A stretch of 64,000 bases of DNA, taken from Aphrocallistes beatrix. Lineage: Eukaryota > Porifera > Hexactinellida > Sceptrulophora > Aphrocallistidae. The stretch covers positions 2,914,001 to 2,978,000 of the forward strand of contig OY725489.1 in assembly GCA_963281255.1 (NCBI GenBank). Direction: 5' to 3'. Shown here piece by piece: positions 1 through 64,000 of the stretch (the first letter of the stretch is position 1; the number at the start of each line of letters is the position of its first letter). The notes under the pieces are model-generated. The model searched no databases and had not been told where the DNA came from. It worked only from the letters and a program-made list of their open reading frames with translations. Position numbers and translations under genes: made by a program.

Positions 1-79
1 GTCGCGAATCCCTTAGTTTCGCAATTACATTGCAATATCTATATGTACTCGCTTCGTAATTGCATTTATACTAGTATAC

Positions 80-150
80 TTCGCTTACTAGCGCTGCGCG
101 GCTGGCGGACACTTTGTGTCCGCTTGAGGCACCCTTTGGCGACTATTGTT
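80..150 (+). repeat. GC-hairpin element fragment (hairpin end only)
   Basis: A GC-rich block in an AT-rich context matches the hairpin end of the dispersed GC-hairpin family (see 4580-5170). It includes the stem GGCGGACAC...GTGTCCGC and the following GGCACCC...GGCGAC hairpin. Only the end is present, and the outer arm is degenerate. Bases 1-79 and 151-205 show nothing recognisable. Confidence 0.7.
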
Positions 151-213
151 TTATTTAAATATCTCTAACTCAAATATCATTTGTATTTTCATGTTTTAAT
201 CCTCACTTATGAC

Positions 214-644
214 CAGTGGTGTTTTGGGGGGGGCGCGCCACCCCACTTTTTTCGCTTGGGGGGTCGCGGGGGGGCGCTGCCCCCCACTTTTTTACATTGT
301 ATCATTATCGCTATGTTGACTAAAACCTAAATATACTCGCAAACGCTTGTGATGAATTGGCGCGAAGCACAAAGTGGTAATCAGGTTACAGGAAGGAAAT
401 TCAAATCCCGTATGAGATTTGATACGAATTGATGTACAATGATATTTGACCACCTTAAGTCTGGGCGGTTACCCCCCAGACCCCCCATTACCTGCGCTCG
501 TTCCGCTCGCTTTTGGCCCCCCCTGAGTCTAAACCCTGTATCCGCCCCTGCCATCAGGGGATTAAAGTTTCACGAAAAAACACATAACTTTTTTACGGGA
601 AGGAAGCGCCCCCCCCCACTTCTATTTTTGGCAAAACACCGCTG
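214..644. mobile_element. hAT-type MITE, 431 bp, perfect 8-bp target duplication
   Basis: The ends are inverted copies of CAGYGGTGTTTTG followed by G-runs. The element is flanked by identical 8-bp CTTATGAC at 206-213 and 645-652. An 8-bp duplication plus CAG-initial ends is the signature of the hAT superfamily. The interior is unusually GC-rich, with long G and C homopolymers at 225-290 and 470-620, and encodes no transposase. It needs a hAT enzyme supplied from elsewhere. The open frame at 439-651 looks fortuitous. Confidence 0.85.
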
Positions 645-756
645 CTTATGACATATGTTAATCATCACATCAACAATTCTGAGGATACATTTATCCATAA
701 CTTCAATAATGGTAAATAAATTCACCGTCTAAAAACAATAATTAATAAATTGATCT

Positions 757-1250
757 TTAACCCTTAGAAGACATAGTGAAAAGCTTTCACGTAGTTGCCA
801 TAGTGGGGTCGTTTGAGACCCCAAATTAAAAAGTGTATAAAAGAGAGGAATGACAAAAAAGGTTCAAAAAAAGTGAATATTTATCTATATACAACAACTA
901 ATTGAATTTTGGAAGTATCAAAAAAAGAGATGAAATGACATTAGAAAATCACTAAAAGACCCCACTATGTCGTATGTGTAATAAATTCATTGGGGTACCA
1001 AAAGACCCCACTAAGTCAAATGCGTAATAAACTCACTGGGGTACCGAAATACCCCACTATGTCATATGCGTAATAAACTCACTGGGGTACCGAAAGACCT
1101 CACTATGTCGTATGCGTAATAAACTCACTGGGGCACCAAAAGACTCCACTATGTCGTATGCGTAATATATTCACTGAGGCACCGAAAGAGTCCACTATGT
1201 CGTATGCGAAATAAATTCAGTGGAGTAACGAAAGACCCTATCATGTCATG
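757..1250 (+). repeat. piggyBac-type end (TTAACCC) with 46-bp tandem array, ~6 units
   Basis: TTAACCCTTAGAAG starts at 757, resembling a piggyBac-superfamily terminus. About 200 bp inside begin roughly six diverged units of about 46 bp. Each carries the stem-loop core TGGGGTACCGAAAGACCCCA (6-bp stem, 8-nt loop) and a spacer such as CTATGTCGTATGCGTAATAA. The same unit forms the much longer array at 41349-42764, in the opposite orientation. No transposase or matching far end is seen here. Bases 1251-1680 hold only weak matches to a dispersed repeat (about 1300-1430). Confidence 0.7.
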
Positions 1251-1684
1251 TGCTTAATGATAGAAAAGATATCTCAACGGCTATTATAGTGTAAATCCTA
1301 CGTAGATTTCTATTTTATCACTTATAAAACGCTAATATGAAGATTTTATGGTGTAATAGCATATCAATATGTATTTCAAGGGTTTTTGGCATAGTTTGTC
1401 AAATGCTCTATCAGTCTGTCGACCAAAATGTTTACAAAGTGCTAATAAAGTAAACAAATTTCAAAATTAAGTAATAGACTAGCTTTCAAAGGGATAATTA
1501 TATGGGGTTTTCGAGGGTTTGTAATTCGAATATTGTGGTTTCGAGTGTCCATGATTGATATTTTCATTTATTTTGTTTAGAATAGGTCAATAAAATAAAC
1601 ATGTCAAAAAGATACTACATTCTAGCTTTAGATCGTTTAGTAAAGCAAAAGTTAGCATTTTTATCCTTCAACTATAGTTAGGAA

Positions 1685-2174
1685 TACCTTAGGCGCCCAA
1701 CATAGGCGTCGGACCCACCCGGCCACCCGGCATGGGCCGGGCGGCCCTAAGGGGCTGCCCGGCTCTACCCGGCATCGTCGGTTGTGGGCCGGATAGGCCA
1801 GGAGGGCCTACCTGACTGGGTACAAGCTTACCCGATACATTCCCAAAGTCCTAGAACCGTGTATAATGTAATTTAACTACTGTATCCACTAAAACATAGC
1901 AACTGACATCATGACGGACGACCGGAGAAAGCAGAATGGATAATCGATTTCTATATAGTTTTAGTTATGAGTGAATTGTGTGTGATATTTATTTATGCCG
2001 TGAATGTAGCGGCCCCGGAATCGATTGGGCCGACCCCGAAGTCTTCGGTCCGGGCGGCCCAAAGGGCCAGCGGGCCCATTTCCGACGCCTAGGGCGCCCA
2101 AGGAGCACCTCCTGCGGACACAATTTGTCCGCAGCCGCGCAGCGAAGGCAAGCGAAGCGCGCTTGTATATACTA
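1685..2174 (-). repeat. GC-rich hairpin block and GC-hairpin element end
   Basis: Two GC-rich islands stand in AT-rich DNA. Bases 1690-1830 contain repeated CCCGGC/GCCGGG palindromes. Bases 2025-2174 end with the GC-hairpin family terminus, with stem CAAGCG...CGCTTG preceded by GCGGACAC...GTCCGC. The rest of the element is missing; the maT transposon begins 12 bp downstream. The small frames here (1978-2219) are read through hairpins and are not called. Confidence 0.65.
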
Positions 2175-2186
2175 TATATACATATA

Positions 2187-3298
2187 CAGGGTGGCCGAAC
2201 GAAATTGAGACAAATTTAAAAATAACGTATTTTCATAAATTGATAAGTAGAGTTTAGACTCATAACAAAAACGTTTAGACTCATAACAAAAATGGCTGCC
2301 TTTTGCATCTTCACATTGTCGCAATCGTCCCTTAAATCGATCAATGCACCGGTTCACTTTGGACAGATCTAAATTCTCCCAAGCTCGTTGAATTTTGCTC
2401 TCCAGGTCCTGCAAATTCTTTGGTGGCTTACGGTGCACCTCCTGCTCCAGCATACCCCATATACCGTAGTCAAGGGGATTGAGATCAGGGGAGTTTGGCG
2501 GCCAATCTTCTTTCGTCCAAAAATCGATATTTTCCGTCCTCAAAAATTCTGCGATTCTGGTTGCCGTGTGGCAAGGGGCGGAGTCCTGTTGGAAAACGAG
2601 GTTGTGCTGACGACAAAGGGGAACGACAAAAGGAGCTAAAATTGCACTTTGGTACCGATCCGCATTCACAGTCTCTCCTTGCCTGTAGAAAACCAGATCA
2701 GTTTTTAGGTTATAGGCTACCCCTGCCCAGACCATGAGTTTTCGGCTAAATTTAATCTTTTCCACGATCGTTTTCTTATTCAAGGTTTCTTTGTCTCTTC
2801 TTTGATGTAAACACGATCATTTTGGCGATTAAGGGGCTGATCCATCAAGAAATATTTTTCATCGCTAAAAAGGACTCGTTTGTGCGAGTCGCGGTCCAAC
2901 TATCGACGAAGAGTTCTGGATCTTGTCTCTCTTTTTTGCCTTTTGGGGACTTGTGAGTGCTTGTTTCTTTTCCTTCTTCCTTGCTCTCAGTTTCAAGTCC
3001 CTTCGGACGATATCTTGAGCCGTGGATTTTGGAATTCCGATCTCTCGCGATTTTTCTGACTGACTGAGCTGGATTCCGGCGCAGACGATCAGCTCTTCGC
3101 ACTACGGTTCTTATTTGACAGTTCACCTCCAGAACCTAATTTCCTGTAGCTACTTCCACCATCTTGGAACTTTTTAACGAGCCTGTAGACTGTGGCTCGT
3201 GATATTCCGAGATCTTTTACAAGCTTCCAGATTTGAGACGCACTTTGTCCATTGTGAAAATAGGTCTCAACAACTTTTCTCTTCTTCAATTCATTCAT
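2187..3298 (-). pseudogene. maT-type (DD37D) transposase, frameshifted
   Basis: Cut-and-paste DDE transposase. The N terminus (MNELKKRKVVETYF..., from 3298) is a helix-turn-helix paired-like domain with GISRATVYRLVKKF. A second frame (2845-3126) holds FSDEKYFLMDQPLNR with the first catalytic Asp. The third (from 2783) holds QQDSAPCH and NSPDLNPLDYGIW. The second and third catalytic Asp are 37 residues apart, which is DD37D spacing. At least two frameshifts join these pieces (near 3100 and 2800), so it is inactive. The C terminus runs on through a 21-bp direct repeat (about 2250-2291, giving CYESK twice) into the inverted repeat, so the original stop appears lost. Confidence 0.9.
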
Positions 3299-3446
3299 TA
3301 TTGTTCAATCAATGACAATGTTGTCAATGCTATAGTTAATATAGTTGATACGTCTATAGTAAGTAAAAAATTTAAGGACCCCCTGACAAAATTTAAGGGT
3401 TGTTTTAAAGCAAGTATATTTGTCTCAATTTCGTTCGGCCATCCTG
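2187..3446 (-). mobile_element. Tc1/mariner (maT, DD37D) transposon, 1260 bp
   Basis: The element is bounded by nearly perfect 29-bp inverted repeats (CAGGRTGGCCGAACGAAATT and 9 further bases) at 2187-2215 and 3418-3446. TA lies at each edge (2185-2186, 3447-3448), the Tc1/mariner target. Length and single-gene layout are typical. It lies between a GC-hairpin end on the left (to 2174) and the opposite terminal motif of that family, TTAATCGAGTTTTAATGG, on the right (about 3459). It therefore probably inserted into the TA-rich part of such an element. Confidence 0.92.
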
Positions 3447-3726
3447 TATATATAAAAATTAATCGAGTTTTAATGGTAAGGATGATGCCTTATGGCATGG
3501 ATGGCGTATAACGTAAATTTGATCATTTTTGGTTTTGACAGGTATATATTCATATTTTCACACCTTTTACCAATAACCTCTATCTTATTAAGATATAACT
3601 GAGATCTCAACGATTTCAAAGGGGTATTCAATTATGGAGAATCCGATTTTCGCTCTTAAAAGTTATAAAGTCAATACATCATGTGTTAATGGCAGCAATA
3701 TATAAAATTTCTAGCATATGTATATA

Positions 3727-3908
3727 CAGTTCTCCGAATAACGGACACATCGGGGACTGTATTTTTGTCCTTTGTAGAGAGATGTCCGCTTCTCGAAGAT
3801 TGCATACCCATAGGAAGTACGGATCTCAATTCAATCCGTGCCACGAGGTCTGTCCGTTGTAGGGGGGTTGTCCGCTTCTCGGGATGTCCGTTTTGGGAGA
3901 CTCTACTG
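3727..3908. mobile_element. pogo/Tigger-type MITE, 182 bp
   Basis: Ends CAGTTCTCCGAATAACGGAC and, inverted, CAGTAGAGTCTCCCAAAACG begin with the CAGT typical of pogo-type elements. TA lies at both edges. Inside, ATGTCCGCTTCTCG-like motifs recur, giving imperfect inverted repeats through much of the length. There is no coding capacity. Confidence 0.7.
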
Positions 3909-4099
3909 TATCCACATTTTCATACCTTTTTTAAATTTCGACATTTGAAGTTAGTAGATGTAACGAATTGTTGAAGAAACTGCCAGGAGCAGAAAGCTGA
4001 TTTTTGACACTTGGGAGTCTTTTGGCTATGGCTCGAGTAAGTTCTAACCTCAGACGAAAATGTTGACTCATCCCTGAATTATGACGTCATTGTCACCTT

Positions 4100-4450
4100 T
4101 TTTGGCCGTAAGTGGTGGACATACCTGAGTTTAAAAGATATCGCCTTGAGATTTTTGTGAAGCTGCGAACATACATGTAGATGTACACCTCCTCATATGA
4201 TATTCAATATATGCTTAATCATTTTCATTACGTAGCATTTTGTGATTTAATTATTTTGCTTATTGCACAAAAACTAGAAGAGCTAGAAACTTGAGATTGA
4301 TAACAAAGGAGAAATATGACGCCCTCTAAAACCTATTTAATTCCTAGATCCATCGGAGATAGGACTTTTGAATAATTTGCGGTTAAAAATTTTGACGCGT
4401 CACCATCGCCTAATTAGAGCTAAATTTGAAGAGTTAGACATAAACATATG
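4100..4450 (-). repeat. Family C repeat (Helitron-like 3' hairpin family), partial
   Basis: Reverse-strand match to the repeat at 24100-24749. Shared landmarks are CACTTACGGCC, GATATCTTTTAAACTC, TTTTGTGCAATAAGCAAAA and the GATGACGCG block. The 3' hairpin end is missing here. The family is interpreted at 24100-24749. Confidence 0.6.
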
Positions 4451-4579
4451 TTTGTTGCAGTCAGAATGCGTTTTCAGTCGAAACGCGTTTCGACTTAACA
4501 TACTAGGCTGTTCAATAAGTCTTGCGGGTCATAATATATTTCGCTATTTGTAACAGTAAACCAGTTGTTTTAATATATA

Positions 4580-5068
4580 CAAGCGCGCTTCGCTTACTTG
4601 CACTGCGCGGCTGGCGGACACTTTGTGTCCGCCGGAGGCTCCCTTCGGTCGCCTGGGGGTCACAATAGTTAATTATAAGGGAGATAGCATCTCTAAATAT
4701 GTCTGTCGTATTGTGATAATCGATATCACTCGAAAAATGACCAAATTTGTCAATTTTAAAATTTTTCGATGCGTAATGATGACGTCATAACAAAGTGATG
4801 AGTCATCATTTTTTGATGATAGTTGCACCATATGTGAGGTATGTTAGTATACATAGTCTATTAAAGTTTCAGCCTTCTATCTCCTATAATGACTGAGTTA
4901 TGCTCGAATAACTCTGTTGCTTAACTTTAAAAATGTGACGAAGACGTCATAATTCCATGATGAGTCAACATTTTGGTCTGAGCATGAACTTACTGGAGCC
5001 ATAGCCAAAAGACTCGCACATGCCAAAAATTAGCTTTCTATGACCGGCAGTTTCTTCGATCAATTCGT

Positions 5069-5116
<48 letters not shown>

Positions 5117-5170
5117 TAGATAGATATAGATAGATAGATAGATAGATTAATCGAGTTTTAATAGTAAGGA
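4580..5170 (-). mobile_element. GC-hairpin family, full copy, 591 bp (Helitron-like)
   Basis: Best full-length reference copy. Read on the minus strand it begins TCCTTACTATTAAAACTCGA. It continues through a microsatellite ((GATA)n/(TA)n, 5071-5146) and about 400 bp of unique sequence. It ends in a stack of hairpins (GGCGACC/GGAGCC, GGCGGACAC/GTGTCCGCC, GCGCAGCGC, CAAGCG-AAGCG-CGCTTG). The flanks are A on the 5' side and T on the 3' side, with no target duplication. That fits Helitron A^T insertion, although the end reads CTTG rather than the canonical CTRR. No protein is encoded. Other copies or fragments: 22369, 29723, 51318, 51723, 56868, 57259, 57416, 58898 and 59998. Confidence 0.8.
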
Positions 5171-5245
5171 TACAACCTTACATCTTAACTTAAAAAAGTT
5201 TCTGATCAATTCATTTAAATATTACTTCAGCAAACTGGTAAAATT

Positions 5246-5412
5246 ATGGCTTCCAAGGATGACAATTTTAACCTGAAATGGAGGGCTTACATTGAATTTC
5301 GCACGAAACTCCGTATCCAGCCAGTACTCATCTACAACGAGTTGCAGGAGATATTATGTATGGGTACAAGTACAACTATAGTTTTGGACCGGAACCTTTA
5401 TCATCCGATTTG
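5246..5412 (+). pseudogene. mariner transposase N-terminal fragment
   Basis: Starts MASKDDNFNLKWRAYIEFRT, nearly identical to the start of the mariner frame at 43703. The following helix-turn-helix region is readable up to about LYHPIWKN. The frame then runs into the family D hairpin (from 5413), so the DNA-binding domain is incomplete and no catalytic domain exists. Confidence 0.8.
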
Positions 5413-6919
5413 GAAAAATGTCGGTCGACAGACCGATAGTGCAGCTCCAGGAAGTGACACGAAGGAACATGTAATATAAATATCCGATTACAAGGTGAAT
5501 TACTAATCTTACGGCATTCTAAGTGTGAAATTTTGAATCTACATATTAAAATACCCTATATTTGCCATTGAGAGCTAGGTTATAGCTCAAAATAAGTTTC
5601 TTTTTTAAAGGTGTGAAAATATGTATATATACATATGTTAGAAACTCATTAAATATTAGTATTATTACTTTCAAAGTGTTAAAATAGAATTCTACGTATT
5701 TAAAATATCGTATATTAGCCGTTGAAAACTCGCTTTTAGCTTAAAATAAGTTTTTTTTAAAAGGTGTGAATATATGTATATATACATATGTTAGAAACTC
5801 ATTAAATATTCATATTATTACTTTCAAAGTGTTAAAATCGAAATCTACGTATTAAAATATCATATATTAGCCGATGAAAACTCGCTTTTAGCTCAAAATA
5901 ATTTTTTTCAAAAAGGTGTGAAAATATGTATATATACATATGTTAGAAACTCATTAAATATTCATATTATTACTTTCAAAGTGTTAAAATAGAATTCTAC
6001 ATATTTAAAATATCGTATATTAGCCGTTGAAAACTCGCTTTTAGCTTAAAATAAGTTTTTTTTTAAAGGTGTGAATATATGTATATATACATATGTTAGA
6101 AACTCATTAAATATTCATATTATTACTTTCAAAGTGTTAAAATCGAAATCTACGTATTAAAATATCATATATTAGCCGATGAAAACTCGCTTTTAGCTCA
6201 AAATAATTTTTTTCAAAAAGGTGTGAAAATATGTATATATACATATGTTAGAAACTCATTAAATATTCATATTATTACTTTCAAAGTGTTAAAATCGAAA
6301 TCTACGTATTTAAAATATCGTATATTAGCCGATGAAAACTCGCTTTTAGCTCAAAATAATTTTTAAAAAAAAGGTGTGAAAATATGTATATATACATATG
6401 GTAGAAACTCATTAAATATTCATATTATTACTTTCAAAGTGTTAAAATCGAAATCTACGTATTAAAATATCATATATTAGCCGTTGAAAACTCGCTTTTA
6501 GCTCAAAATAAGTTTTTTTTAAAGGTGTGAAAATATGTATATTTACATATGTTAAAAACTCAAAATATTCATATTATTACTTTCAAAGTGCGAAAATCGG
6601 ATCCTACGTGATGAAATGCCCTACACTAGTCGTTGAGATCTTACTTATATCTTTAAACAAAGCTTTGCAGTGGAGGTGTTAAAATATGAATATATACTCA
6701 TAAAAACCGGAAGTGATGAGATTTTGCGAAAAAAAAGTCGACGGTGCACATCTACACCATAAAGAGATCCTACATGCGAAATTTGGTAAAATTCGGACTG
6801 TTAGATTTCGCAGTAGCGCGCGTACGGACATACATACATACATACATACATACATACGGACGGCGAGATACTCCGTCCATGCCATAAGGGCATCTCCCTA
6901 TAGGAGCTGCACTAAAAAT
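5413..6919 (+). mobile_element. Family D element with asymmetric ends and internal array, ~1.5 kb
   Basis: The 5' end is a hairpin (TCGGTC-GACA-GACCGA, 5421-5436) followed by TAGTGCAGCTCC. The 3' end is a short hairpin followed by GGAGCTGCACTAA (6903-6915). The 12-bp TAGTGCAGCTCC is thus an inverted terminal repeat, but only the 5' side has the outer hairpin. Such asymmetric ends recall Helitron2/Helentron-like non-autonomous elements (inference). A tandem array fills the middle, followed by a (CATA)n run (6831-6856) and an ACGGACGG...CCGTCC region. Related copies: 26902-27484, 38093-39236, and partial copies at 26460, 30371 and 33297. Confidence 0.65.
5590..6605 (+). repeat. ~152-bp tandem array, 7 units, dimeric higher-order pattern
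   Basis: GGTGTGAAAATATGTATAT-type starts recur near 5610, 5762, 5915, 6068, 6220, 6372 and 6525. Units 1 and 3 share variants (AGAATTC, GCCGTTG, CTTAAAATAAG), while units 2 and 4 share others (CGAAATC, GCCGATG, CTCAAAATAAT). Amplification by about 305-bp dimers is therefore likely. Copies of the element elsewhere have one unit (26960-27110) or several diverged ones (38370-39000). Confidence 0.85.
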
Positions 6920-7772
6920 GTGTGGTCCTAGCGTTATAGAGCTCGTTGAGATATGTTGCTACACTGATTTTTCTGTTATAAGCCAAAGTCTATGGGAAAA
7001 TAATGTTCAAGTGAAATGAAGTCAATTATGCACTAATCATTGAGTTATGCAATATCCATGCTATCCGCATACTATGCAAACACCTTTTGCTTGTTTTGAG
7101 GTTAAAATCATGATGCAACTTCTTAGTACCTCTCCCATCTAAATGTGGTTAATGCAGATTTCATTGGAAAGTTGACGATTTTTATTTTTAAGATACAAGT
7201 ACAATATTTTCTGCTGTGGATAGAAGGGATTTGACTCTGAAACAAATATATTTTAGCAATTTAAGTAAGACAAGCGCGCTTCGCTTGCTTGCGCTGCGCG
7301 GTTTGCGAACACTGTGTGTCCGCAGAGTAGCCCTGCGGGTGCCTGGGAATATTTAAGAAACGGTCGATTGCTTTTCTAATTCCTTACTAAAAATGTTCAT
7401 CTACGGTTAAAACTCAGGACTGGAGGAGACAACAATATTTGTCTCAAATTTTTGTTAAAATTCTCATTCTACAGTCTATATATCTCATTCTATATACAAC
7501 AAAATAATGTGAATTTTAAGGAAAATGAAATAAAATATTAAACGTTTTCTACACATTTTGAGCAGTGATCAGCTAATGTACATAAATTTCAAACCGAGAT
7601 CGAACAATTTTCATTTTCAAATCATATAGCTATATCACATCCGAATTAACGGAATAAAATTATGACAAAAAATGTTGTCGATATACTGATATGACATCTA
7701 AAAGATGATCAATCGTAGTCCTCGAAATAAAGATTCAGAATCTATTCGTTTGAAGACCATTGCAACTTAATA
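6920..7772. other. No gene; one GC-hairpin fragment at 7271-7350
   Basis: AT-rich sequence with no coding signal. The only recognisable item is an 80-bp GC-hairpin family end (CAAGCGCGCTTCGCTTGCTT...). Confidence 0.6.
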
Positions 7773-9037
7773 TATACAACGAGTGCTATCTTAGCAGCGG
7801 ATTCGAAGTCACACTTAATCGCTTATAACTCGAAAAGTATTCGTCCTAGATCAAAAATAATTATACCAGTGGGAAGAAGAGAGTTGGTGTATTTCATTTT
7901 TAAGTTAAAATTTTAAATTTTCACAAATAAAATTTTAAATTTTCACAAAATGAGTTAGCAGTGACACATCAAATTTAGGTCTCAGTTTTTGTTTAATATC
8001 TCATGAAATATTTATGATAAAACCTTTTCCTTTAAACTACGTTTATTTCAGCCTTGGTGTATTTTATATTTCAAATTTCAAATTAAAATATTAATTTTTG
8101 AACGAATTATTAATATTTGAATTTTACATTATAATAATGTGATATCACCGGGATTGAATCTATCAAAAATATCTTCTTTAATCACACCAGATCATATTTT
8201 GGTTGCTGAATTCGTGTCCAGCACTAAATTTCCAGCAATTTGATATATATATTGACCATATTTGGAGAATTATTTTGGTTGCCCGTACCTAGCAACGGCC
8301 AGGAATGTTAAAACATTCCGATCTCCAAATTTTAACACTCTGACATATCATATGTAGAATATATGAAGGTTTACCACATTCAACTATACCTGCCACAATG
8401 GTATGCCACATAACTTTCATATATTCCACATATGATATGTCAGAGTGTTCTAATTAGCATATTCGTACTCGCTGAACCTAGCCGAGAAGAACAAGGGGTC
8501 ACTCGATATGGTGGAATGTTTTAACATTCCTGGCCGTTGCTAGGAACGGGCAACCAAAATAATTCTCCAAATATGGTCAATATATATATCAAATTGCTGG
8601 AAATTTAGTGTTGGACACGAATTCAGCAACCAAAATATGATCTGGTGTGATTAAAGAAGATATTTTTGATAGATTCAATCCCGACGATATCACATTATTA
8701 TAATGTAAAATTCAAATATTAATAATTCGTTCAAAAATTAATATTTTAATTTGAAATTTGAAATATAAAATACACCAAGGCTGAAATAAACGTAGTTTAT
8801 AGGAAAGGTTTTTATCATAAATATTTCATGAGATATTAACCAAAAACTGAGACCTAAATTTGATGTGTCACTGCTAACTCATTTTGTGAAAATTTAAAAT
8901 TTTAAACTTAAAAATGAAATACACCAACTCTCTTCTTCCCACTGGCATAATTATTTTTGATCTAGGACGAATACTTTTCGAGTTATAAGCGATTAAGTGA
9001 AACTTCGAATCCGCTGCTAAGATAACACTCGTATATA
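7773..9037. mobile_element. 1.26-kb near-perfect palindrome (long-TIR element)
   Basis: The left arm 7773-8320 and the right arm 8512-9037 are inverted copies that differ mainly by a 24-bp duplication in the left arm (about 7920-7945) and scattered substitutions. The centre contains a second, smaller inverted repeat (8334-8370 against 8411-8449) and about 60 bp present only once (8450-8511). The element ends CAACGAGTGCTATCTTAGC / inverted ACGAGTGTTATCTTAGC, within (TA)n. No open frame of note is present. The single-copy centre (AGCCGAGAAGAACAAGGGGT) resembles the long terminal repeats of the element at 34409-36388, suggesting a related family. Confidence 0.88.
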
Positions 9038-9299
9038 TACAAGGGGTTTTTTCAAATATTTTTGTACTGATTTGAAAAGAAAAAGGCACTGTTAAGCTTT
9101 GGAGGATGATTAAAATGATTTTTGCATCGACTCTCATGAATTTCCTTTTTCAAAGGTTGCCTCACTGCAACAATCATTTCTGACCAGTCCCTTAGGTGTC
9201 GTTATAGACATATTTCATAAACTATAGAAATATACCACTGATAAAGTAATCTTATATCTTATACGTATATTAAAACGCAATGGTTTCTTTTCTTTTTTT

Positions 9300-9520
9300 T
9301 TTAAAAAAATCTAGAATTGATTGAGGAACTGGGAGGTGCTAGAAATGTGAAATTTTGCACACAGGTAAATAATAATGAGTCTACGATTAAGTTCGAAGAT
9401 CCAAACGAAATCTTCACACCTCGCCGAGATAGGTGACAAATTGTGCTGACCAATTAAATTCGTTTCTTTGATAATGCAAATACATTAGGATCAAACAGTA
9501 GTGATTTATGAATACAATCA
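9300..9520 (-). repeat. Family F repeat end (reverse copy)
   Basis: Contains GATTGAGGAACTGGGAGGTG and AGGTGACAAATTGTGCTGAC. These are reverse-strand counterparts of the ends at 23690-23895 and 55570-56036. It is a non-coding dispersed repeat lying just upstream of the OTU transposon reading frame. Confidence 0.5.
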
Positions 9521-9762
9521 AAAGGACTATTTGTGATTGAAATTCATTGGTTCATGTGAGAACCAATCAATTATCAGGCAACTTTTTACATTTCATTTCA
9601 TTTCATATTTTCCTCTCAAACGCCAGTATCTTCAATCTATCCAGAAATCCTTATCGCAAGAAAGTAGTTTTCTATTATAGTACAATAAATAATTACGTAA
9701 TTGATTTACGAATTGATCTTTGTAATTATTATTGGAATCTTTATTATGTACTGATTTTAGGT

Positions 9763-10659
9763 ATGACAGGAGACGGCAAAGTCATTTTTATCGAAGCGTT
9801 GCAGTCATTAGGACACAATGACTGCGATACTTTGAAAGCTGAACTTGATTCGGAAAGGTCAAAATGTCCGAAATCATTATGGGCTAAACTGGCTCTTATG
9901 GTCTACGGCAAAAACCGCGATAACAAGCGAAGCTCCCTGAATTGTAGGTGGAGACTAAATAGAGGAAACATTCAGCATATCCTAAGGGAGCGAATGGAGC
10001 GAAAGAATCAGCAGCATGGTACACAACAGACAGAGAAGACGGAACAGGAGCGAATAGAAAGGACGAATCAGTTGGAACAGACAGAGCAGCTAGAAAAGAC
10101 GGGACAATTCGAACAGACGGAGCAGTCAGAACAGCTAGAGCAGATAGAATCAACGAAATGGACAGAGTTGACAGAAGAGATGCATCAAGTGGAGCCAACA
10201 GTTGATGTCTCAGGTAAATTGTGTGATCTGGGCGAAAAAGCTATTCCACTATTGAAAAGTAAGGTAAGAAATTTGATAGATTTAGATAGTGTAGGTTACC
10301 TTAGGAATTGTAATAGTAGTAATAGTTTGATTAGTAGAATTGGTAGTAGGACCCCTAATGAAATTAGTTGTAGTATTAATAGCATGAAGAGAGAATTGTC
10401 GGATGAAAACTTTCTAAGTGTAATAGTTTCAGGTTGTGAAGACTTAGACTTGTATGGGGAACTTCTATCCAGGGCTACGCCGTCTGAATATGAGATTCCT
10501 GATTATTACTTCTGGCATTATAGCAATTGTGATTGTGTTGTGTGGCTCGACGCTCTAAAATGTTTCCATGCTAATCCTCCCCAAACAAAAGATGGATTTA
10601 TTTTAGTTAACTGGGAAATCTTAAAAGAGTGGAACTCGATTTTATGCTTACAGATTTAA
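9763..10659 (+). CDS. ORF1 of large OTU-transposase element, unknown N-terminal protein
   Basis: The frame is open from 9547, but the likely protein start is the ATG at 9763 (MTGDGKVIFIEALQSLGHND). It follows TACTGATTTTAG, which resembles a branch site plus 3' splice acceptor ending at 9760, so the real start could also be an upstream exon. Residues 1-75 look globular and include a Leu/Trp-rich stretch (CPKSLWAKLALMVYG). Residues 75-145 are a Gln/Glu/Thr repeat (EQTEQLEKTGQFEQTEQ...), probably coiled or disordered. A Ser/Asn-rich part and a Trp/Cys-rich tail (YYFWHYSNCDCVVWLDALKCF) follow. I do not recognise a family. Position and strand suggest it is the first part of the transposon protein continued by 10629-11195. 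Confidence 0.45.
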   Translation: MTGDGKVIFIEALQSLGHNDCDTLKAELDSERSKCPKSLWAKLALMVYGKNRDNKRSSLNCRWRLNRGNIQHILRERMERKNQQHGTQQTEKTEQERIERTNQLEQTEQLEKTGQFEQTEQSEQLEQIESTKWTELTEEMHQVEPTVDVSGKLCDLGEKAIPLLKSKVRNLIDLDSVGYLRNCNSSNSLISRIGSRTPNEISCSINSMKRELSDENFLSVIVSGCEDLDLYGELLSRATPSEYEIPDYYFWHYSNCDCVVWLDALKCFHANPPQTKDGFILVNWEILKEWNSILCLQI

Positions 10660-11276
10660 GAGATTTTAAGTTGATTAAAAATAATAGTTCTTTGTTAGAG
10701 GTATGGATCATTTTAGAAAGTGCTGAGTGTAAGGTTTTAACTGGGGTGTTTGGAGTCACATATCTAATATTTAGTCTTTTGCAACTTAATTATTTTCAAT
10801 TATTTATCAAAATATTATGCGAAGATTCCGAATTATTATATGAATGCTATGATACTTACCTTAGTAAAGTAAGTGAAATATCGAAAAATATCCCCAATAA
10901 TTCCGTTTGGGAATCTAAATTACTAATTTCTGAGGAATCATCAAAACATCAGTCTTCCCAGAGCGTAGTTTTGGATTTAGCATCAGATGATCTGGTAAGT
11001 AATTATGATAGCAATTGTATAGTTCCAATACCACGTGAGGAAGTAGTTGAACTTAGAACATGTGTGCATGATACCAACGGGACGTTTAGCATTAGTTTCG
11101 AAGAATGGAGTAAAATCACTTTGGAGATAAAATTAGCTTTAGGAATGATTGGACACATTTGTTTAGTTCCAAATTGGAGAATACATTTGTTTGGATCCGA
11201 AAATGTAATATTCGAAATCTACACCCCTGAAAACCACATGTCAACCGTTGAAAGAAAGTTTCTAGCATCTTTTTGA
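10629..11276 (+). pseudogene. ORF2 continuation of the OTU element, C terminus replaced by a repeat
   Basis: Overlaps ORF1 by 31 bases in another frame, so it may simply be ORF1 after a frameshift. Visible parts are an Ile/Leu/Phe-rich region (TGVFGVTYLIFSLLQLNYFQ), an acidic Ser-rich stretch, and RIHLFGSENVIFEIYTP near the end. The last ~26 residues (from GSENVIFEIY) are translated from the first unit of the family F array (11196 onward). The natural reading frame is therefore cut off there by that insertion. No known domain is recognised. Confidence 0.4.
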
Positions 11277-11935
11277 GATTTATTTACTTTATATATCTAT
11301 TGTAAACAAAAGTAAACAAATTAATTATCAAATTTACTCGAAAATATGATATTCAAAATATACACCCCTGAAACCCCATGTCACCCGTTGGAAGCTAGCC
11401 TCTAGCCTATTTTTGTAATTTGTTTATTTATGTATCTTATGTAACAAAAGTAAACAAATAATTTATCATATTGTTCTGAAAATGTAATATTCGAAATCTA
11501 CACCCCTAAAAAACCCATGTCACACGTTGGAAGCTAGTCTCTAGGATATTTTTCAAAATTCGTCAAATGGTGTGAAAATATGTATAAAGAGGTGTGAAAA
11601 TATGTACATAATCTTTTTAATTGCCATACACTATAATACATTTAAGATATCAAATATAAGTTGTGGCTTTGAAGTATTAATAACAATGACGATATATTGT
11701 AGTGTCGTACAATGGTTTCTATTGTGATAGTGTAGTCATTTGTTTTGTATAGAAAAGGTGTGAAAAATTGTTTTCCATTTTTTTGCAGAGATGTGAAAAT
11801 TTCGCTTAGATGTTAGAACTTAATCGTAGTCATATCATTTGACACCTACAAACCAATTTTCACATCTCTATGACTTCCCAATTCCTCAATCAATTCGGAC
11901 AAACAAAAAAAAGAAGAATTACCCAATCTTATCAA
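11196..11935 (+). mobile_element. Family F element with ~130-bp tandem units
   Basis: Three diverged units (starting near 11196, 11331 and 11471) each read GAAAATRTRATATTCGAAAT...CATGTCA.CCGTTGRAAGC. A common tail follows with GGTGTGAAAATATG, TTGTGGCTTTGAAGTATTAA and the end TCAATCAATTCGGACAAACA. The same organisation is found at 40390-41070 with four units. Coding capacity is absent. It interrupts the OTU transposon. Confidence 0.7.
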
Positions 11936-11988
11936 ATCCAATGCTAATATTTAAGTCGAGTAGAAGTTTTCTGGAACATTGTCTGCAG

Positions 11989-12501
11989 CAGGGCTGTATC
12001 AACTCATTTTGAGTTGGCAAAATCAACTCATTTTTCTGAATGAGTTGAATGAGTTGGTAGTGGTCAAATGAATGAGTTGAATGAGTTGATAGCTCACTGA
12101 AATGAGTTGATTCCAACCAACTCATTCAAAATGAGTTGATTCAACCAACTCATCAAAATGAGTTGGTTCAACCAACTCATTTTAGAAATGAGTTGGTTCC
12201 AACCAACTCATCTTACGTTATTAATCAACCATATGCATTGCCTTAGCAATGAAGATTATTTGTAAATGAATGAGTTGAATGAATTGAATGAATTGAATGA
12301 GTTGGATGAGTTGAATGAGTTGAATGAATTGAATGAGTTGAATGAATTGAATGAGTTGGTTACATAAAGCTGGATGAATTGAATGAGTTGGTTGCATCCA
12401 AATGAATGAGTTGAATGAGTTGGTACAATATAAATGAATGAGTTGGTGCCTAGAAAATGAGTTTTTTTACCAACTCAAAATGAGTTGATACAGCAGCCCT
12501 G
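11989..12501. mobile_element. hAT-type MITE made of AATGAGTTG repeats, 513 bp
   Basis: Ends CAGGGCTG...TATCAACTCATTTTGAG are inverted at both sides. The 8-bp flanks GTCTGCAG (11981-11988) and GTCTACAG (12502-12509) differ at one base, fitting hAT duplication. The interior is largely tandem and inverted AATGAGTTG/CAACTCATT nonamers, about 40 in all. Removing it rejoins the transposase frame of the host element. Confidence 0.85.
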
Positions 12502-13875
12502 GTCTACAGAGCATACAGATGTTAGAACTGTTCATTCAAGACATTTGTCATATAGTAGAAGGTTGCACGTTGCCACTGAGCTGACAGAAAAATATATTTC
12601 TAATTATTTTTACAATCAATTCCCTGCATCTGACAGCCCAAACAATGAATTGGACTATGGTCATTTTAATAAGATCAAAATTCTGCAACATTACGTCAAG
12701 GCTGGATTCAGTTAACCGGTTAACCGGCTAACCGCCGTCAATCACGGTTAACGGTTAAGAAAATCTTGGATCGGTTAATCTCCTTTATTTTCTGAAAATT
12801 TAGACTAATTTCATTGTTTTTCAATGGAGTTTCATGAATATTACTTCTAAAATTTGATTTTACAATATTAATTCTATTTTCTTAACCAAATAGTATATTT
12901 CGAGATCACTGAAAATTAAAATAAATCTTTTAATATCAGGTTAAATATTAGTCGAAAAATCCATATTTCTATCAATTAATTTTGACATCGGTTAACCGGT
13001 TAACCGGTTTACCGTCCTGGAGGAAACCAAATAACCGAGCCCGAATATCGGTTAACCAACCCCAGCCCTGATTACGTAAAGCGAAATTTGACTTGTCTAG
13101 TTTACAGAGGTATTCCAATGAAAATTGGAGTGAGTTATCTGGTTTGCAAGAGTATTATCGTAATATAGTAATTATAGGAAATCAGATAAGAGGCTACATT
13201 CAATCACTCTCTCATGATCCTTTTATTATACACATGTATACAGAGGAGCAAATTAATGTGTTAAAATTATTTTAAAATACAAGTGTAGTACTACACTTAG
13301 ATGCTACTGGTTCAATTGTACAGAAGATAGATATATCCCTGAAAAAGGTTTTTTATTATGCTTTAACCGTTCGGCAACCTGAATTTAGTACTAGTCCGAT
13401 TCCACTTTCTGAAATGATTAGTGCCAGCCATTCTGCTGCAGAAATTACATATTTCTTGCATAAGTGGAGTCTAGATGCAAAGAGAGTGTTAGGAGGTGAG
13501 CTTAATATATGGCAGATTGAAATCGATTTTAGTTGGGCACTAATACACAGTGTGTGCAATGCTTTTCTTAAGTCGGATTTAGACACCTATTTAGACAAAT
13601 GTTGGAATGCGGTAAGACATCCAGGGGGACGGGTAATTGATCTAAAGGTTATTCTTCATTTATGTTCAGCACATTTTATTCATGGAATTAGTTTTAATCT
13701 AAATAAAAAATTCAAAATTAACAAGAATGTTCGAAAGTTGATTCTCCATTCTATTGGATTTATAGCTAAGTCTACGGATTTGTCTAAAATAAACAATGTC
13801 TTTGATTCATTATGTTTTGTATTTTGTAGTAAAGTTAGAAATACAAAGACAAATTTTCATATTTCAAAATTATAA
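12502..13875 (+). pseudogene. RNase-H-like (DDE) transposase of OTU element, interrupted
   Basis: Coding segments are 12502-12696 (STEHTDVRTVHSRHLSYSRR...) and 13078-13875, split by the MITE at 12697-13070. A single in-frame TAA lies at 13273-13275. After it comes VVLHLDATGSIVQKI with a candidate first catalytic Asp, then KKVFYYALTVRQPEFSTSPI, EMISASHSAAEITYFL, WQIEIDFSWALIHSVCNAFL with a candidate second Asp, and VILHLCSAHFIHGIS, a Cys-His motif. I recall this order from large transposase-like proteins of invertebrate genomes, some carrying OTU domains, but I cannot assign a superfamily with certainty. The third acidic residue is not identified. Confidence 0.65.
12697..13070. mobile_element. 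hAT-type MITE with CCGGTTAA repeats, 374 bp
   Basis: Ends CAAGGCTGG...GTTAACCGGTT and, inverted, CAGGGCTGGGGTTGGTTAAC. ATTACGT occurs on both sides (12690-12696, 13071-13077), a 7-8 bp duplication. GGTTAACCGGTTAACCGG motifs are concentrated at both ends. Excision rejoins the flanking codons in frame (LQHYV / KRNL). Confidence 0.8.
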
Positions 13876-14439
13876 TCATTTATTTTTAACAATAATCCTG
13901 AAATATCAGATTTTTCTGAGCCTGAGTGCATGGATGATATCCCAATTTCGAACAGAAAAGCAAATTCCACTTATAGGCAGAAATCTCCGAATTGGATGAG
14001 GATAGTCAAATTAGATATTTTACATTCCTAGACAAATTTGAGACCTGGTGATTTCATCAGAAATTTATATCCGAATATTGTCAGTCGTTTGTCAGCATTT
14101 AAATTTGCTTTTCATCCAAGAGCTAGCAAAGTATTTAATCGGCCTAAACGGTCAAGAGACACCTCTGAAGAATATTGCAACGAGGAGTGGGATAGGAGGA
14201 AGAAGAATTTCTCAGGTTATCTACACCCTATATCATCAGTTAAAAATTATTTTCAGGGGTTGGAACAGTTAAACATAACTAAAAAATATAAATCTAAAAG
14301 TGTTCATAGGAAACGTCAGAAGCTATCAGAACTACGAAATAATCCTAAATCCTTAATTATAAGTATAGCCATTAATGATCTGGTAGTCGGTAAGTCAATA
14401 ATAACAGATTCTGATTTAGTTGAAATAAATTTAATGTAA
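13876..14439 (+). pseudogene. OTU element, region between transposase and OTU domain
   Basis: Two frames cover this part. One is just after 13875 (SEPECMDDIPISNRKAN...). The other is 14038-14439, beginning RPGDFIRNLYPNIVSR and including the basic stretch FNRPKRSRDTSEEY and KKYKSKSVHRKRQKLSE. The Lys/Arg-rich composition would suit a nuclear or DNA-contacting linker. The frame ends at 14439, shortly before sequence resembling the start of the OTU region. No family is recognised. Confidence 0.45.
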
Positions 14440-14479
14440 TATTCTCTACCAGGGTTCCGACCTCCTGATATGTGTAAAA

Positions 14480-14993
14480 AATGGAATTTGACCTTTCTCC
14501 AAAAAAGTATTATATCCTAACAACGTATTTTTACAAGATGACTTGATGAAATGTGATCCAGATGCACTAGAAACAGTTGTTGGCGATGGAAATTGTTATT
14601 TTTCAACGCTTTCCTTTATTCTGACAGGTAGTAAAGACAATCATGCAAAAATTATTGGTTGAAAATATGTTAGATAAATTAAAATTTAATTGTGAAAAGT
14701 TTTTATCAACGAAATATGTATATCAACAGAGTAATTTTAGAAATGTGCAGGATTGAGTAAATAAAACAGGAATAAATAAAATCGGGAAATGGGCTACAGA
14801 TTTGGAAGTCTTTGCCACAGCTTTATTGTTAAAAACAGATATTTTGTGTTTTTTGGGACCAACTCGTTGGGCTGGATTTTCAGGAAAAGAATTGGATTTA
14901 GATACATTTTTGAAAAATCCGACTTCAAATGGTATATATATTCAGAATTTAGGCTCTCACTACGAGCCCATATTGTCGGTTAAAATGCGTTAA
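14480..14993 (+). pseudogene. OTU-type cysteine protease domain, frameshifted
   Basis: Reads PDALETVVGDGNCYFSTLSF near 14553-14610. This is the OTU active-site block with catalytic Cys in DGNC. After a frameshift near 14645 it continues VENMLDKLKFNCEKFL, one stop, then WATDLEVFATALLL, and ends IYIQNLGSHYEPILSV with the catalytic His in HYEP. Those are the expected blocks of an OTU deubiquitinase-like domain in the right order and spacing. It lies at the 3' end of the transposase on the same strand, so it was probably a C-terminal domain of one polyprotein. Now inactive. Confidence 0.82.
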
Positions 14994-14999
14994 TTTATA

Positions 15000-15731
15000 T
15001 GCGAATGTGTATAATTTTCATTAATAAAATAGTGCATTGAAAAATTTTTAGAAGATAAATATTTTACCCAGCTTGTTAGTATTTGAGGTATGTTCATATT
15101 TTTATTCAATAATTAACTAAAGGATATACTTTCAATATGTCTCAATAAATACTAAATATTTTAATTTTACCAATAATATTTGTTAAAGAGATTTTGAATA
15201 TAGTATTTCTTTTCCTTTTCTATTTAGTAGTTTTAAATTTATAAAAACCCTAGAGAAATACAAGTAGAACAATAATTGAGAAAATCCGTATTTATAGATC
15301 GTCTATAAAACGCCATAGTAGCTAGCTATTACAAATTTATAGACCGTCAATAAAGCAAACCAAACAGTCAGTCAAATTGAGGTAATTTTATATGTGTATG
15401 ACTTAGGAATACTTTAATACTTTTGTAACTTGAAATTAATTTAATTAACCTGCTCACTCATGTTTATTTCATTTTTCATTTTGCATTCATCGTTCATTAA
15501 TTTTTCCAGTTCGTTTTATTATTTCTTTTTTTATTATTTTACTCTCCTACCTTTGCCCTTTCCCTAAGTTGAATTGTTTCCATATTAGGTGCTGTCCATT
15601 TATTATTATTTTACTCTCCTACCTATGTATGTATGCAATTATCTTCTTGGTATTTGATGACTTGTTTTTAACCTCTTCATAGATATCTAAAATTAGAGTA
15701 AAATATAGCTAGATGAGCTGATAACGTTATA
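15000..15731. other. AT-rich, no gene seen
   Basis: No open frame of substance. A short TTTATTATTATTTTACTCTC motif occurs twice (15525 and 15600). The 3' boundary of the OTU transposon is probably somewhere here but no terminal repeat is evident. Confidence 0.5.
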
Positions 15732-16367
15732 CAGTCGAGTTCGCTTATTAGCAAGTTTTTCAGTGCACAGAGCAAAGGTATAGGGATTTATGTATAATAT
15801 TATGATAATTAGATAATTATTAAACCCTTGAAAGCACTTGGGATTTTTCTATTTATAGTAACCCCAAACTTGTATCGCTTCCCTATTGAAAATGGCTTAA
15901 ACCGGAAATGACGCAACACAATCCTGTGGCAAGCGTGGGATAAACAAGTTCGCTTATTAGCAAGTTTTTTCAGTGCACAGAGCAAAGAAAGGTATAGGGA
16001 TTTATGTATAAACAAGTTCGCTAATACACGAACTTTTAGTTCGTTTATTAGGAAGAACTTGCTAATAGAGATTATTCTGTATTATGTATTAATTAATTTA
16101 CATTCTTCAATTTGGAGGAAATTGTGGTTGCTTTTTAATAGAGTAGAAAGTTTCGTAAGTATTATATGTATGTATAAATTTAAAAGGTTTCTATATATAG
16201 GCTTTCAAAAGGTTATCTTATGTTAGTCTATGAGAGGATTCAATTGGCATTTTAGTATAATTCAGGGGCGTAGACTTCATATTAATTGAGTTGCTCTATT
16301 AGCAAGTTCGCTTATTAGCAAGTTTTTCTCGTGCAAAACCCGACTTGCTAATAAGCGAACTCTACTG
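15732..16367. mobile_element. pogo/Tigger-type MITE, 636 bp
   Basis: Ends CAGTCGAGTTCGCTTATTAG and, inverted, CAGTAGAGTTCGCTTATTAG, followed by CAAGT, with TA at both edges. The motif TTCGCTTATTAGCAAGTTTT recurs internally at 15741, 15949 and 16308, so the subterminal region has been duplicated. No protein is encoded; the reverse frames crossing it are fortuitous. Confidence 0.85.
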
Positions 16368-17896
16368 TATATTCTGATCCAGTCCAGTAAACAAGTGATT
16401 GAAGCGGGGATTTGTGTGTGGAAAATCTTGTGTCTTGACGAGTGAAGATGATTTGATGCTGAGAGAACAAATTCTTTAAAGGGATTGAACATTTTGCTTA
16501 CTGGCATGTAACACATCAAGAATCTAATTCGCTTTTTCCCTTACAAACCAAGCTGGACGGAATTGAGAAATCACTTTATTCTTATCTGATTTAATTAATT
16601 TGACATTTGCGGTATTCCCGCATTAAAATGATTTTCATGTTAATGGAATATTTATCAGCATATGTAATATATTTGTGTTTTTAATAAGTATTATTATATT
16701 AAATTATTCGAGTTCGTCAAATAATAGTTCTACACTTCTTAATTAATTAATTATCATAACAACTTGGGCAAAGTTTTGTATATTACATTCGAAAGAATAT
16801 GATTATCAGTGAAAATGCAAACTAAAATAATTGGGAAATAGTAGGAGCAAAATTACTTTAATCTACTTTAATACATCGCCTTAACAAAATCAATTTGAAA
16901 TAGGTTTGCATATAACCGAAATCGAATGCTGACAAGTTATATGACCGTTGGTAAGTATCTTCTTTTAAATACCTCGACGCACCTTGAAATCTCCCGCATA
17001 GGAAATTACAGATAAAAAAGGTCACCTCGAATTCAGGACAAGGCATATAAATTGAGACGGTCCCCTGAAGTTTGTATTATCAGGATGTGGTTGTGTTATC
17101 AAATTTTAGAAAGTCTAGCAGTGTGCCCTTTAGAAGTGTAAATTCGAAACTGAATTTTTAGGTACTTTCCTTGCCCCTTGCATGTGTTTTATTCGCTCAT
17201 TTTCATGTACAAATAAATCGGGGGCTTTTTGCCTCCCCGCAAAGCGAATTATAGAACGTGTTTCCTAAATTAATTAAGTAGGCAAACAGTGGATATAATG
17301 AGTTATATCAATCCTCTTCCAAACAGAGATATTTTAGCAACGCTGCTACTATGGATACATTCATTCAGCTGTTGACTAAAATAGTTACTAGCAAACCACT
17401 CCAGGAAAAGTGAGAAATTGTAAAGAGGGATAATTTTTTAACTTTTAGTATTTAATTATAGAATGCCAAGCATCTATATGACTTCGCACTTTTATGGCTT
17501 CAGTGCCATAGAAAATGGCTGGGAGACATCCGCGATATCGGGGACACTGTATCCCCTCTGGGCATTCTACGGTTAAGAAATATTTTGATATCAATAGACT
17601 GACGAAATTATTCTACACACGCTGGTAACGATAGAAAATTAAAATTCCCAATATTTTTTGAGTTATTTAGTAAACCTGTGACAAAAAATTGATGTCTCAC
17701 TGCTAAGTCATCTTGGGGAAAGTTGAACACTTGAACATGTCATGTGAGTGACAAAACGCTCCTCTATACACTGGTATAATTATTTTTACTCTAGTGCTTA
17801 CACTTTTCGAGATATTCCAGTTTAAGTGTGACATGCGAATCAGCTGCTAAGATAATGCTCGTTATTGTAAAAAATGTGGATAATCCTCTTAATATA
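16368..17896. other. No gene; diverged palindrome-family end at 17640-17870
   Basis: Mostly unique AT-rich sequence. Bases 17640-17870 contain GATGTCTCACTGCTAAGTCAT, TGGTATAATTATTTTTACTC and GCTGCTAAGATAATGCTCGT. These match the outer arm of the palindrome at 7773-9037 in diverged form. No coding signal is seen. Confidence 0.5.
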
Positions 17897-18067
17897 CACT
17901 ACCCTGACAAAAGTATTCGACCACCACGAAAACTTTCATACAAATAGTATTAAATTGGATCTATTAAAAAAGGAACATATACTCAAACTGTAGAAATTTC
18001 TCCATTTTTTTAAAAAAATTCGTCATCTGCACATTCTATTTACTCTTAATTGAGCATCTCAACTTAA

Positions 18068-18557
18068 TTACTCGGGCGCATGCATTAGTTCGAATCTGTA
18101 TGTAGGCGTTAGTTCGAATCCTGTATGTAGGCGTTAGTCGAATTTGGCTATGTAGGCGTTAGTTCGAATCGAATTTGGCTCTGTAGGCGTTAGTTCGAAT
18201 CGAATTTGGCTCTGTAGGCGTTAGTTCGAATAGAATTTAACTATGTAGTGGTTAGTTCGAATAGAATTTAACTATGTAGGCATTAGTTCGAATTTCAAAG
18301 TAGTAGTTCGAATCGAATTTGAGCAAGTAGTCATTAGTTCGAATATATGACTTTCGTATTATTTGTTACTAACACCAAAGTTAACGAAGTACTTTAGAGG
18401 TACGAATTTCATCAAATACAATTGTCAAAAGTTTCTCCAATTTCTCATATTCTCAGCAGAAAATGCTGCTTTTCCCTCAGTCCTTTTAAATATCTCTTCC
18501 CAATGTCACTCAATGACTACATAGTTAAATTCTATTCGAACTAATGCAGCCCACCCC
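18068..18557. mobile_element. TTAA-flanked MITE with GTTCGAAT tandem repeats
   Basis: TTAA lies at 18064-18067 and 18558-18561. The ends have GCATTAGTTCGAAT in inverted orientation (about 18081 and 18530-18545). Bases 18085-18345 hold about nine units of ~31 bp with GTAGGCGTTAGTTCGAAT and AATTTGGCTCT or AATTTAACTAT. The right end carries a single inverted unit. TTAA flanks suggest piggyBac-type insertion. GTTCGAATCC resembles a tRNA B box, but no A box or tRNA fold accompanies it. Confidence 0.55.
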
Positions 18558-18561
18558 TTAA

Positions 18562-18665
18562 CCCTAATTGACTTGGAATGTTGAAGTGAAAGTGAAAGTT
18601 AATTGAAAGTGAAAATGAAAGTGGGAATTTTCTATTTATACCTTTGACCCCAAGTCCAAGTAGGG
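18562..18665. mobile_element. piggyBac-type MITE (family E), 104 bp
   Basis: TTAA at 18558-18561 and 18666-18669. Ends CCCTAATTGACTTGG and CCAAGTCCAAGTAGGG are inverted. The middle is GAAAGTGAAAGTTAATTGAA-type purine repeats. Other copies are at 25123, 38252 and 39507. It shares the left TTAA with the element at 18068-18557, so one inserted directly beside the other. Confidence 0.85.
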
Positions 18666-20134
18666 TTAATTACTTATTCTTATGTAGAAAATTATCAACC
18701 TCTACCACTTTATGTCACTAATCGCCATCATCTATAATGGCTGTGACTTGGTACAAGTAGCATCAAGTATCAAATATTGATATTTATTAACACATTTTCT
18801 ATTTTTCTATGATTTGAGATTCATATTTATACTCAATTTGTTACGCAAGTGTCAAATTTTTTATTTTCATTTTTTGCCAAGATCATCAGAATTATCCACT
18901 TGCCACTTCAAAAAATACTACTACTCACACCTGCTACAAGTTATTCACTATTTATAATTCGTGACCCGCCCGTGGGTCCCAAGTAGGGTTAAATGTATCG
19001 TGATCCACATGTTGGGTTTTGAAGCAGCACAAATTTTTCAGAATACTTTTTGGATGTTTTGTCTGGGCAATCTCAAAATACTGTAAAAATTTTATGCTCT
19101 TTTTGTTCTACCATAGATATTTACTTTCAGAATTTCATGTATACTATACATAAGTAATATATTCCATATTATGTACCTATATATAGTATTTCCAGCGTTA
19201 ATTACATACTACTAAATAGAATAGTTTTTCTATACTAGTTAACTTTTTATATGGCAACTCGGATTGGAGCAAAGTATAGCGAACAAGACGGCGCTTCATA
19301 TTCCGACGAATCTACCGCATCCGAATCTTCTGATAGTTTGAATTCGGAGGAGAGCTCAATACAGTCCCTTGATGTTGACACAGGGGTTGTAATGGAAGAA
19401 TCAGCGGTTAGTGATTTCAATGAATGGTCCACTATTGTGGGAAAAGCTGCTAATACAGAGTTCATAAATAGTGAAAAAATGCTAATTACTATAAAAGGCT
19501 CAAGTATAAGTAAGGCGGTGATGCCTATCGATGTATACCACGCTATTGTTTCAGAGGAGATAATGGATCTAATTGTGATTGAAACGAACAATTATGCAAA
19601 GGAACGAAATTCGAAATTTCGAGAAACCAATATTGCCGAGATGCGAAAATTCTTAGGATTAGTTTGCTATATGGGTAATGTTCACCTACCAATGATATCA
19701 CTTTATTGGTCAATTGACCCTCTCTATAATTTACCACTTCCACGTAAAGTTATACCTAGAGATCGATTCCTTAGTTTACTGCGCAATTTTCACGCTTCTG
19801 ACAACCATTCTATGGAATTTGGTCGACTCTCCAAAATTCAGCCACTCCTTGATGGACTGAACAAGAATTTTCAACATGTATATGAACCTGGAGAACGCTT
19901 GGTGGTAGACGAATCAATGGTTCCATGGCGTGGTAGACTAGTTTTCCGCCAGTACATGCCTGGAAAAAAAAAATATGGGATTAAACTTTTCAAGTTATGT
20001 ACTCCAGAAGGTTATACTTCAAATATTATAATATATGCTGGGAAGCAGAGTAGTCCACAAATTGCTACAAAATTTGATGTAGGGATTTCGGGAAAATATG
20101 TCATATCATTAGCACATTCTTATTTAAACCAAGG

Positions 20135-20704
20135 TCGGGCAATATGGGAAAGCTGAATAAGGCCGAATGGAATAAGGCCGAATTGCAAAAATTGGAATAA
20201 GGCCGAATGATTTTCAAAACTGGAATAAGGCCGAATAATTTTCAAAACTGGAATAGGCCGAATTGTCAATCCGGAATAAGGCCGAATTAAATTCATGACT
20301 GGAATAAGGCCGAATATTCAACACTGGAATAAGGCCGAATTTTCAAAACTGGAATAAGGTCGAATTTTCATTTTTGGATCTAGAGGAAGAATGGTTTTTA
20401 ATTTGTGAACTAAAGAATGGAGGGTCGATTGGGAGCATCACTTGGTTTGTTGGGAAACAGGGAGATTTTAAGGGATTTTGACATGGAATATTTTGAAAAT
20501 TCGCCTGGTGAGGTGTTTTTAAGCAAAATGTATACACAACTTGTTATATCACTCGACTCATCCAGTTGTGAAAATTCGGCCTTATTCCAGTCATGAATAT
20601 CATTCGGCCTTATTCCGGATTGACAATTCGGCCTTATTCCAGTCTCATTTTCGGCCTTATTCCAGTTTGAAAATTCGGCCTTATTCAATCAACTCGGACA
20701 ATAT
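20135..20704. mobile_element. Foldback element of GGAATAAGGCCGAA repeats, inserted in transposase
   Basis: An 11-bp near-duplicate TCGGRCAATAT flanks it (20135-20145, 20694-20704), so the element itself is 20146-20693. The left arm holds about eight direct units of GGAATAAGGCCGAAT plus variable spacer (20155-20370). The right arm holds about five inverted units (20570-20690). The 200-bp centre is unique. Terminal arrays in inverted orientation are the foldback layout, and 9-11 bp duplications fit Mutator-like insertion (inference). Confidence 0.85.
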
Positions 20705-21210
20705 AGTACATGGATAATTGGTACACATCTATTTCTTTAGCTGAAGAACTTTTATACCATAATACCACGTGCACAGGTACTATTAGAAAAAATCGTAGGG
20801 GTTTGCCAGATGAAGTAATAAAGACGAAGCTAAAGAGGGGGCAAGCGATAGGGTTAGAAAACAAGAGTGGTGTCCAAGTTGTCAAGTGGCACGATAAGAG
20901 GGACGTACTGACAATTTCAACTGATCCTAGTCATTCTGAAAAATTGACTCCAACTGGCAAGATTCAGAGGAACGGTGAACAAGTATTAAAACCTCAATCG
21001 GTGATTGATTATAATCATAGCAAACAAGGAGTGGATCTCAGCGACCAGTTCAACAGTTATTATTCACCTTTACGCAAAGGCAGTAAATGGTGGCGCAAAT
21101 TAGCATTTGAATTCTTATTAGGCACCTCGATATCCAACAGTTGGGTACTCGATAATAAATATTTTAATACGTACAAGAAAATGAGTATTCTAGAATTTAG
21201 AAATTCTATA

Positions 21211-21542
21211 CAGTACACCCTCGATAGTCCGAACCTCGCCAATCCGAACCCTCGCTAATCCGAATACTTCATTCTTAAAATCCGAACACCCAAAATATAA
21301 TTTTATTCGCCTCTATGCTTTGAATAAACGTTTATAAACTTAAATCTATCAATAGGATTGAGAAACCTCGTTAAATAAGCAATCATAGCGAAATAATATC
21401 CTTAATATTATAACAATGCAAATTTATTATAATTAATGCCCCATTGAATTAGTGTTATTTCACTAATCGGAACAAATTCACTAATCCGAACGATTTTTTC
21501 GATGATTGGAACAGAGCTGTTCGGATTGGCGAGGGTGTACTG
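21211..21542. mobile_element. pogo/Tigger-type MITE, 332 bp, inside piggyBac transposase
   Basis: Inverted ends CAGTACACCCTCG followed by CCAATCCGAAC motifs, with TA at both edges (21209-21210, 21543-21544). AATCCGAAC recurs at both ends. It is a clean insertion into the coding sequence, and its excision restores the frame. Confidence 0.88.
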
Positions 21543-22053
21543 TATTGAAATCATATTTTGATATTGATGTGAAAACTGGCAGTCCCAAGAAAAATCCAGC
21601 ACTCCGCGGTGAGCATTATCTGAAAGTAAAATTAGGCGCTGCACGACTAACCCGAAAACGGAGTGTTAGTTGCTATCATGCTCTTTCTCAAGAAAGCGGT
21701 AGGGAAGTTGCTCAGAAAAAGGCCCCAAAAGTGAAGACCTACTGCCCCGATTGTGAAAATCAACCACATATGTGCGTTGATTGTTTCAAAAAAGTTCATA
21801 AACATTAATTTAGGATCAATGCACAACGTACTTTCCCATTTCCATAGTGATCAACAACTCCACTCAACTATTTAGTTGAAAACCTACTTTTACTCATTTT
21901 TATTTTATTTTATGAATTTCATAAACAAAATATTTCCTTCTCACTTTCCTCGATTAATTTTAGAAATATAATTATCGTCTCTTTACGTATCTGCAATAGC
22001 AGGCAATTTAGACATATCTCTATCAAGATATATCTAATTAAAAACAAGATTTT

Positions 22054-22159
22054 GTGACCCACTGGTGGGTCACACAGTATAGTATGAACAATATGCTGTG
22101 ACCCACCGGTGGATCACACATTATTTTCTAAAAATAATTGTGACCCACTAGTGGGTCAC
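22054..22159. promoter_or_regulatory. Three 20-bp subterminal palindromes of piggyBac 1
   Basis: GTGACCCACTGGTGGGTCAC (22054), GTGACCCACCGGTGGATCAC (22098) and GTGACCCACTAGTGGGTCAC (22140) lie 14-120 bp from the right end. Spacing is about 42-44 bp. Symmetric, repeated and close to the terminus, they are good candidates for transposase-binding sites (inference). Confidence 0.6.
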
Positions 22160-22368
22160 ATATAAAAAATGTGTTAACTTGGGAGTTAGTAATTAAGTTG
22201 AGACTATCAATTATGAGTAATTAGAGAGTGTAGTTTACGAATTTGATTAAAAAATAGAATATTTCCTACAGTTAATGCACATATTCCTTTATGAATAGAG
22301 CCACTTTAATACTATTTGTATGGAGGTTTGTATGGTGGTTGAATACTTTTGTCCTGGTACTGTATATC

Positions 22369-22846
22369 CCTCTGTAACGAATTGATTCAAGAAACTGCCA
22401 ATCGTAGAAAACTGATTTTTGGTATGTGCGAGTCTTTTGGATATGGCTCCACTAAGTTCTAACCTCAGACGAAAATGTCACCTCATCACGGAATTATGAC
22501 GTCATTGTCACATTTTTAAAAGTTAAGCAATTCAGTTATTCGAGCATAACTCAGCCATTATAGGAGATAGAAGGCTGAAATTTTTATAGAATCTGTATAC
22601 TAACATACATCACATATGATGCAACTATCATCAAAAAAATGACGTCCTCATCACTCATCAAAATTTTTAAAATTGATAAATTTGGTGATTTTTCGTGCGA
22701 TGTAGATTATAACAGTCTAGGACAGACGTATTTAGAGATGTTATCTCCCTTATAATTAACCAATGTGACCCAGGCGCCCAAAGGGCGTCTCCGGCGGACA
22801 CAAAGTGTCCGCCAGCCGCGCAGCGCAAGCAAGCGAAGCGCGCTTG
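22369..22846 (+). mobile_element. GC-hairpin family copy, 5' end truncated
   Basis: Starts at CTGTAACGAATTGATTCAAG immediately after the TA MITE and ends at the CAAGCG...CGCTTG hairpin, followed by T. It lacks the TCCTTACTATTAAAACTC end and the microsatellite. Bases 22848-23396 hold dispersed repeat matches (GAGATCTCAACGATTAACAT at 23240) but no gene. Confidence 0.75.
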
Positions 22847-23396
22847 TTATATATAACGAAACAAATATAGATATTCACTGGCTCGAGTGTCGAGAATGTA
22901 TGTACATAATACAAACAGGACACAATGGTTCTCTATTGATAAAATATGAACGTTTAAGGTAAATACGAGTACCAGGTATATAACAGTACTTTCTCACAAA
23001 AGATGACAAAATGTGTCGTCCAATCAAATATCAGGTTTTTACAATACAGCTGCATTACATTCTAATTGGTTTTATAGAGACTGTATACATATTATGTATA
23101 CAGTCAAGTTACAATGGCTCTCTAAGGATGATTTCTGATTGGCCGAAATTAATAATAATAGTACATCATGAATAAGGTAAATAATAACATTAACAAATTA
23201 ATCACACCATTCAGTTAAATTCATATTTATGGTAGAATAGAGATCTCAACGATTAACATGGGGTATTTGACCACGTAGATTTCGATTTTCGCACTCAAAA
23301 ACTCTAAAGTGAATATTTAATGATGTAATAGTATATCAACACATGTTTTCTAGGGGGTTTGATATATTTTGTCAGATGCTCTATTGCAGTGGTCTT

Positions 23397-23563
23397 CAAA
23401 CTTTTTTTCCAGCGTACCCCCTGGCTATTTTTTGAACTTTACGCGTCCCCAAGTAAGGAGAAATTATGGTTGAATGAGATATAACATACTTAACAGACTC
23501 GTCTCAAAGAGAGCTCGCGTACCCCCATGAGAAGCCTCGCGTATCCCAGTTTGAAGACCACTG
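23397..23563. mobile_element. hAT (Charlie-like) MITE, 167 bp
   Basis: Inverted ends CAGTGGTCTTCAAACT with GCGTACCCCC just inside, a layout familiar from Charlie-type hAT MITEs. The flanking octamers CTCTATTG and CTGATATT agree poorly, so the duplication has decayed or the boundary is off. Confidence 0.7.
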
Positions 23564-23589
23564 CTGATATTTTTAACTATAGCTAATAG

Positions 23590-23895
23590 AATATATTAGG
23601 TGCCCAATGACACAAAGTGTCCGAAGCCGCGCAGTACATGCAAGCGAAGCGAGCTTGTATATATATATATATATTCGTCTCGTCATATGTAATGGTATAA
23701 TCCTGGCATTTGATTGGATGACACATTTTGTCACCTTTCGTGGGAAGGTGTTAACATTTCGCTTAGCGATTCAAACTCCTTTGTAAACATATCATTTCAC
23801 ACCTACATACCAATTTTCAAGTTCATAGGATCTGCTAATTCATCAATCAACTCGGACAAACAAAAATACAACAAATAATTGAGTTTTAATATACA
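23590..23895 (+). repeat. GC-hairpin fragment followed by family F end
   Basis: Bases 23605-23656 are a degraded GC-hairpin end (GACACAAAGTGTCCG...GCGAGCTTGT). Bases 23690-23895 are a family F terminus with GTCACCTTTCGTGGGAAGGT, CAATCAACTCGGACAAACAA and TTGAGTTTTAATATACAAG. Confidence 0.6.
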
Positions 23896-23900
23896 AGATT

Positions 23901-24958
23901 CACTACCAGGGCATAAGTATTCGACCACCTTTTTGAAATTTTCAACTTAATCACTCATTTACAAGATTTAAAATTACAATATGCCACCTTGTGCCATCCA
24001 CCACCATCATGCATAATAGTATGACCAATAAAAAAAGCCCGTCTGTGAGGGGCTTTCTTACATCAATTAAAGTTTGTAGGATCAAAATTGTGGATGTAAA
24101 TTTTGGCTGTGTCAGCATAATTAGTTAGCATAATTTTGTAGGGTCATCTATTCGGAACACTTTACAATATATGTTTATTTCTATCTCTTATCATTTTATT
24201 TCTATTAACCATTCATCATTATTGATGTATCATCATGATGACGTAAGCATAATTAATTAAAATAATTTTGTTGAGACATCTATATTGAACAATTGTTTAT
24301 CTCAAACTATTAAAATTTGACCTCTAATAGGCATTTATCATTAAAATTAGGCGATGATGACGCGAAAAAAATTTTAACCGCAAATTGCTCAGAGGTCCTA
24401 TGTCCGATGGATCTAGGAATGAAATAGGTTTTAGAGGCCTCATACTTCACCAGTGTTACCAATCTCAAGTTTCTAGCTCTTCTAGTTTTGTGCAATAAGC
24501 AAAAGAATGAAATCACAAAATGCTACGTAATGATGATGATTTAGCATATATTGAAAATCGTATGGTTAGGTGCACATCTACATATATGTCCGCAGCTTCA
24601 CAAAAGATTTCAGGGCGATATCTTTTAAACTCTGGTCTGTGCACCACTTACGGCCGGCCATAAACCAGCACTCATTTTAGTACTGTGCTACTACGTATAT
24701 TATTATATTGGATCATAGATCCAATATAATAATATACGAAGCACACTAAAAAGTGAAGCAACATGGCAAAGAACGACAATATTTAGATTTAATTATTAAT
24801 GCGTTCAAAGTTTCAAAACTGGGTAATTCGTATATGTAGAGGATTAATTTGAAATACTGAGTAAATATTACCGTTTGAATGGATATCTCTCCAAAATCTA
24901 TTTACTATTATTATGATGGTAAATTTTGTGGTGGTGGAATACTTTTGTCCCGGTGGTG
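23901..24958. mobile_element. Second TA-type MITE, carrying a family C insertion
   Basis: Ends CACTACCAGGGCATAAGTAT and, inverted, CACCACCGGGACAAAAGTAT are diverged versions of the ends at 17897/22362. TA is visible on the right edge only. The extra length is accounted for by the family C copy at about 24100-24749. Confidence 0.65.
24100..24749 (+). mobile_element. Family C copy with Helitron-like 3' end
   Basis: The 3' end is a perfect 20-bp stem (24695-24714 with 24718-24737, loop ATA), then GAAGCACA and CTAA (24746-24749). A hairpin about 8-10 nt before CTRR is the Helitron 3' signature. A second copy (41235-41288) keeps the hairpin with two mismatches and ends CACACTGA. A third (31411) ends GCACACTAAT. 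The 5' boundary is uncertain and no TC start could be fixed. No coding capacity. Confidence 0.6.
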
Positions 24959-25118
24959 TATGTAAATGATTCGGTTTTCAATATATCTGGACATACCATC
25001 CAAAAGTTATTCAATTTGAGTAGTAAATTGGTTGAATCGGATTACATTAAAGCACCAAACGGAATATTGGTTGATCCAAAGGATTATTTGTTGATATTTG
25101 ATGGTAACGGATACTTAA
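24959..25118 (+). other. Short coding-like stretch of unknown origin
   Basis: Between two MITEs an open frame reads VNDSVFNISGHTIQKLFNLS and then GILVDPKDYLLIFDGNGYLI. The composition looks more protein-like than the neighbouring AT-rich DNA. It has no start, no stop of its own and no recognised family. It may be a fragment of an element or host exon, or chance. Confidence 0.2.
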
Positions 25119-25122
25119 TTAA

Positions 25123-25227
25123 CCCTACTTGGACTCGGAATGTTGAAGTGAAAGTGAAAGTTAATTGAAAGTGAAAATGAAAGTGGGATTTTTCTATTTA
25201 TACTTTGTACCCCAAGTCCAAGTAGGG
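25123..25227. mobile_element. piggyBac-type MITE (family E), 105 bp
   Basis: TTAA on both sides (25119-25122, 25228-25231). Inverted ends CCCTACTTGGACTCGG and CCAAGTCCAAGTAGGG, with the GAAAGTGAAAG core as at 18562. Confidence 0.85.
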
Positions 25228-25231
25228 TTAA

Positions 25232-26459
25232 CCGAGAAATTCTTAAAGGTGGCACTGTAGTGTCGAAAACTCTGATTAAAAATTCTTGATGAGAATATTG
25301 TATTTACCAAGCTCAAAGATGAATAAAGAGATATGGTACGCGAAATGAAAACTTGTTACATTGTCATAAAAACTAAGGCATGTTTAGTGATATTTTGACT
25401 CATGTGACTCAATATTGGTAAATCATGAATATTCTTGTTCCGTGAGATTTTAAGTCATTTGTATTGTAAACCAGGAACAAAAATATACCATGAGATTTAG
25501 AGTTGTGACTGTATATTTACATATATAATCCAGAAATTATAAAATTTCGCGAAAAATTATCAGGTTTGAATAATGTACAAATACTACGAGCGTTCAATAA
25601 GTTGTCGTTATGGATTAGTACCTGGAATCCTAGCATTCTTATACAACAGTTAGCATATTCGCATTCCTTTCTATTTTAGGTCTCGTGTATTGGTTTACAT
25701 TGATATCAGTTTTACCAAAAGCACTACATTCATTCTACAAAATCTATTTTGCAATCTTATATTTTGAAACTCAATGATTTTTGTTTGATTGTTTTTTTTT
25801 TTTTTTCGAATTAATAGAAGAATTGGCAGGTGCTAGAAAATTTGCATGTAGGTGTTAAAAGATACATCTACAAAAGAGTTCGAATGGCTAAGGAAAATTT
25901 TCACACCTTCCCTAAAAAAGGTGACAAGATGTTTATCATTACATATGAGGAGACAAATAGATATTATGTACAATATACCATATTTTCCAAAAAAAAGAAA
26001 ATTACTCTAAAATTACCACCAATATGTGACTATCAATGAGTGGACCATAGGCGCCCAAAGGGTGCCTCATGCAGACACGAAGTGTCTGCCAGTTGCACAG
26101 CGCAAGCAAGCGAGGTGCGCATGTTGAAAATAATATAAAATGTGTTTTTAATGAAAATAAATGCTTATTGGATAAACAGTGAACAATATTAGTGAAACAG
26201 AATTACTTGTACTAGTAAAATAGCTATTAGCAATCAAACGGGAAGCTTTTGTATAATTAATGTCACTTAAATGAAAAATGTTACACCTTTTCGACAATTT
26301 CAAAATGTGGAGAACATTGACAGGATGTGAGTCTGTTTGCCATTTTTCATTAGGCAACTTAATAAAAACACCGAGTGTCGAAGAATAATGAGAACCTAAA
26401 TATACTAGAGGGAACCTTGAAAATACCCCATAATTGTCGTTAAGATCCCTTTTCTAATC
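25232..26459. other. No gene; family F end and GC-hairpin fragment
   Basis: Bases 25790-25940 are a reverse family F terminus beginning in a T-run and containing AATTGGCAGGTGCTAGAAAA. Bases 26041-26126 are a GC-hairpin end (GGCGCCCAAAGGGTGCC...GCGCATGTT). The remainder is AT-rich with no recognised content. Confidence 0.5.
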
Positions 26460-26868
26460 ATAAAACATGAATTTAATTAAAAGGTGTGAAAATATGATTA
26501 ATTCGTATGTTAATATTTACTATATCCATGATGTAATAATATTATTCATTTCGGTCAATCAGATTTCAAACTTAGAGAGCCATAATAATTTGAATATGTG
26601 TATAATATATACCAATCATAATGTAATGCAGCTGTATTGTAAACCCTGCCATTTGATTGGTAGATACATTTTGACATCTTTTAGGTGTGAAAATATGGAT
26701 AATCGTTACCCCAGGTGCATATCTACTGCACTATATATGGAATGCACATTCCAAATTTGGTTCAAATCGACCCACTAGATTTCTCAGGATCGAGTGGACG
26801 GATGGACGTCGTACGACGTCCATGCCAATAGTGCATCTCCTATAATAGGGCTGCACTAAAAATTTAAA
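26460..26868 (+). repeat. Family D 3' part, diverged
   Basis: Starts at AAAAGGTGTGAAAATATG and ends in GGACGTCGTACGACGTCC, a palindrome, then CTCCTATAATAGGG and CTGCACTAAAAAT. It includes a TTTTGACATCTTTTAGGTG block also seen at 27290. The 5' asymmetric hairpin is absent. Confidence 0.6.
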
Positions 26869-26901
26869 ACATATGCAAATGTTTGCGGATATATGAAAAA
26901 A

Positions 26902-27484
26902 ATGTCGGTCGACAGACCGATAGTGCAGCTCCAGAAAGACAGTCAACAATGTGTGAAAATAGTATAAGTACATACATATTTATCTATATGCTACTAAATC
27001 ATTAAATATTCATATTATCCTTTTCCAAGTGCGAAAATCGAAATCTACGCAGTATTTTACCTCATAATAGCCGTTGATCTCTTTTCTATGTTAAAATGTG
27101 CAAAAACTCACGTGTGAAAATATGACTAATTTGTTTATATTAATATGCAATATATTCATATTTTACTAATATTATTCATTTCTGCAAATCAGATTTCATC
27201 CCTAGAGAGCCATTGTAACTTGACTCTATAAATCAATTAGAATGTAATGCATCTGTATTGATAAACCCTGCAATTTGATTGTTCAACATATTTTGTCACC
27301 TTTTAATAGGAGTGAAAATTTTGCAAAACTTGAACCCGGGTGCACATCTCCACCATAAAAGGAGTTTCCAGTCCCAATTTGGTACAAATCGGTCCACTTG
27401 ATTTTTCAGGAGCGCGCAGACGGACGGACGTTACACGCCGTCCATGCCATACGGTATCTCCTGTAATAGGAGCTGCATTAAAAA
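26902..27484 (+). mobile_element. Family D element, short copy (~583 bp)
   Basis: The 5' hairpin TCGGTCGACAGACCGA followed by TAGTGCAGCTCC is at 26905-26932. One internal unit follows (CATTAAATATTCATATTATC...). The 3' end is CTCCT-GTAAT-AGGAG then CTGCATTAA at about 27460-27484. It proves that the array in the 5413-6919 copy is an expansion. Confidence 0.7.
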
Positions 27485-27596
27485 TTGGATTCAAATTAAA
27501 TATGATAAATTTTTGAGAGTAAATAGTTTCACTGAACGTATCTGAAAATACAATAAGTAGCTATAATAACAGTATCATTATCTCACTGTTTGAGAA

Positions 27597-29377
27597 CTAA
27601 ATAAAAGAAATCTTATCTTCACATTGTAAGCAAATAACAAAAATTTTTGAATGGTTCAGACAAACCAGAGTATTGCATGAATAACACAGTCTTTTCACTT
27701 TTTTGTCTTTAGATCTTCGGCAAAAAAAACACCTCCCTCGAGATAAATTTTTAGCCTGAACATCTGCTACAGATATTTCATTCCCAGGGTTGGATGACGT
27801 GGGTGCTGGGGTATCAGTGTTGATTAAGGAATCTTGGCGAAATGTAGACCTCGACTCCACTTCTGATGATTGGGGAACTTCGCTAAAAGGTAGATGGGGC
27901 ATACCTCCAGTCTCTGCTTCGATCGACTGGGGAATATCTCTATGTAGGATACTGGGCATACCCCCCAATTCAGCTTCTGTATTTGAGAGAACTTCGCTAA
28001 AAGGAAGATGAGGCAAACTTCCTGACTCAGCTTCAGTCGATAGTGGAACCTCAACAAAAGGAAGATTAGGTATATTCCCTGACTTCGCAACTTTAGAAGT
28101 TTCCAAAAGTGAATTTGTTTTAGTAATAGAATCCTCACATAATGCAATCATAAAATCCATTGATAATTTGACGTCTCGATGGAGGTATTTATAATCTGGT
28201 GATGACTTTCGAGCTTTAATTAGAGGAGTCACAAGCTGGTGGGTTAATTGGTACAAAAACTCCTTTCGATTTTTGTATTTAACGAGGGATGAATCGGGGT
28301 ATTTCAGACAATATATAACCCATGATGCATGCATTGCATATGCAAGGAGGTCATAAAAAATGACACAGGGCCATCTTTTTGTTGTTCTGTATGGCCTAAA
28401 TGCCATTATCTTTTGATCGAGCGAATCGACACCCGATTTATTACGATTATAGTCTTGAATAATTAGAGGTTTTCGTTTAACATTATCTGTTAATTGAGTT
28501 GAATTGTGCACATTTGATAAAAGTAAAACGTTTCTATTTTTTTTCGGAACATAGGACACCATAAGATTGCCTTTGTATGAGATAAAATTCGATGAAAATA
28601 CAGGCAATCCCTTAACGTTTTTCATAATCTTTGGTATTTCTCTCCTATTTTTTCTAAGAGTGCCATAATATAGTATTTTCTTTTCCGATAATAACTTCTC
28701 AATAAGATGTAAAGATGTAAAATAGTTATCTCCAACAATTATTTGACCACTTCGAAGGTTTTCACATAATCTATAGACTAAGTCTTCGGTTTTATTACTC
28801 AAATTCTGTTTCCCCAAATATACTTCAATATTTAAAATATAGTGAGTTTTCGCATCTGCAATGATCCATATTTTTATTCCATATTTCCCGGGTTTTGATG
28901 GAATGTACTGTCTAAAAGTACATTTCCCGCGGTAGCGGGCTAATCTTTCATCAATTGTCAGATTTGTACCAGGCGAATAATATTTAAATAACAAGCTTGC
29001 AATCTGTTCAAAGACCCAACGAATCGGGGCTAATTTGTCAATTTTTATCCTTTCCAAACGTGTCGTCTGATCATCAAACCTGATAAAGCGTAAAAATGCT
29101 TTTAATCTTTCCCTCTGCATGGTAGCCTTAAATATTGGCCTAGATTTATTAGGATCTTCTGAGTATAATTCATTGATCGGCTCTTTATTCGCTCTAAAAA
29201 CCCCTGTAAGAATAATCAACCCTAAGAAGCCATACATCTCGGTCAAAGAAAAGCTATATAAATATTTATTCCCAATAGTAATACCTGGATTGTTTTCCAA
29301 ATGCTGATCGATCTTTTTATTAGTCATTGCTACAATATGTTTACAGATGTCTTCAGTAAAGAATAATTTGAAAATAT
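27597..29377 (-). CDS. piggyBac transposase 2, exon 2 (catalytic domain and Cys-rich tail)
   Basis: Second exon of a two-exon gene (first exon 32175-32490). It starts at a strong acceptor (TTTTCTTTTGGTAG, AG at 29379-29378). Joining gives codon G|AT and the sequence LDIFKLFFTEDICKHI expected at the start of DDE_Tnp_1_7. Catalytic Asp residues are visible in LTIDERLARYRGKC, VGDNYFTSLHLIEKL and KSGVDSLDQKIM. The C-terminal zinc-binding region is CFFCRRSKDKK...CYSCNTLVCLNHS...CLQCE. Between them lie about four imperfect ~24-residue repeats with GGMPHLPFSEVPQS-like units. The joined frame is 2097 nt, 698 codons plus stop, with no interruption. No TTAA ends were located. Confidence 0.9.
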
Positions 29378-29722
29378 CTACCAAAAGAAAACACGGTAAA
29401 TATTTGAAAACAATCTCAAGTGACTATACCTAAAAAGGATCTAACTTTAAAATTAAATTCCCTTCGCTTGCATGAGCTGCGCGGGAACCTATTTACAAGA
29501 CATCAGATATCTTTTGAGCTCTGATCTTTCCACGTGTTTATATACATACGTACATTATCGTAAATCCCGAGATATGTCCCCACACCTATTGTAGTGGGAG
29601 AGAGAATATCCGAATGCCAGTCACCTTATATCACATTCCAACTCAGACTAGGTAATTATGTACTAAGTCAAGCCGTCCTGGATCAAACTATCTAACTGTC
29701 ATTGACTAATCAGTTTATTATA

Positions 29723-30114
29723 TCCTTACTATTAAAACTCTATGTATATATATATACAAGTATATATATATATATATATATATATATCTGTAACGAGTTG
29801 ATTGAAGAAACTGCCAGGCACAGAAAGCTGATTTTTGGCATGTAGGAGTCTTTTGGCTATGGCTCCAGTAAGTTCTGAGCTCAGACGAAAATGTCCATCA
29901 AGATTCAAGATCATCAAGAAATGATGACTCATCACTTTGTTATGACGTCATCATTACTTATCAACATTTTAAAAATTGATAAATTTGACAAACGTATTTA
30001 GAGATGTTATCTCCCATATAATTAATCATTGGTGACCATAGGCGACCGAAGGGAGCCTCCGGCGGACACAAAGTGTCCGCCAGCCGCGCAGCGCAAGCAA
30101 GCGAAGCGCGCTTG
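29723..30114 (+). mobile_element. GC-hairpin family copy, 392 bp, complete ends
   Basis: Starts TCCTTACTATTAAAACTC preceded by A and ends CAAGCGAAGCGCGCTTG followed by T. This agrees with A^T insertion without target duplication. It has the (TA)n run after the 5' end (29740-29790) and lacks about 200 bp of the interior of longer copies. Confidence 0.8.
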
Positions 30115-30239
30115 TTGAATTGATATATGCTCGACTGTTTTAGTGTGCATCAATATTATGTACTATGCATATTGAAACTATAATCCGATATAAATTACTA
30201 TATTAAGTTCTAAAATAAGTGCTGGTGTCGGTCCGTTCG

Positions 30240-31415
30240 TCCGTCCATCAGTGATCGTTTTCTGACCCGAGTTAATGAGATATCGAATTAATTTTTTTGT
30301 GAAGATGTGAACATGTGCAGAGATGTGTACCTATATAACGGTATTCAAAAGACGAAGCATTTTGTGATTTCTTTTTAGTGCAGCTCATATTATAGATGCT
30401 TTATGGCATGGACGGCGTATAACGTTCTTGCGTCCTTCCGTCTGCGCGATCCTGAAAAATCCAGTGGGACGATTTATACCAAATTGGGACTGAACACTCT
30501 TTATATGGTGATGTGCACACGAGGTCAAGTTTTGAAAATTTTCACACTTTGTATTTAAAGGTGACAAATTGTGTTGACCAATCAAATTGCAGGATTTAAC
30601 AATACATCTGCTATGTGTACTGCTGGTATCTCTGTTTCAAAATTAGAAAATGATTAGACAGCATTAGAGATAACATCATGGTCTAGTATCAAATTGATCT
30701 AAAATCGAATATGTCTTAAAAAGAGTAAATAGCTCCATTGTATTCAAATTTCAAGCTTCTACGATGAAAACTATGGATTTTAAAATTTGGTGAGTCATGA
30801 TGACGGCAGCATGATGAAGTTAGCATATTTTATAGATTCATTCCTATTGAACATCAGTCATAAGTAGTATATCTATCTGTCCTGAATTACGAGATATCGA
30901 ACAATTACAATAAAAAATAGGTAATGACGACGCGTTCAAATTTTAAATTGAAAATAGCCTAGTTATCCTTAATTTCCTAGTTCGCCCCTGGGATTTTTCT
31001 ATTTATAGAAAATTCCCAAATTTTATGGCTTCCCTGTTGAAAAAGACTTAGACCAGAAATGACGCAACGCATTTCAGGGGTTATGTAGGGATTCAACTGA
31101 GAGTTTGATAACTTTTGGATGACAGTACTTGCTATCTTCGATATGAATCTCAACTTTGTATGTCGTATAGTTTTTGCACAATAACTATAAGAATGAAATC
31201 ACAAAATGATGCGTAATCATGACGATGTAGCATATTTAGAAAATCGTATACATAGGTACATATCTTCATATATTCAAGACGATATTTATTAAACTCAGGT
31301 CAGGAAAGCGATTTCGACATCCACACCAAAACTCATTTGAGAATTGTTCATCCATACTATTGTATTGTATTCGATCAATGGTCTAATTACTAGAATACCA
31401 TAGTATAGGAAGCAC
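30240..31415. repeat. Family C copy with an inverted family D end inside
   Basis: Bases 30371-30560 are a reverse family D 3' end (TAGTGCAGCTC...GGCATGGACGGCG). Around them are family C landmarks: TGAGATATCGAATTAAT, AGCATTTTGTGATTTC, and TTAAACTCAGGTCAGG at 31290. A decayed hairpin and GCACACTAA follow at 31411-31419. Boundaries are approximate. Confidence 0.5.
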
Positions 31416-31428
31416 ACTAATACAAAAA

Positions 31429-32066
31429 TCGGATTACTTATATGTCGGCGGCCGACATATAAGTAAATATCGCCGCAATATAAGGATTCTCATGCGTTAT
31501 TATGTATGTTTAGCAGCCATATAAGCAAAAATGGCCGTCATCTAAGGGGAGTATGACACTTGTGTACAGAGACAGTTGTGTATGAGCATTAGAAATATAC
31601 GTAGTTGTAGACAGCCCTAATAATATCAGTGGTTCTCTAACTAGGGCACTATGGGTACAGAATTAACCGCTACCTGTGATTTGAGTTTAAAAAATATTCC
31701 TACCTGTTTTTTTGCTTTTAAACAACACAGATTATTGTGTTCAGAAACCAAAGAAGTAGATAAATACAGTTCACGATTCAACTCGTATTCACAGGTAGCG
31801 GTTAATTCTGTACCCAAATACCCTACGTTACACTGGTGTACCTCTAGTACCCTAGTTAAAGAACCACTGATATTATTAGGGCTGTCTACAACTACGTATC
31901 TCTCTAATGCTTGTACACAACTGTCTCTGTACACAAGTGTCATACTTCCCTTAGATGACGGCCATTTTTGTTTATATGGCTGCTAAACATACATAATAAC
32001 GCATGAGAATCCTTATATGGCAGCCATATTTGCTTATATGTCGGCCGCCGACATATAAGTAATCCG
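31429..32066. mobile_element. Mutator-like MITE, 638 bp, perfect 9-bp target duplication
   Basis: TACAAAAAT flanks both sides (31420-31428, 32067-32075), the length typical of Mutator-like elements. Inverted repeats of about 250 bp run from each end. The first ~35 bases of each end are themselves a perfect palindrome with arms TTACTTATATGTCGGC. The unique centre is about 110 bp. The frames at 31641-31986 are read through the inverted repeat and do not resemble proteins. Confidence 0.9.
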
Positions 32067-32174
32067 TACAAAAATCACATTAATCTAATTACAATTTTAC
32101 TCAAGTTCTGTGAAATAACACTGTCCATAAAATATTTATTGCGAAATATACAATATTTAAAGAAATATAACAAC

Positions 32175-32490
32175 CTAAAATAGACACAGCGTTTTCGGCA
32201 TGGTGTGTGGGCTCATAATGGGTAGGAGTGATTCGATTTGGATCTTGATGTTGAACTCCATTTTCCCATTTGATGCCATCATTTGATATTAAATGGTTGT
32301 CTTCAATATCCATTAATGACCCGCGTTCTGAGTCATCAAATTCGGTCTCGGAATTATCAGAATAGGAAGAGATGGATGTCACAGAACCAGAGTTTTCTGA
32401 ATCGGATCTAAAATCCTCATCAGAATTATAATGATCTGATTGTGGCTCCTCGAACGAAACTGTTCGTTTTCTTTTTCTTACATTGGCCAT
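32175..32490 (-). CDS. piggyBac transposase 2, exon 1 (acidic N terminus)
   Basis: Starts MANVRKRKRTVSFEEPQSDH at the ATG at 32490. An in-frame ATG at 32529 would add 13 hydrophobic residues and is less likely. It has a basic stretch (VRKRKR), then a long Ser/Asp/Glu-rich segment, then WENGVQHQDPNRITPTHYEP. This is the usual piggyBac N-terminal pattern before DIFKLFF. The frame runs on past the proposed donor to 32101, so without splicing it would end in unrelated hydrophobic sequence. Confidence 0.75.
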
Positions 32491-32591
32491 TGAGTAAAAA
32501 ATAAATAAATAAAAAATAACAAAAAGCAAAAAAAGGGACTAGTATTTGGAAAGAAGATATTGGAAATAATATAACAAAATAAAATAAAATA

Positions 32592-32745
32592 CACAAATTA
32601 CCGCCGTTTGCCTCAGTCATAAAGGTACCTCGATACCACGTGAGTATAGTCTGTCAAAATAAAAATTATGGCGATGAACATATTTTGTGTCAGACTATAG
32701 TCACGTGGTATCGAGGTGCATTTATGAAGGAGGCAAACGGATGTA
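32592..32745. mobile_element. Small MITE with ~55-bp inverted repeats
   Basis: CCGTTTGCCTC...TACCTCGATACCACGTGA...TATAGTCTG at the left is mirrored at the right (CAGACTATAGTCACGTGGTA...GGAGGCAAACGG). The match extends outward through AAATTAC. The core MITE is 137 bp (32604-32740). No target duplication could be fixed. Confidence 0.7.
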
Positions 32746-34100
32746 ATTTTTATATTTTTTGGCATTGAAAGGTGTTATGAAACTTATTGATCATTTGTAT
32801 GTACAATTCTAAGTATAGTAATTTTTTCAGAATAACGCGAAATAAAGATTTTTCATTTTTTTGATGAACCATCAACACCTCAATATGATGACGTCATCAT
32901 AAAAGGTATTAGGGTATATGCTGAACATCTATTCGTTTTGTTCTATCACTTTTCATTATCAATTAAATTTTAAATATAAGTATAGATTTTTGCTTACATA
33001 CAAAAAATCTACAACTGCAGAAGGTGCTAAATATTTTTATTTACCTTATGCGTCCAAAATTTGATAGGGTTCTATTCATGGATTTTGAGTTTAGACCTTG
33101 TCTACACCTTAAAAGGTGTCTCATTTCGTCATTTGGTGTTGGATCAAAAATCGTACCCCGAAGCCCACCTGCACCTTTTCCCAAATTTCCAACTAATTAT
33201 CTCTTAGGATAGGACTTACCGAGAAAAAAAGAAAGCATATATATAGCCGCTCATTTCAATAGTTAGCCACTATACTAAGTATAGTCGGCAAACTAAAAAT
33301 GTCAGTCGCCAGACCGATAGCGCAGTTCCAAGAAAACTCTACAGGTATCAAAACTAAAGTTCAAGTTGATCTACTTGCTTTATGAATGCTAGAGCATTCT
33401 AAATGCGATCTGATTCTACATAGTGGATTACCCGTGAACTACGCTATACAGGACTGTTCGCTAATTTGGACCATGGAGTGTTTGAGGTCTGAACATCATC
33501 TTTAATTCTTTGCGATGAGTTCATGTTCCTAACTGTATTGGATAGAATGCAGTTGCATGTAGTAAATATAAGTCTCTAAAGAATGCCCCATCGGAATGTT
33601 CCACAGCTTGAATGTGCGCCATATTTTTTCATCTTCTTCTTCAAAATGAAATAGAGCCAGCCTCACCACTCCGTAAATGTACTCCGTGAATGTTCTATAA
33701 CATATCGAATAATGCTGGGTTAGATTCAATCGAATTATAGATGCTCCACTGCTTCAGTATTACATCCAGGACTGGTCGAGAAGGTCATTTCAGTGATCTA
33801 AATAAGTGTCATTAATTGTGTCCTCTCTTTCTTATCAAGGTCAAGACGATTCGGTTTCTCAATAGGTTTTCGAAGATAGCAAGGATAATTTGGTAGAATT
33901 GAAGGAATTGCACCTTTGATAATCCTATTGGACAATAAATGTTTAGAATGTTGTACATGTAAAATACTATACCAATAACTTCGATCTAAGTATATCTATA
34001 TCCAGGATCTATATCAACCAATACCAGTCAAAACTGGTCCTTCATATAGCAGTTTGGAGTGCTGGATGTTATAAATCGCGCGCTGCGCTCCAAAATATGA
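32746..34100. other. No gene; lone family D 5' hairpin at 33293-33333
   Basis: AT-rich sequence. Only the family D start (AAAAATGTCAGTCGCCAGAC...GCGCAGTTCC) is recognised. The frame at 33529-33729 has no support. Confidence 0.5.
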
Positions 34101-34408
34101 CTTGTGTCAAACCTCTCTATAGTGAACACCCTCGGGATCGGATTTTTGTTCATTATATCGAAGTGTTCATTAAGCAGAGGTTTCATTAAATAGTATAACA
34201 ATACAGTAGAACCTCGTTAATACGAACACGGATAATACAAAACTCCGCTTAATACGAACGCATATTTATCCCCTACAGATGAAAATAAATGTAAATCACA
34301 TCGGTTAGAACGAACTTCGGATATAATCGAGGAGATAAAGATGAAAAATACCTGCTCACTCAAACAAAAATTGCAATAGTTTGTTTTATTGTTTTAACTT
34401 ATCATATG

Positions 34409-36388
34409 GTCCCCCAGTAATGTTATATCCAAAATCGGACAAAATCGGACATCATTTGGTTGCTAATTTGCATATTTCAAAATCGCCAATTTTGAATTAT
34501 CAGACAAAAGTCAGGAAATCGTAGTAAATTACCTCATACAGGGTTGATTTGTGGATAATTGATCTCGGAAAACCTAGCCGAGCAAAACAAGGGTCACTCG
34601 ATGCAGTTACTGCGAATTTTGAAAATGGAATTTTGTAACATTCCTGCGTTGCTATGGAAATGATTCATTACAAATAATTCAAACTAATCTTCATCATCCT
34701 CATCTAGAGGTACATTAACACAAACTCCATCCTGGCATTTTGCACAAAAGTCTGTGCAATACAATCCATGTTTCTTACAAGAACAGTAGAGAGAGTCGCA
34801 GTAGCCTTAGCATTTGCATCGTATTATGGTGAGAAGTGCATCAGGTACTGGTTTCTCATCCATTATACAGGGTAACAAGGATCCACAGTTCATCTTCCAT
34901 CCCCAGTCTTCTGGTCGAAGAGATATGTTCCATCCATGGTATTTGGCCGCTCCATATGTTGGTGAAAGACATTGAACCTCAACGCTTTTCATTCCTTTCA
35001 CAACTTTGTATTCAAATTTCTTTTTTCTGAGGTCGTTCAAGGTTTCACATCCATCCATGGCACCATTACATGGATCAGAGACTTTTCTCCTGCATCTTGG
35101 ATAGCCTCTTTAGTAGAATCAGGATGAAGAAAGGGCCCTGCGCAATTAATCAGTAATGTATACTTCTTCAAAGGAACAGACTTGCCTATATTGTACAGTC
35201 GAGAAGTAGTATCAGAACCACAGAGAGCATGTATGAAAGGCAGATATTGACAGCATTGGTCTCCGAGTTGACGGTGTGTTTCTACAATGTCCCATACAGG
35301 ATGTTAAGAATCTCCAAAACGTTCAACAAGCTTCTGTTTCATATAAATATTGCTGTATGGTTCGTTACCCAACTGTGCCATTCGATCAATAAGATCTGAT
35401 ATTGTTGTCAATTCGTCTTCCCGTTCAAGGAATTCCTCAACAACAATGCGGAATGCCTCATCACGTGAAGCATCAACTGGTCGACCACTTCGGGATTTCT
35501 TCAGACCTATTGTCACCGGATCAAAGTTGCTTGGTATGTTTCTACTAGTATCAAAGTTACCACTGCACACCTTATGGCATATTGCATCCCTAGCTGGTAA
35601 ATCTTGGCCGAATATAACTCGACATCTTACCTCATCGCCCCATTTATCAGCACGTGCGTCACAAGCTCGAAGAATTGCATCTTGGTAGTTCCAGGAAGAC
35701 ACCCTAAACACATCCGCATGAGGATATCCAGCTTCATTTGTAGCCTTCATTCCACAGTAAAAACAATGACTTGGGAATTGGAATGGCGGCAGTTTCGATC
35801 TAAGTACAGGAGAATGGACATCAATCGCCTCTGATTTCCTCTTTTTTGCAAGAATTGAAATGTCTTTCTTATTTGTATAATTATTCCTTCAAGATGAATG
35901 TACAACTTGACAAACAATTATATGGGTGGATAATCGTCTTTGTCTGCTGGCTTCATTGATTGAATTAGTCCCCTTTTCTGTTAAACGCACTCTGTCATTT
36001 CAATCTTGTATAGCATTACCACACAAGTCACATATGTCCTTCGAATCTTCTTCAGGTTGATTTGATATTCGAAATCAGCAAGAAATTTGATAAATAAGAA
36101 GGGTTGTAGGAATTATTTTTATCATAGCAACGCAGGAATGTGACAACATTCCATCATCAAATTTCTTAATAACTGTACCGAGTGACCCCTTGTTTTGCTC
36201 GGCTAAGTTTTCTTAGCTTTCTTAGATCAATTATCTACAAATAAACCCTGTATGGGTAATTTACAAAAAAATCCTGAAAAGGGGACCTTTGTCCGATAAT
36301 TGAAAATTGTCGAATTTAGAATATGCAAATTAACAACCAACTGAAGTCCGATTGTGTCCGATTTTGGATATAACATTACTGGGGAACC
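34409..36388 (-). mobile_element. 1980-bp element with ~280-bp inverted repeats and one gene
   Basis: Ends GGTCCCCCAGTAATGTTATA / GGTTCCCCAGTAATGTTATA. The inverted repeats extend to about 34675 and from 36118, with shared blocks CCTAGCCGAGCAAAACAAGG and CATTCCTGCGTTGCTATG. Flanking ATAT is present on each side. It encloses a decayed gene on the minus strand. The superfamily is not determined. A related single-copy segment lies in the palindrome at 8450-8560, and a fragment (TACATTCCTACGTTGCTATG) lies at 46813. Confidence 0.8.
34680..36070 (-). pseudogene. Decayed transposon gene with Cys-rich C terminus, family unnamed
   Basis: Readable blocks in order, across several frames and stops: CDLCGNAIQD and VRLTEKGTNSINEASRQR (from about 36045), then a 148-residue open stretch (35750-35304) containing SSWNYQDAILRACDARADKW. 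Next come LPFIHALCGSDTTSRLYNIG (about 35200), a block with DWGWKMNCGSLLPCIMDEKP (35058-34807), and CSCKKHGLYCTDFCAKCQDG ending near 34680. I recall this block order from long uncharacterised proteins repeated in many invertebrate genomes, but cannot name a function or family. The Cys pattern suggests metal binding at both ends. At least three frame breaks make it non-functional. Confidence 0.7.
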
Positions 36389-36917
36389 ATATAATAAGTT
36401 AAAACAAACAATAAAACAAACTATTGCAACTAGTTTGAGTGAAAACCCTTTATCTTCTCGATTAATAATACAAACAAATTCGACCGTCCCCTAGTGTTCG
36501 GATTAACGAGGTTCTACTGTATTTAGAACCGGAAAAATAATGTTCACTATTTGGAGGTGTTCCCTATTGGAGGTTCGACTGTATTAATGTATACAACTTT
36601 ACAAATAATCTGTCTATTTACGGAATGCCAGTCAGTCAACTCATACATATCACAACTCGTGCTGTATACCAACTCATCCCAAATACCAACTCGACCTAAG
36701 TTAACACGATTTTAAAATTACATGATTCTAAAATTAAAAGAAAAAACCCCTTTAAAACAGGAAAAGACACACGAAGGACGCCCTGGGTTTCCATGGCCCC
36801 TCTAACACAACCCAAACCCCCAAAGCCCTCGCCAGGTTTTGAACACTTTCATAGGGACGAGTTGGTATTTGAGACGATTTGAGTGACGAGTTGACCCCAA
36901 AAAAGGGAAGAGTTAAC

Positions 36918-37129
36918 GGGCATGCCTAATTTCCGGGACGGGACGAGTCAAGATGCCTAATCTCAGGGACGGGAAAGAAAAGGTACCTAATTTCCGGGAC
37001 GGGACGGATTAAGGTACCTAATTTCCGGGACGGGACGGATTAAGATGCCTAATTTCCGGGACGGGACGGGTTAAGATACCTAATATCCGGGACGGGATGC
37101 CGTCCCGTCCCGGAAATTAGGCATGCCCC
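36918..37129. mobile_element. Foldback-like MITE of CCGGGACGGGAC repeats, 212 bp
   Basis: AGTTAAC flanks both sides (36911-36917, 37130-37136). The ends are inverted GGGCATGCCTAATTTCCGGG. The left arm has about six direct units (GCCTAATTTCCGGGACGGGA plus TTAAGAT-type linkers). The right arm is one inverted unit forming a tight palindrome with the last. A related fragment lies at 63831-63870. The surrounding 36620-37170 region has CAACTCGTCCC-type motifs in both orientations, possibly an older outer element. Confidence 0.75.
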
Positions 37130-37170
37130 AGTTAACTCAAAAAATTGGGACGAGTTGACTGGTTCTCCTA

Positions 37171-38092
37171 TTTACTAGAGTCTATAGTGCTATCGGGTAC
37201 GACACGCTGAGTATGGACTTGCTAATAAACGTTGACTTTTATGATAATACAATTATTTGCAGAAATGTACGTAAACTGCACTGCGCTGACACATCACTTT
37301 CAAAAACTAAATTTTAAGTTCGATGCATGCTACCGCCGAAGAGCTTAGGGATAATTTTATTAATGAAAACAGTTAGTGACAAAGATGGCAAAAAATGATA
37401 GTCGAAATTATGGCAAGAAAATACAAAATAGAACCAAAACTTACAATATACTACATCCAGTCGTCAGGTAGTAGAACTTCACAGGTGTATAATACTTCCC
37501 AAGGTTGGAAATACTTGGCACAAAGGTATATGTGTTTGAGAGAGAAGCCATCTGCTCTGTGTAAAAATTTCTCCATTGATTTTCTCCTCGTCAGAAAATT
37601 CTGTCATCATTTTAAAGATTGGAATAGGATCTTCGCCGTCGTAAACACTGAGGCAATGGGGGCTGAGCATCGAGCTGGCATAATCTATTCAAAGCTAATC
37701 AATGTATTGACTACGTAATGAGGAGTAAATAATACAAAAATAAAACAAAAAGTAAATTTTAAGGGTAATTAGCTAATTAGTGCTTCCTCCAATTGGTAAT
37801 ACTTCCTCCGACACAATGTTTTTATTGCTCCAAATGAATCAGTTTATTCAAATTCGATTTTTTAAAAGTCTACAGAAAAAAACTGAAATTTAAGGAGTTA
37901 TGGCCAAATACGATACCCTACAGATGGGGGAAAATGTGTCCGATCCCACCCAGTGGCAGCTGCCATTAGGCCCTGGGATAAGCAATATCGTGACCTACGT
38001 TATAATAAGGACTGTTTACTATTATCAATATATGTACCAGGGATACTATCGAAGGCAATTGAATTTTGGATACAAAATACACCTGCCAATTG
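37171..38092. other. No recognised gene
   Basis: Open frames at 37395-37718 (+), 37479-37670 (-) and 37900-38112 (+) overlap one another and show no family motif. No inverted or tandem repeats stand out. Confidence 0.4.
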
Positions 38093-39236
38093 ATAAAAAT
38101 GTCGGTCGATAGACCGATAGTGCAGCTCCAGGAATACAGTTCACATGTATTATAAACTCCCAAATATATAGTACAAGTAACATAATTAGAACAATGAAAA
38201 TGCACATTAGAAGTAGCAATGAACAAAATTCCAGTTCTGAAAGAATTTTAACCCTAATTGGACTTGGAATGTTGAAGTGAAAGTGAAAGTTAATTGAAAG
38301 TGAACTGAAAGTGAAAATGAAAGTGGGAATTTTCTATTTATACCTTTGACCCCAAGTCCAAGTAGGGTTAATTAAAGGTGTGAAAATATGCATATACATT
38401 GGCCTTTTCCTTTGAAGTATTCGCAATATAACTTTCTAGATGCAAAAATAGGATTCTACATCCCAAAATATCATATATTATCCGTTGAGAACTCGTTTCT
38501 ACCTTACAATTCATTTTTCATTAAGATTGTGAAAATATGTGTATATTCATCGGCCATTAACACATGAAATATCCACAATATAAATTTCTAGATGCGAAAA
38601 ACGTATTCTACAACCCAAAATATCCCATATTAGCCGTTGAGAACTCGTTTTTACCTTGAAATGCGAATTTACACATAGTTTTTCGAAGGTGTGAAATATT
38701 TAAATCTAGCTATATATTTACATATGCCATTAACAGATGAAATATTCAGATTATAATTTTCTAGGTGCGAAAGTCGCATTCTACATCACGAAATACCCTA
38801 TATTAGCTAACCTTTAAGAACTCGTTTCTACCATAAAATGCGAATTTTCATACATTTTTTGAAGGTGTGAAATATTTATATAAATTTACATATGCCATAA
38901 CACCTGAAGTATTCATGTTATAACTTTCTAGGTGCGAAAATCGGATTCTCCATAGTTGACTACCCCTTTGAAGCTGTTGAGATCTCAATTATATCTTGCC
39001 ATTGAGATTATTGGTTAAAGGGGTGAAAATATGAATATATAGCTGTAAAACCCGGGAATTATAAATTTCGCAAAATAACCCCCGATGACACATCTACACT
39101 ATAAATGAACTCTACAAACCAAATTTGGTAGCAATTGAACTGTTAGATTTCGCAGGGCAGGGTATACAGAGGGACGGACGGACGTAGAATGCCGTCCATG
39201 CCATAAGGCATCTTCATATAGGAGCTTCACTAAAAA
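38093..39236 (+). mobile_element. Family D element, ~1.14 kb, with a nested family E MITE
   Basis: The 5' hairpin TCGGTCGATAGACCGA and TAGTGCAGCTCC are at 38101-38130. Diverged units with GAAGGTGTGAAATATT and AACTCGTTTCTACC follow. The 3' end has GACGGACGGACGTAGAATGC and TAGGAGCTTCACTAAAAA (39219-39236). The MITE at 38252-38367 was inserted later. Confidence 0.7.
38252..38367. mobile_element. piggyBac-type MITE (family E), 116 bp
   Basis: TTAA at 38248-38251 and 38368-38371, ends CCCTAATTGGACTTGG and CCAAGTCCAAGTAGGG. It sits inside a family D element. Confidence 0.88.
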
Positions 39237-39506
39237 GTAATTATATGCAAGTACATCAGACTAAATTGGTGACTTCATGCTATTGCATCTTATTATCAAC
39301 TTTGTGTCATTTATCACCATCTTATATAATAATTATCGTCAATGACAACCTATGTTAGGTTGCACAGGATTATATTTACACATGGAAGACGAATTGAGTT
39401 GAAGTCTCAGACTTGAGCAATTTTGAATCTGTAAATAACCAATTTAAATAAAAGAGTGTTCATATTATAAAGTTTTCAGCATAGAACCGAGATGTGAATG
39501 GGTTAA

Positions 39507-39630
39507 AACCCTAATTTGCCTAGGAATGTTAAATTGAAAGTGAAAGTTAATTGAAAGTAAACTGAAAGTGAAAATGAAAGTGGGAATTTTCTATTTATAC
39601 CTTTGACCCCAAGGCAAATTAGGGATATTA
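39507..39630. mobile_element. piggyBac-type MITE (family E), diverged
   Basis: Starts after TTAA (39503-39506) with AACCCTAATTTGCCTAGG. It shares the GAAAGTGAAAGTTAATTGAA core and ends CCAAGGCAAATTAGGG. The right TTAA has become ATATTA. The terminal repeat differs from the other copies at matching positions in both arms (GCCTAG / GCAAAT), so it may be a subfamily. Confidence 0.7.
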
Positions 39631-39802
39631 TTAATTAATTAATACGATGACCCAATATTTTCCATATATAATATACTTTTATATTCAGACAACTTATGTA
39701 TACCATTGTATTTAATCAACGATTAAGCAGAATACCAAGAGACATTACTAAAAATAAGCTACTCTCTACACAAATTAATGACCGAATTAAGCTTCATCTT
39801 TT

Positions 39803-40219
39803 TCAATCTGCGAGCATTTTTACTTGAACTGTCTGCAGGGAATTGAGGTTCTTTATTTTATTGGAAAGGATGCAGTTGGATGTGGATGTCAGCAGTTTAT
39901 TTAGTGTGCTCCATAGCAGCATACCACAAGTACAGCATACGCCTCGCCATGGTTCCGCTTGCTTGTTTTCAATAACTGTTGTTGCTAAGCGTGCTAGAAT
40001 GCTCTTCGAAGGTCCAGTAATAAAACTATCCAGTAAATGTGGTTGGTTTTTGATGGAAGAAAAAACCTTCCATAACGTAACAACTGCTTCAATGACACAG
40101 TTACTTAGCCATTTGAGCGAACCTCGGTCTATGATCTCAATAGGTTTGTAGTTAGAGTCGGACGGTATTTCAATTTCCATATCCTTATCTTCTGTGAGAA
40201 AAGAAAGACAAGTTGGCAT
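39803..40219 (-). pseudogene. C-terminal fragment of an unrecognised protein
   Basis: 138 codons ending at 39803. It includes IIDRGSLKWLSNCVIEAVVT, FITGPSKSILARLATTVIEN and CILSNKIKNLNSLQ near the end. The even composition and length suggest true coding sequence. RG-LKW-S-followed-by-helix patterns occur at the C termini of some DNA transposon proteins, but I cannot assign one. There is no convincing start, and the frame is cut near a GC-hairpin fragment (40241-40326), so it is probably truncated. Confidence 0.35.
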
Positions 40220-40240
40220 TTACTATAATGCTCATAATAC

Positions 40241-41090
40241 ACACAAGCGCGCTTCGCTTGCTTGCGTTGCGCGGTTTACGGACACTGTGTGTCCGCAGAG
40301 TCGCCCTACAGGCGCCTGGAGTTACTCAATCTATCCTATTTTGGGAATTTTTTTTCATTATATAAATATTGTAACAAAAGTTAACGAATAATTTCTCATA
40401 TGGATCCGAAAATATAATATTCGAAATCTAGAGCACTAAAACCCCCATGTCAACCGTTGGAAGCTAGTCTCTAGCCTATTTTTGTAATCTGTTTATTTTA
40501 TGTATCTATTGTAAACAAAAGGAAACAATTAATTTATCATATAGATCTGAAAATATGATATTCGAAATCTACACACCTGAAAACCCTATGTCAACCGTTG
40601 AAAGCAAGTTTCTAGCCTATTTTTGAGATTTGTTTACTTTATGAATCTAATGTCAACATAAGTAAACAAATAATTTATCATATAGATCTGAAAATATGAT
40701 ATTCGAAATCTCACCCCTAAAAATCCCATGTCACCCGCTGGAAGCTAGTCTCTAGCATTATTTTCAAAATTCGTCAAAAGGTGTGAAAATATGTATATAA
40801 AGGTGTGAAAATATGCACATAATCTTTTTTATCGCTATACGTTATGATACATTTAAGATATCAAACATAAGTTGTGGCTTTGAAGTATTAATAACAAAGA
40901 CAATATATTGTAGTGCCGTACAATGATTTCCATTGCGATAGTGCAGTCATATATTTTGTATAGAAAAGGTGTGAAAATTTTGCTTAGATCTTAGAACTTA
41001 ATCGTAGTGATACCATTTGACACCTACGTGGCAATTTTCATATCTCTACGACTTGCCAATTCTTCAATCTGCTAGAATTATTACTAAAAT
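40241..41090 (+). repeat. GC-hairpin fragment followed by family F element
   Basis: Bases 40241-40326 are a GC-hairpin end. From about 40390 come four diverged ~130-bp units (GAAAATATGATATTCGAAAT...), then the family F tail (GGTGTGAAAATATG twice, TTGTGGCTTTGAAGTATTAA, ending CTTGCCAATTCTTCAATC). It has the same structure as 11196-11935. Confidence 0.7.
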
Positions 41091-41129
41091 TCTAAAAGGC
41101 TAGTGCAATCAGAATAGTTGGGGCGAAAA

Positions 41130-41288
41130 TCTTTCCACGTAACCCTCGTATGTCCGCAGCTTCACAAAAATTCAGACCGATATCTTTTAAACTCCGGCCG
41201 GCCGGACACCAGGAGTCATTTTAGAACTGTTCTACTATATCATTCTGTTGGATCAGAGATCCAATATAATGATATAGAAGCACACTGA
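41130..41288 (+). mobile_element. Family C 3' end with Helitron-like hairpin
   Basis: TATGTCCGCAGCTTCAC...ATATCTTTTAAACTCCGG matches 24585-24660. The stem at 41235-41254 / 41258-41277 (loop AGA) is followed by AAGCACA and CTGA (41285-41288). 5' truncated. Confidence 0.65.
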
Positions 41289-41348
41289 AAATTATGTTTT
41301 AATATAGTACTATAAAATAGTGTTGATCCCACATGACAAGTGCATTAC

Positions 41349-42809
41349 ACATACGACATAATGGGGTCTTTGGGTAGCCCAGTGAGTTCATTACGCATAT
41401 GACATAGTGGGGTCTTTCGGTACCCCAGTGAGTTTATTACGCATATGACATAGTGGGGTCTTTCGGTACCCCAGTGAGTATATTACGCATACGACATAGT
41501 GGGGTCTTTCGGTACCCCAGTGAGTTGATTACGCATATGACATAGTGGGGTCTTTCGGTACCCCAGTGAGTATATTACGCATACTACATAGTGGGGTCTT
41601 TCGGCACCCCAGTGAGTTTATTTCGCATATGACATAGTGGGGTCTTTCGGTACCCCAGTGAGTTGATTACGCATATGACATAGTGGGGTCTTTCGGTACC
41701 CCAGTGAGTTTATTACGCATACGACATAGTGGGGTCTTTCGGTACCCCAGTGAGTATATTTCGCATACGACATAGTGGGGTCTTTCGGTACCCCAGTGTG
41801 TATATTACGCATACGACATAGTGGGGTCTTTTGGTACCCCAGTGAGTATATTACGCATATGACATAGTGGGGTCTTTCGGAACCCCAGTGAGTTTATTAC
41901 GCATATGACTTAGTGGGGTATTTCGGTACCCCAGTGAGTATATTACGCATACGACATAGTGGGGTCTTTCGGTACCCCAGTGAGTTTATTACGCATATGA
42001 CATAGTGGGGTCTTTCGGTACCCCAGTGAGTATATTACGCATACGACATAGTGGGGTCTTTCGGTACCCCAGTGAGTTTATTTCGCATATGACATAGTGG
42101 GGTCTTTCGGTCCCCAGTGAGTTGATTACGCATATGACATAGTGGGGTATTTCGGTACCCCAGTGAGTATATTACGCATACGACATAGTGGGGTCTTTCG
42201 GTACCCCAGTGAGTTTATTACGCATATGACATAGTGGGGTCTTTCGGTACCCCAGTGAGTTGATTACGCATATGACATAGTGGGGTCTTTCGGTACCCCA
42301 GTGAGTATATTACGCATACGACATAGTGGGGTCTTTCGGTACCCCAGTGAGTTTATTACGCATATGACATAGTGGGGTCTTTCGTCACCCCAGTGAGTTT
42401 ATTACGCATATGACTTAGTGGGGTCTTTCGGCACCCCAGTGAGTATATTACGCATACGACATAGTGGGGTCTTTCGGTACCCCAGTGAGTTTATTACGCA
42501 TATGACTTAGTGGGGTCTTTCGTCACCCCAGTGAGTTTATTACGCATATGACATAGTGGGGTCTTTCGGCACCCCAGTGAGTATATTACGCATACGACAT
42601 AGTGGGGTCTTTCGGTACCCCAGTGAGTTTATTACGCATATGACTTAGTGGGGTCTTTCGGTACCCCAGTGAGTATATTACGCATACGACATAGTGGGGT
42701 CTTTCGGTACCCCAGTGAGTTTATTACGCATATGACATAGTGGGGTCCTTTTGTACCCCAATATTGGTAGGGGTCTTTGAATACCCCACCCTGGCAGACA
42801 CGGGTTAAT
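41349..42809 (-). repeat. 46-bp tandem array, ~30 units, ending in piggyBac-type GGGTTAA
   Basis: About 30 copies of GACATAGTGGGGTCTTTCGG-TACCCCAGTGAGTNNATTACGCATAY. Each carries the stem-loop TGGGGT...ACCCCA. Unit variants alternate (GAGTATATTACGCATAC / GAGTTTATTACGCATATG / GAGTTGATT), indicating amplification in blocks of two to three. The array ends at about 42764. A variant copy and GACACGGGTTAA (42798-42809) follow, which is the inverse of the TTAACCC end at 757. The array is therefore the expanded subterminal region of a piggyBac-type element (inference). Frames within it are artefacts of the repeat. Confidence 0.9.
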
Positions 42810-43662
42810 AAATTCGGTCCCTCAGGGTTTTCTTAATTGTATTAAGAGGGGTGTACTTGGGACACACTCAGTACCTATCCCCGAAAATAGTGATCCAATC
42901 TGCGGGGGTAGAAATCATATTGACATGATTTTTACACTTTATAGTAGCTCAATAATTTGCTGATGTAACTTTCACAGAAAGTACCATCAGCAAGAGTCCG
43001 GTTGTCCTGAAAAATCTTACATCCTGTGACATGGTTGGGTAACAATCTAAGGTAAAATCGCTTCCGGATGAGCTGCATACATACGACCTATCATAGTACC
43101 ATGCTCCTTAACTATCACCTTCCATTTGCAATTAGACTTGTCCCAGTCAAACCCATCGGGGAAATTCCCTAGCGTAATGGAATTTCTGGTTTGCAATAGA
43201 CTATTCAGCTAGAGTGGTGTGCCTTTCTCGGTTCAAGGCAACTTCAACATTAGTTGGTTCATCGAAATAAGCTGACTGCTGATGCAGACATGTGGCAGAT
43301 TCGCATGGTACTCATATGCAAAGATACAACAACAGGCTTCTGTGGCAAACACATACCTGCCCTCTAGGTAGGTCGCTATTTCGTCCATGCACTTTTTAGT
43401 TCCGGCAGCATCTGCCTCCTCACCACCTGACTGAAACTCTACAATAGCTCCATCGTGTCCTTTATACACGTATTTATACTATGTCATTCAATAAGTCTTG
43501 AGGATTGAGTTGTATTTCGTATTATCGCTGTAAAGTTCTCATCCTTCATCTATAATTTAAGCTTAAATCTTATCTTTAAATGTTCCAAATTATAGGCTGA
43601 TTGAATGAAAACTCAGAATTTTCTAGCTTTTCACATCACATGTATTTCAGCATACTGAATAA

Positions 43663-43729
43663 AATTGTCATCTTTAGAAGCCATTTTCTACAATTGTAGA
43701 AAATGGCTTCTAAAGATGACAATTTCAAT
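43663..43729. repeat. ~33-bp arm palindrome over the mariner start codon
   Basis: AAATTGTCATCTTTAGAAGC... and ...GCTTCTAAAGATGACAATTT are inverted copies meeting at ACAATTGT near 43695. The right arm contains the transposase ATG (43703) and first codons. The left arm is therefore an inverted duplication of coding sequence placed in the leader. The other mariner copy (5171-5412) lacks it. Confidence 0.85.
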
Positions 43730-44750
43730 TTGAAATGGAGAACGTACATTGATTTCGAACAAAACTAAATATCCAGTGCTTACTGATTCACAATGAGTGC
43801 GAGAGATACTAGGCATGGATTATCCTTCCAATCCACCACTGAACGATGGGCTGCACGATTTAGGTCGGAGATACTGATGTGGCAGTTTTACCTCGCTCAG
43901 GAAGACCGATATCCGTCAGCACTCCAGAGAATGTTGCAATAATTGAGAGAATGGTGATGGAAGACAGGTTTTTAACAGTCGATCATATAGCGCATAGTAT
44001 GGAGATGTCATCGGGAGCAATTCACTCAATTCTGAGCATTCGATTTGGCTACCGATCAATTTGTGGCAAATGGGTCCCGCATATTCTCAGTGAGAAACAA
44101 AGGCTCACCCAAGTGAATACAGCCAATAAATTCTTGGAAACATATGATAAGTGTGATTCTAGGCGCCTATCAGAAATTATAACTGGTGATACACTTGGAT
44201 ACCGTTTTCCACTCCATATAGCAAGTATAAAATGCGATCGTGGATGAAAGGAGATGAAAAACCGGCACAAGTTCTCAGGCCCGACTTCAGAAACCCGAAG
44301 GTAATGTATACAATTTTCTTCAACGCGGCGGTATTGTATTACAATAATAATAATAATAATATACATTTATATAGCGCAGATTCCATATTAATATGTTCAA
44401 GTGATTAAAAATGTAAATGAGGCTCGTCCAAAGGCTGGAATGAGAGGTATAAAATTATTGATTGATAATGCCAGTTCCCACACAGCCAAGTTTATCCATT
44501 TTTTTTGAATCTGAGAGGATATAATTACTTCCTCACTCTCCATACTCACCAGACCTAGCTCCCTGTGATTTTTGGCTCTTTCCAAAGGTGAAAATCTATC
44601 TTCAGGGTAAAGAATTTGACACGAGACAAGCACTCGGAACTTCTTTATACCAGTACTTCAAATCCATCCCGGAAGAAGAGTACAGAAAAGTGTTTGTTCA
44701 GTGGGTTGAAAGATTGAGAAAGTGTGTCAGTAGGAGGGGATTACTTTGAA
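43703..44750 (+). pseudogene. mariner transposase, several frameshifts
   Basis: Begins MASKDDNFNLKWRTYIDF, then a stop. Readable parts are TTERWAARFRSEI (helix-turn-helix), RSGRPISVSTPENVAIIERM (second helix-turn-helix), ITGDTLGYRF with the first catalytic Asp, LLIDNASSHTAKFIHF with the second, and SPYSPDLAPCDFWLFPKVK with the third. The distance between the last two (100 nt) fits DD34D after correcting a small deletion. The frame ends CVSRRGLL near 44750. An (AAT)n run (44340-44360) lies inside. Non-functional. Confidence 0.9.
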
Positions 44751-46195
44751 TAAATAATATACTACATTAGTCTCTATAGTGTATACACTTACTTTTGTGA
44801 TATGACCCGCAAGACTTTTTGAATGCCCTGGTATATAGATACTTTACTGCAATCACTGTACTACAAATTTCTACTTTAATATGAGCAATATTATACTTTA
44901 ACAACAAAAATTGATTGTAAGACAGAACCCATCTATTGTCTAGCTTATCCCCACCCACATTAACAGCATGGCCGTCATTTAAAAGATGATATGGTGGGTG
45001 CCCATCTTCAGAGGTTGTAGTGACTACTGAAAACGCCTTTGGGAATTCCTTAGAGCACCTCCTATTTTTTAGGAGGTAGCGCTCTTTTTGGCTACTCCAA
45101 ATGGACAGTGCATCATACAGCGTTTAACAATAGCGTGCATTAGAGGTTAGAGAATTGGGTCAGGAACCTCAGGACACTCAGCGGTTCCCTAGGCTTATCC
45201 ATATCTGAGAGTATAATCAAAATGTGAGCGTGAGGGAGACCTCTCATCTGGAATTCTAAGTGTTAACATGAGCAAGGGGTTTACCCATGACATCCAAATA
45301 TGATTATTCTTCTAACTTCAATCTAAAGACACTAACTATTATAACTACTAAATCAATGCGTTCAGACACTTTCTGATTTAATATGAGAAGTACGGATTAA
45401 TCTCCTCTCATTGCGAATTACATGTACATGCAATGAAATAGTCTGGCTTACCGTATTTCCCGACTATACTCATTGCATCCTGGTACAACTCGAAAATCTG
45501 CCAAGGAGAGCCAGTATAGGAGGAGGGAAGCACTATCTTACGTCCCAACTCTCTGGAGTCTACGTCACCCGCAGCGACTGCATCAGCCAATCCACAGTAA
45601 AGATCCACATGAATTTTCTTCTGATTGGTCCTGATGTAGTTGAGTCGCTACTGCTCAATCTTGGCGTATACATCCACTGCATACTGATGGAACAGTCTAC
45701 CACTGAGGTGTAAAGGTGAGGAATATTGATATGCCAGACATTCTCACCTAGAGGGAATTACAAAACATATTGCAGTGCATCGTGCGCATGGTCAGTCTCG
45801 GTAAATGCTGGTGAACCCCCTTCGCGCAAACAGCACTATATCCCTGCTGGCGACCTCTTCTCAATAACCTTCATTCGGTAGGATGACAGCTATTTCCTGA
45901 GCAAGTGGGAGATTTATAACGTCGATAATCTGGACACCCGTCTGCTTTGAACACCATTCTTACGTCAGCTCCTCCCTACTCTCGCATCAGATCTAGTCCC
46001 TGTTCTAAAAATCCTACATAAGGGTGAACCTCATGCAGCATATGCTGCAATCCTTTTAGCTCAGTCAGCGATACAGCTGTATGTCATACTGCCACTTGAA
46101 TGCTCGTCGACTATGCTATCAGGGACATTTTTGGCAATAATTGACCGGGTGAAATTCTCGACTATGCGAGATTGTGTCCAAGCGATTTCGCTACA

Positions 46196-46697
46196 TCTGA
46201 TTTAGTGGGGTCTTTAGGTACCCCAATAACTTCACGACATCAACCTAAAATATCTTAGTGGGGTCTTTTGGTGCCTCAACGATTTAACGACATCAACTTA
46301 ATGTAACTTGGTGTTGTCTCTAAGTACCCCAGTTACTTGACAACATCTGAGTCGAGCAACTTAGTGGGGTCTTATGGGTACCCCAGCTACTTGACAACAT
46401 CTACGTAGAGTAACTCACTGGGGTCTTTAGGTACCCCAGTGACTTCACGACATCAACGTAAAGTATCTTAGTGGGGTCTTTGGGAACCCCAATGATTTCA
46501 CGACATATACTTAAAGTAACTTAGTGGGTCTTTAGGTACCCCAATTACTTCACGACATCACATAGAGTATCTTAGTGGGGTCTTTTGGTAAACCAGTTAC
46601 TTGACAACATCTGCGTAGAGAAACTTATTGGGGTCTTTATTCATCCCAAAATTGTCTTCGGGTCCCATTTGACCCCATCTATTATTATACGGGTTAA
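46196..46697 (-). repeat. ~54-bp tandem array, ~9 units, ending in GGGTTAA
   Basis: Units TTAGTGGGGTCTTTAGGTAC-CCC...TTCACGACATCAA... share the AGTGGGGTCTTT-GGTACCCCA core with the arrays at 955-1245 and 41349-42764 but have a different spacer. The array ends CCCATTTGACCCCATC...TACGGGTTAA (46691-46697). It begins directly beside the upstream edge of the Helitron remnant. Probably another piggyBac-type end of a sister family. Confidence 0.8.
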
Positions 46698-47627
46698 ACA
46701 CGATTTTGGCAATTTTCTAAGCTGTTTTAAGCCTTCTTCTAAATGTTACTAATGTAGAATTTTGTGTAGAACTGAGAGTAGTACGAGTTGATAATTTTTC
46801 AATTGAATGTTGTTACATTCCTACGTTGCTATGGTAATGCATTTTGATCAGTTTGAGCCATATCCTGCAAACTGTAAGAACTAGGTCTTCAAATTTTATC
46901 GTATTTGATAGGCAATTGGCTGCTTCCTATTAGGTAATAATACACATTAAACTTCTAAATTCACAGACTATAGAGTTATGCGACAATTTAGTGTTTTGGT
47001 CACATTCTTTTTGTCACATCAAAACAGTAACTGGGGTATTATTTTTTTGAATTAACGCACATTAGAAAAAATAAACTAAATAAAACATTAGACAACATTA
47101 TAAAACTGATTTAATTATTAAAAAATCCCTTTTTAGTTTCCAGGGTCACCAGGTTTCTTCTCTCTGTTCCCTCATTTCGTGCCTGAGAAGACGACCTTCA
47201 TTCAGAATAGCCATCCATTCTCGCAACTCGTAGGTACTTATATTTAGTCGAAATAACGTCGATAATCTGGACACACGTCTGCTTGTTGAATTGAAGTTAT
47301 GATAAAAATTGTGATGGTTGACCTATTTATACTTTTTTCAATATGTGACCAAGAAATTTGGACTTCCCACTCCTGTTAATCTGTCTACATATCTGCAATG
47401 TCATCTTCGAATGCAGTGGATAAACAACAATCTGGACTTCTTCCCACTCTTGCTAATCCGTGTCAACCCCCTTCGTTCGCTTCGCTCACTCGGGGGTAAA
47501 TGGTGCTTCGCACCAAACTTATAGTATTCTCTCTCTGACAGCACACCACCCTCGACTGCAGTATCGCTCCCATCGCAATTTATTATACCTCATCTCTATC
47601 CCCACCTTACCACCTGTACCCCGTGGA
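46698..47627. other. No gene; short duplicated and hairpin segments
   Basis: Bases 47271-47300 repeat AACGTCGATAATCTGGACAC seen in the Helitron Rep at 45919, so a small Rep fragment may be present around 47130-47300. Bases 47455-47515 contain CTTCGTTCGCTTCGCTCACT hairpins reminiscent of the MITE at 214-644. Nothing else is recognised. Confidence 0.45.
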
Positions 47628-48665
47628 CATTCAACCAAGATGTCCTTCAGCTATATCAATGCTCGCACAAATCTTCCTAAAAAACAAATCTTCCTATTTC
47701 GTTGACCACATCTCTGATCACACTCCTGACATCCTCGCAATAACAGAGATCTGGCTAACGACTATGGATGATGCGGCACGAGCTGAATGTACCCCACCAG
47801 GATACATCCTTCTTGACCAAGTGAGACAAACTCCGCAGACTGAACTCTATGTAGAAACAATATTCGGATCCGTATCATCGTCATCTACAACCTCCCTTTT
47901 CAGCGAATCACCGTTCCCAACTCTACTTTCATCAGCGGATTCTCCTCCTTTCTCGAATCAGTGGCCATCTGTTCCGAACCAGTCATTATTACCGGGGATT
48001 TCAACATACATATGGACAATCAATCTGATTCAACACAGTTCAGAGAGCTTCTGGAGACCTTTTTTCTTGTTCAAAATGTTCGCCAACCAACACATTAAAA
48101 GGGACACACATTAGACCTCATCATCATCCGTTCATCTGATCAAATCTTTTCATCTGATACTGGCTCTGACGAACTCTTCTCCGACCATTTCTCCATCTCA
48201 TGTTCATTGACTCTTCAAAAACCAAGTCTTGAAGCCAAGTGAAATCACTACCCACCCCAAGACTAATGATCTACAACCCTTGACGATCTTGCTTCTTCAG
48301 ATCTCTGTTGCATTCCTCCTGATTATGCACTGCTTGACTCGTACAACATCAAAAGGCTTTCTACGAAAAACATGCTCCACCAAAAAGAGACCATCATTAC
48401 TCGCTGCCTAGTCCCTTGGTTTAATATAGCCACCAAACAGTCCAACCAAGTGAAGAGAAAATCAGAAGTGAAGTGGCGGGCGCCTCACGCGTGACCCTGA
48501 CGATCTAGCCGACTACCACAGAAAAAGAATCCTTGCCACCTCCTTGATTAACAATGAGCATTGTCAGTTCTACTCCCAGTGAGTTAGTGAGAACTGTGAA
48601 AATAAACGGCTCCTTTTCCAGAAGGCTAAGAAACTGCTTGGACTCAAACAATACACATCAACGCC
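47628..48665 (+). pseudogene. LINE (L2/CR1-like) endonuclease region, decayed
   Basis: A non-LTR retrotransposon apurinic-like endonuclease nicks target DNA for reverse transcription. Blocks across frames are SYINARTNL, then FVDHISDHTPDILAITEIWL (catalytic Glu in TEIWL), GYILLDQVRQT, and ITGDFNIHMDN (47990-48020, with the conserved Asp/Asn). A PTH-KGHTLDLIIIRSSDQ-like block follows at 48095-48145, then SDHFSISCSL (catalytic SDH). A basic linker follows (NQVKRKSEVKWR, about 48440) up to QKAKKLLGLKQYT at 48650. Reverse transcriptase is absent; the hAT element starts at about 48660. Many stops and shifts; 5' and 3' truncated. Confidence 0.8.
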
Positions 48666-51317
48666 GGAGGCGTAGCCAAGGGCATGCCAGGGCCTGCTTG
48701 CAGGCCCACACTAAAAGTCCGCAGGCCCACTGCAGGCCCTTCATTAGGTCCATCTGCAGACCCTATTGCTACCCCTGACGAATTTCAGAGTTTTTGACAT
48801 TTAATACTAATTATTTCCATGAGCCTACATCATGGAACCCTCTATACAAACTATCTGCTTATACGGATATGAATCTCTCTTTTGGTTATTGTCTTTCCCT
48901 GTCACTTATTATTGTCCCATTGCTTTACAGTATTTGTGGAAAGTGACATATTGAAGCTTGTGTATGCATCTACTACTCAGATCTTTGGATAATTGCTTCG
49001 AATAATCAGAATGTATTTTGTAATGAATTAATGTTTTCAGTGGATGACAACGACAGCGACAACATTGTGGACGACATTGTTCCCACTCCAAATAAGCAGG
49101 GGATATTTGATGACATTGTTCATCTCATACTTGAAGATATATCACAGGACAAACTACAGACTTCATGTCAACCTGAACCGGCTAAGCATTTGCTATTAGC
49201 AGTTAAGCATGGCAAAACGTTCCAGGTGAAGTGGTACATTGACATATCATGGTTGGAGTATTCCATGTCAAAATCTCGAGCTTTCTGCTTTTGTTGTCGG
49301 CATTTTCCCACTCATCGCACCGGCATGGTATGGACTAGAGATGGATTCTGCAGCTGGAATAATGGGGAAAAGCCAATAGCATGAAGAAGGAGACGGACAC
49401 AAAGATAGTATGGCAGCTTGGACTGCCATGAAGACCGCAAAGCTTGGGATCAAGTCTCTGGTAAACGAATCATATGCAACAGAAATCAAACAAAACCGAG
49501 AATATCTCGGAGCAGTTATTAATGTTGTTCTTCTGCTCGGGAAACAAGGATTGGCCTTCAGAGGACATCTAGAAGGTGAATTTAGCATTAATAAAGGCAA
49601 TTTGTTTTAAGCACTTTATAGTCCCTTTATCAAAGTATTCAGGAATTGTGGATCAAAAACTTCAAAGAAAAACAGAAAAAATGTTAAATAGACATCCCCA
49701 GACATCCAAAATGGCCTTATTAAGATTATAGCCTCTAGAGTGCTACGTGAGCTCGTGAATGAAGTCATTCTGCTCGATTCTTCAGCCTACAAGTTGATGA
49801 AACAAATTTCAATTTACTTGAGATACATTCTGAATAATGAACCACATGAAGAATTCCTCAATTTCAAACCTGCTAATGAGCTAAATGCTCAAAGTCTGTT
49901 TGATGTCATTTTGGAAACTCTTCCCAAAGAAGGTGTCGGTATACAACCGTGTGTTTCGCAGTCTTACGATGGAGCTTCAGTGATGTCAGGGCACTTGTCG
50001 GGCGTAAGGAGACTCATGACCGATATGGTTCCAGGCTGCTTCTACATCCACTGCAATGCACACAAGATGAATCTTTGCATAGTGGACTGTGTTAAAGGTA
50101 TTGGTCAGGTTGCAGATTTTTTAAAGTTCTTCAGAGACTATAGATATTAATGAGTGGTTCTGCGGTTCATAAAGTATTTTCAGAAAAGCTAAAGGACGCT
50201 AATAAGAACCACAAAGCTGGTGATGAATTCAAACTAACCTTAAAAAGGCATTCTGATACTAGATGGACAAGTCAGTTTGAGTCATGCAGGGCAGCACACT
50301 CTTCCATGGGATTTATTGTCGAAGCCCTTGAGCAGTTCTACAGTATTGATGAGAGAAACGCTGAAAGACGAATTGTAGCCGACAGACTATGATCAGAGAT
50401 CACTTCAACATTAATGATACATCTTGTCCTGTTTGAAGAGATTTTAAGAACCACATCCGCTCTTGCAAGGTATCTTCAGGGCAAGACATTGGACTCGCCA
50501 GTGCTTTGCATCAAATCAAAAAGGTTGAAATACAATTCGCTACCGCTAGGCGTGATGTCGTATCGCCAAACAGTCTTTGGCAGACCATTTGGGTAATTGC
50601 TCAATCTATCATTAGCAAAATGGAGTTACCAAAACCTGTTCCTCTTTTCTTTCGGCAGACGAGATACCAGACGGCGGCTGATCATGAAAATCCTAACTCA
50701 GAGGATGATTATCTTCGTTCTTTTCTATCCAGTTATAGACCGAATCTTGATTGAATTCAGAACTCGATTTTCACACAGAAATATGGATGTCTACAAAGGG
50801 CTTCTTGCGCTGAATCCATTGGATCGAACATTTCTCGACTCAGATGCTATTCTTGGTTTGGGAGCACATTTTGCGGAGCCAACTGGTCCCATTAAAATGC
50901 AATATCTTAAAAATGATGCTGCTGCAATCGGAAGAGTAATTGAAAGCCGCAAGGCTACTGGTTAATACATTCCCAAGAGCATGGTCGAAATTCTTTCATC
51001 TCTTCATTATCTTAAAGAAGCTATCTCAGAATTATATGTTCTTCTCAGTATAGCGATAACGTTTCCCATCACTACAGCATCCTGTGAGAGAAGTTTTTCA
51101 GTATTGAAAAGGATTAAAAATGGGTTAAGAACGACTAGTACTCATGATAGGATAGGAAATTTGGGTGCTTTAGCTATTTGTTCACATTGCGCCGAAGCAA
51201 TAGCAATAGCTGGCATCATCTCTGATTTCAAGGCCTTAGGGCCAGAAGGGAAAAGAAAAATAGCTCTTAGAGTGCTGATTGGGTTACTACTGGGTTACTA
51301 CAATTGTTACATTTTTA
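48660..51317 (+). mobile_element. hAT (ZMYM1-like) transposon remnant
   Basis: The 5' side begins CAACGCCGGAGGCGTAGCCA, resembling hAT ends of the CAG-GGCGTAGC type. It interrupts the LINE fragment. The 3' end is not found: coding sequence runs to about 51310, where a GC-hairpin copy abuts. Confidence 0.6.
49031..51310 (+). pseudogene. hAT transposase with TTF zinc finger and DUF4371-type core
   Basis: Blocks in order: KHGKTFQVKWYIDISWLEYS and AFCFCCRHFPTHRT (TTF-type zinc finger, 49210-49315), then ESYATEIKQNREYLGAVINV (49465-49520). Next come SQSYDGASVMSGHLSGVRRL and CFYIHCNAHKMNLCIVDC (49960-50090), a hallmark of ZMYM1/DUF4371 hATs, with the catalytic-region Asp in YDGASVM. Then SDTRWTSQFESC and, at the C terminus, ASCERSFSVLKRIKNGLR with LGALAIC (51080-51180), the hAT dimerisation motif. 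At least four frame breaks (near 49385, 49620, 50150 and 50400) make it inactive. Confidence 0.88.
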
Positions 51318-51663
51318 ACAATTAAGCAACACAGTTATTCGGGCATAACTCAGCCATTATAGGAGATAGAAGGCTGAAATTTTAATAGAATCTGTATATT
51401 AACACGTCTCACATATGATACAACTATCATCAAAAAATGATGACTCAATACTCTGCAATGACGTCATCGTTACTCATCAAATTTTTGAAAATTGACAATT
51501 TGGTGTTTTTCGAGTGATATCGATTTTAAAACTAAGATGGACATATTTAGAGAAGATATATCGCGTTTAATTAACCAAAGTCACCTCCAGGCGACCGAAG
51601 GGAGCCTCTGGCGGACACAAAGTGTCCGCCAGCCGCGCAGCGCAAGCAAGCGAAGCGCGCTTG
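51318..51663 (+). mobile_element. GC-hairpin family copy, 5' truncated
   Basis: Starts within the element interior (ACAGTTATTCGGGCATAACT) and ends at the CAAGCG...CGCTTG hairpin followed by T. It is one member of an opposed pair with 51723-52230. Confidence 0.75.
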
Positions 51664-51670
51664 TATATAA

Positions 51671-51722
51671 AATATATCCTTACTATTAAAACTCGATTAA
51701 TGTTTGTGTATATATATATATA
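51671..51722. repeat. Isolated GC-hairpin 5' terminal motif between opposed copies
   Basis: ATATCCTTACTATTAAAACTC and GATTAATGTTTGTG followed by (TA)n link the two hairpin ends. This is the start sequence of the family without its body, in the orientation of the left copy, running straight into the opposed hairpin end. Confidence 0.6.
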
Positions 51723-52230
51723 CAAGCAGGCTTCGCTTGCTTGCACTGCGCGGCTGGCGGACACTTTGTGTCGCCCGGAGGCTCCCTTCGGTCGCCTGGG
51801 GTCACATTGGTTAATTATAGGGGAGATAACATCTCTAAATACATCTGTAAATCAGTAAAATCACCAAATTTATCAATTTTAAAAATTTTTATGAGTAATG
51901 ATGACGTCATAACAAAGTGATGAGTCACCATTTTTGATGACAGTTGTTCCGTATGTGAGATATATTAATATACATAATCTATTAAAATATCTCCTATAAT
52001 GGCTGAGTTATGCTCGAATAACTGTATTGCTTAACTTTTTAAAATGTGACAATGACGTCCTATTTCCATGATGAGTCGACATTTTGCTCTGAGCTCAGAA
52101 CTAACTGGAGCCACAGCCAAAAGACTCCCACATGCCAAAAATCAGCTTTCTGCACCTGGCAGTTTCTTCAATCAATTCGTTACATATATATACATATAAA
52201 TAAATATTAATCGAGTTTTAATAGTAAGGA
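51723..52230 (-). mobile_element. GC-hairpin family copy, 508 bp
   Basis: Hairpin end CAAGCAGGCTTCGCTTGCTT at the left, preceded by A. The end ...TTAATCGAGTTTTAATAGTA-AGGA at the right is followed by T. Complete at both ends on the minus strand. The region from 52231 to 53090 has an (ATT)n run at 52236-52266 and no recognised gene. Confidence 0.8.
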
Positions 52231-53092
52231 TTTTATTATTTTTATTATTATTATTATTATTATTAAATTATTACTATTATTAAATATTAAAAATATTTTG
52301 TCAAATCAATTATTTAGGAATTTTTGATCCAAATAATTTTCTGTTTTAAAGGTTGCTTTTATTTGAAAATCGGACTTCGCTAGAAGCTCAATCGGAGTAT
52401 TTTACGTATTTTTAAATACGTTTGTGTTTAAAATATGAATGTTCTTTTATTTGCTACTACCATGCTATTACCACAAATCTTACTTTTATATTCTATTCCA
52501 TGGTACAATTACAATTAGTAAGAGTGATTAAAAACTTCCAATGCGAATATTGTTATCCATGGTTTAAGGTATGGCTCCATTGAGTTCAGATACCAAAGAC
52601 ATAATGTTGACACTCGAGATTGACCCCACAAATACCCCACGAGTTGCGAGTTTGCGATTTCTGATTGGAGAGTTTTCTCAAGGAAGTCCAGTGTCCTAAG
52701 TGTAGCGTCAGTACCCAAGTTAGACCCCTCGTCCCTTAAGAGCCTAACTCAGACCCACGGAGATGCCACGATTTGTGCGTTCCCAGTTATGAGTTGTGAC
52801 TTGAGATTTGTAAGTTACGACTTTTAAATAATAGGTAAAATATTGTTATTTATTTTCATTGCTTGAGCCGATAATTGCATCGACAAGTGTTGCCGCCCTC
52901 CCTTCTAGGTGATGAGATCATATAGGAAATATCATCATTAATTCTCAGAAAAGTGATGTGTATATATGAACGCAATAGATAGTTGACGAATATAACTGGA
53001 AAGCATTCCAATATTGTAAGTTTAGCAGATATTAAAACAACAAGTTAGTGACTATGAAAATAATTTCAAAAATGTAATAACTAGGCATTTTA

Positions 53093-53428
53093 CAGGGTGC
53101 TTCAAAATTGTGCAACAAAATTGTATGTTCTAACATAAACGACATAGCGGTATAATACTTTGTCTAGGTGTGAAATAAGAATAATATGATGTAAATAGAT
53201 AATATTCAAGTTATTTGCGGCTATTTACTTTCAAATCTGTTCCCTTTCGTATCCAAACACCTAACCCTATCTGGAAATTAATTTCAAGCACGAGCTACTT
53301 CATCTTGATCTAAACCATCCCAAACTCGTTTTAGAGCTCGCATAAGTGACGAAACAGTGTCGTACGCTCGGTTATTAACCTTAGCTTCCAACATTCCCCA
53401 CATATAATTATCACAGGGGTTGAGGTCT
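53093..53428 (-). pseudogene. Tc1/mariner 3' fragment, cut by Harbinger insertion
   Basis: CAGGGTGCTTCAAAATTGTG at 53093 follows TA and looks like an inverted-repeat end. On the minus strand PDLNPCDNYMWGMLEAKVNN (53425-53366) carries the third catalytic Asp, followed by SLMRALKRVWDGLDQDEVAR and a stop near 53285. Everything upstream is missing, replaced by the Harbinger end at 53429. Confidence 0.85.
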
Positions 53429-54012
53429 GGGGCCTTATTCACTAAACTACTTAAACTAGTAAATACTTAGTTTTTGCTAGAAACTAAGTATAAAACTAAG
53501 TATTTTCAATACTTAGTTTGAAAAAGTTAAGTGGTATTCACAAACCCAAACTAAGTACAATACTTAGTTTTTGACTTAGTTTAAGTACATTACTTAGTTT
53601 TATACTTAGTTTTGTTCAGTTTTACTTAGTTTTTAGTGCAATTTTAAGTATTTTTTTAAGTATACTTCGGAGGTAACTTAACTTATTTAATCAATCTAAA
53701 TTATCTTGATTGTTTATTATTATACATTCATAAACAAATTTCGATGTTTATTTATCTTAATTCTTGTGTTTGAATTCACAAGATTCATAATCATAGAACT
53801 TCAAAGTACAATAGATACGTAATATTCATGATCAAATTAGCAACGCAGTAAATTCAGTTTCATTTTGGTGTATTTATCATCACTTTAAACACGACACAGA
53901 TTACGCATTTAGAGGATGATTAGATATACTTGTTTGCGTAAATTGAAAGAAGCTAATTTTCGAGTATCTATTAATAGTCTGTTTAAAAATTAGGATTACT
54001 ATTACAATTGCT

Positions 54013-54530
54013 AAATATATAACCGAAAAATTGGTGGTGGACCTCCTGAAGCGGGCCTAACAGAACTTGAAGCAAAGATACTGGCTATAAAGGGAAAGGA
54101 AACTTTTGAAGGGATCACTGAAGGGATAGATACTTCCATGGCGTCAGCTAATAGTCCTCTTACTGATAGTGACATGATGCTTTCCAGTCCAGTTAATGTT
54201 CCGTTTGCAATGTCAGAATCGGCAGTAGAAATTCCACATCCAAGGAAAAGGAAACTCAGGGAAATTTCAGTGCAGGTTAATATAAAGAAGAATATTCTGG
54301 AAAATGAAGTACGGAAAATTGAGTTAATCCAAAGTATTGAATCCCAAATCAAAAATTTAACTGAGACCTTGAATTGCAAGATGGATCGTATTGCAGATAA
54401 CTTGAAAGTGCTTGTTTCTAATCAGAACAAATTAATTACACTACTCTCGGGAATGCGAAATGATCCACCTCTTTATCATACAACATCTTCAGCCCATCTA
54501 TCTTATGGATATCAGAATTATTTTCCATAA
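54013..54530 (+). pseudogene. Harbinger Myb-like DNA-binding protein, C-terminal part
   Basis: The frame opens after a stop at about 54010 with KIGGGPPEAGLTELEAKILA, the conserved segment following the Myb/SANT-like domain in Harbinger accessory proteins. An acidic Ser/Thr stretch (SANSPLTDSDMM), the basic motif PRKRKLREI and a coiled-coil-like region (ESQIKNLTETLNCKMDRIAD) follow to a stop at 54530. The Myb-like domain itself is absent or on an upstream exon. The partner protein normally carries the transposase into the nucleus and binds the ends. Convergent with the transposase, 116 bp apart. Confidence 0.75.
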
Positions 54531-54646
54531 TTTCAGCAAGTAAATAGTGATTATAACTACCCACTTATATTACAATAGTAACTTTTAATGTAGTCTTAGA
54601 ATTCAAACCTTTCTTGTAAGTTTTGAGAGTAATAATATCTACAGTA

Positions 54647-55432
54647 CTAGTTGAAATATTCATTAATGACTGATTGGCGAATTACTTGTCCACTACTGGC
54701 AGGATCATGGGGAAATACTTCATCATCTTCTTGGATATCTATAAATAATTCCTGCTCCAGCTGTAATCCATGGAGAATGCAGATGTTGTGTAACATCATT
54801 GTTGCTAAAACTAGTTTGCAAGTCCTCTCCGGTGTATAACAGAGTGTGCCTCCTGTTTTATCCATCGATCTCCTGCGACTCTTCCACAAACCAAATGCAC
54901 ACTCAATATTTCTACGTGTCTTTAAGAATGCGGATTATATCTCCTCTCGCCAGGAGTATTTGGAGATAGGAGAGGGGTCAATAACCTAGGACATAGTGGA
55001 TACCCACTATCTCCCAGAAACCATCCGTTTACAGTTGGAATATCCCCACTTGCAATTTTCTGATTTATCCCAGACTGTCTCCAGATAAAGGCATCATGCG
55101 TACTTCCAGGCCATTTCGCAACTACATCGATGAATTTTAAACTTCGATCACAAATGGCTTGGATGTTAATCGAGTGTGCATTTTTTCTATTTACAAAAAT
55201 TGCTTCATTTACCGAAGGCGCGACAATTGGAACATGACTACAGTCGATACATCCTAGCACCAATGGAAAGCCATCCTTCTCTTGAAAGGGCCGCTGTATG
55301 GTAACATCTCTCTTTATTAGATGGCCGAAAACGCTTGCGATCGAGACTACTTTCAGAAGACGAAAAGTTACGATTCAGAATTTCTCTATTCTTCCATATG
55401 CTGCTCACTGCAGTTTTGGCGCATTCAATCAT
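54647..55432 (-). pseudogene. Harbinger (HARBI1-type DDE_Tnp_4) transposase, one frameshift
   Basis: From 55432: a segment of the N-terminal region, then after a frame change MVLGCIDCSHVPIVAPSVNE with the first catalytic Asp (GCID, about 55250). KWPGSTHDAFIWRQSGI and GWFLGDSGYPLCPRLLTP (second Asp, about 55020) follow. Near 54922 a frameshift leads to NIECAFGLWKSRRRSMDKTG with the catalytic Glu. YTPERTCKLVLATMMLHNIC and an acidic tail end at 54647. All three catalytic residues are readable but in different frames, and the N-terminal ~100 residues are missing. Confidence 0.9.
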
Positions 55433-55570
55433 TTATATGAAATTTAATTGTGTAAATCGCATTATAAACCTGGTAATTGATTGTTTCTCGCTTGAATCAA
55501 TGAATTTCAATCACAAATAGTTCATTCCATTGTATGTATTGTAAATGTACGTATTCACTACTGTTTAGAT

Positions 55571-56036
55571 CTGTGTATTTGTATCATAAAAGAAACGAAT
55601 TTCATTGGTCATCACATTTTGTCACCTATCTTGGCTACGTTTAAAGATTCCGCTTAGATTTTGGAATTTACTCGTATAATCATTATTATTTACATGTGCA
55701 CCAAACATTACAAGCACCTTCCAGTTCCTCAATCAACTCTGCACAATACAAACCACTTTGTGTTTCTTTTAAAGATAGTCCTTTTAACTGTAAGCATTAG
55801 TCACTACTATTTGACCAAATATTTTGGCATTATAAATAAATCGAATTTGATTGGTCAGCACATTTTGTCACCTATCTCGGCGATGAGTGAAGATATCATT
55901 TAGATCTTCGAAGTCCCTTCTAGAGAGATTATTATTTACCTGTGTGCCAAATTTTACATTTCTAGCACCTCCAATATCCCCAATCATTTGTACAATAATG
56001 AAGCAAAAAACCCATTGGGATTTAATATACAAGATA
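55571..56036 (+). repeat. Two tandem family F ends
   Basis: GAAACGAATTTCATTGGTCA...CAATCAACTCTGCACAAT (55591-55745) and ATTTGATTGGTCAGCACATT...CAATCATTTGTACAAT (about 55850-55996) are the same ~150-bp terminal sequence in succession. They end with TTGGGATTTAATATACAAGA. Confidence 0.6.
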
Positions 56037-56867
56037 TAGATAATTTTGCACTCACTTTTGCTACTATTAAGCTTTTTTTAGATGTTTTGAAGTTATTTTT
56101 CGCAGAAGAAATTTGCTCCCAAGTTTTGAAAATATGGTACATAATACCAACTACATTCTGACAAACTTGCTATGCATTACAAGGGTCGTTCAATAAGCTT
56201 TTAGAATCACTACTATCTTCTAATTTGTTATACACCAATATATTTTATTTCTATAGTGCATTATGTAACTATAATATCCAAACTTTTACTATAAGAGGTG
56301 TATTCAATAAATATTTGAAATGTAATCGACTAGCTAAATATATTGGTTGATTAAACCTAAACTAGTATTACATTTTTTAAAAATATTCATCCTTTGCATT
56401 TATGCACTTTCTAAATTATAAAATTCAATGAAATTCAATTATAAAATTCAATTCAATGATTCTAAAATTCAATGATTTACCTTTAATGGAACAAATTGAT
56501 ATTTTGTTGTCAAGGCTGAGCTTAGTTAAGGGATTCTAGAGCTGTTACTTTGGTTTCCTGAGACCGGTTAACCAATGTCAATATTAATTGGTAGAAATCT
56601 TAAATTTTGGACTAATATTCAGCCTGAGATTGAAAAATTTATTAACTCAGTGGTCTTGAATTATGTACTATATGATAAGAATATAGTAATTATATAATAA
56701 AATAGATTCATGAATCTGTGTCAAAAACAATGAAATCTTTATGTTATTTCAAAAATAATGCAGACATAAGTACAATAGACATACGGAGTGATGATTTATG
56801 AATAAGTTTAAAACGATGTGATTTCCATGTTTAAACGATTATTTGGTAAATGAAAAGCAGAGGGATA
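56037..56867. other. AT-rich, no gene seen
   Basis: Only a short direct repeat of AAAATTCAATTATAAAATTC type (56415-56470). No open frames of note and no terminal repeats. Confidence 0.5.
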
Positions 56868-57402
56868 TTCTCCTTATAAGGGAGATAACACCTCTAAATA
56901 CGTCTGTCCTACTGTTATATTCGATATCGCACCAAAAAGCACAAAATTTGTCAATTTTTTAAATTTTAATGTATAATGATAACGTCATAACAGAGTGATA
57001 AGTGATTATTTGTCTATGATAGTTGTATCATATGTGAAATATATTAATATACATATTGTATTAAAATTTCAGCCTTCTATAACTTAAAATGGCTTATGGG
57101 CGAAAACTGAAATTTCTAATTATAAAAAGGTGACAATGACGTCATAATTCCATGATGAGTCGACATTTTGGTCTGAGCTAAGAACTTAGTGGAGCAATAG
57201 CCAAAAGACTCCCACATACCAAAAATCTGCTTTCTGTACCTTGCAGCTTCTTCAATCAAATTTGGTGATTTTTCGTGCGATATAGATTATAATTGTAGAA
57301 GTCGGACAGACGTATTTAGAGATGTTATCTCCTTTATAGTTAATCCTTCGGCGGACACAAAGTGTCCGCCAGCCACGCAGCACAAGCAAGCGAATCGCGC
57401 TT
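56868..57402. repeat. GC-hairpin copies: interior of one joined to the end of another
   Basis: Bases 56868-57258 are the family interior in minus orientation (GGGAGATAACACCTCTAAAT ... TGCAGCTTCTTCAATCA). At CAAATTTGGTGATTTTTCGT it changes to plus orientation, running to a mutated hairpin end (CAAGCGAATCGCGCTTA, 57386-57402). It looks like a recombination or nested-insertion junction. Confidence 0.65.
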
Positions 57403-57415
57403 ATATATATATATA

Positions 57416-57940
57416 CAAGCGCGCTTCGCTTGCTTGCGCTGCGCGGCTGGGGGACACAAAGTGTCCGCCGGAGGCTCTCTTCGGTCGCCTGGGGTCACAT
57501 TGGTTAATTATAAGGGAGATGACATCTCTAAATACGCCTGTTCTACTGTTATAATCGATATCGCACGAAAAATCACCAAAATTATCAATTTTTAAAAATT
57601 TGATGAGTCATCATTTTTTGATGATAGTTGCACCATATGTGAGGTATGTTAGTATACATATTATATTAAAATTTCTGCCTTCTATCTCCTATAATGGCTG
57701 AGTTATGCCCGAATAACTGTGTTGCTTAACTTTGAAAATGTGACAATGACGTCATAATTTCATGATGAGTCGACATTTTGCTCTGAGCCCAAACTTACTA
57801 GAGCCATAGCCAAAAGACTCCCACATACCAAAAATCAGCTTTCTGGGCCTGGCAGTTTCTTCAATCAATTCTTTACAGATATATATATATATATATATAT
57901 ATATAGATAGATAGATAGATTAATCGAGTTTTAATAGTAA

Positions 57941-57943
<3 letters not shown>
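57416..57943 (-). mobile_element. GC-hairpin family copy, 528 bp
   Basis: Hairpin end CAAGCGCGCTTCGCTTGCTT preceded by A, opposite end ...CGAGTTTTAATAGTAAGGA followed by T. (TA)n(GATA)n at 57878-57921. Opposed to the hairpin end at 57386-57402 across 13 bp of (TA)n. Confidence 0.82.
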
Positions 57944-57975
<32 letters not shown>

Positions 57976-57979
<4 letters not shown>

Positions 57980-58719
57980 AGGACAAATTTGCGAAATCAA
58001 CAATTATGCATAATTGTTAATTCCGCAACAATTATGCATAATTGTTCATTTAATACGACAATTATGCATAATTGTTCATTTCACAACAGTTAGTTCTAGG
58101 ACAGTGTGTGTGTTCGTTGAATACATTCTACAAAATGAGTGAAAACTGCCCTACAAACCAAGTCTCTTCAAAATATTTTATAAATCCTTATAGGAAGATT
58201 CAGGTCTAAATGCTAGGGTTAAAATTCATTTAGACCCAGAACTTCTGGGTGAAGATGTTACCAGTAATATCGAAAATCAACAGAATGTCTATTCTGAGTT
58301 TCTCATTGACTATCTAATTAGAATTCTAATTAGATATACTACATGTTCAGCTTATCTAATTTTTTGATACAATACATACATCCTCAGTTGGAGAAATCGG
58401 GTTAACTATGAAAAAATGGTCCCCCGGACCAATATTCTATGGAAAATTTGTCCATGCAGAATCAAAACTTTCGGCATAGGGCCAATTTTCCATTAAAAAA
58501 ATTGGTCCCCTGCATCAAAATTTTCGTGACAGCACCATTAACAATTTTGCATAATTGTTGCTTTCATTTTAAACAATTATGTAAAACTATTCATTTAACA
58601 ACAATTATGCATAATTCTCGTATTAGATGAACAATTTTGCATAATTGTTGTGAAATGAACAATTTTACATATTTGTCGACAATTATGCATAATTGTTGAT
58701 TTCGCAAATTTGTCCTAAC

Positions 58720-58720
<1 letters not shown>
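57976..58720. mobile_element. Foldback element with AACAATTATGCATAATTGTT palindromes, 745 bp
   Basis: Inverted ends TGTTAGGACAAATTTGCGAA, ~43 bp, within (TA)n. Inside each end are several copies of the 20-bp palindrome AACAATTATGCATAATTGTT or close variants (58003, 58028, 58060 on the left; 58545-58695 on the right). The 400-bp middle is non-coding, with TTGGTCCCC/GGGGACCA-like motifs at 58420-58510. Superfamily undetermined; TA flanks are compatible with Tc1/mariner-type movement. Confidence 0.82.
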
Positions 58721-58750
<30 letters not shown>

Positions 58751-59747
58751 CACTACCCGGACAAAGGTATTCGACCACCACGAAACCTTCCATACAAATA
58801 GTATTAAATTAGATCTATTCAAAAAAGGAACATGCACTCAAACAGTCGAAAATACTTTTTTATTTCAAATTCGTAATCTACACATTCTAATTACTCACAA
58901 GCGCGCTTCGCTTGCTTGCGCTGCGCGGCTGGCAGACACTCCCTTCGGTCGCCTCAAGGTGACATTGGTTAATTATAAGGGAGATAACATCTCTAAATAT
59001 GTCCATCTTAGTGTTAAAACCGATTTCACTAGAAAAATCACCAAATTTGTCAATTTTAAAATTTTTGATGCGTAATGATGACGTCATAACAAAGTGATGA
59101 GTCATCATTTTTTGATGATAGCTGTATCATATGTGAGTTATGTTAGTATACAGATTCTATTAAAATTTCAGCTTTCTATCTCCTATAATGGCTGAGTTAT
59201 GCCCGAATAACTGTGTTGCTTAACTTTTTAAAATGTGACAATGACGTCATAATTCCATGATGAGTCGACATTTTGCTCTGAACTCAGAACTTACTGGAGC
59301 GATAGCCAAAAGACTCCCACATGCCAAAAATCAGCTTTCTGTGCCTGGCAGTTTCTTCAATCAATTCGTTACAGATATAGATATATACACAAACAATAAT
59401 CGAGTTTTAATAGTAAGGATAATTGAGAGTCTCAATTCAATAACGTATTCTTATCTAGAAAATTATCAACCTCTGACACTTTGTGTCACTAATCCCCATC
59501 ATATATAATGGCTGTGACTTGGGACAAGTAGCATCAAGTATCAGATGTTGATATTTATTAACTTGGAAGTTAGTAATTAAGTTGACGATCTCAATTATGA
59601 GCAATTAGAATGGGTAGTTTACGAATTTGATATAAAAAATAGAGTATTCTTTACAGTTTGTGTACATATTCCTTTATAAATAGACCCACTTTAATACTAT
59701 TTGTATGGAGATTTCTGTGGTGGTCGAATACTTTTGTCCGGGTACTG
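58751..59747. mobile_element. Tc1-like TA-flanked MITE, second copy
   Basis: Ends CACTACCCGGACAAAGGTAT and, inverted, CAGTACCCGGACAAAAGTAT, TA at both edges. Without the GC-hairpin insertion (58898-59419) it is 475 bp. It is the empty-site reference for the piggyBac insertion at 18791 (ATTTATTAACTTGG near 59552). Confidence 0.9.
58898..59419 (-). mobile_element. GC-hairpin family copy, 522 bp, inserted in MITE
   Basis: Flanked by A (58897) and T (59420). Removing it gives ATTACTCATAATTGAG, compared with ATTTACTCTTAATTGAG at the same place in the MITE at 17897. So nothing was duplicated or lost at the target. It has a shortened hairpin region, lacking one stem. Confidence 0.88.
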
Positions 59748-59756
59748 TATATATTT

Positions 59757-59985
59757 CAGGGTATTATACAGCCTTCCAGAGAAACGCTCTTAATCTAAAA
59801 TTTCTAAATTTTCATACGCCTAAATCGCTAAATACCATTACAATATTGGCTAAATTGATTATTTTTCTGAATTTTTACGCTCCTAAACACATTGCGGCTT
59901 AAAACCATAAGCCTAAAGGAGCGTCTCGCGCTCCTAGATAATCCCCTGATATATATATATATATATTCGAGTTTTAATAGTTAGG
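59757..59985. repeat. Possible small MITE and GC-hairpin terminal motif
   Basis: TCAGGGTATTATACAG at 59755 and the inverted CAGGGGATTATCTAGGAGCG ending at 59950 suggest a ~195-bp MITE with GAGCGTCTCGCGCTCC hairpin near its right end. Bases 59966-59987 repeat the GC-hairpin 5' motif CGAGTTTTAATAGTTAGGAT. Confidence 0.4.
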
Positions 59986-59997
59986 ATTATTGCTATG

Positions 59998-60300
59998 CAA
60001 GCGCGCTTCGCTTGCTTGCGTTGAGCGGCTGCCGGACACTTTGTGTACGCCAGTCCGCCAGATGCTCCCTTCGGTCGCCTGGGGTCACCATTGATTAATT
60101 ATATGGGAAATAACATCTCTAAATACGTCTGTCCAACTCTTATAAATTATATCGCACGAAAAATCACAAAATTTTCAATTTTTGATGCGTAATGATGACG
60201 TCATAACAGGGTGATGAGTCATCATTTTTTGATGATACTTGAATCATATGTGAGATCTGTTAGTATACAAATTCTATTAATATTTTAGCCTTCTATCGAC
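59998..60300 (-). mobile_element. GC-hairpin family copy, truncated
   Basis: Hairpin end at 59998 (CAAGCGCGCTTCGCTTGCTT), GGCTCCCTTCGGTCGCC-like stem, and interior to GTTAGTATACAAATTCTATT at about 60280. The 5' half is missing. Confidence 0.75.
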
Positions 60301-60430
60301 AGAATAAAAACGATTAGACAAGAATACCCCGATTTCTACTGTATTATGAATACAGATCCTTGGTTGATTTATGTAATATAATCTATATTTAAATATATAC
60401 TAATATACTGAATATGTTGTGTTTTGAATA

Positions 60431-60595
60431 CAGTAGCCTCTTAGAGTACGAACACGGATAAGAGGTAACACCCGATAAGGAGTACACTTCTTAAATCCCC
60501 TATATGCTAAATACATATAAAATACTTTGGTTAATCGAATTCCGGATAGACGAACACATTTTAATGGTCCCTTGGTGTACGTACTAAGTCGACTG
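60431..60595. mobile_element. pogo/Tigger-type MITE, 165 bp
   Basis: Ends CAGTAGCCTCTTAGAGTACG and, inverted, CAGTCGACTTAGTACGTACA, with TA at both edges. CGAACAC occurs at both sides. Bases 60600-61250 hold no recognised feature. Confidence 0.7.
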
Positions 60596-61250
60596 TATCA
60601 CATTCTAATTCAAAGGTATAATATAAACCAGTAGCCAGAGTTGCGACGCTCCACAATAATTACAGACCGGACCGGATAGAACCTGACACCTTTGACCTAT
60701 CATTATTCCCATTGAAAAAAAGTAGTCCTGTTGGGATTTATTGTTATTTTACTTTCAAATTTGTATATAGCAAAACAATTGGAGCGATCATTTAGGGACA
60801 AATCGCATGGAGAATATTGTTCGCAATCATAATTTCAATATTTATATTAATTAGCTTATCACAAAAGTCTATTTGCTATTTCATGTCTACGATTGGATAG
60901 ATAGGGACCAGTAATATTCACGAACCGACCAGGTCGGGTCTAAATCGAAAATCTGCCAGTAGCGTAATTCCCGGACGCTCTCGGGTGGAGAGCACCTGGT
61001 CACAGCATTTAAACAAGAAAACAGGATTTTTATGTGAGATTAAAAAAGTAAAATTTTGCCCGGGTAGAGCGCACAACAATTCCTAGTGACTTGTTTCAAT
61101 TAGGTGGTTGTCCCGATTAAGCGAATCAGCTGTTTTATACAATAATAAATATGAAAAATCAAGGTTAATACAGTAAATTATGATAAATTTGAAAAATGAG
61201 AAATCTGAAGAACAAAAATCCGAAGAACAAATTATCAGAAATCATATTCA

Positions 61251-62804
61251 CTAATTAATAGATACCCGTTCTTCACAGCCATGGCAAATATTCAAGTGTC
61301 GGGAATGATCATTACAAACGCACTTATTGCATAATGAAAAAACAGATCGGCATTTTTTATCATTCGTTCGTGGACAATAGTTGCATCTTGTTTTTTTGTG
61401 TTTAATTAATGGTATAGGTTTAGGGTAAGTGGTGTTAATGGGCGCTATATCATCCAAAGTATCAATTTCTTGACTATTCTCTGGAATAGCTGGCGGGCTC
61501 GAAAGCATAGAGGTTGTTGGTTCAGGATTTTCAGGTGGAGGTAATGGAGGTGCTTGCGGTAATGAATTAGCAGATTTTTTTTAGTACTGATTCAATAATT
61601 AGTTTGATATCATTGTGTAGATATTGATAATCGCGCGAATATTTCCTGGAATTGAGTTGTGGGGTAATTAGTTCGATACCCAGTTGATATATGAATGTGC
61701 GCCTATCTCTCTTCTTTACGATATCTGAATTAGGAAACTTATGTTTATAGATTACATAAGAAGCATGGGATGTAATAGCCAACAAATCGAAAAACAATGT
61801 GCAGGGCCACCGTCTAGTTGCTTTATATGGTCTGTATTCTTTCAATAAATGATCTAAGACATCAACTCCTGATTTGTACCTATTGTATTCCATTATTATC
61901 GCAGGTTTTAGTTTAACAGTCTGTGAAATAGTTTTGTCATGATGGATATTAGAGAGGAGTAAAACACTTCTATTCTTTCGAGCAATATATGAGACCAGGG
62001 TGATATCGTTATTAAAAAGAAATGTTGAAGTGAATGGAGGAACACCTTTGATTTTCAATAAATAGTCAGGAATTTCCCTACGAAATTTTCTTATGGTGCC
62101 TAGATAGGAAATGGCAACGTCACTGCGCAACTTATTGCATAATTTTACTGAAGTGAAAAAGTTATCTCCAAACAATGTGTGCCCAGGTTTGAGATGAGAT
62201 GCAAGTCGTAATACTGTATCCTCAGTTGTGCAACCTTTTAGAGCCCCCGTGTAAACTTCAATATTTATTGGAAAATAATTCAGGAAATCTGCAATAATAA
62301 ACATTTTAATGCCATATTTATCAGGTTTTGAAGGTATATATTGCTTAAAAGGACAATGACCGCGATATCTGCATAAATGCTCATCAATAGTGAGTTGTTT
62401 GTTAGGATTATATGAATTTTTAAGAGAAGAAACAATAGAATCTAAAACAAATCGTATATGTGCCAGCTTATCAGTCATTTGCCTCTCTAATCTTGTCTTA
62501 TAGTCATCGAATCTCAGAAAACGAAGAATCAGCTTAAATCGGTCTCTAGGCATAGTAGCCCTAAATATCGGTCTCGAATAATTTGGATCATCTGAATAAA
62601 TACAGTTTACTGGATCTCGAGAAGCACGAAATACACCAATTAATAACATTAAACCAAAAAATGCTGTCATTTCATTGTAAGAAATAAGATGGTAGTACTT
62701 CTTAGGGGGTGTCTTTAACTGATTTAAAAATAATTATAACTTAGCATTAGTGTGTTTGAGAATATGGGTACATACTTCCTCTGACAGAAATATCTTGAAA
62801 ATAT
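61251..62804 (-). pseudogene. piggyBac transposase 3, exon 2 with one frameshift and one stop
   Basis: Close relative of the gene at 27597-32490. It starts after an acceptor-like TTGTTTAG at 62805 with ATATTTTCAAG, the same intron position, reading DIFKIFLSEEVCTHILKHTN. A TAA interrupts at about 62735. From 62670 the frame is open: GVFRASRDPVNCIYSDDP, LTIDEHLCRYRGHC (first Asp), GDNFFTSVKLCNKL (second) and KSGVDVLDHLLKEYR (third). A one-base shift in an A-run near 61575 separates this from the tail, which is Pro-rich (LPQAPPLPPP) and then CNYCPRTNDKK...CNKCVCNDH...CHGCEE, the zinc-binding end. No N-terminal exon is found upstream. Confidence 0.9.
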
Positions 62805-62946
62805 CTAAACAATTCAACATGATTAGCTCCAACTCTACTTGTAAACATTGGCGTAGTAGGAATCAGAGCTGCAAATGGGTCACTGACCTATGGATCAATA
62901 GGTCAGATGGGTCGGTGGGTCATGGGTCAATATTTTATTTATATCG
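62805..62946. repeat. GGGTCA-rich element start
   Basis: CAGAGCTGCAAATGGGTCAC (62866) resembles a hAT-type end and is followed by repeated GGGTCA/TGACC motifs. ATGGGTCATGGGTCATG recurs at the right edge of the window (63984-64000). A larger element with the foldback inserted inside may therefore run past the window. Confidence 0.4.
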
Positions 62947-63495
62947 GATACCGACAGTTCGAGACGCGACAGTTTGATACCGACAATTCGAGATGCCGAC
63001 ATTTCGATACGCGACATTTCTATACGCGACAGTTCGATACGAAACAGTTTGATGTGAGAATATCCAAAATTTGATCAAATGTGAATTCATATAAATCAGT
63101 GACAAATAGACTCGATTTCTTTTTCAATCAATGTTATTAGATTGTACTCCTTTTCACAAATGACAATTCAAAATATTTTCACCCAAGAACGACAAATTCA
63201 ATCGAGGCCTGGCATCGTTCGTTTAACGCCACCGTTGGTTGTTGTCACCCAACTATTTGGAAATTTATTCAGGCCTTAAAATTCTCATTTGCATTACATC
63301 TTTAGAATAGCTAAAATCATTAAATTTGAGTTATCTTTTCGTCTTATTATATTTACATTTCGTTTAATGTAGTATCGAACTGTTTCGTATCGAACTGTCG
63401 CGTATCGAAATGTCGCGTATCGAAATGTCGGCATCTCAAATTGTTGGTATCAAACTGTCGCGTCTCAAAATGTCGCGTCTCGAACTGTCGGTATC
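62947..63495. mobile_element. Foldback element of GACAGTTCGATACGC repeats, 549 bp
   Basis: The left arm (62947-63056) and right arm (63373-63495) are inverted, each made of ~15-16-bp units (GATACCGACAGTTCGAGACG, CGACATTTCGATACG). The ~315-bp centre is unique and non-coding. The frame at 63410-63628 is read through the repeats. No clear target duplication was found. Confidence 0.8.
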
Positions 63496-64000
63496 CCCTT
63501 CAGGTATAGTAACTGTAACCATTAATTTTTCGTGCCTTCATCTTATCGGTAAACCTATTATGTACAATATTACTGGAAACCTAGGATTGCAATTCAAATA
63601 TACATCAGTATATATAAATCTAGACTGACAGTTTCCATTTGTATATATTATTCCTTTGAGATCTATTTAATGTCGTAAATGTTCTCCAACAACTGTGAAG
63701 ATCTAAAGGCTGCTCTTCACTATGGTGATATGTTCTTATGCATCAACGACGCCCCAAACTGCAAAGCTGATGTGTGGAAGAAATTCTGGTTGATTAAAAT
63801 CAAAGCAACTAATGAATTAGTAGGGCATGTCTAATTTATGTGACAGGACGGGTTAAGAATGCAATGTTGCCAGAGACTATTGAAGCTGTGTCTGTTGTGG
63901 TATAAGGTTATAAAAACAAATTTATTTACTGATTGTGTTAGACTAAATATTTACAATTACTTGCTCCTAATAATGGAATCATAATGGGTCATGGGTCATG
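63496..64000. other. No gene; fragment of GGGACGGG family at 63831-63870
   Basis: GGGCATGTCTAATTTATGTGACAGGACGGG is a diverged unit of the element at 36918-37129 (broken here for clarity: GGGCATGTCTAATTT then GACAGGACGGGTTAAG). The rest is AT-rich with no recognised content. Confidence 0.45.

Follow-up and report, generated by a model that had tools for sequence, protein, structure and literature searches.

The stretch of DNA analyzed here, called the window below (64,000 nucleotides, C2:2914001-2978000, from a genome of 100.5 Mb in 28 contigs), carries near its end a 522-bp repeat copy on the minus strand that begins with TCCTTACTATTAAAACTC after an A and ends in GCGCGCTTG before a T. The original prediction had described five copies that start after an A and end in CGCTTG before a T, and in all five we found A followed by TCCTTACTATTAAAACTC at one end and GCTTG followed by T at the other, with the letters CCTGCTTG in place of CGCGCTTG in the 508-bp copy. 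The microsatellite that had been noted beside the plain end is also present and varies from copy to copy. In the window, the 5′ 18-mer occurred 8 times with up to three mismatches (0.12 expected) and the 3′ 16-mer 13 times with up to two (0.01 expected). A BLAST comparison of the 522-bp copy with the window gave 14 pieces with body or 5′ sequence, the query counted, and 6 places that had only its last 34-43 bases in common (Table 1). An apparent 5.7-kb copy at 51677-57403, obtained by pairing ends by proximity, was rejected, a solitary 5′ fragment and a 3′ fragment having been paired by chance. The host repeat of the 522-bp copy (around 59420-59660) is abundant and has inverted arms; 40 near full-length matches to it were scored among 600 first-look candidates.

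Table 1. Copies and fragments of the repeat family in the window, with related features.
Feature	Position in window	Strand	Remarks
Solitary 5′ fragment	3447..3482	-	BLAST with 522-bp copy
Internal fragment	3959..4101	+	BLAST with 522-bp copy
Sister copy, 591 bp	4580..5170	-	BLAST and end letters
3′ end only in common, different body	7271..7313	-	BLAST with 522-bp copy
Empty relative of the 522-bp copy's insertion site (site of the original prediction)	18016..18071	-	84%, no gap, A-A
Empty relative of the 522-bp copy's insertion site	22189..22254	+	87%, no gap, A-T
Sister copy without 5′ end, 3′ tail folds well	22371..22846	+	BLAST and fold
Sister copy, 392 bp, internal deletion	29723..30114	+	BLAST and end letters
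3′ end only in common, different body	40244..40286	-	BLAST with 522-bp copy
Decayed Rep-helicase part, family B	42808..46173	-	Matches B 1385-7599 in pieces, 76-86%
3′ part of copy	51303..51663	+	BLAST with 522-bp copy
Solitary 5′ fragment, 45 bp, to its TA tract; inverted copy directly after	51677..51721	+	
Sister copy, 508 bp, beside TA tract of 5′ fragment	51723..52230	-	BLAST and end letters
Two fragments, opposite orientations	56874..57403	.	BLAST with 522-bp copy
Sister copy, 528 bp, within TA tract	57416..57943	-	BLAST and end letters
Non-autonomous Helitron copy, 522 bp (probable)	58898..59419	-	A/TCC...GCTTG/T; collinear with both ends of element B
Terminal hairpin region ending ...GCGCGCTTG	58898..58930	-	DNA fold pairs to 2 bases before end
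Short TA-rich microsatellite near 5′ end	59372..59390	-	Copies align over bases 1-23, then from ~33
5′ end 18-mer TCCTTACTATTAAAACTC	59402..59419	-	Identical in 9.5-kb autonomous element; 5,876 genome matches
Empty relative of the 522-bp copy's site, adjoining the copy	59538..59660	+	76%, no gap near junction, A-T
Solitary 5′ fragment	59948..59986	-	11 bases downstream of 3′ end of piece 59998..60297
3′ part of copy	59998..60297	-	C after its end, one of few exceptions

The same ends are very frequent throughout the genome. The 5,876 occurrences of the 5′ 18-mer, counted with at most one mismatch, compare with a single occurrence of a backwards control. An A preceded 4,087 of 4,291 exact 5′ ends (95.2%; another base in 204), and a T followed 4,439 of 4,519 exact copies of the 3′ 17-mer (98.2%; another base in 80). 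In the subset of loci examined in detail the corresponding values were 53 of 57 and 54 of 55. Among 100 of the 204 exceptional 5′ ends that were listed, the preceding base was G in 69, T in 19 and C in 12; the excess of G fits head-to-tail junctions of elements, yet the count of exact junctions was only 71. As T is both the first base of the element and the base that follows it, the insertion breakpoint is ambiguous by one T.

To look for target duplications, we compared 60 flank bases from each side of an insertion with a subset of genome loci and removed duplicate sequences from the recount. Thirty-five other copies, with their ends paired by proximity, were queried and 4 gave usable sites; the 522-bp window copy was judged apart. 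We left out array or tandem neighbours compared with themselves (L005, L060, J70) and cases of microsatellite length (L042, L063) when counting empty sites. The five insertions with homologous empty sites (the window copy, L006, L053, J74 and J75, two of them 9.6-9.9-kb elements) clearly had no target duplication.

The base before the junction was A in all empty relatives of these five insertions, and the base after it was more variable. For the window copy, 5 empty places lacked a gap near the junction and read A-T in 4 cases and A-A in 1. The original prediction had pointed to a clean empty site at about 18050; this site exists and is free of gaps, but its junction reads A-A rather than A-T. 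L053 had 10 empty places without a gap (A-T in 8, A-A in 2), and the autonomous element J74 (9,587 bp) had 7 in the window tandem repeat at 5568-6596, again with no gap and with A-T in all 6 distinct sequences. L006 lies inside the body of another copy; 1 of its 36 empty places had a gap near the junction, and the junctions read A-T in 7, A-G in 21, A-C in 7 and A-A in 1. The one empty place of the autonomous element J75 (9,949 bp; 77% identity, no gap) read A-A. Thus, A-T at the empty site was clear in three cases, was found in a minority of relatives for L006 and was not seen for J75. Together, the genome-wide flank counts and the empty sites bear out the proposed insertion between A and T without target duplication, the behavior of Helitrons described in a passage of PMC5876387. 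The tandem repeat at 5568-6596 has a period of about 152 bp, and a related unit on the same contig, at about 4.5 Mb, is interrupted by an autonomous family A Helitron at an A-T step.

A search of the genome with the PF14214 profile gave 106 matches, of which four with frames longer than 1,500 aa were taken with their surroundings. The original prediction had called for a full-length Rep-helicase relative sharing both ends, and element B (C2:3994039-4003543, 9,505 bp) is such a relative: it lies between A and T, carries the 5′ 18-mer and 3′ 17-mer of the 522-bp copy with zero mismatches and has one 1,959-aa open frame. The suspected kinship of a remnant at 42950-45960 also held, this being a decayed B-like piece at about 42.8-46.2 kb (76-86% identity) with a PF14214 match inside it (C2:2959393-2959719, window 45393-45719). 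A second family, A, comprises three copies, on C7 (9,510 bp), C2 (9,587 bp) and C11 (9,949 bp), with the 5′ end TCTTATATATTAAAACTC and the 3′ end CAAGCGAAGCGCACTTG, the latter almost the same as that of family B. Both families open with TC (A, TCTTATATATT...; B, TCCTTACTATT...). The family A frame is single on C7 (1,947 aa) and C2 (1,970 aa) and split on C11 (1,531 and 452 aa), and the 3.5-kb Rep loci of the three copies are 97-98% identical; DNA identity between A and B is about 69% over the Rep/coding part. Two further RepHel loci, L024 (C2:5470199) and L025 (C2:5481661), lie 11 kb apart and are 99.8% identical over 3.5 kb, which may reflect either a recent duplication or an assembly duplicate.

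The proteins of A and B, the two candidate helpers, matched the Pfam domains Helitron_like_N, PIF1, Pif1_2B and OTU, and each thus combines Rep (HUH) and a PIF1-type helicase in one protein. The OTU match was above the cut-off in A (E = 1e-7) and weak, below the cut-off, in B (4.6e-4). STPR repeats (PF21107) occur in four stretches of the N-terminal part of the B transposase, the best at about 5168-5380 of L071. The searched part of the A protein aligned with the bat transposase Helraiser (7lcc) at 1,053.7 bits over residues 219-1674, about 1,450 residues, and kept the letters of what we take to be the H-x-H and paired-tyrosine motifs.

The shared ends, partner genes with open frames, duplication-free junctions and zero-base head-to-tail junctions (below) were all observed directly. 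On this basis we consider it highly probable that the repeats are non-autonomous Helitron derivatives, mobilised in trans by the RepHel transposase that 9.5-kb relatives in the same genome encode. The steps of this movement (nicking, strand peeling, a circle intermediate and the hairpin as terminator) are taken from published work on Helraiser. By analogy, the HUH/two-tyrosine nuclease would place a nick at the 5′ TC end, the nicked strand would be peeled off by the PIF1-type helicase, the hairpin-rich 3′ tail would act as terminator at CTTG, and a single-stranded or circular copy would then insert between a target A and T without duplication.

The 3′ end was examined by folding. The tail at 22747-22846 folded as DNA into three hairpins (-27.4 kcal/mol, z = -5.4), with none of 200 shuffles as good, and its last hairpin stops 2 bases short of the element end. 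The tail of the 522-bp copy, from which a deletion has removed most of the first two hairpins, folded no better than shuffles (z = -1.0; 28 of 200 as good). Of the four to five hairpins that had been proposed, three are clear and beyond those there is only one weak one. RNAalifold returned no structure for 61 tails; helices were therefore defined from motifs and their pairs counted. Paired cells in the three helices numbered 253 of 336, 466 of 506 and 560 of 597 (shuffled means 253.5, 463.6 and 560.1), and an alternative stem CAAGCG/CGCTTG, which includes the last base, was paired in 348 of 366 cells (shuffled mean 348.2). We found no covariation beyond shuffles in these 61 tails, cells changed on both sides numbering 3, 2, 1 and 0. 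Since paired cells equal the shuffled means, the helices are conserved but carry no covariation signal.

Canonical Helitrons have TC and CTRR ends and a palindrome some 11 bp before the terminus, and they insert between A and T, as set out in part of PMC4067079; a passage of PMC6544945 repeats the CTRR rule. Families A and B end in CTTG rather than CTRR. They also lack a palindrome of 16-20 nt some 11 bases from the 3′ end and have instead a 9-bp stem, which stops about 33 bases short of that end, and a terminal hairpin, which stops 2 bases short. The CTTG end, which had been regarded as odd, has precedents: sections of PMC4289320 give it for HELPO2 of Pleurotus ostreatus, and sections of PMC4778049, which also present a read-through model, give it for some new Helraiser ends and for maize Helitrons. 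Because of the non-CTRR, end-flush, multi-hairpin 3′ end, we file the family as a variant RepHel Helitron. According to a passage of PMC4289320, the HelSearch rule is CTRR with a hairpin a few bases upstream; our results suggest that search rules of this kind could miss such a family.

A different rolling-circle origin, as Helentrons or HINEs of the DINE-1 type, could be read from the remark that the microsatellite recalls DINE-1/HINE elements, and would entail 12-15-bp subterminal inverted repeats, a microsatellite, a 3′ stem-loop, insertion at TT and a helper with an endonuclease domain. The microsatellite beside the 5′ end agrees with such an origin, as does an 11/13 match to the inverted 5′ end that family B carries 123-139 bases before its 3′ end, equalled by 9 of 300 shuffles for the 522-bp copy and 1 of 300 for element B. 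However, family A has no such inverted repeat (8/13; 248 of 300 shuffles as good), the flanks are A and T instead of TT, the helper strongly matches Helraiser, and the Pfam matches of the two helpers include no (AP-)endonuclease domain. On the target and the helper we therefore reject DINE-1/HINE membership and regard a Helentron origin as very improbable. Judged by their sequences, the partner with the same ends and the Helraiser match of the family A protein, the repeats are not DINE-1/HINE Helentrons but RepHel Helitrons, which are a mostly expected kind of mobile DNA.

The window is rich in transposons, and DDE domains were found in five of the eight frames searched: DDE_Tnp_1_7, which we take to be of the piggyBac type, at 27597-29423 (-), 61567-62733 (-) and 19239-20156 (+), DDE_3 at 2172-2816 and DDE_Tnp_4 at about 54922-55374. 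These frames raise the question of whether the repeats are cut-and-paste (DDE) MITEs that leave no visible duplication, the more so as the last of them is flanked by a solitary 5′ fragment on one side and a 3′ fragment on the other. The letters after the inverted copy at 51723-52230 are not element body, however, which means that no longer element continues from the 5′ fragment at 51677. Consistent target duplications, or a DDE-encoding partner with the same ends, had been named in advance as findings that would overturn a Helitron-like origin; the five insertions with empty relatives had no duplication, and both ends belong to RepHel elements, which practically refutes a DDE origin and leaves it a negligible probability. 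The Helitron-like reading of the original prediction is thus supported by the flanks, the empty sites and the full-length Rep-helicase partner.

Some copies lie in tandem or nested clusters. Exact head-to-tail junctions (CTTG directly followed by TCC, zero bases between) numbered 71 genome-wide, which is compatible with rolling-circle transposition but is not proof of it. Tandem neighbours were 96.4% (L005) and 91.8% (L060) identical. One explanation is that tandem and nested clusters formed after insertion, by replication slippage and unequal exchange, and are neither rolling-circle products nor the result of a preference for the family's own TA tracts. The only array examined (L064, C1:1718065-1718302) has a perfect 60-bp super-repeat, as slippage might produce, yet it consists of eight 5′ ends, one body and one 3′ end, as in plant Helitron arrays. 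It amounts to a minisatellite built of eight family 5′ ends. One zero-base junction joins two different elements (9,510 bp and 618 bp); this one, at least, stems from separate elements and needs insertion. Also at odds with slippage, 446 of 4,519 exact 3′ ends run straight into TATATATATA, a count without a matched control. The 5′ TA tract of the family offers A-T insertion sites, and 3 of 35 copies lay within a perfect 12-base TA tract, whereas among the window's 6,945 AT steps 58 did so (p = 0.003 by Fisher's test); this enrichment is only modest, which counts in favor of slippage, and the figure is rough because the control window itself contains copies. We give slippage and unequal exchange a substantial chance, somewhat short of even, of accounting for the clusters.

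Comparison of the short with the long elements revealed what we consider the most interesting part of the family, decayed terminator copies inside autonomous elements. The 522-bp element corresponds over its bases 1-479 to B 1-468 (89.6% identity) and over its bases 401-522 to B 9367-9505 (82%); the overlap of the two matches stems from a decayed terminator-like copy inside B at about 411-511, roughly where the 522-bp element ends. Element B has in addition a truncated terminator at about 9280-9362 and the working one at 9387-9505, and in the C7 copy of element A a decayed terminator lies directly before the working end. Three decayed segments, aligned with the working end of their own element, scored 30, 46 and 35, each better than all 200 shuffles. 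The B copy L018 has a decayed terminator copy at the same place as element B, and among 30 Rep loci L026 and L032 also reach part of this region, by similarity only. The short element may have arisen either because transposition halted at the first terminator or because the DNA between two terminator copies was deleted. Tentatively, and with more doubt than confidence, we suggest that short and long transposons might derive from one 5′ end through stopping at, or reading through, serial hairpin terminators, that the decayed copies could record terminator bypass and replacement, and that the end-flush multi-hairpin CTTG terminator might form a 3′-end class of its own. The read-through model is known from the reconstructed Helraiser; serial terminators are a point worth testing, and they would let this model be examined in natural copies. 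More broadly, candidate helpers that combine open frames with the same ends can now be assigned to a very abundant repeat, with thousands of ends in 100 Mb, which opens mobilisation to a direct test.

Three end sequences of the family had no match in literature text. DINE-1/HINE elements and Helentrons resemble it in high copy number, 3′ stem-loop, microsatellite and rolling-circle type, and differ, according to part of PMC4067079, in the TT target and an endonuclease-bearing helper; they also carry subterminal inverted repeats, on which families B and A here gave diverging results. Plant Helitron arrays (Xiong et al. 2016, as summarised in a passage of PMC12628747) likewise have several 5′ ends and one 3′ end; unlike in those, the unit here is only 28-40 bp of the 5′ end, in the one array examined. 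HELPO2, as portrayed in sections of PMC4289320, shares AT insertion, CTTG, a subterminal hairpin and Rep plus helicase in one frame, but is fungal, and the likeness is by description and not by sequence. Helraiser/Helibat1 of the bat shares the RepHel protein (about 1,450 residues aligned), the 5′ TC, A-T insertion without duplication and a 3′ hairpin. It differs in a CTAG end and one 19-bp palindrome 11 bases upstream (given in part of PMC4778049), whereas the sponge family has CTTG, an OTU-like C-terminal part and a stack of hairpins that stops only 2 bases short of the end.
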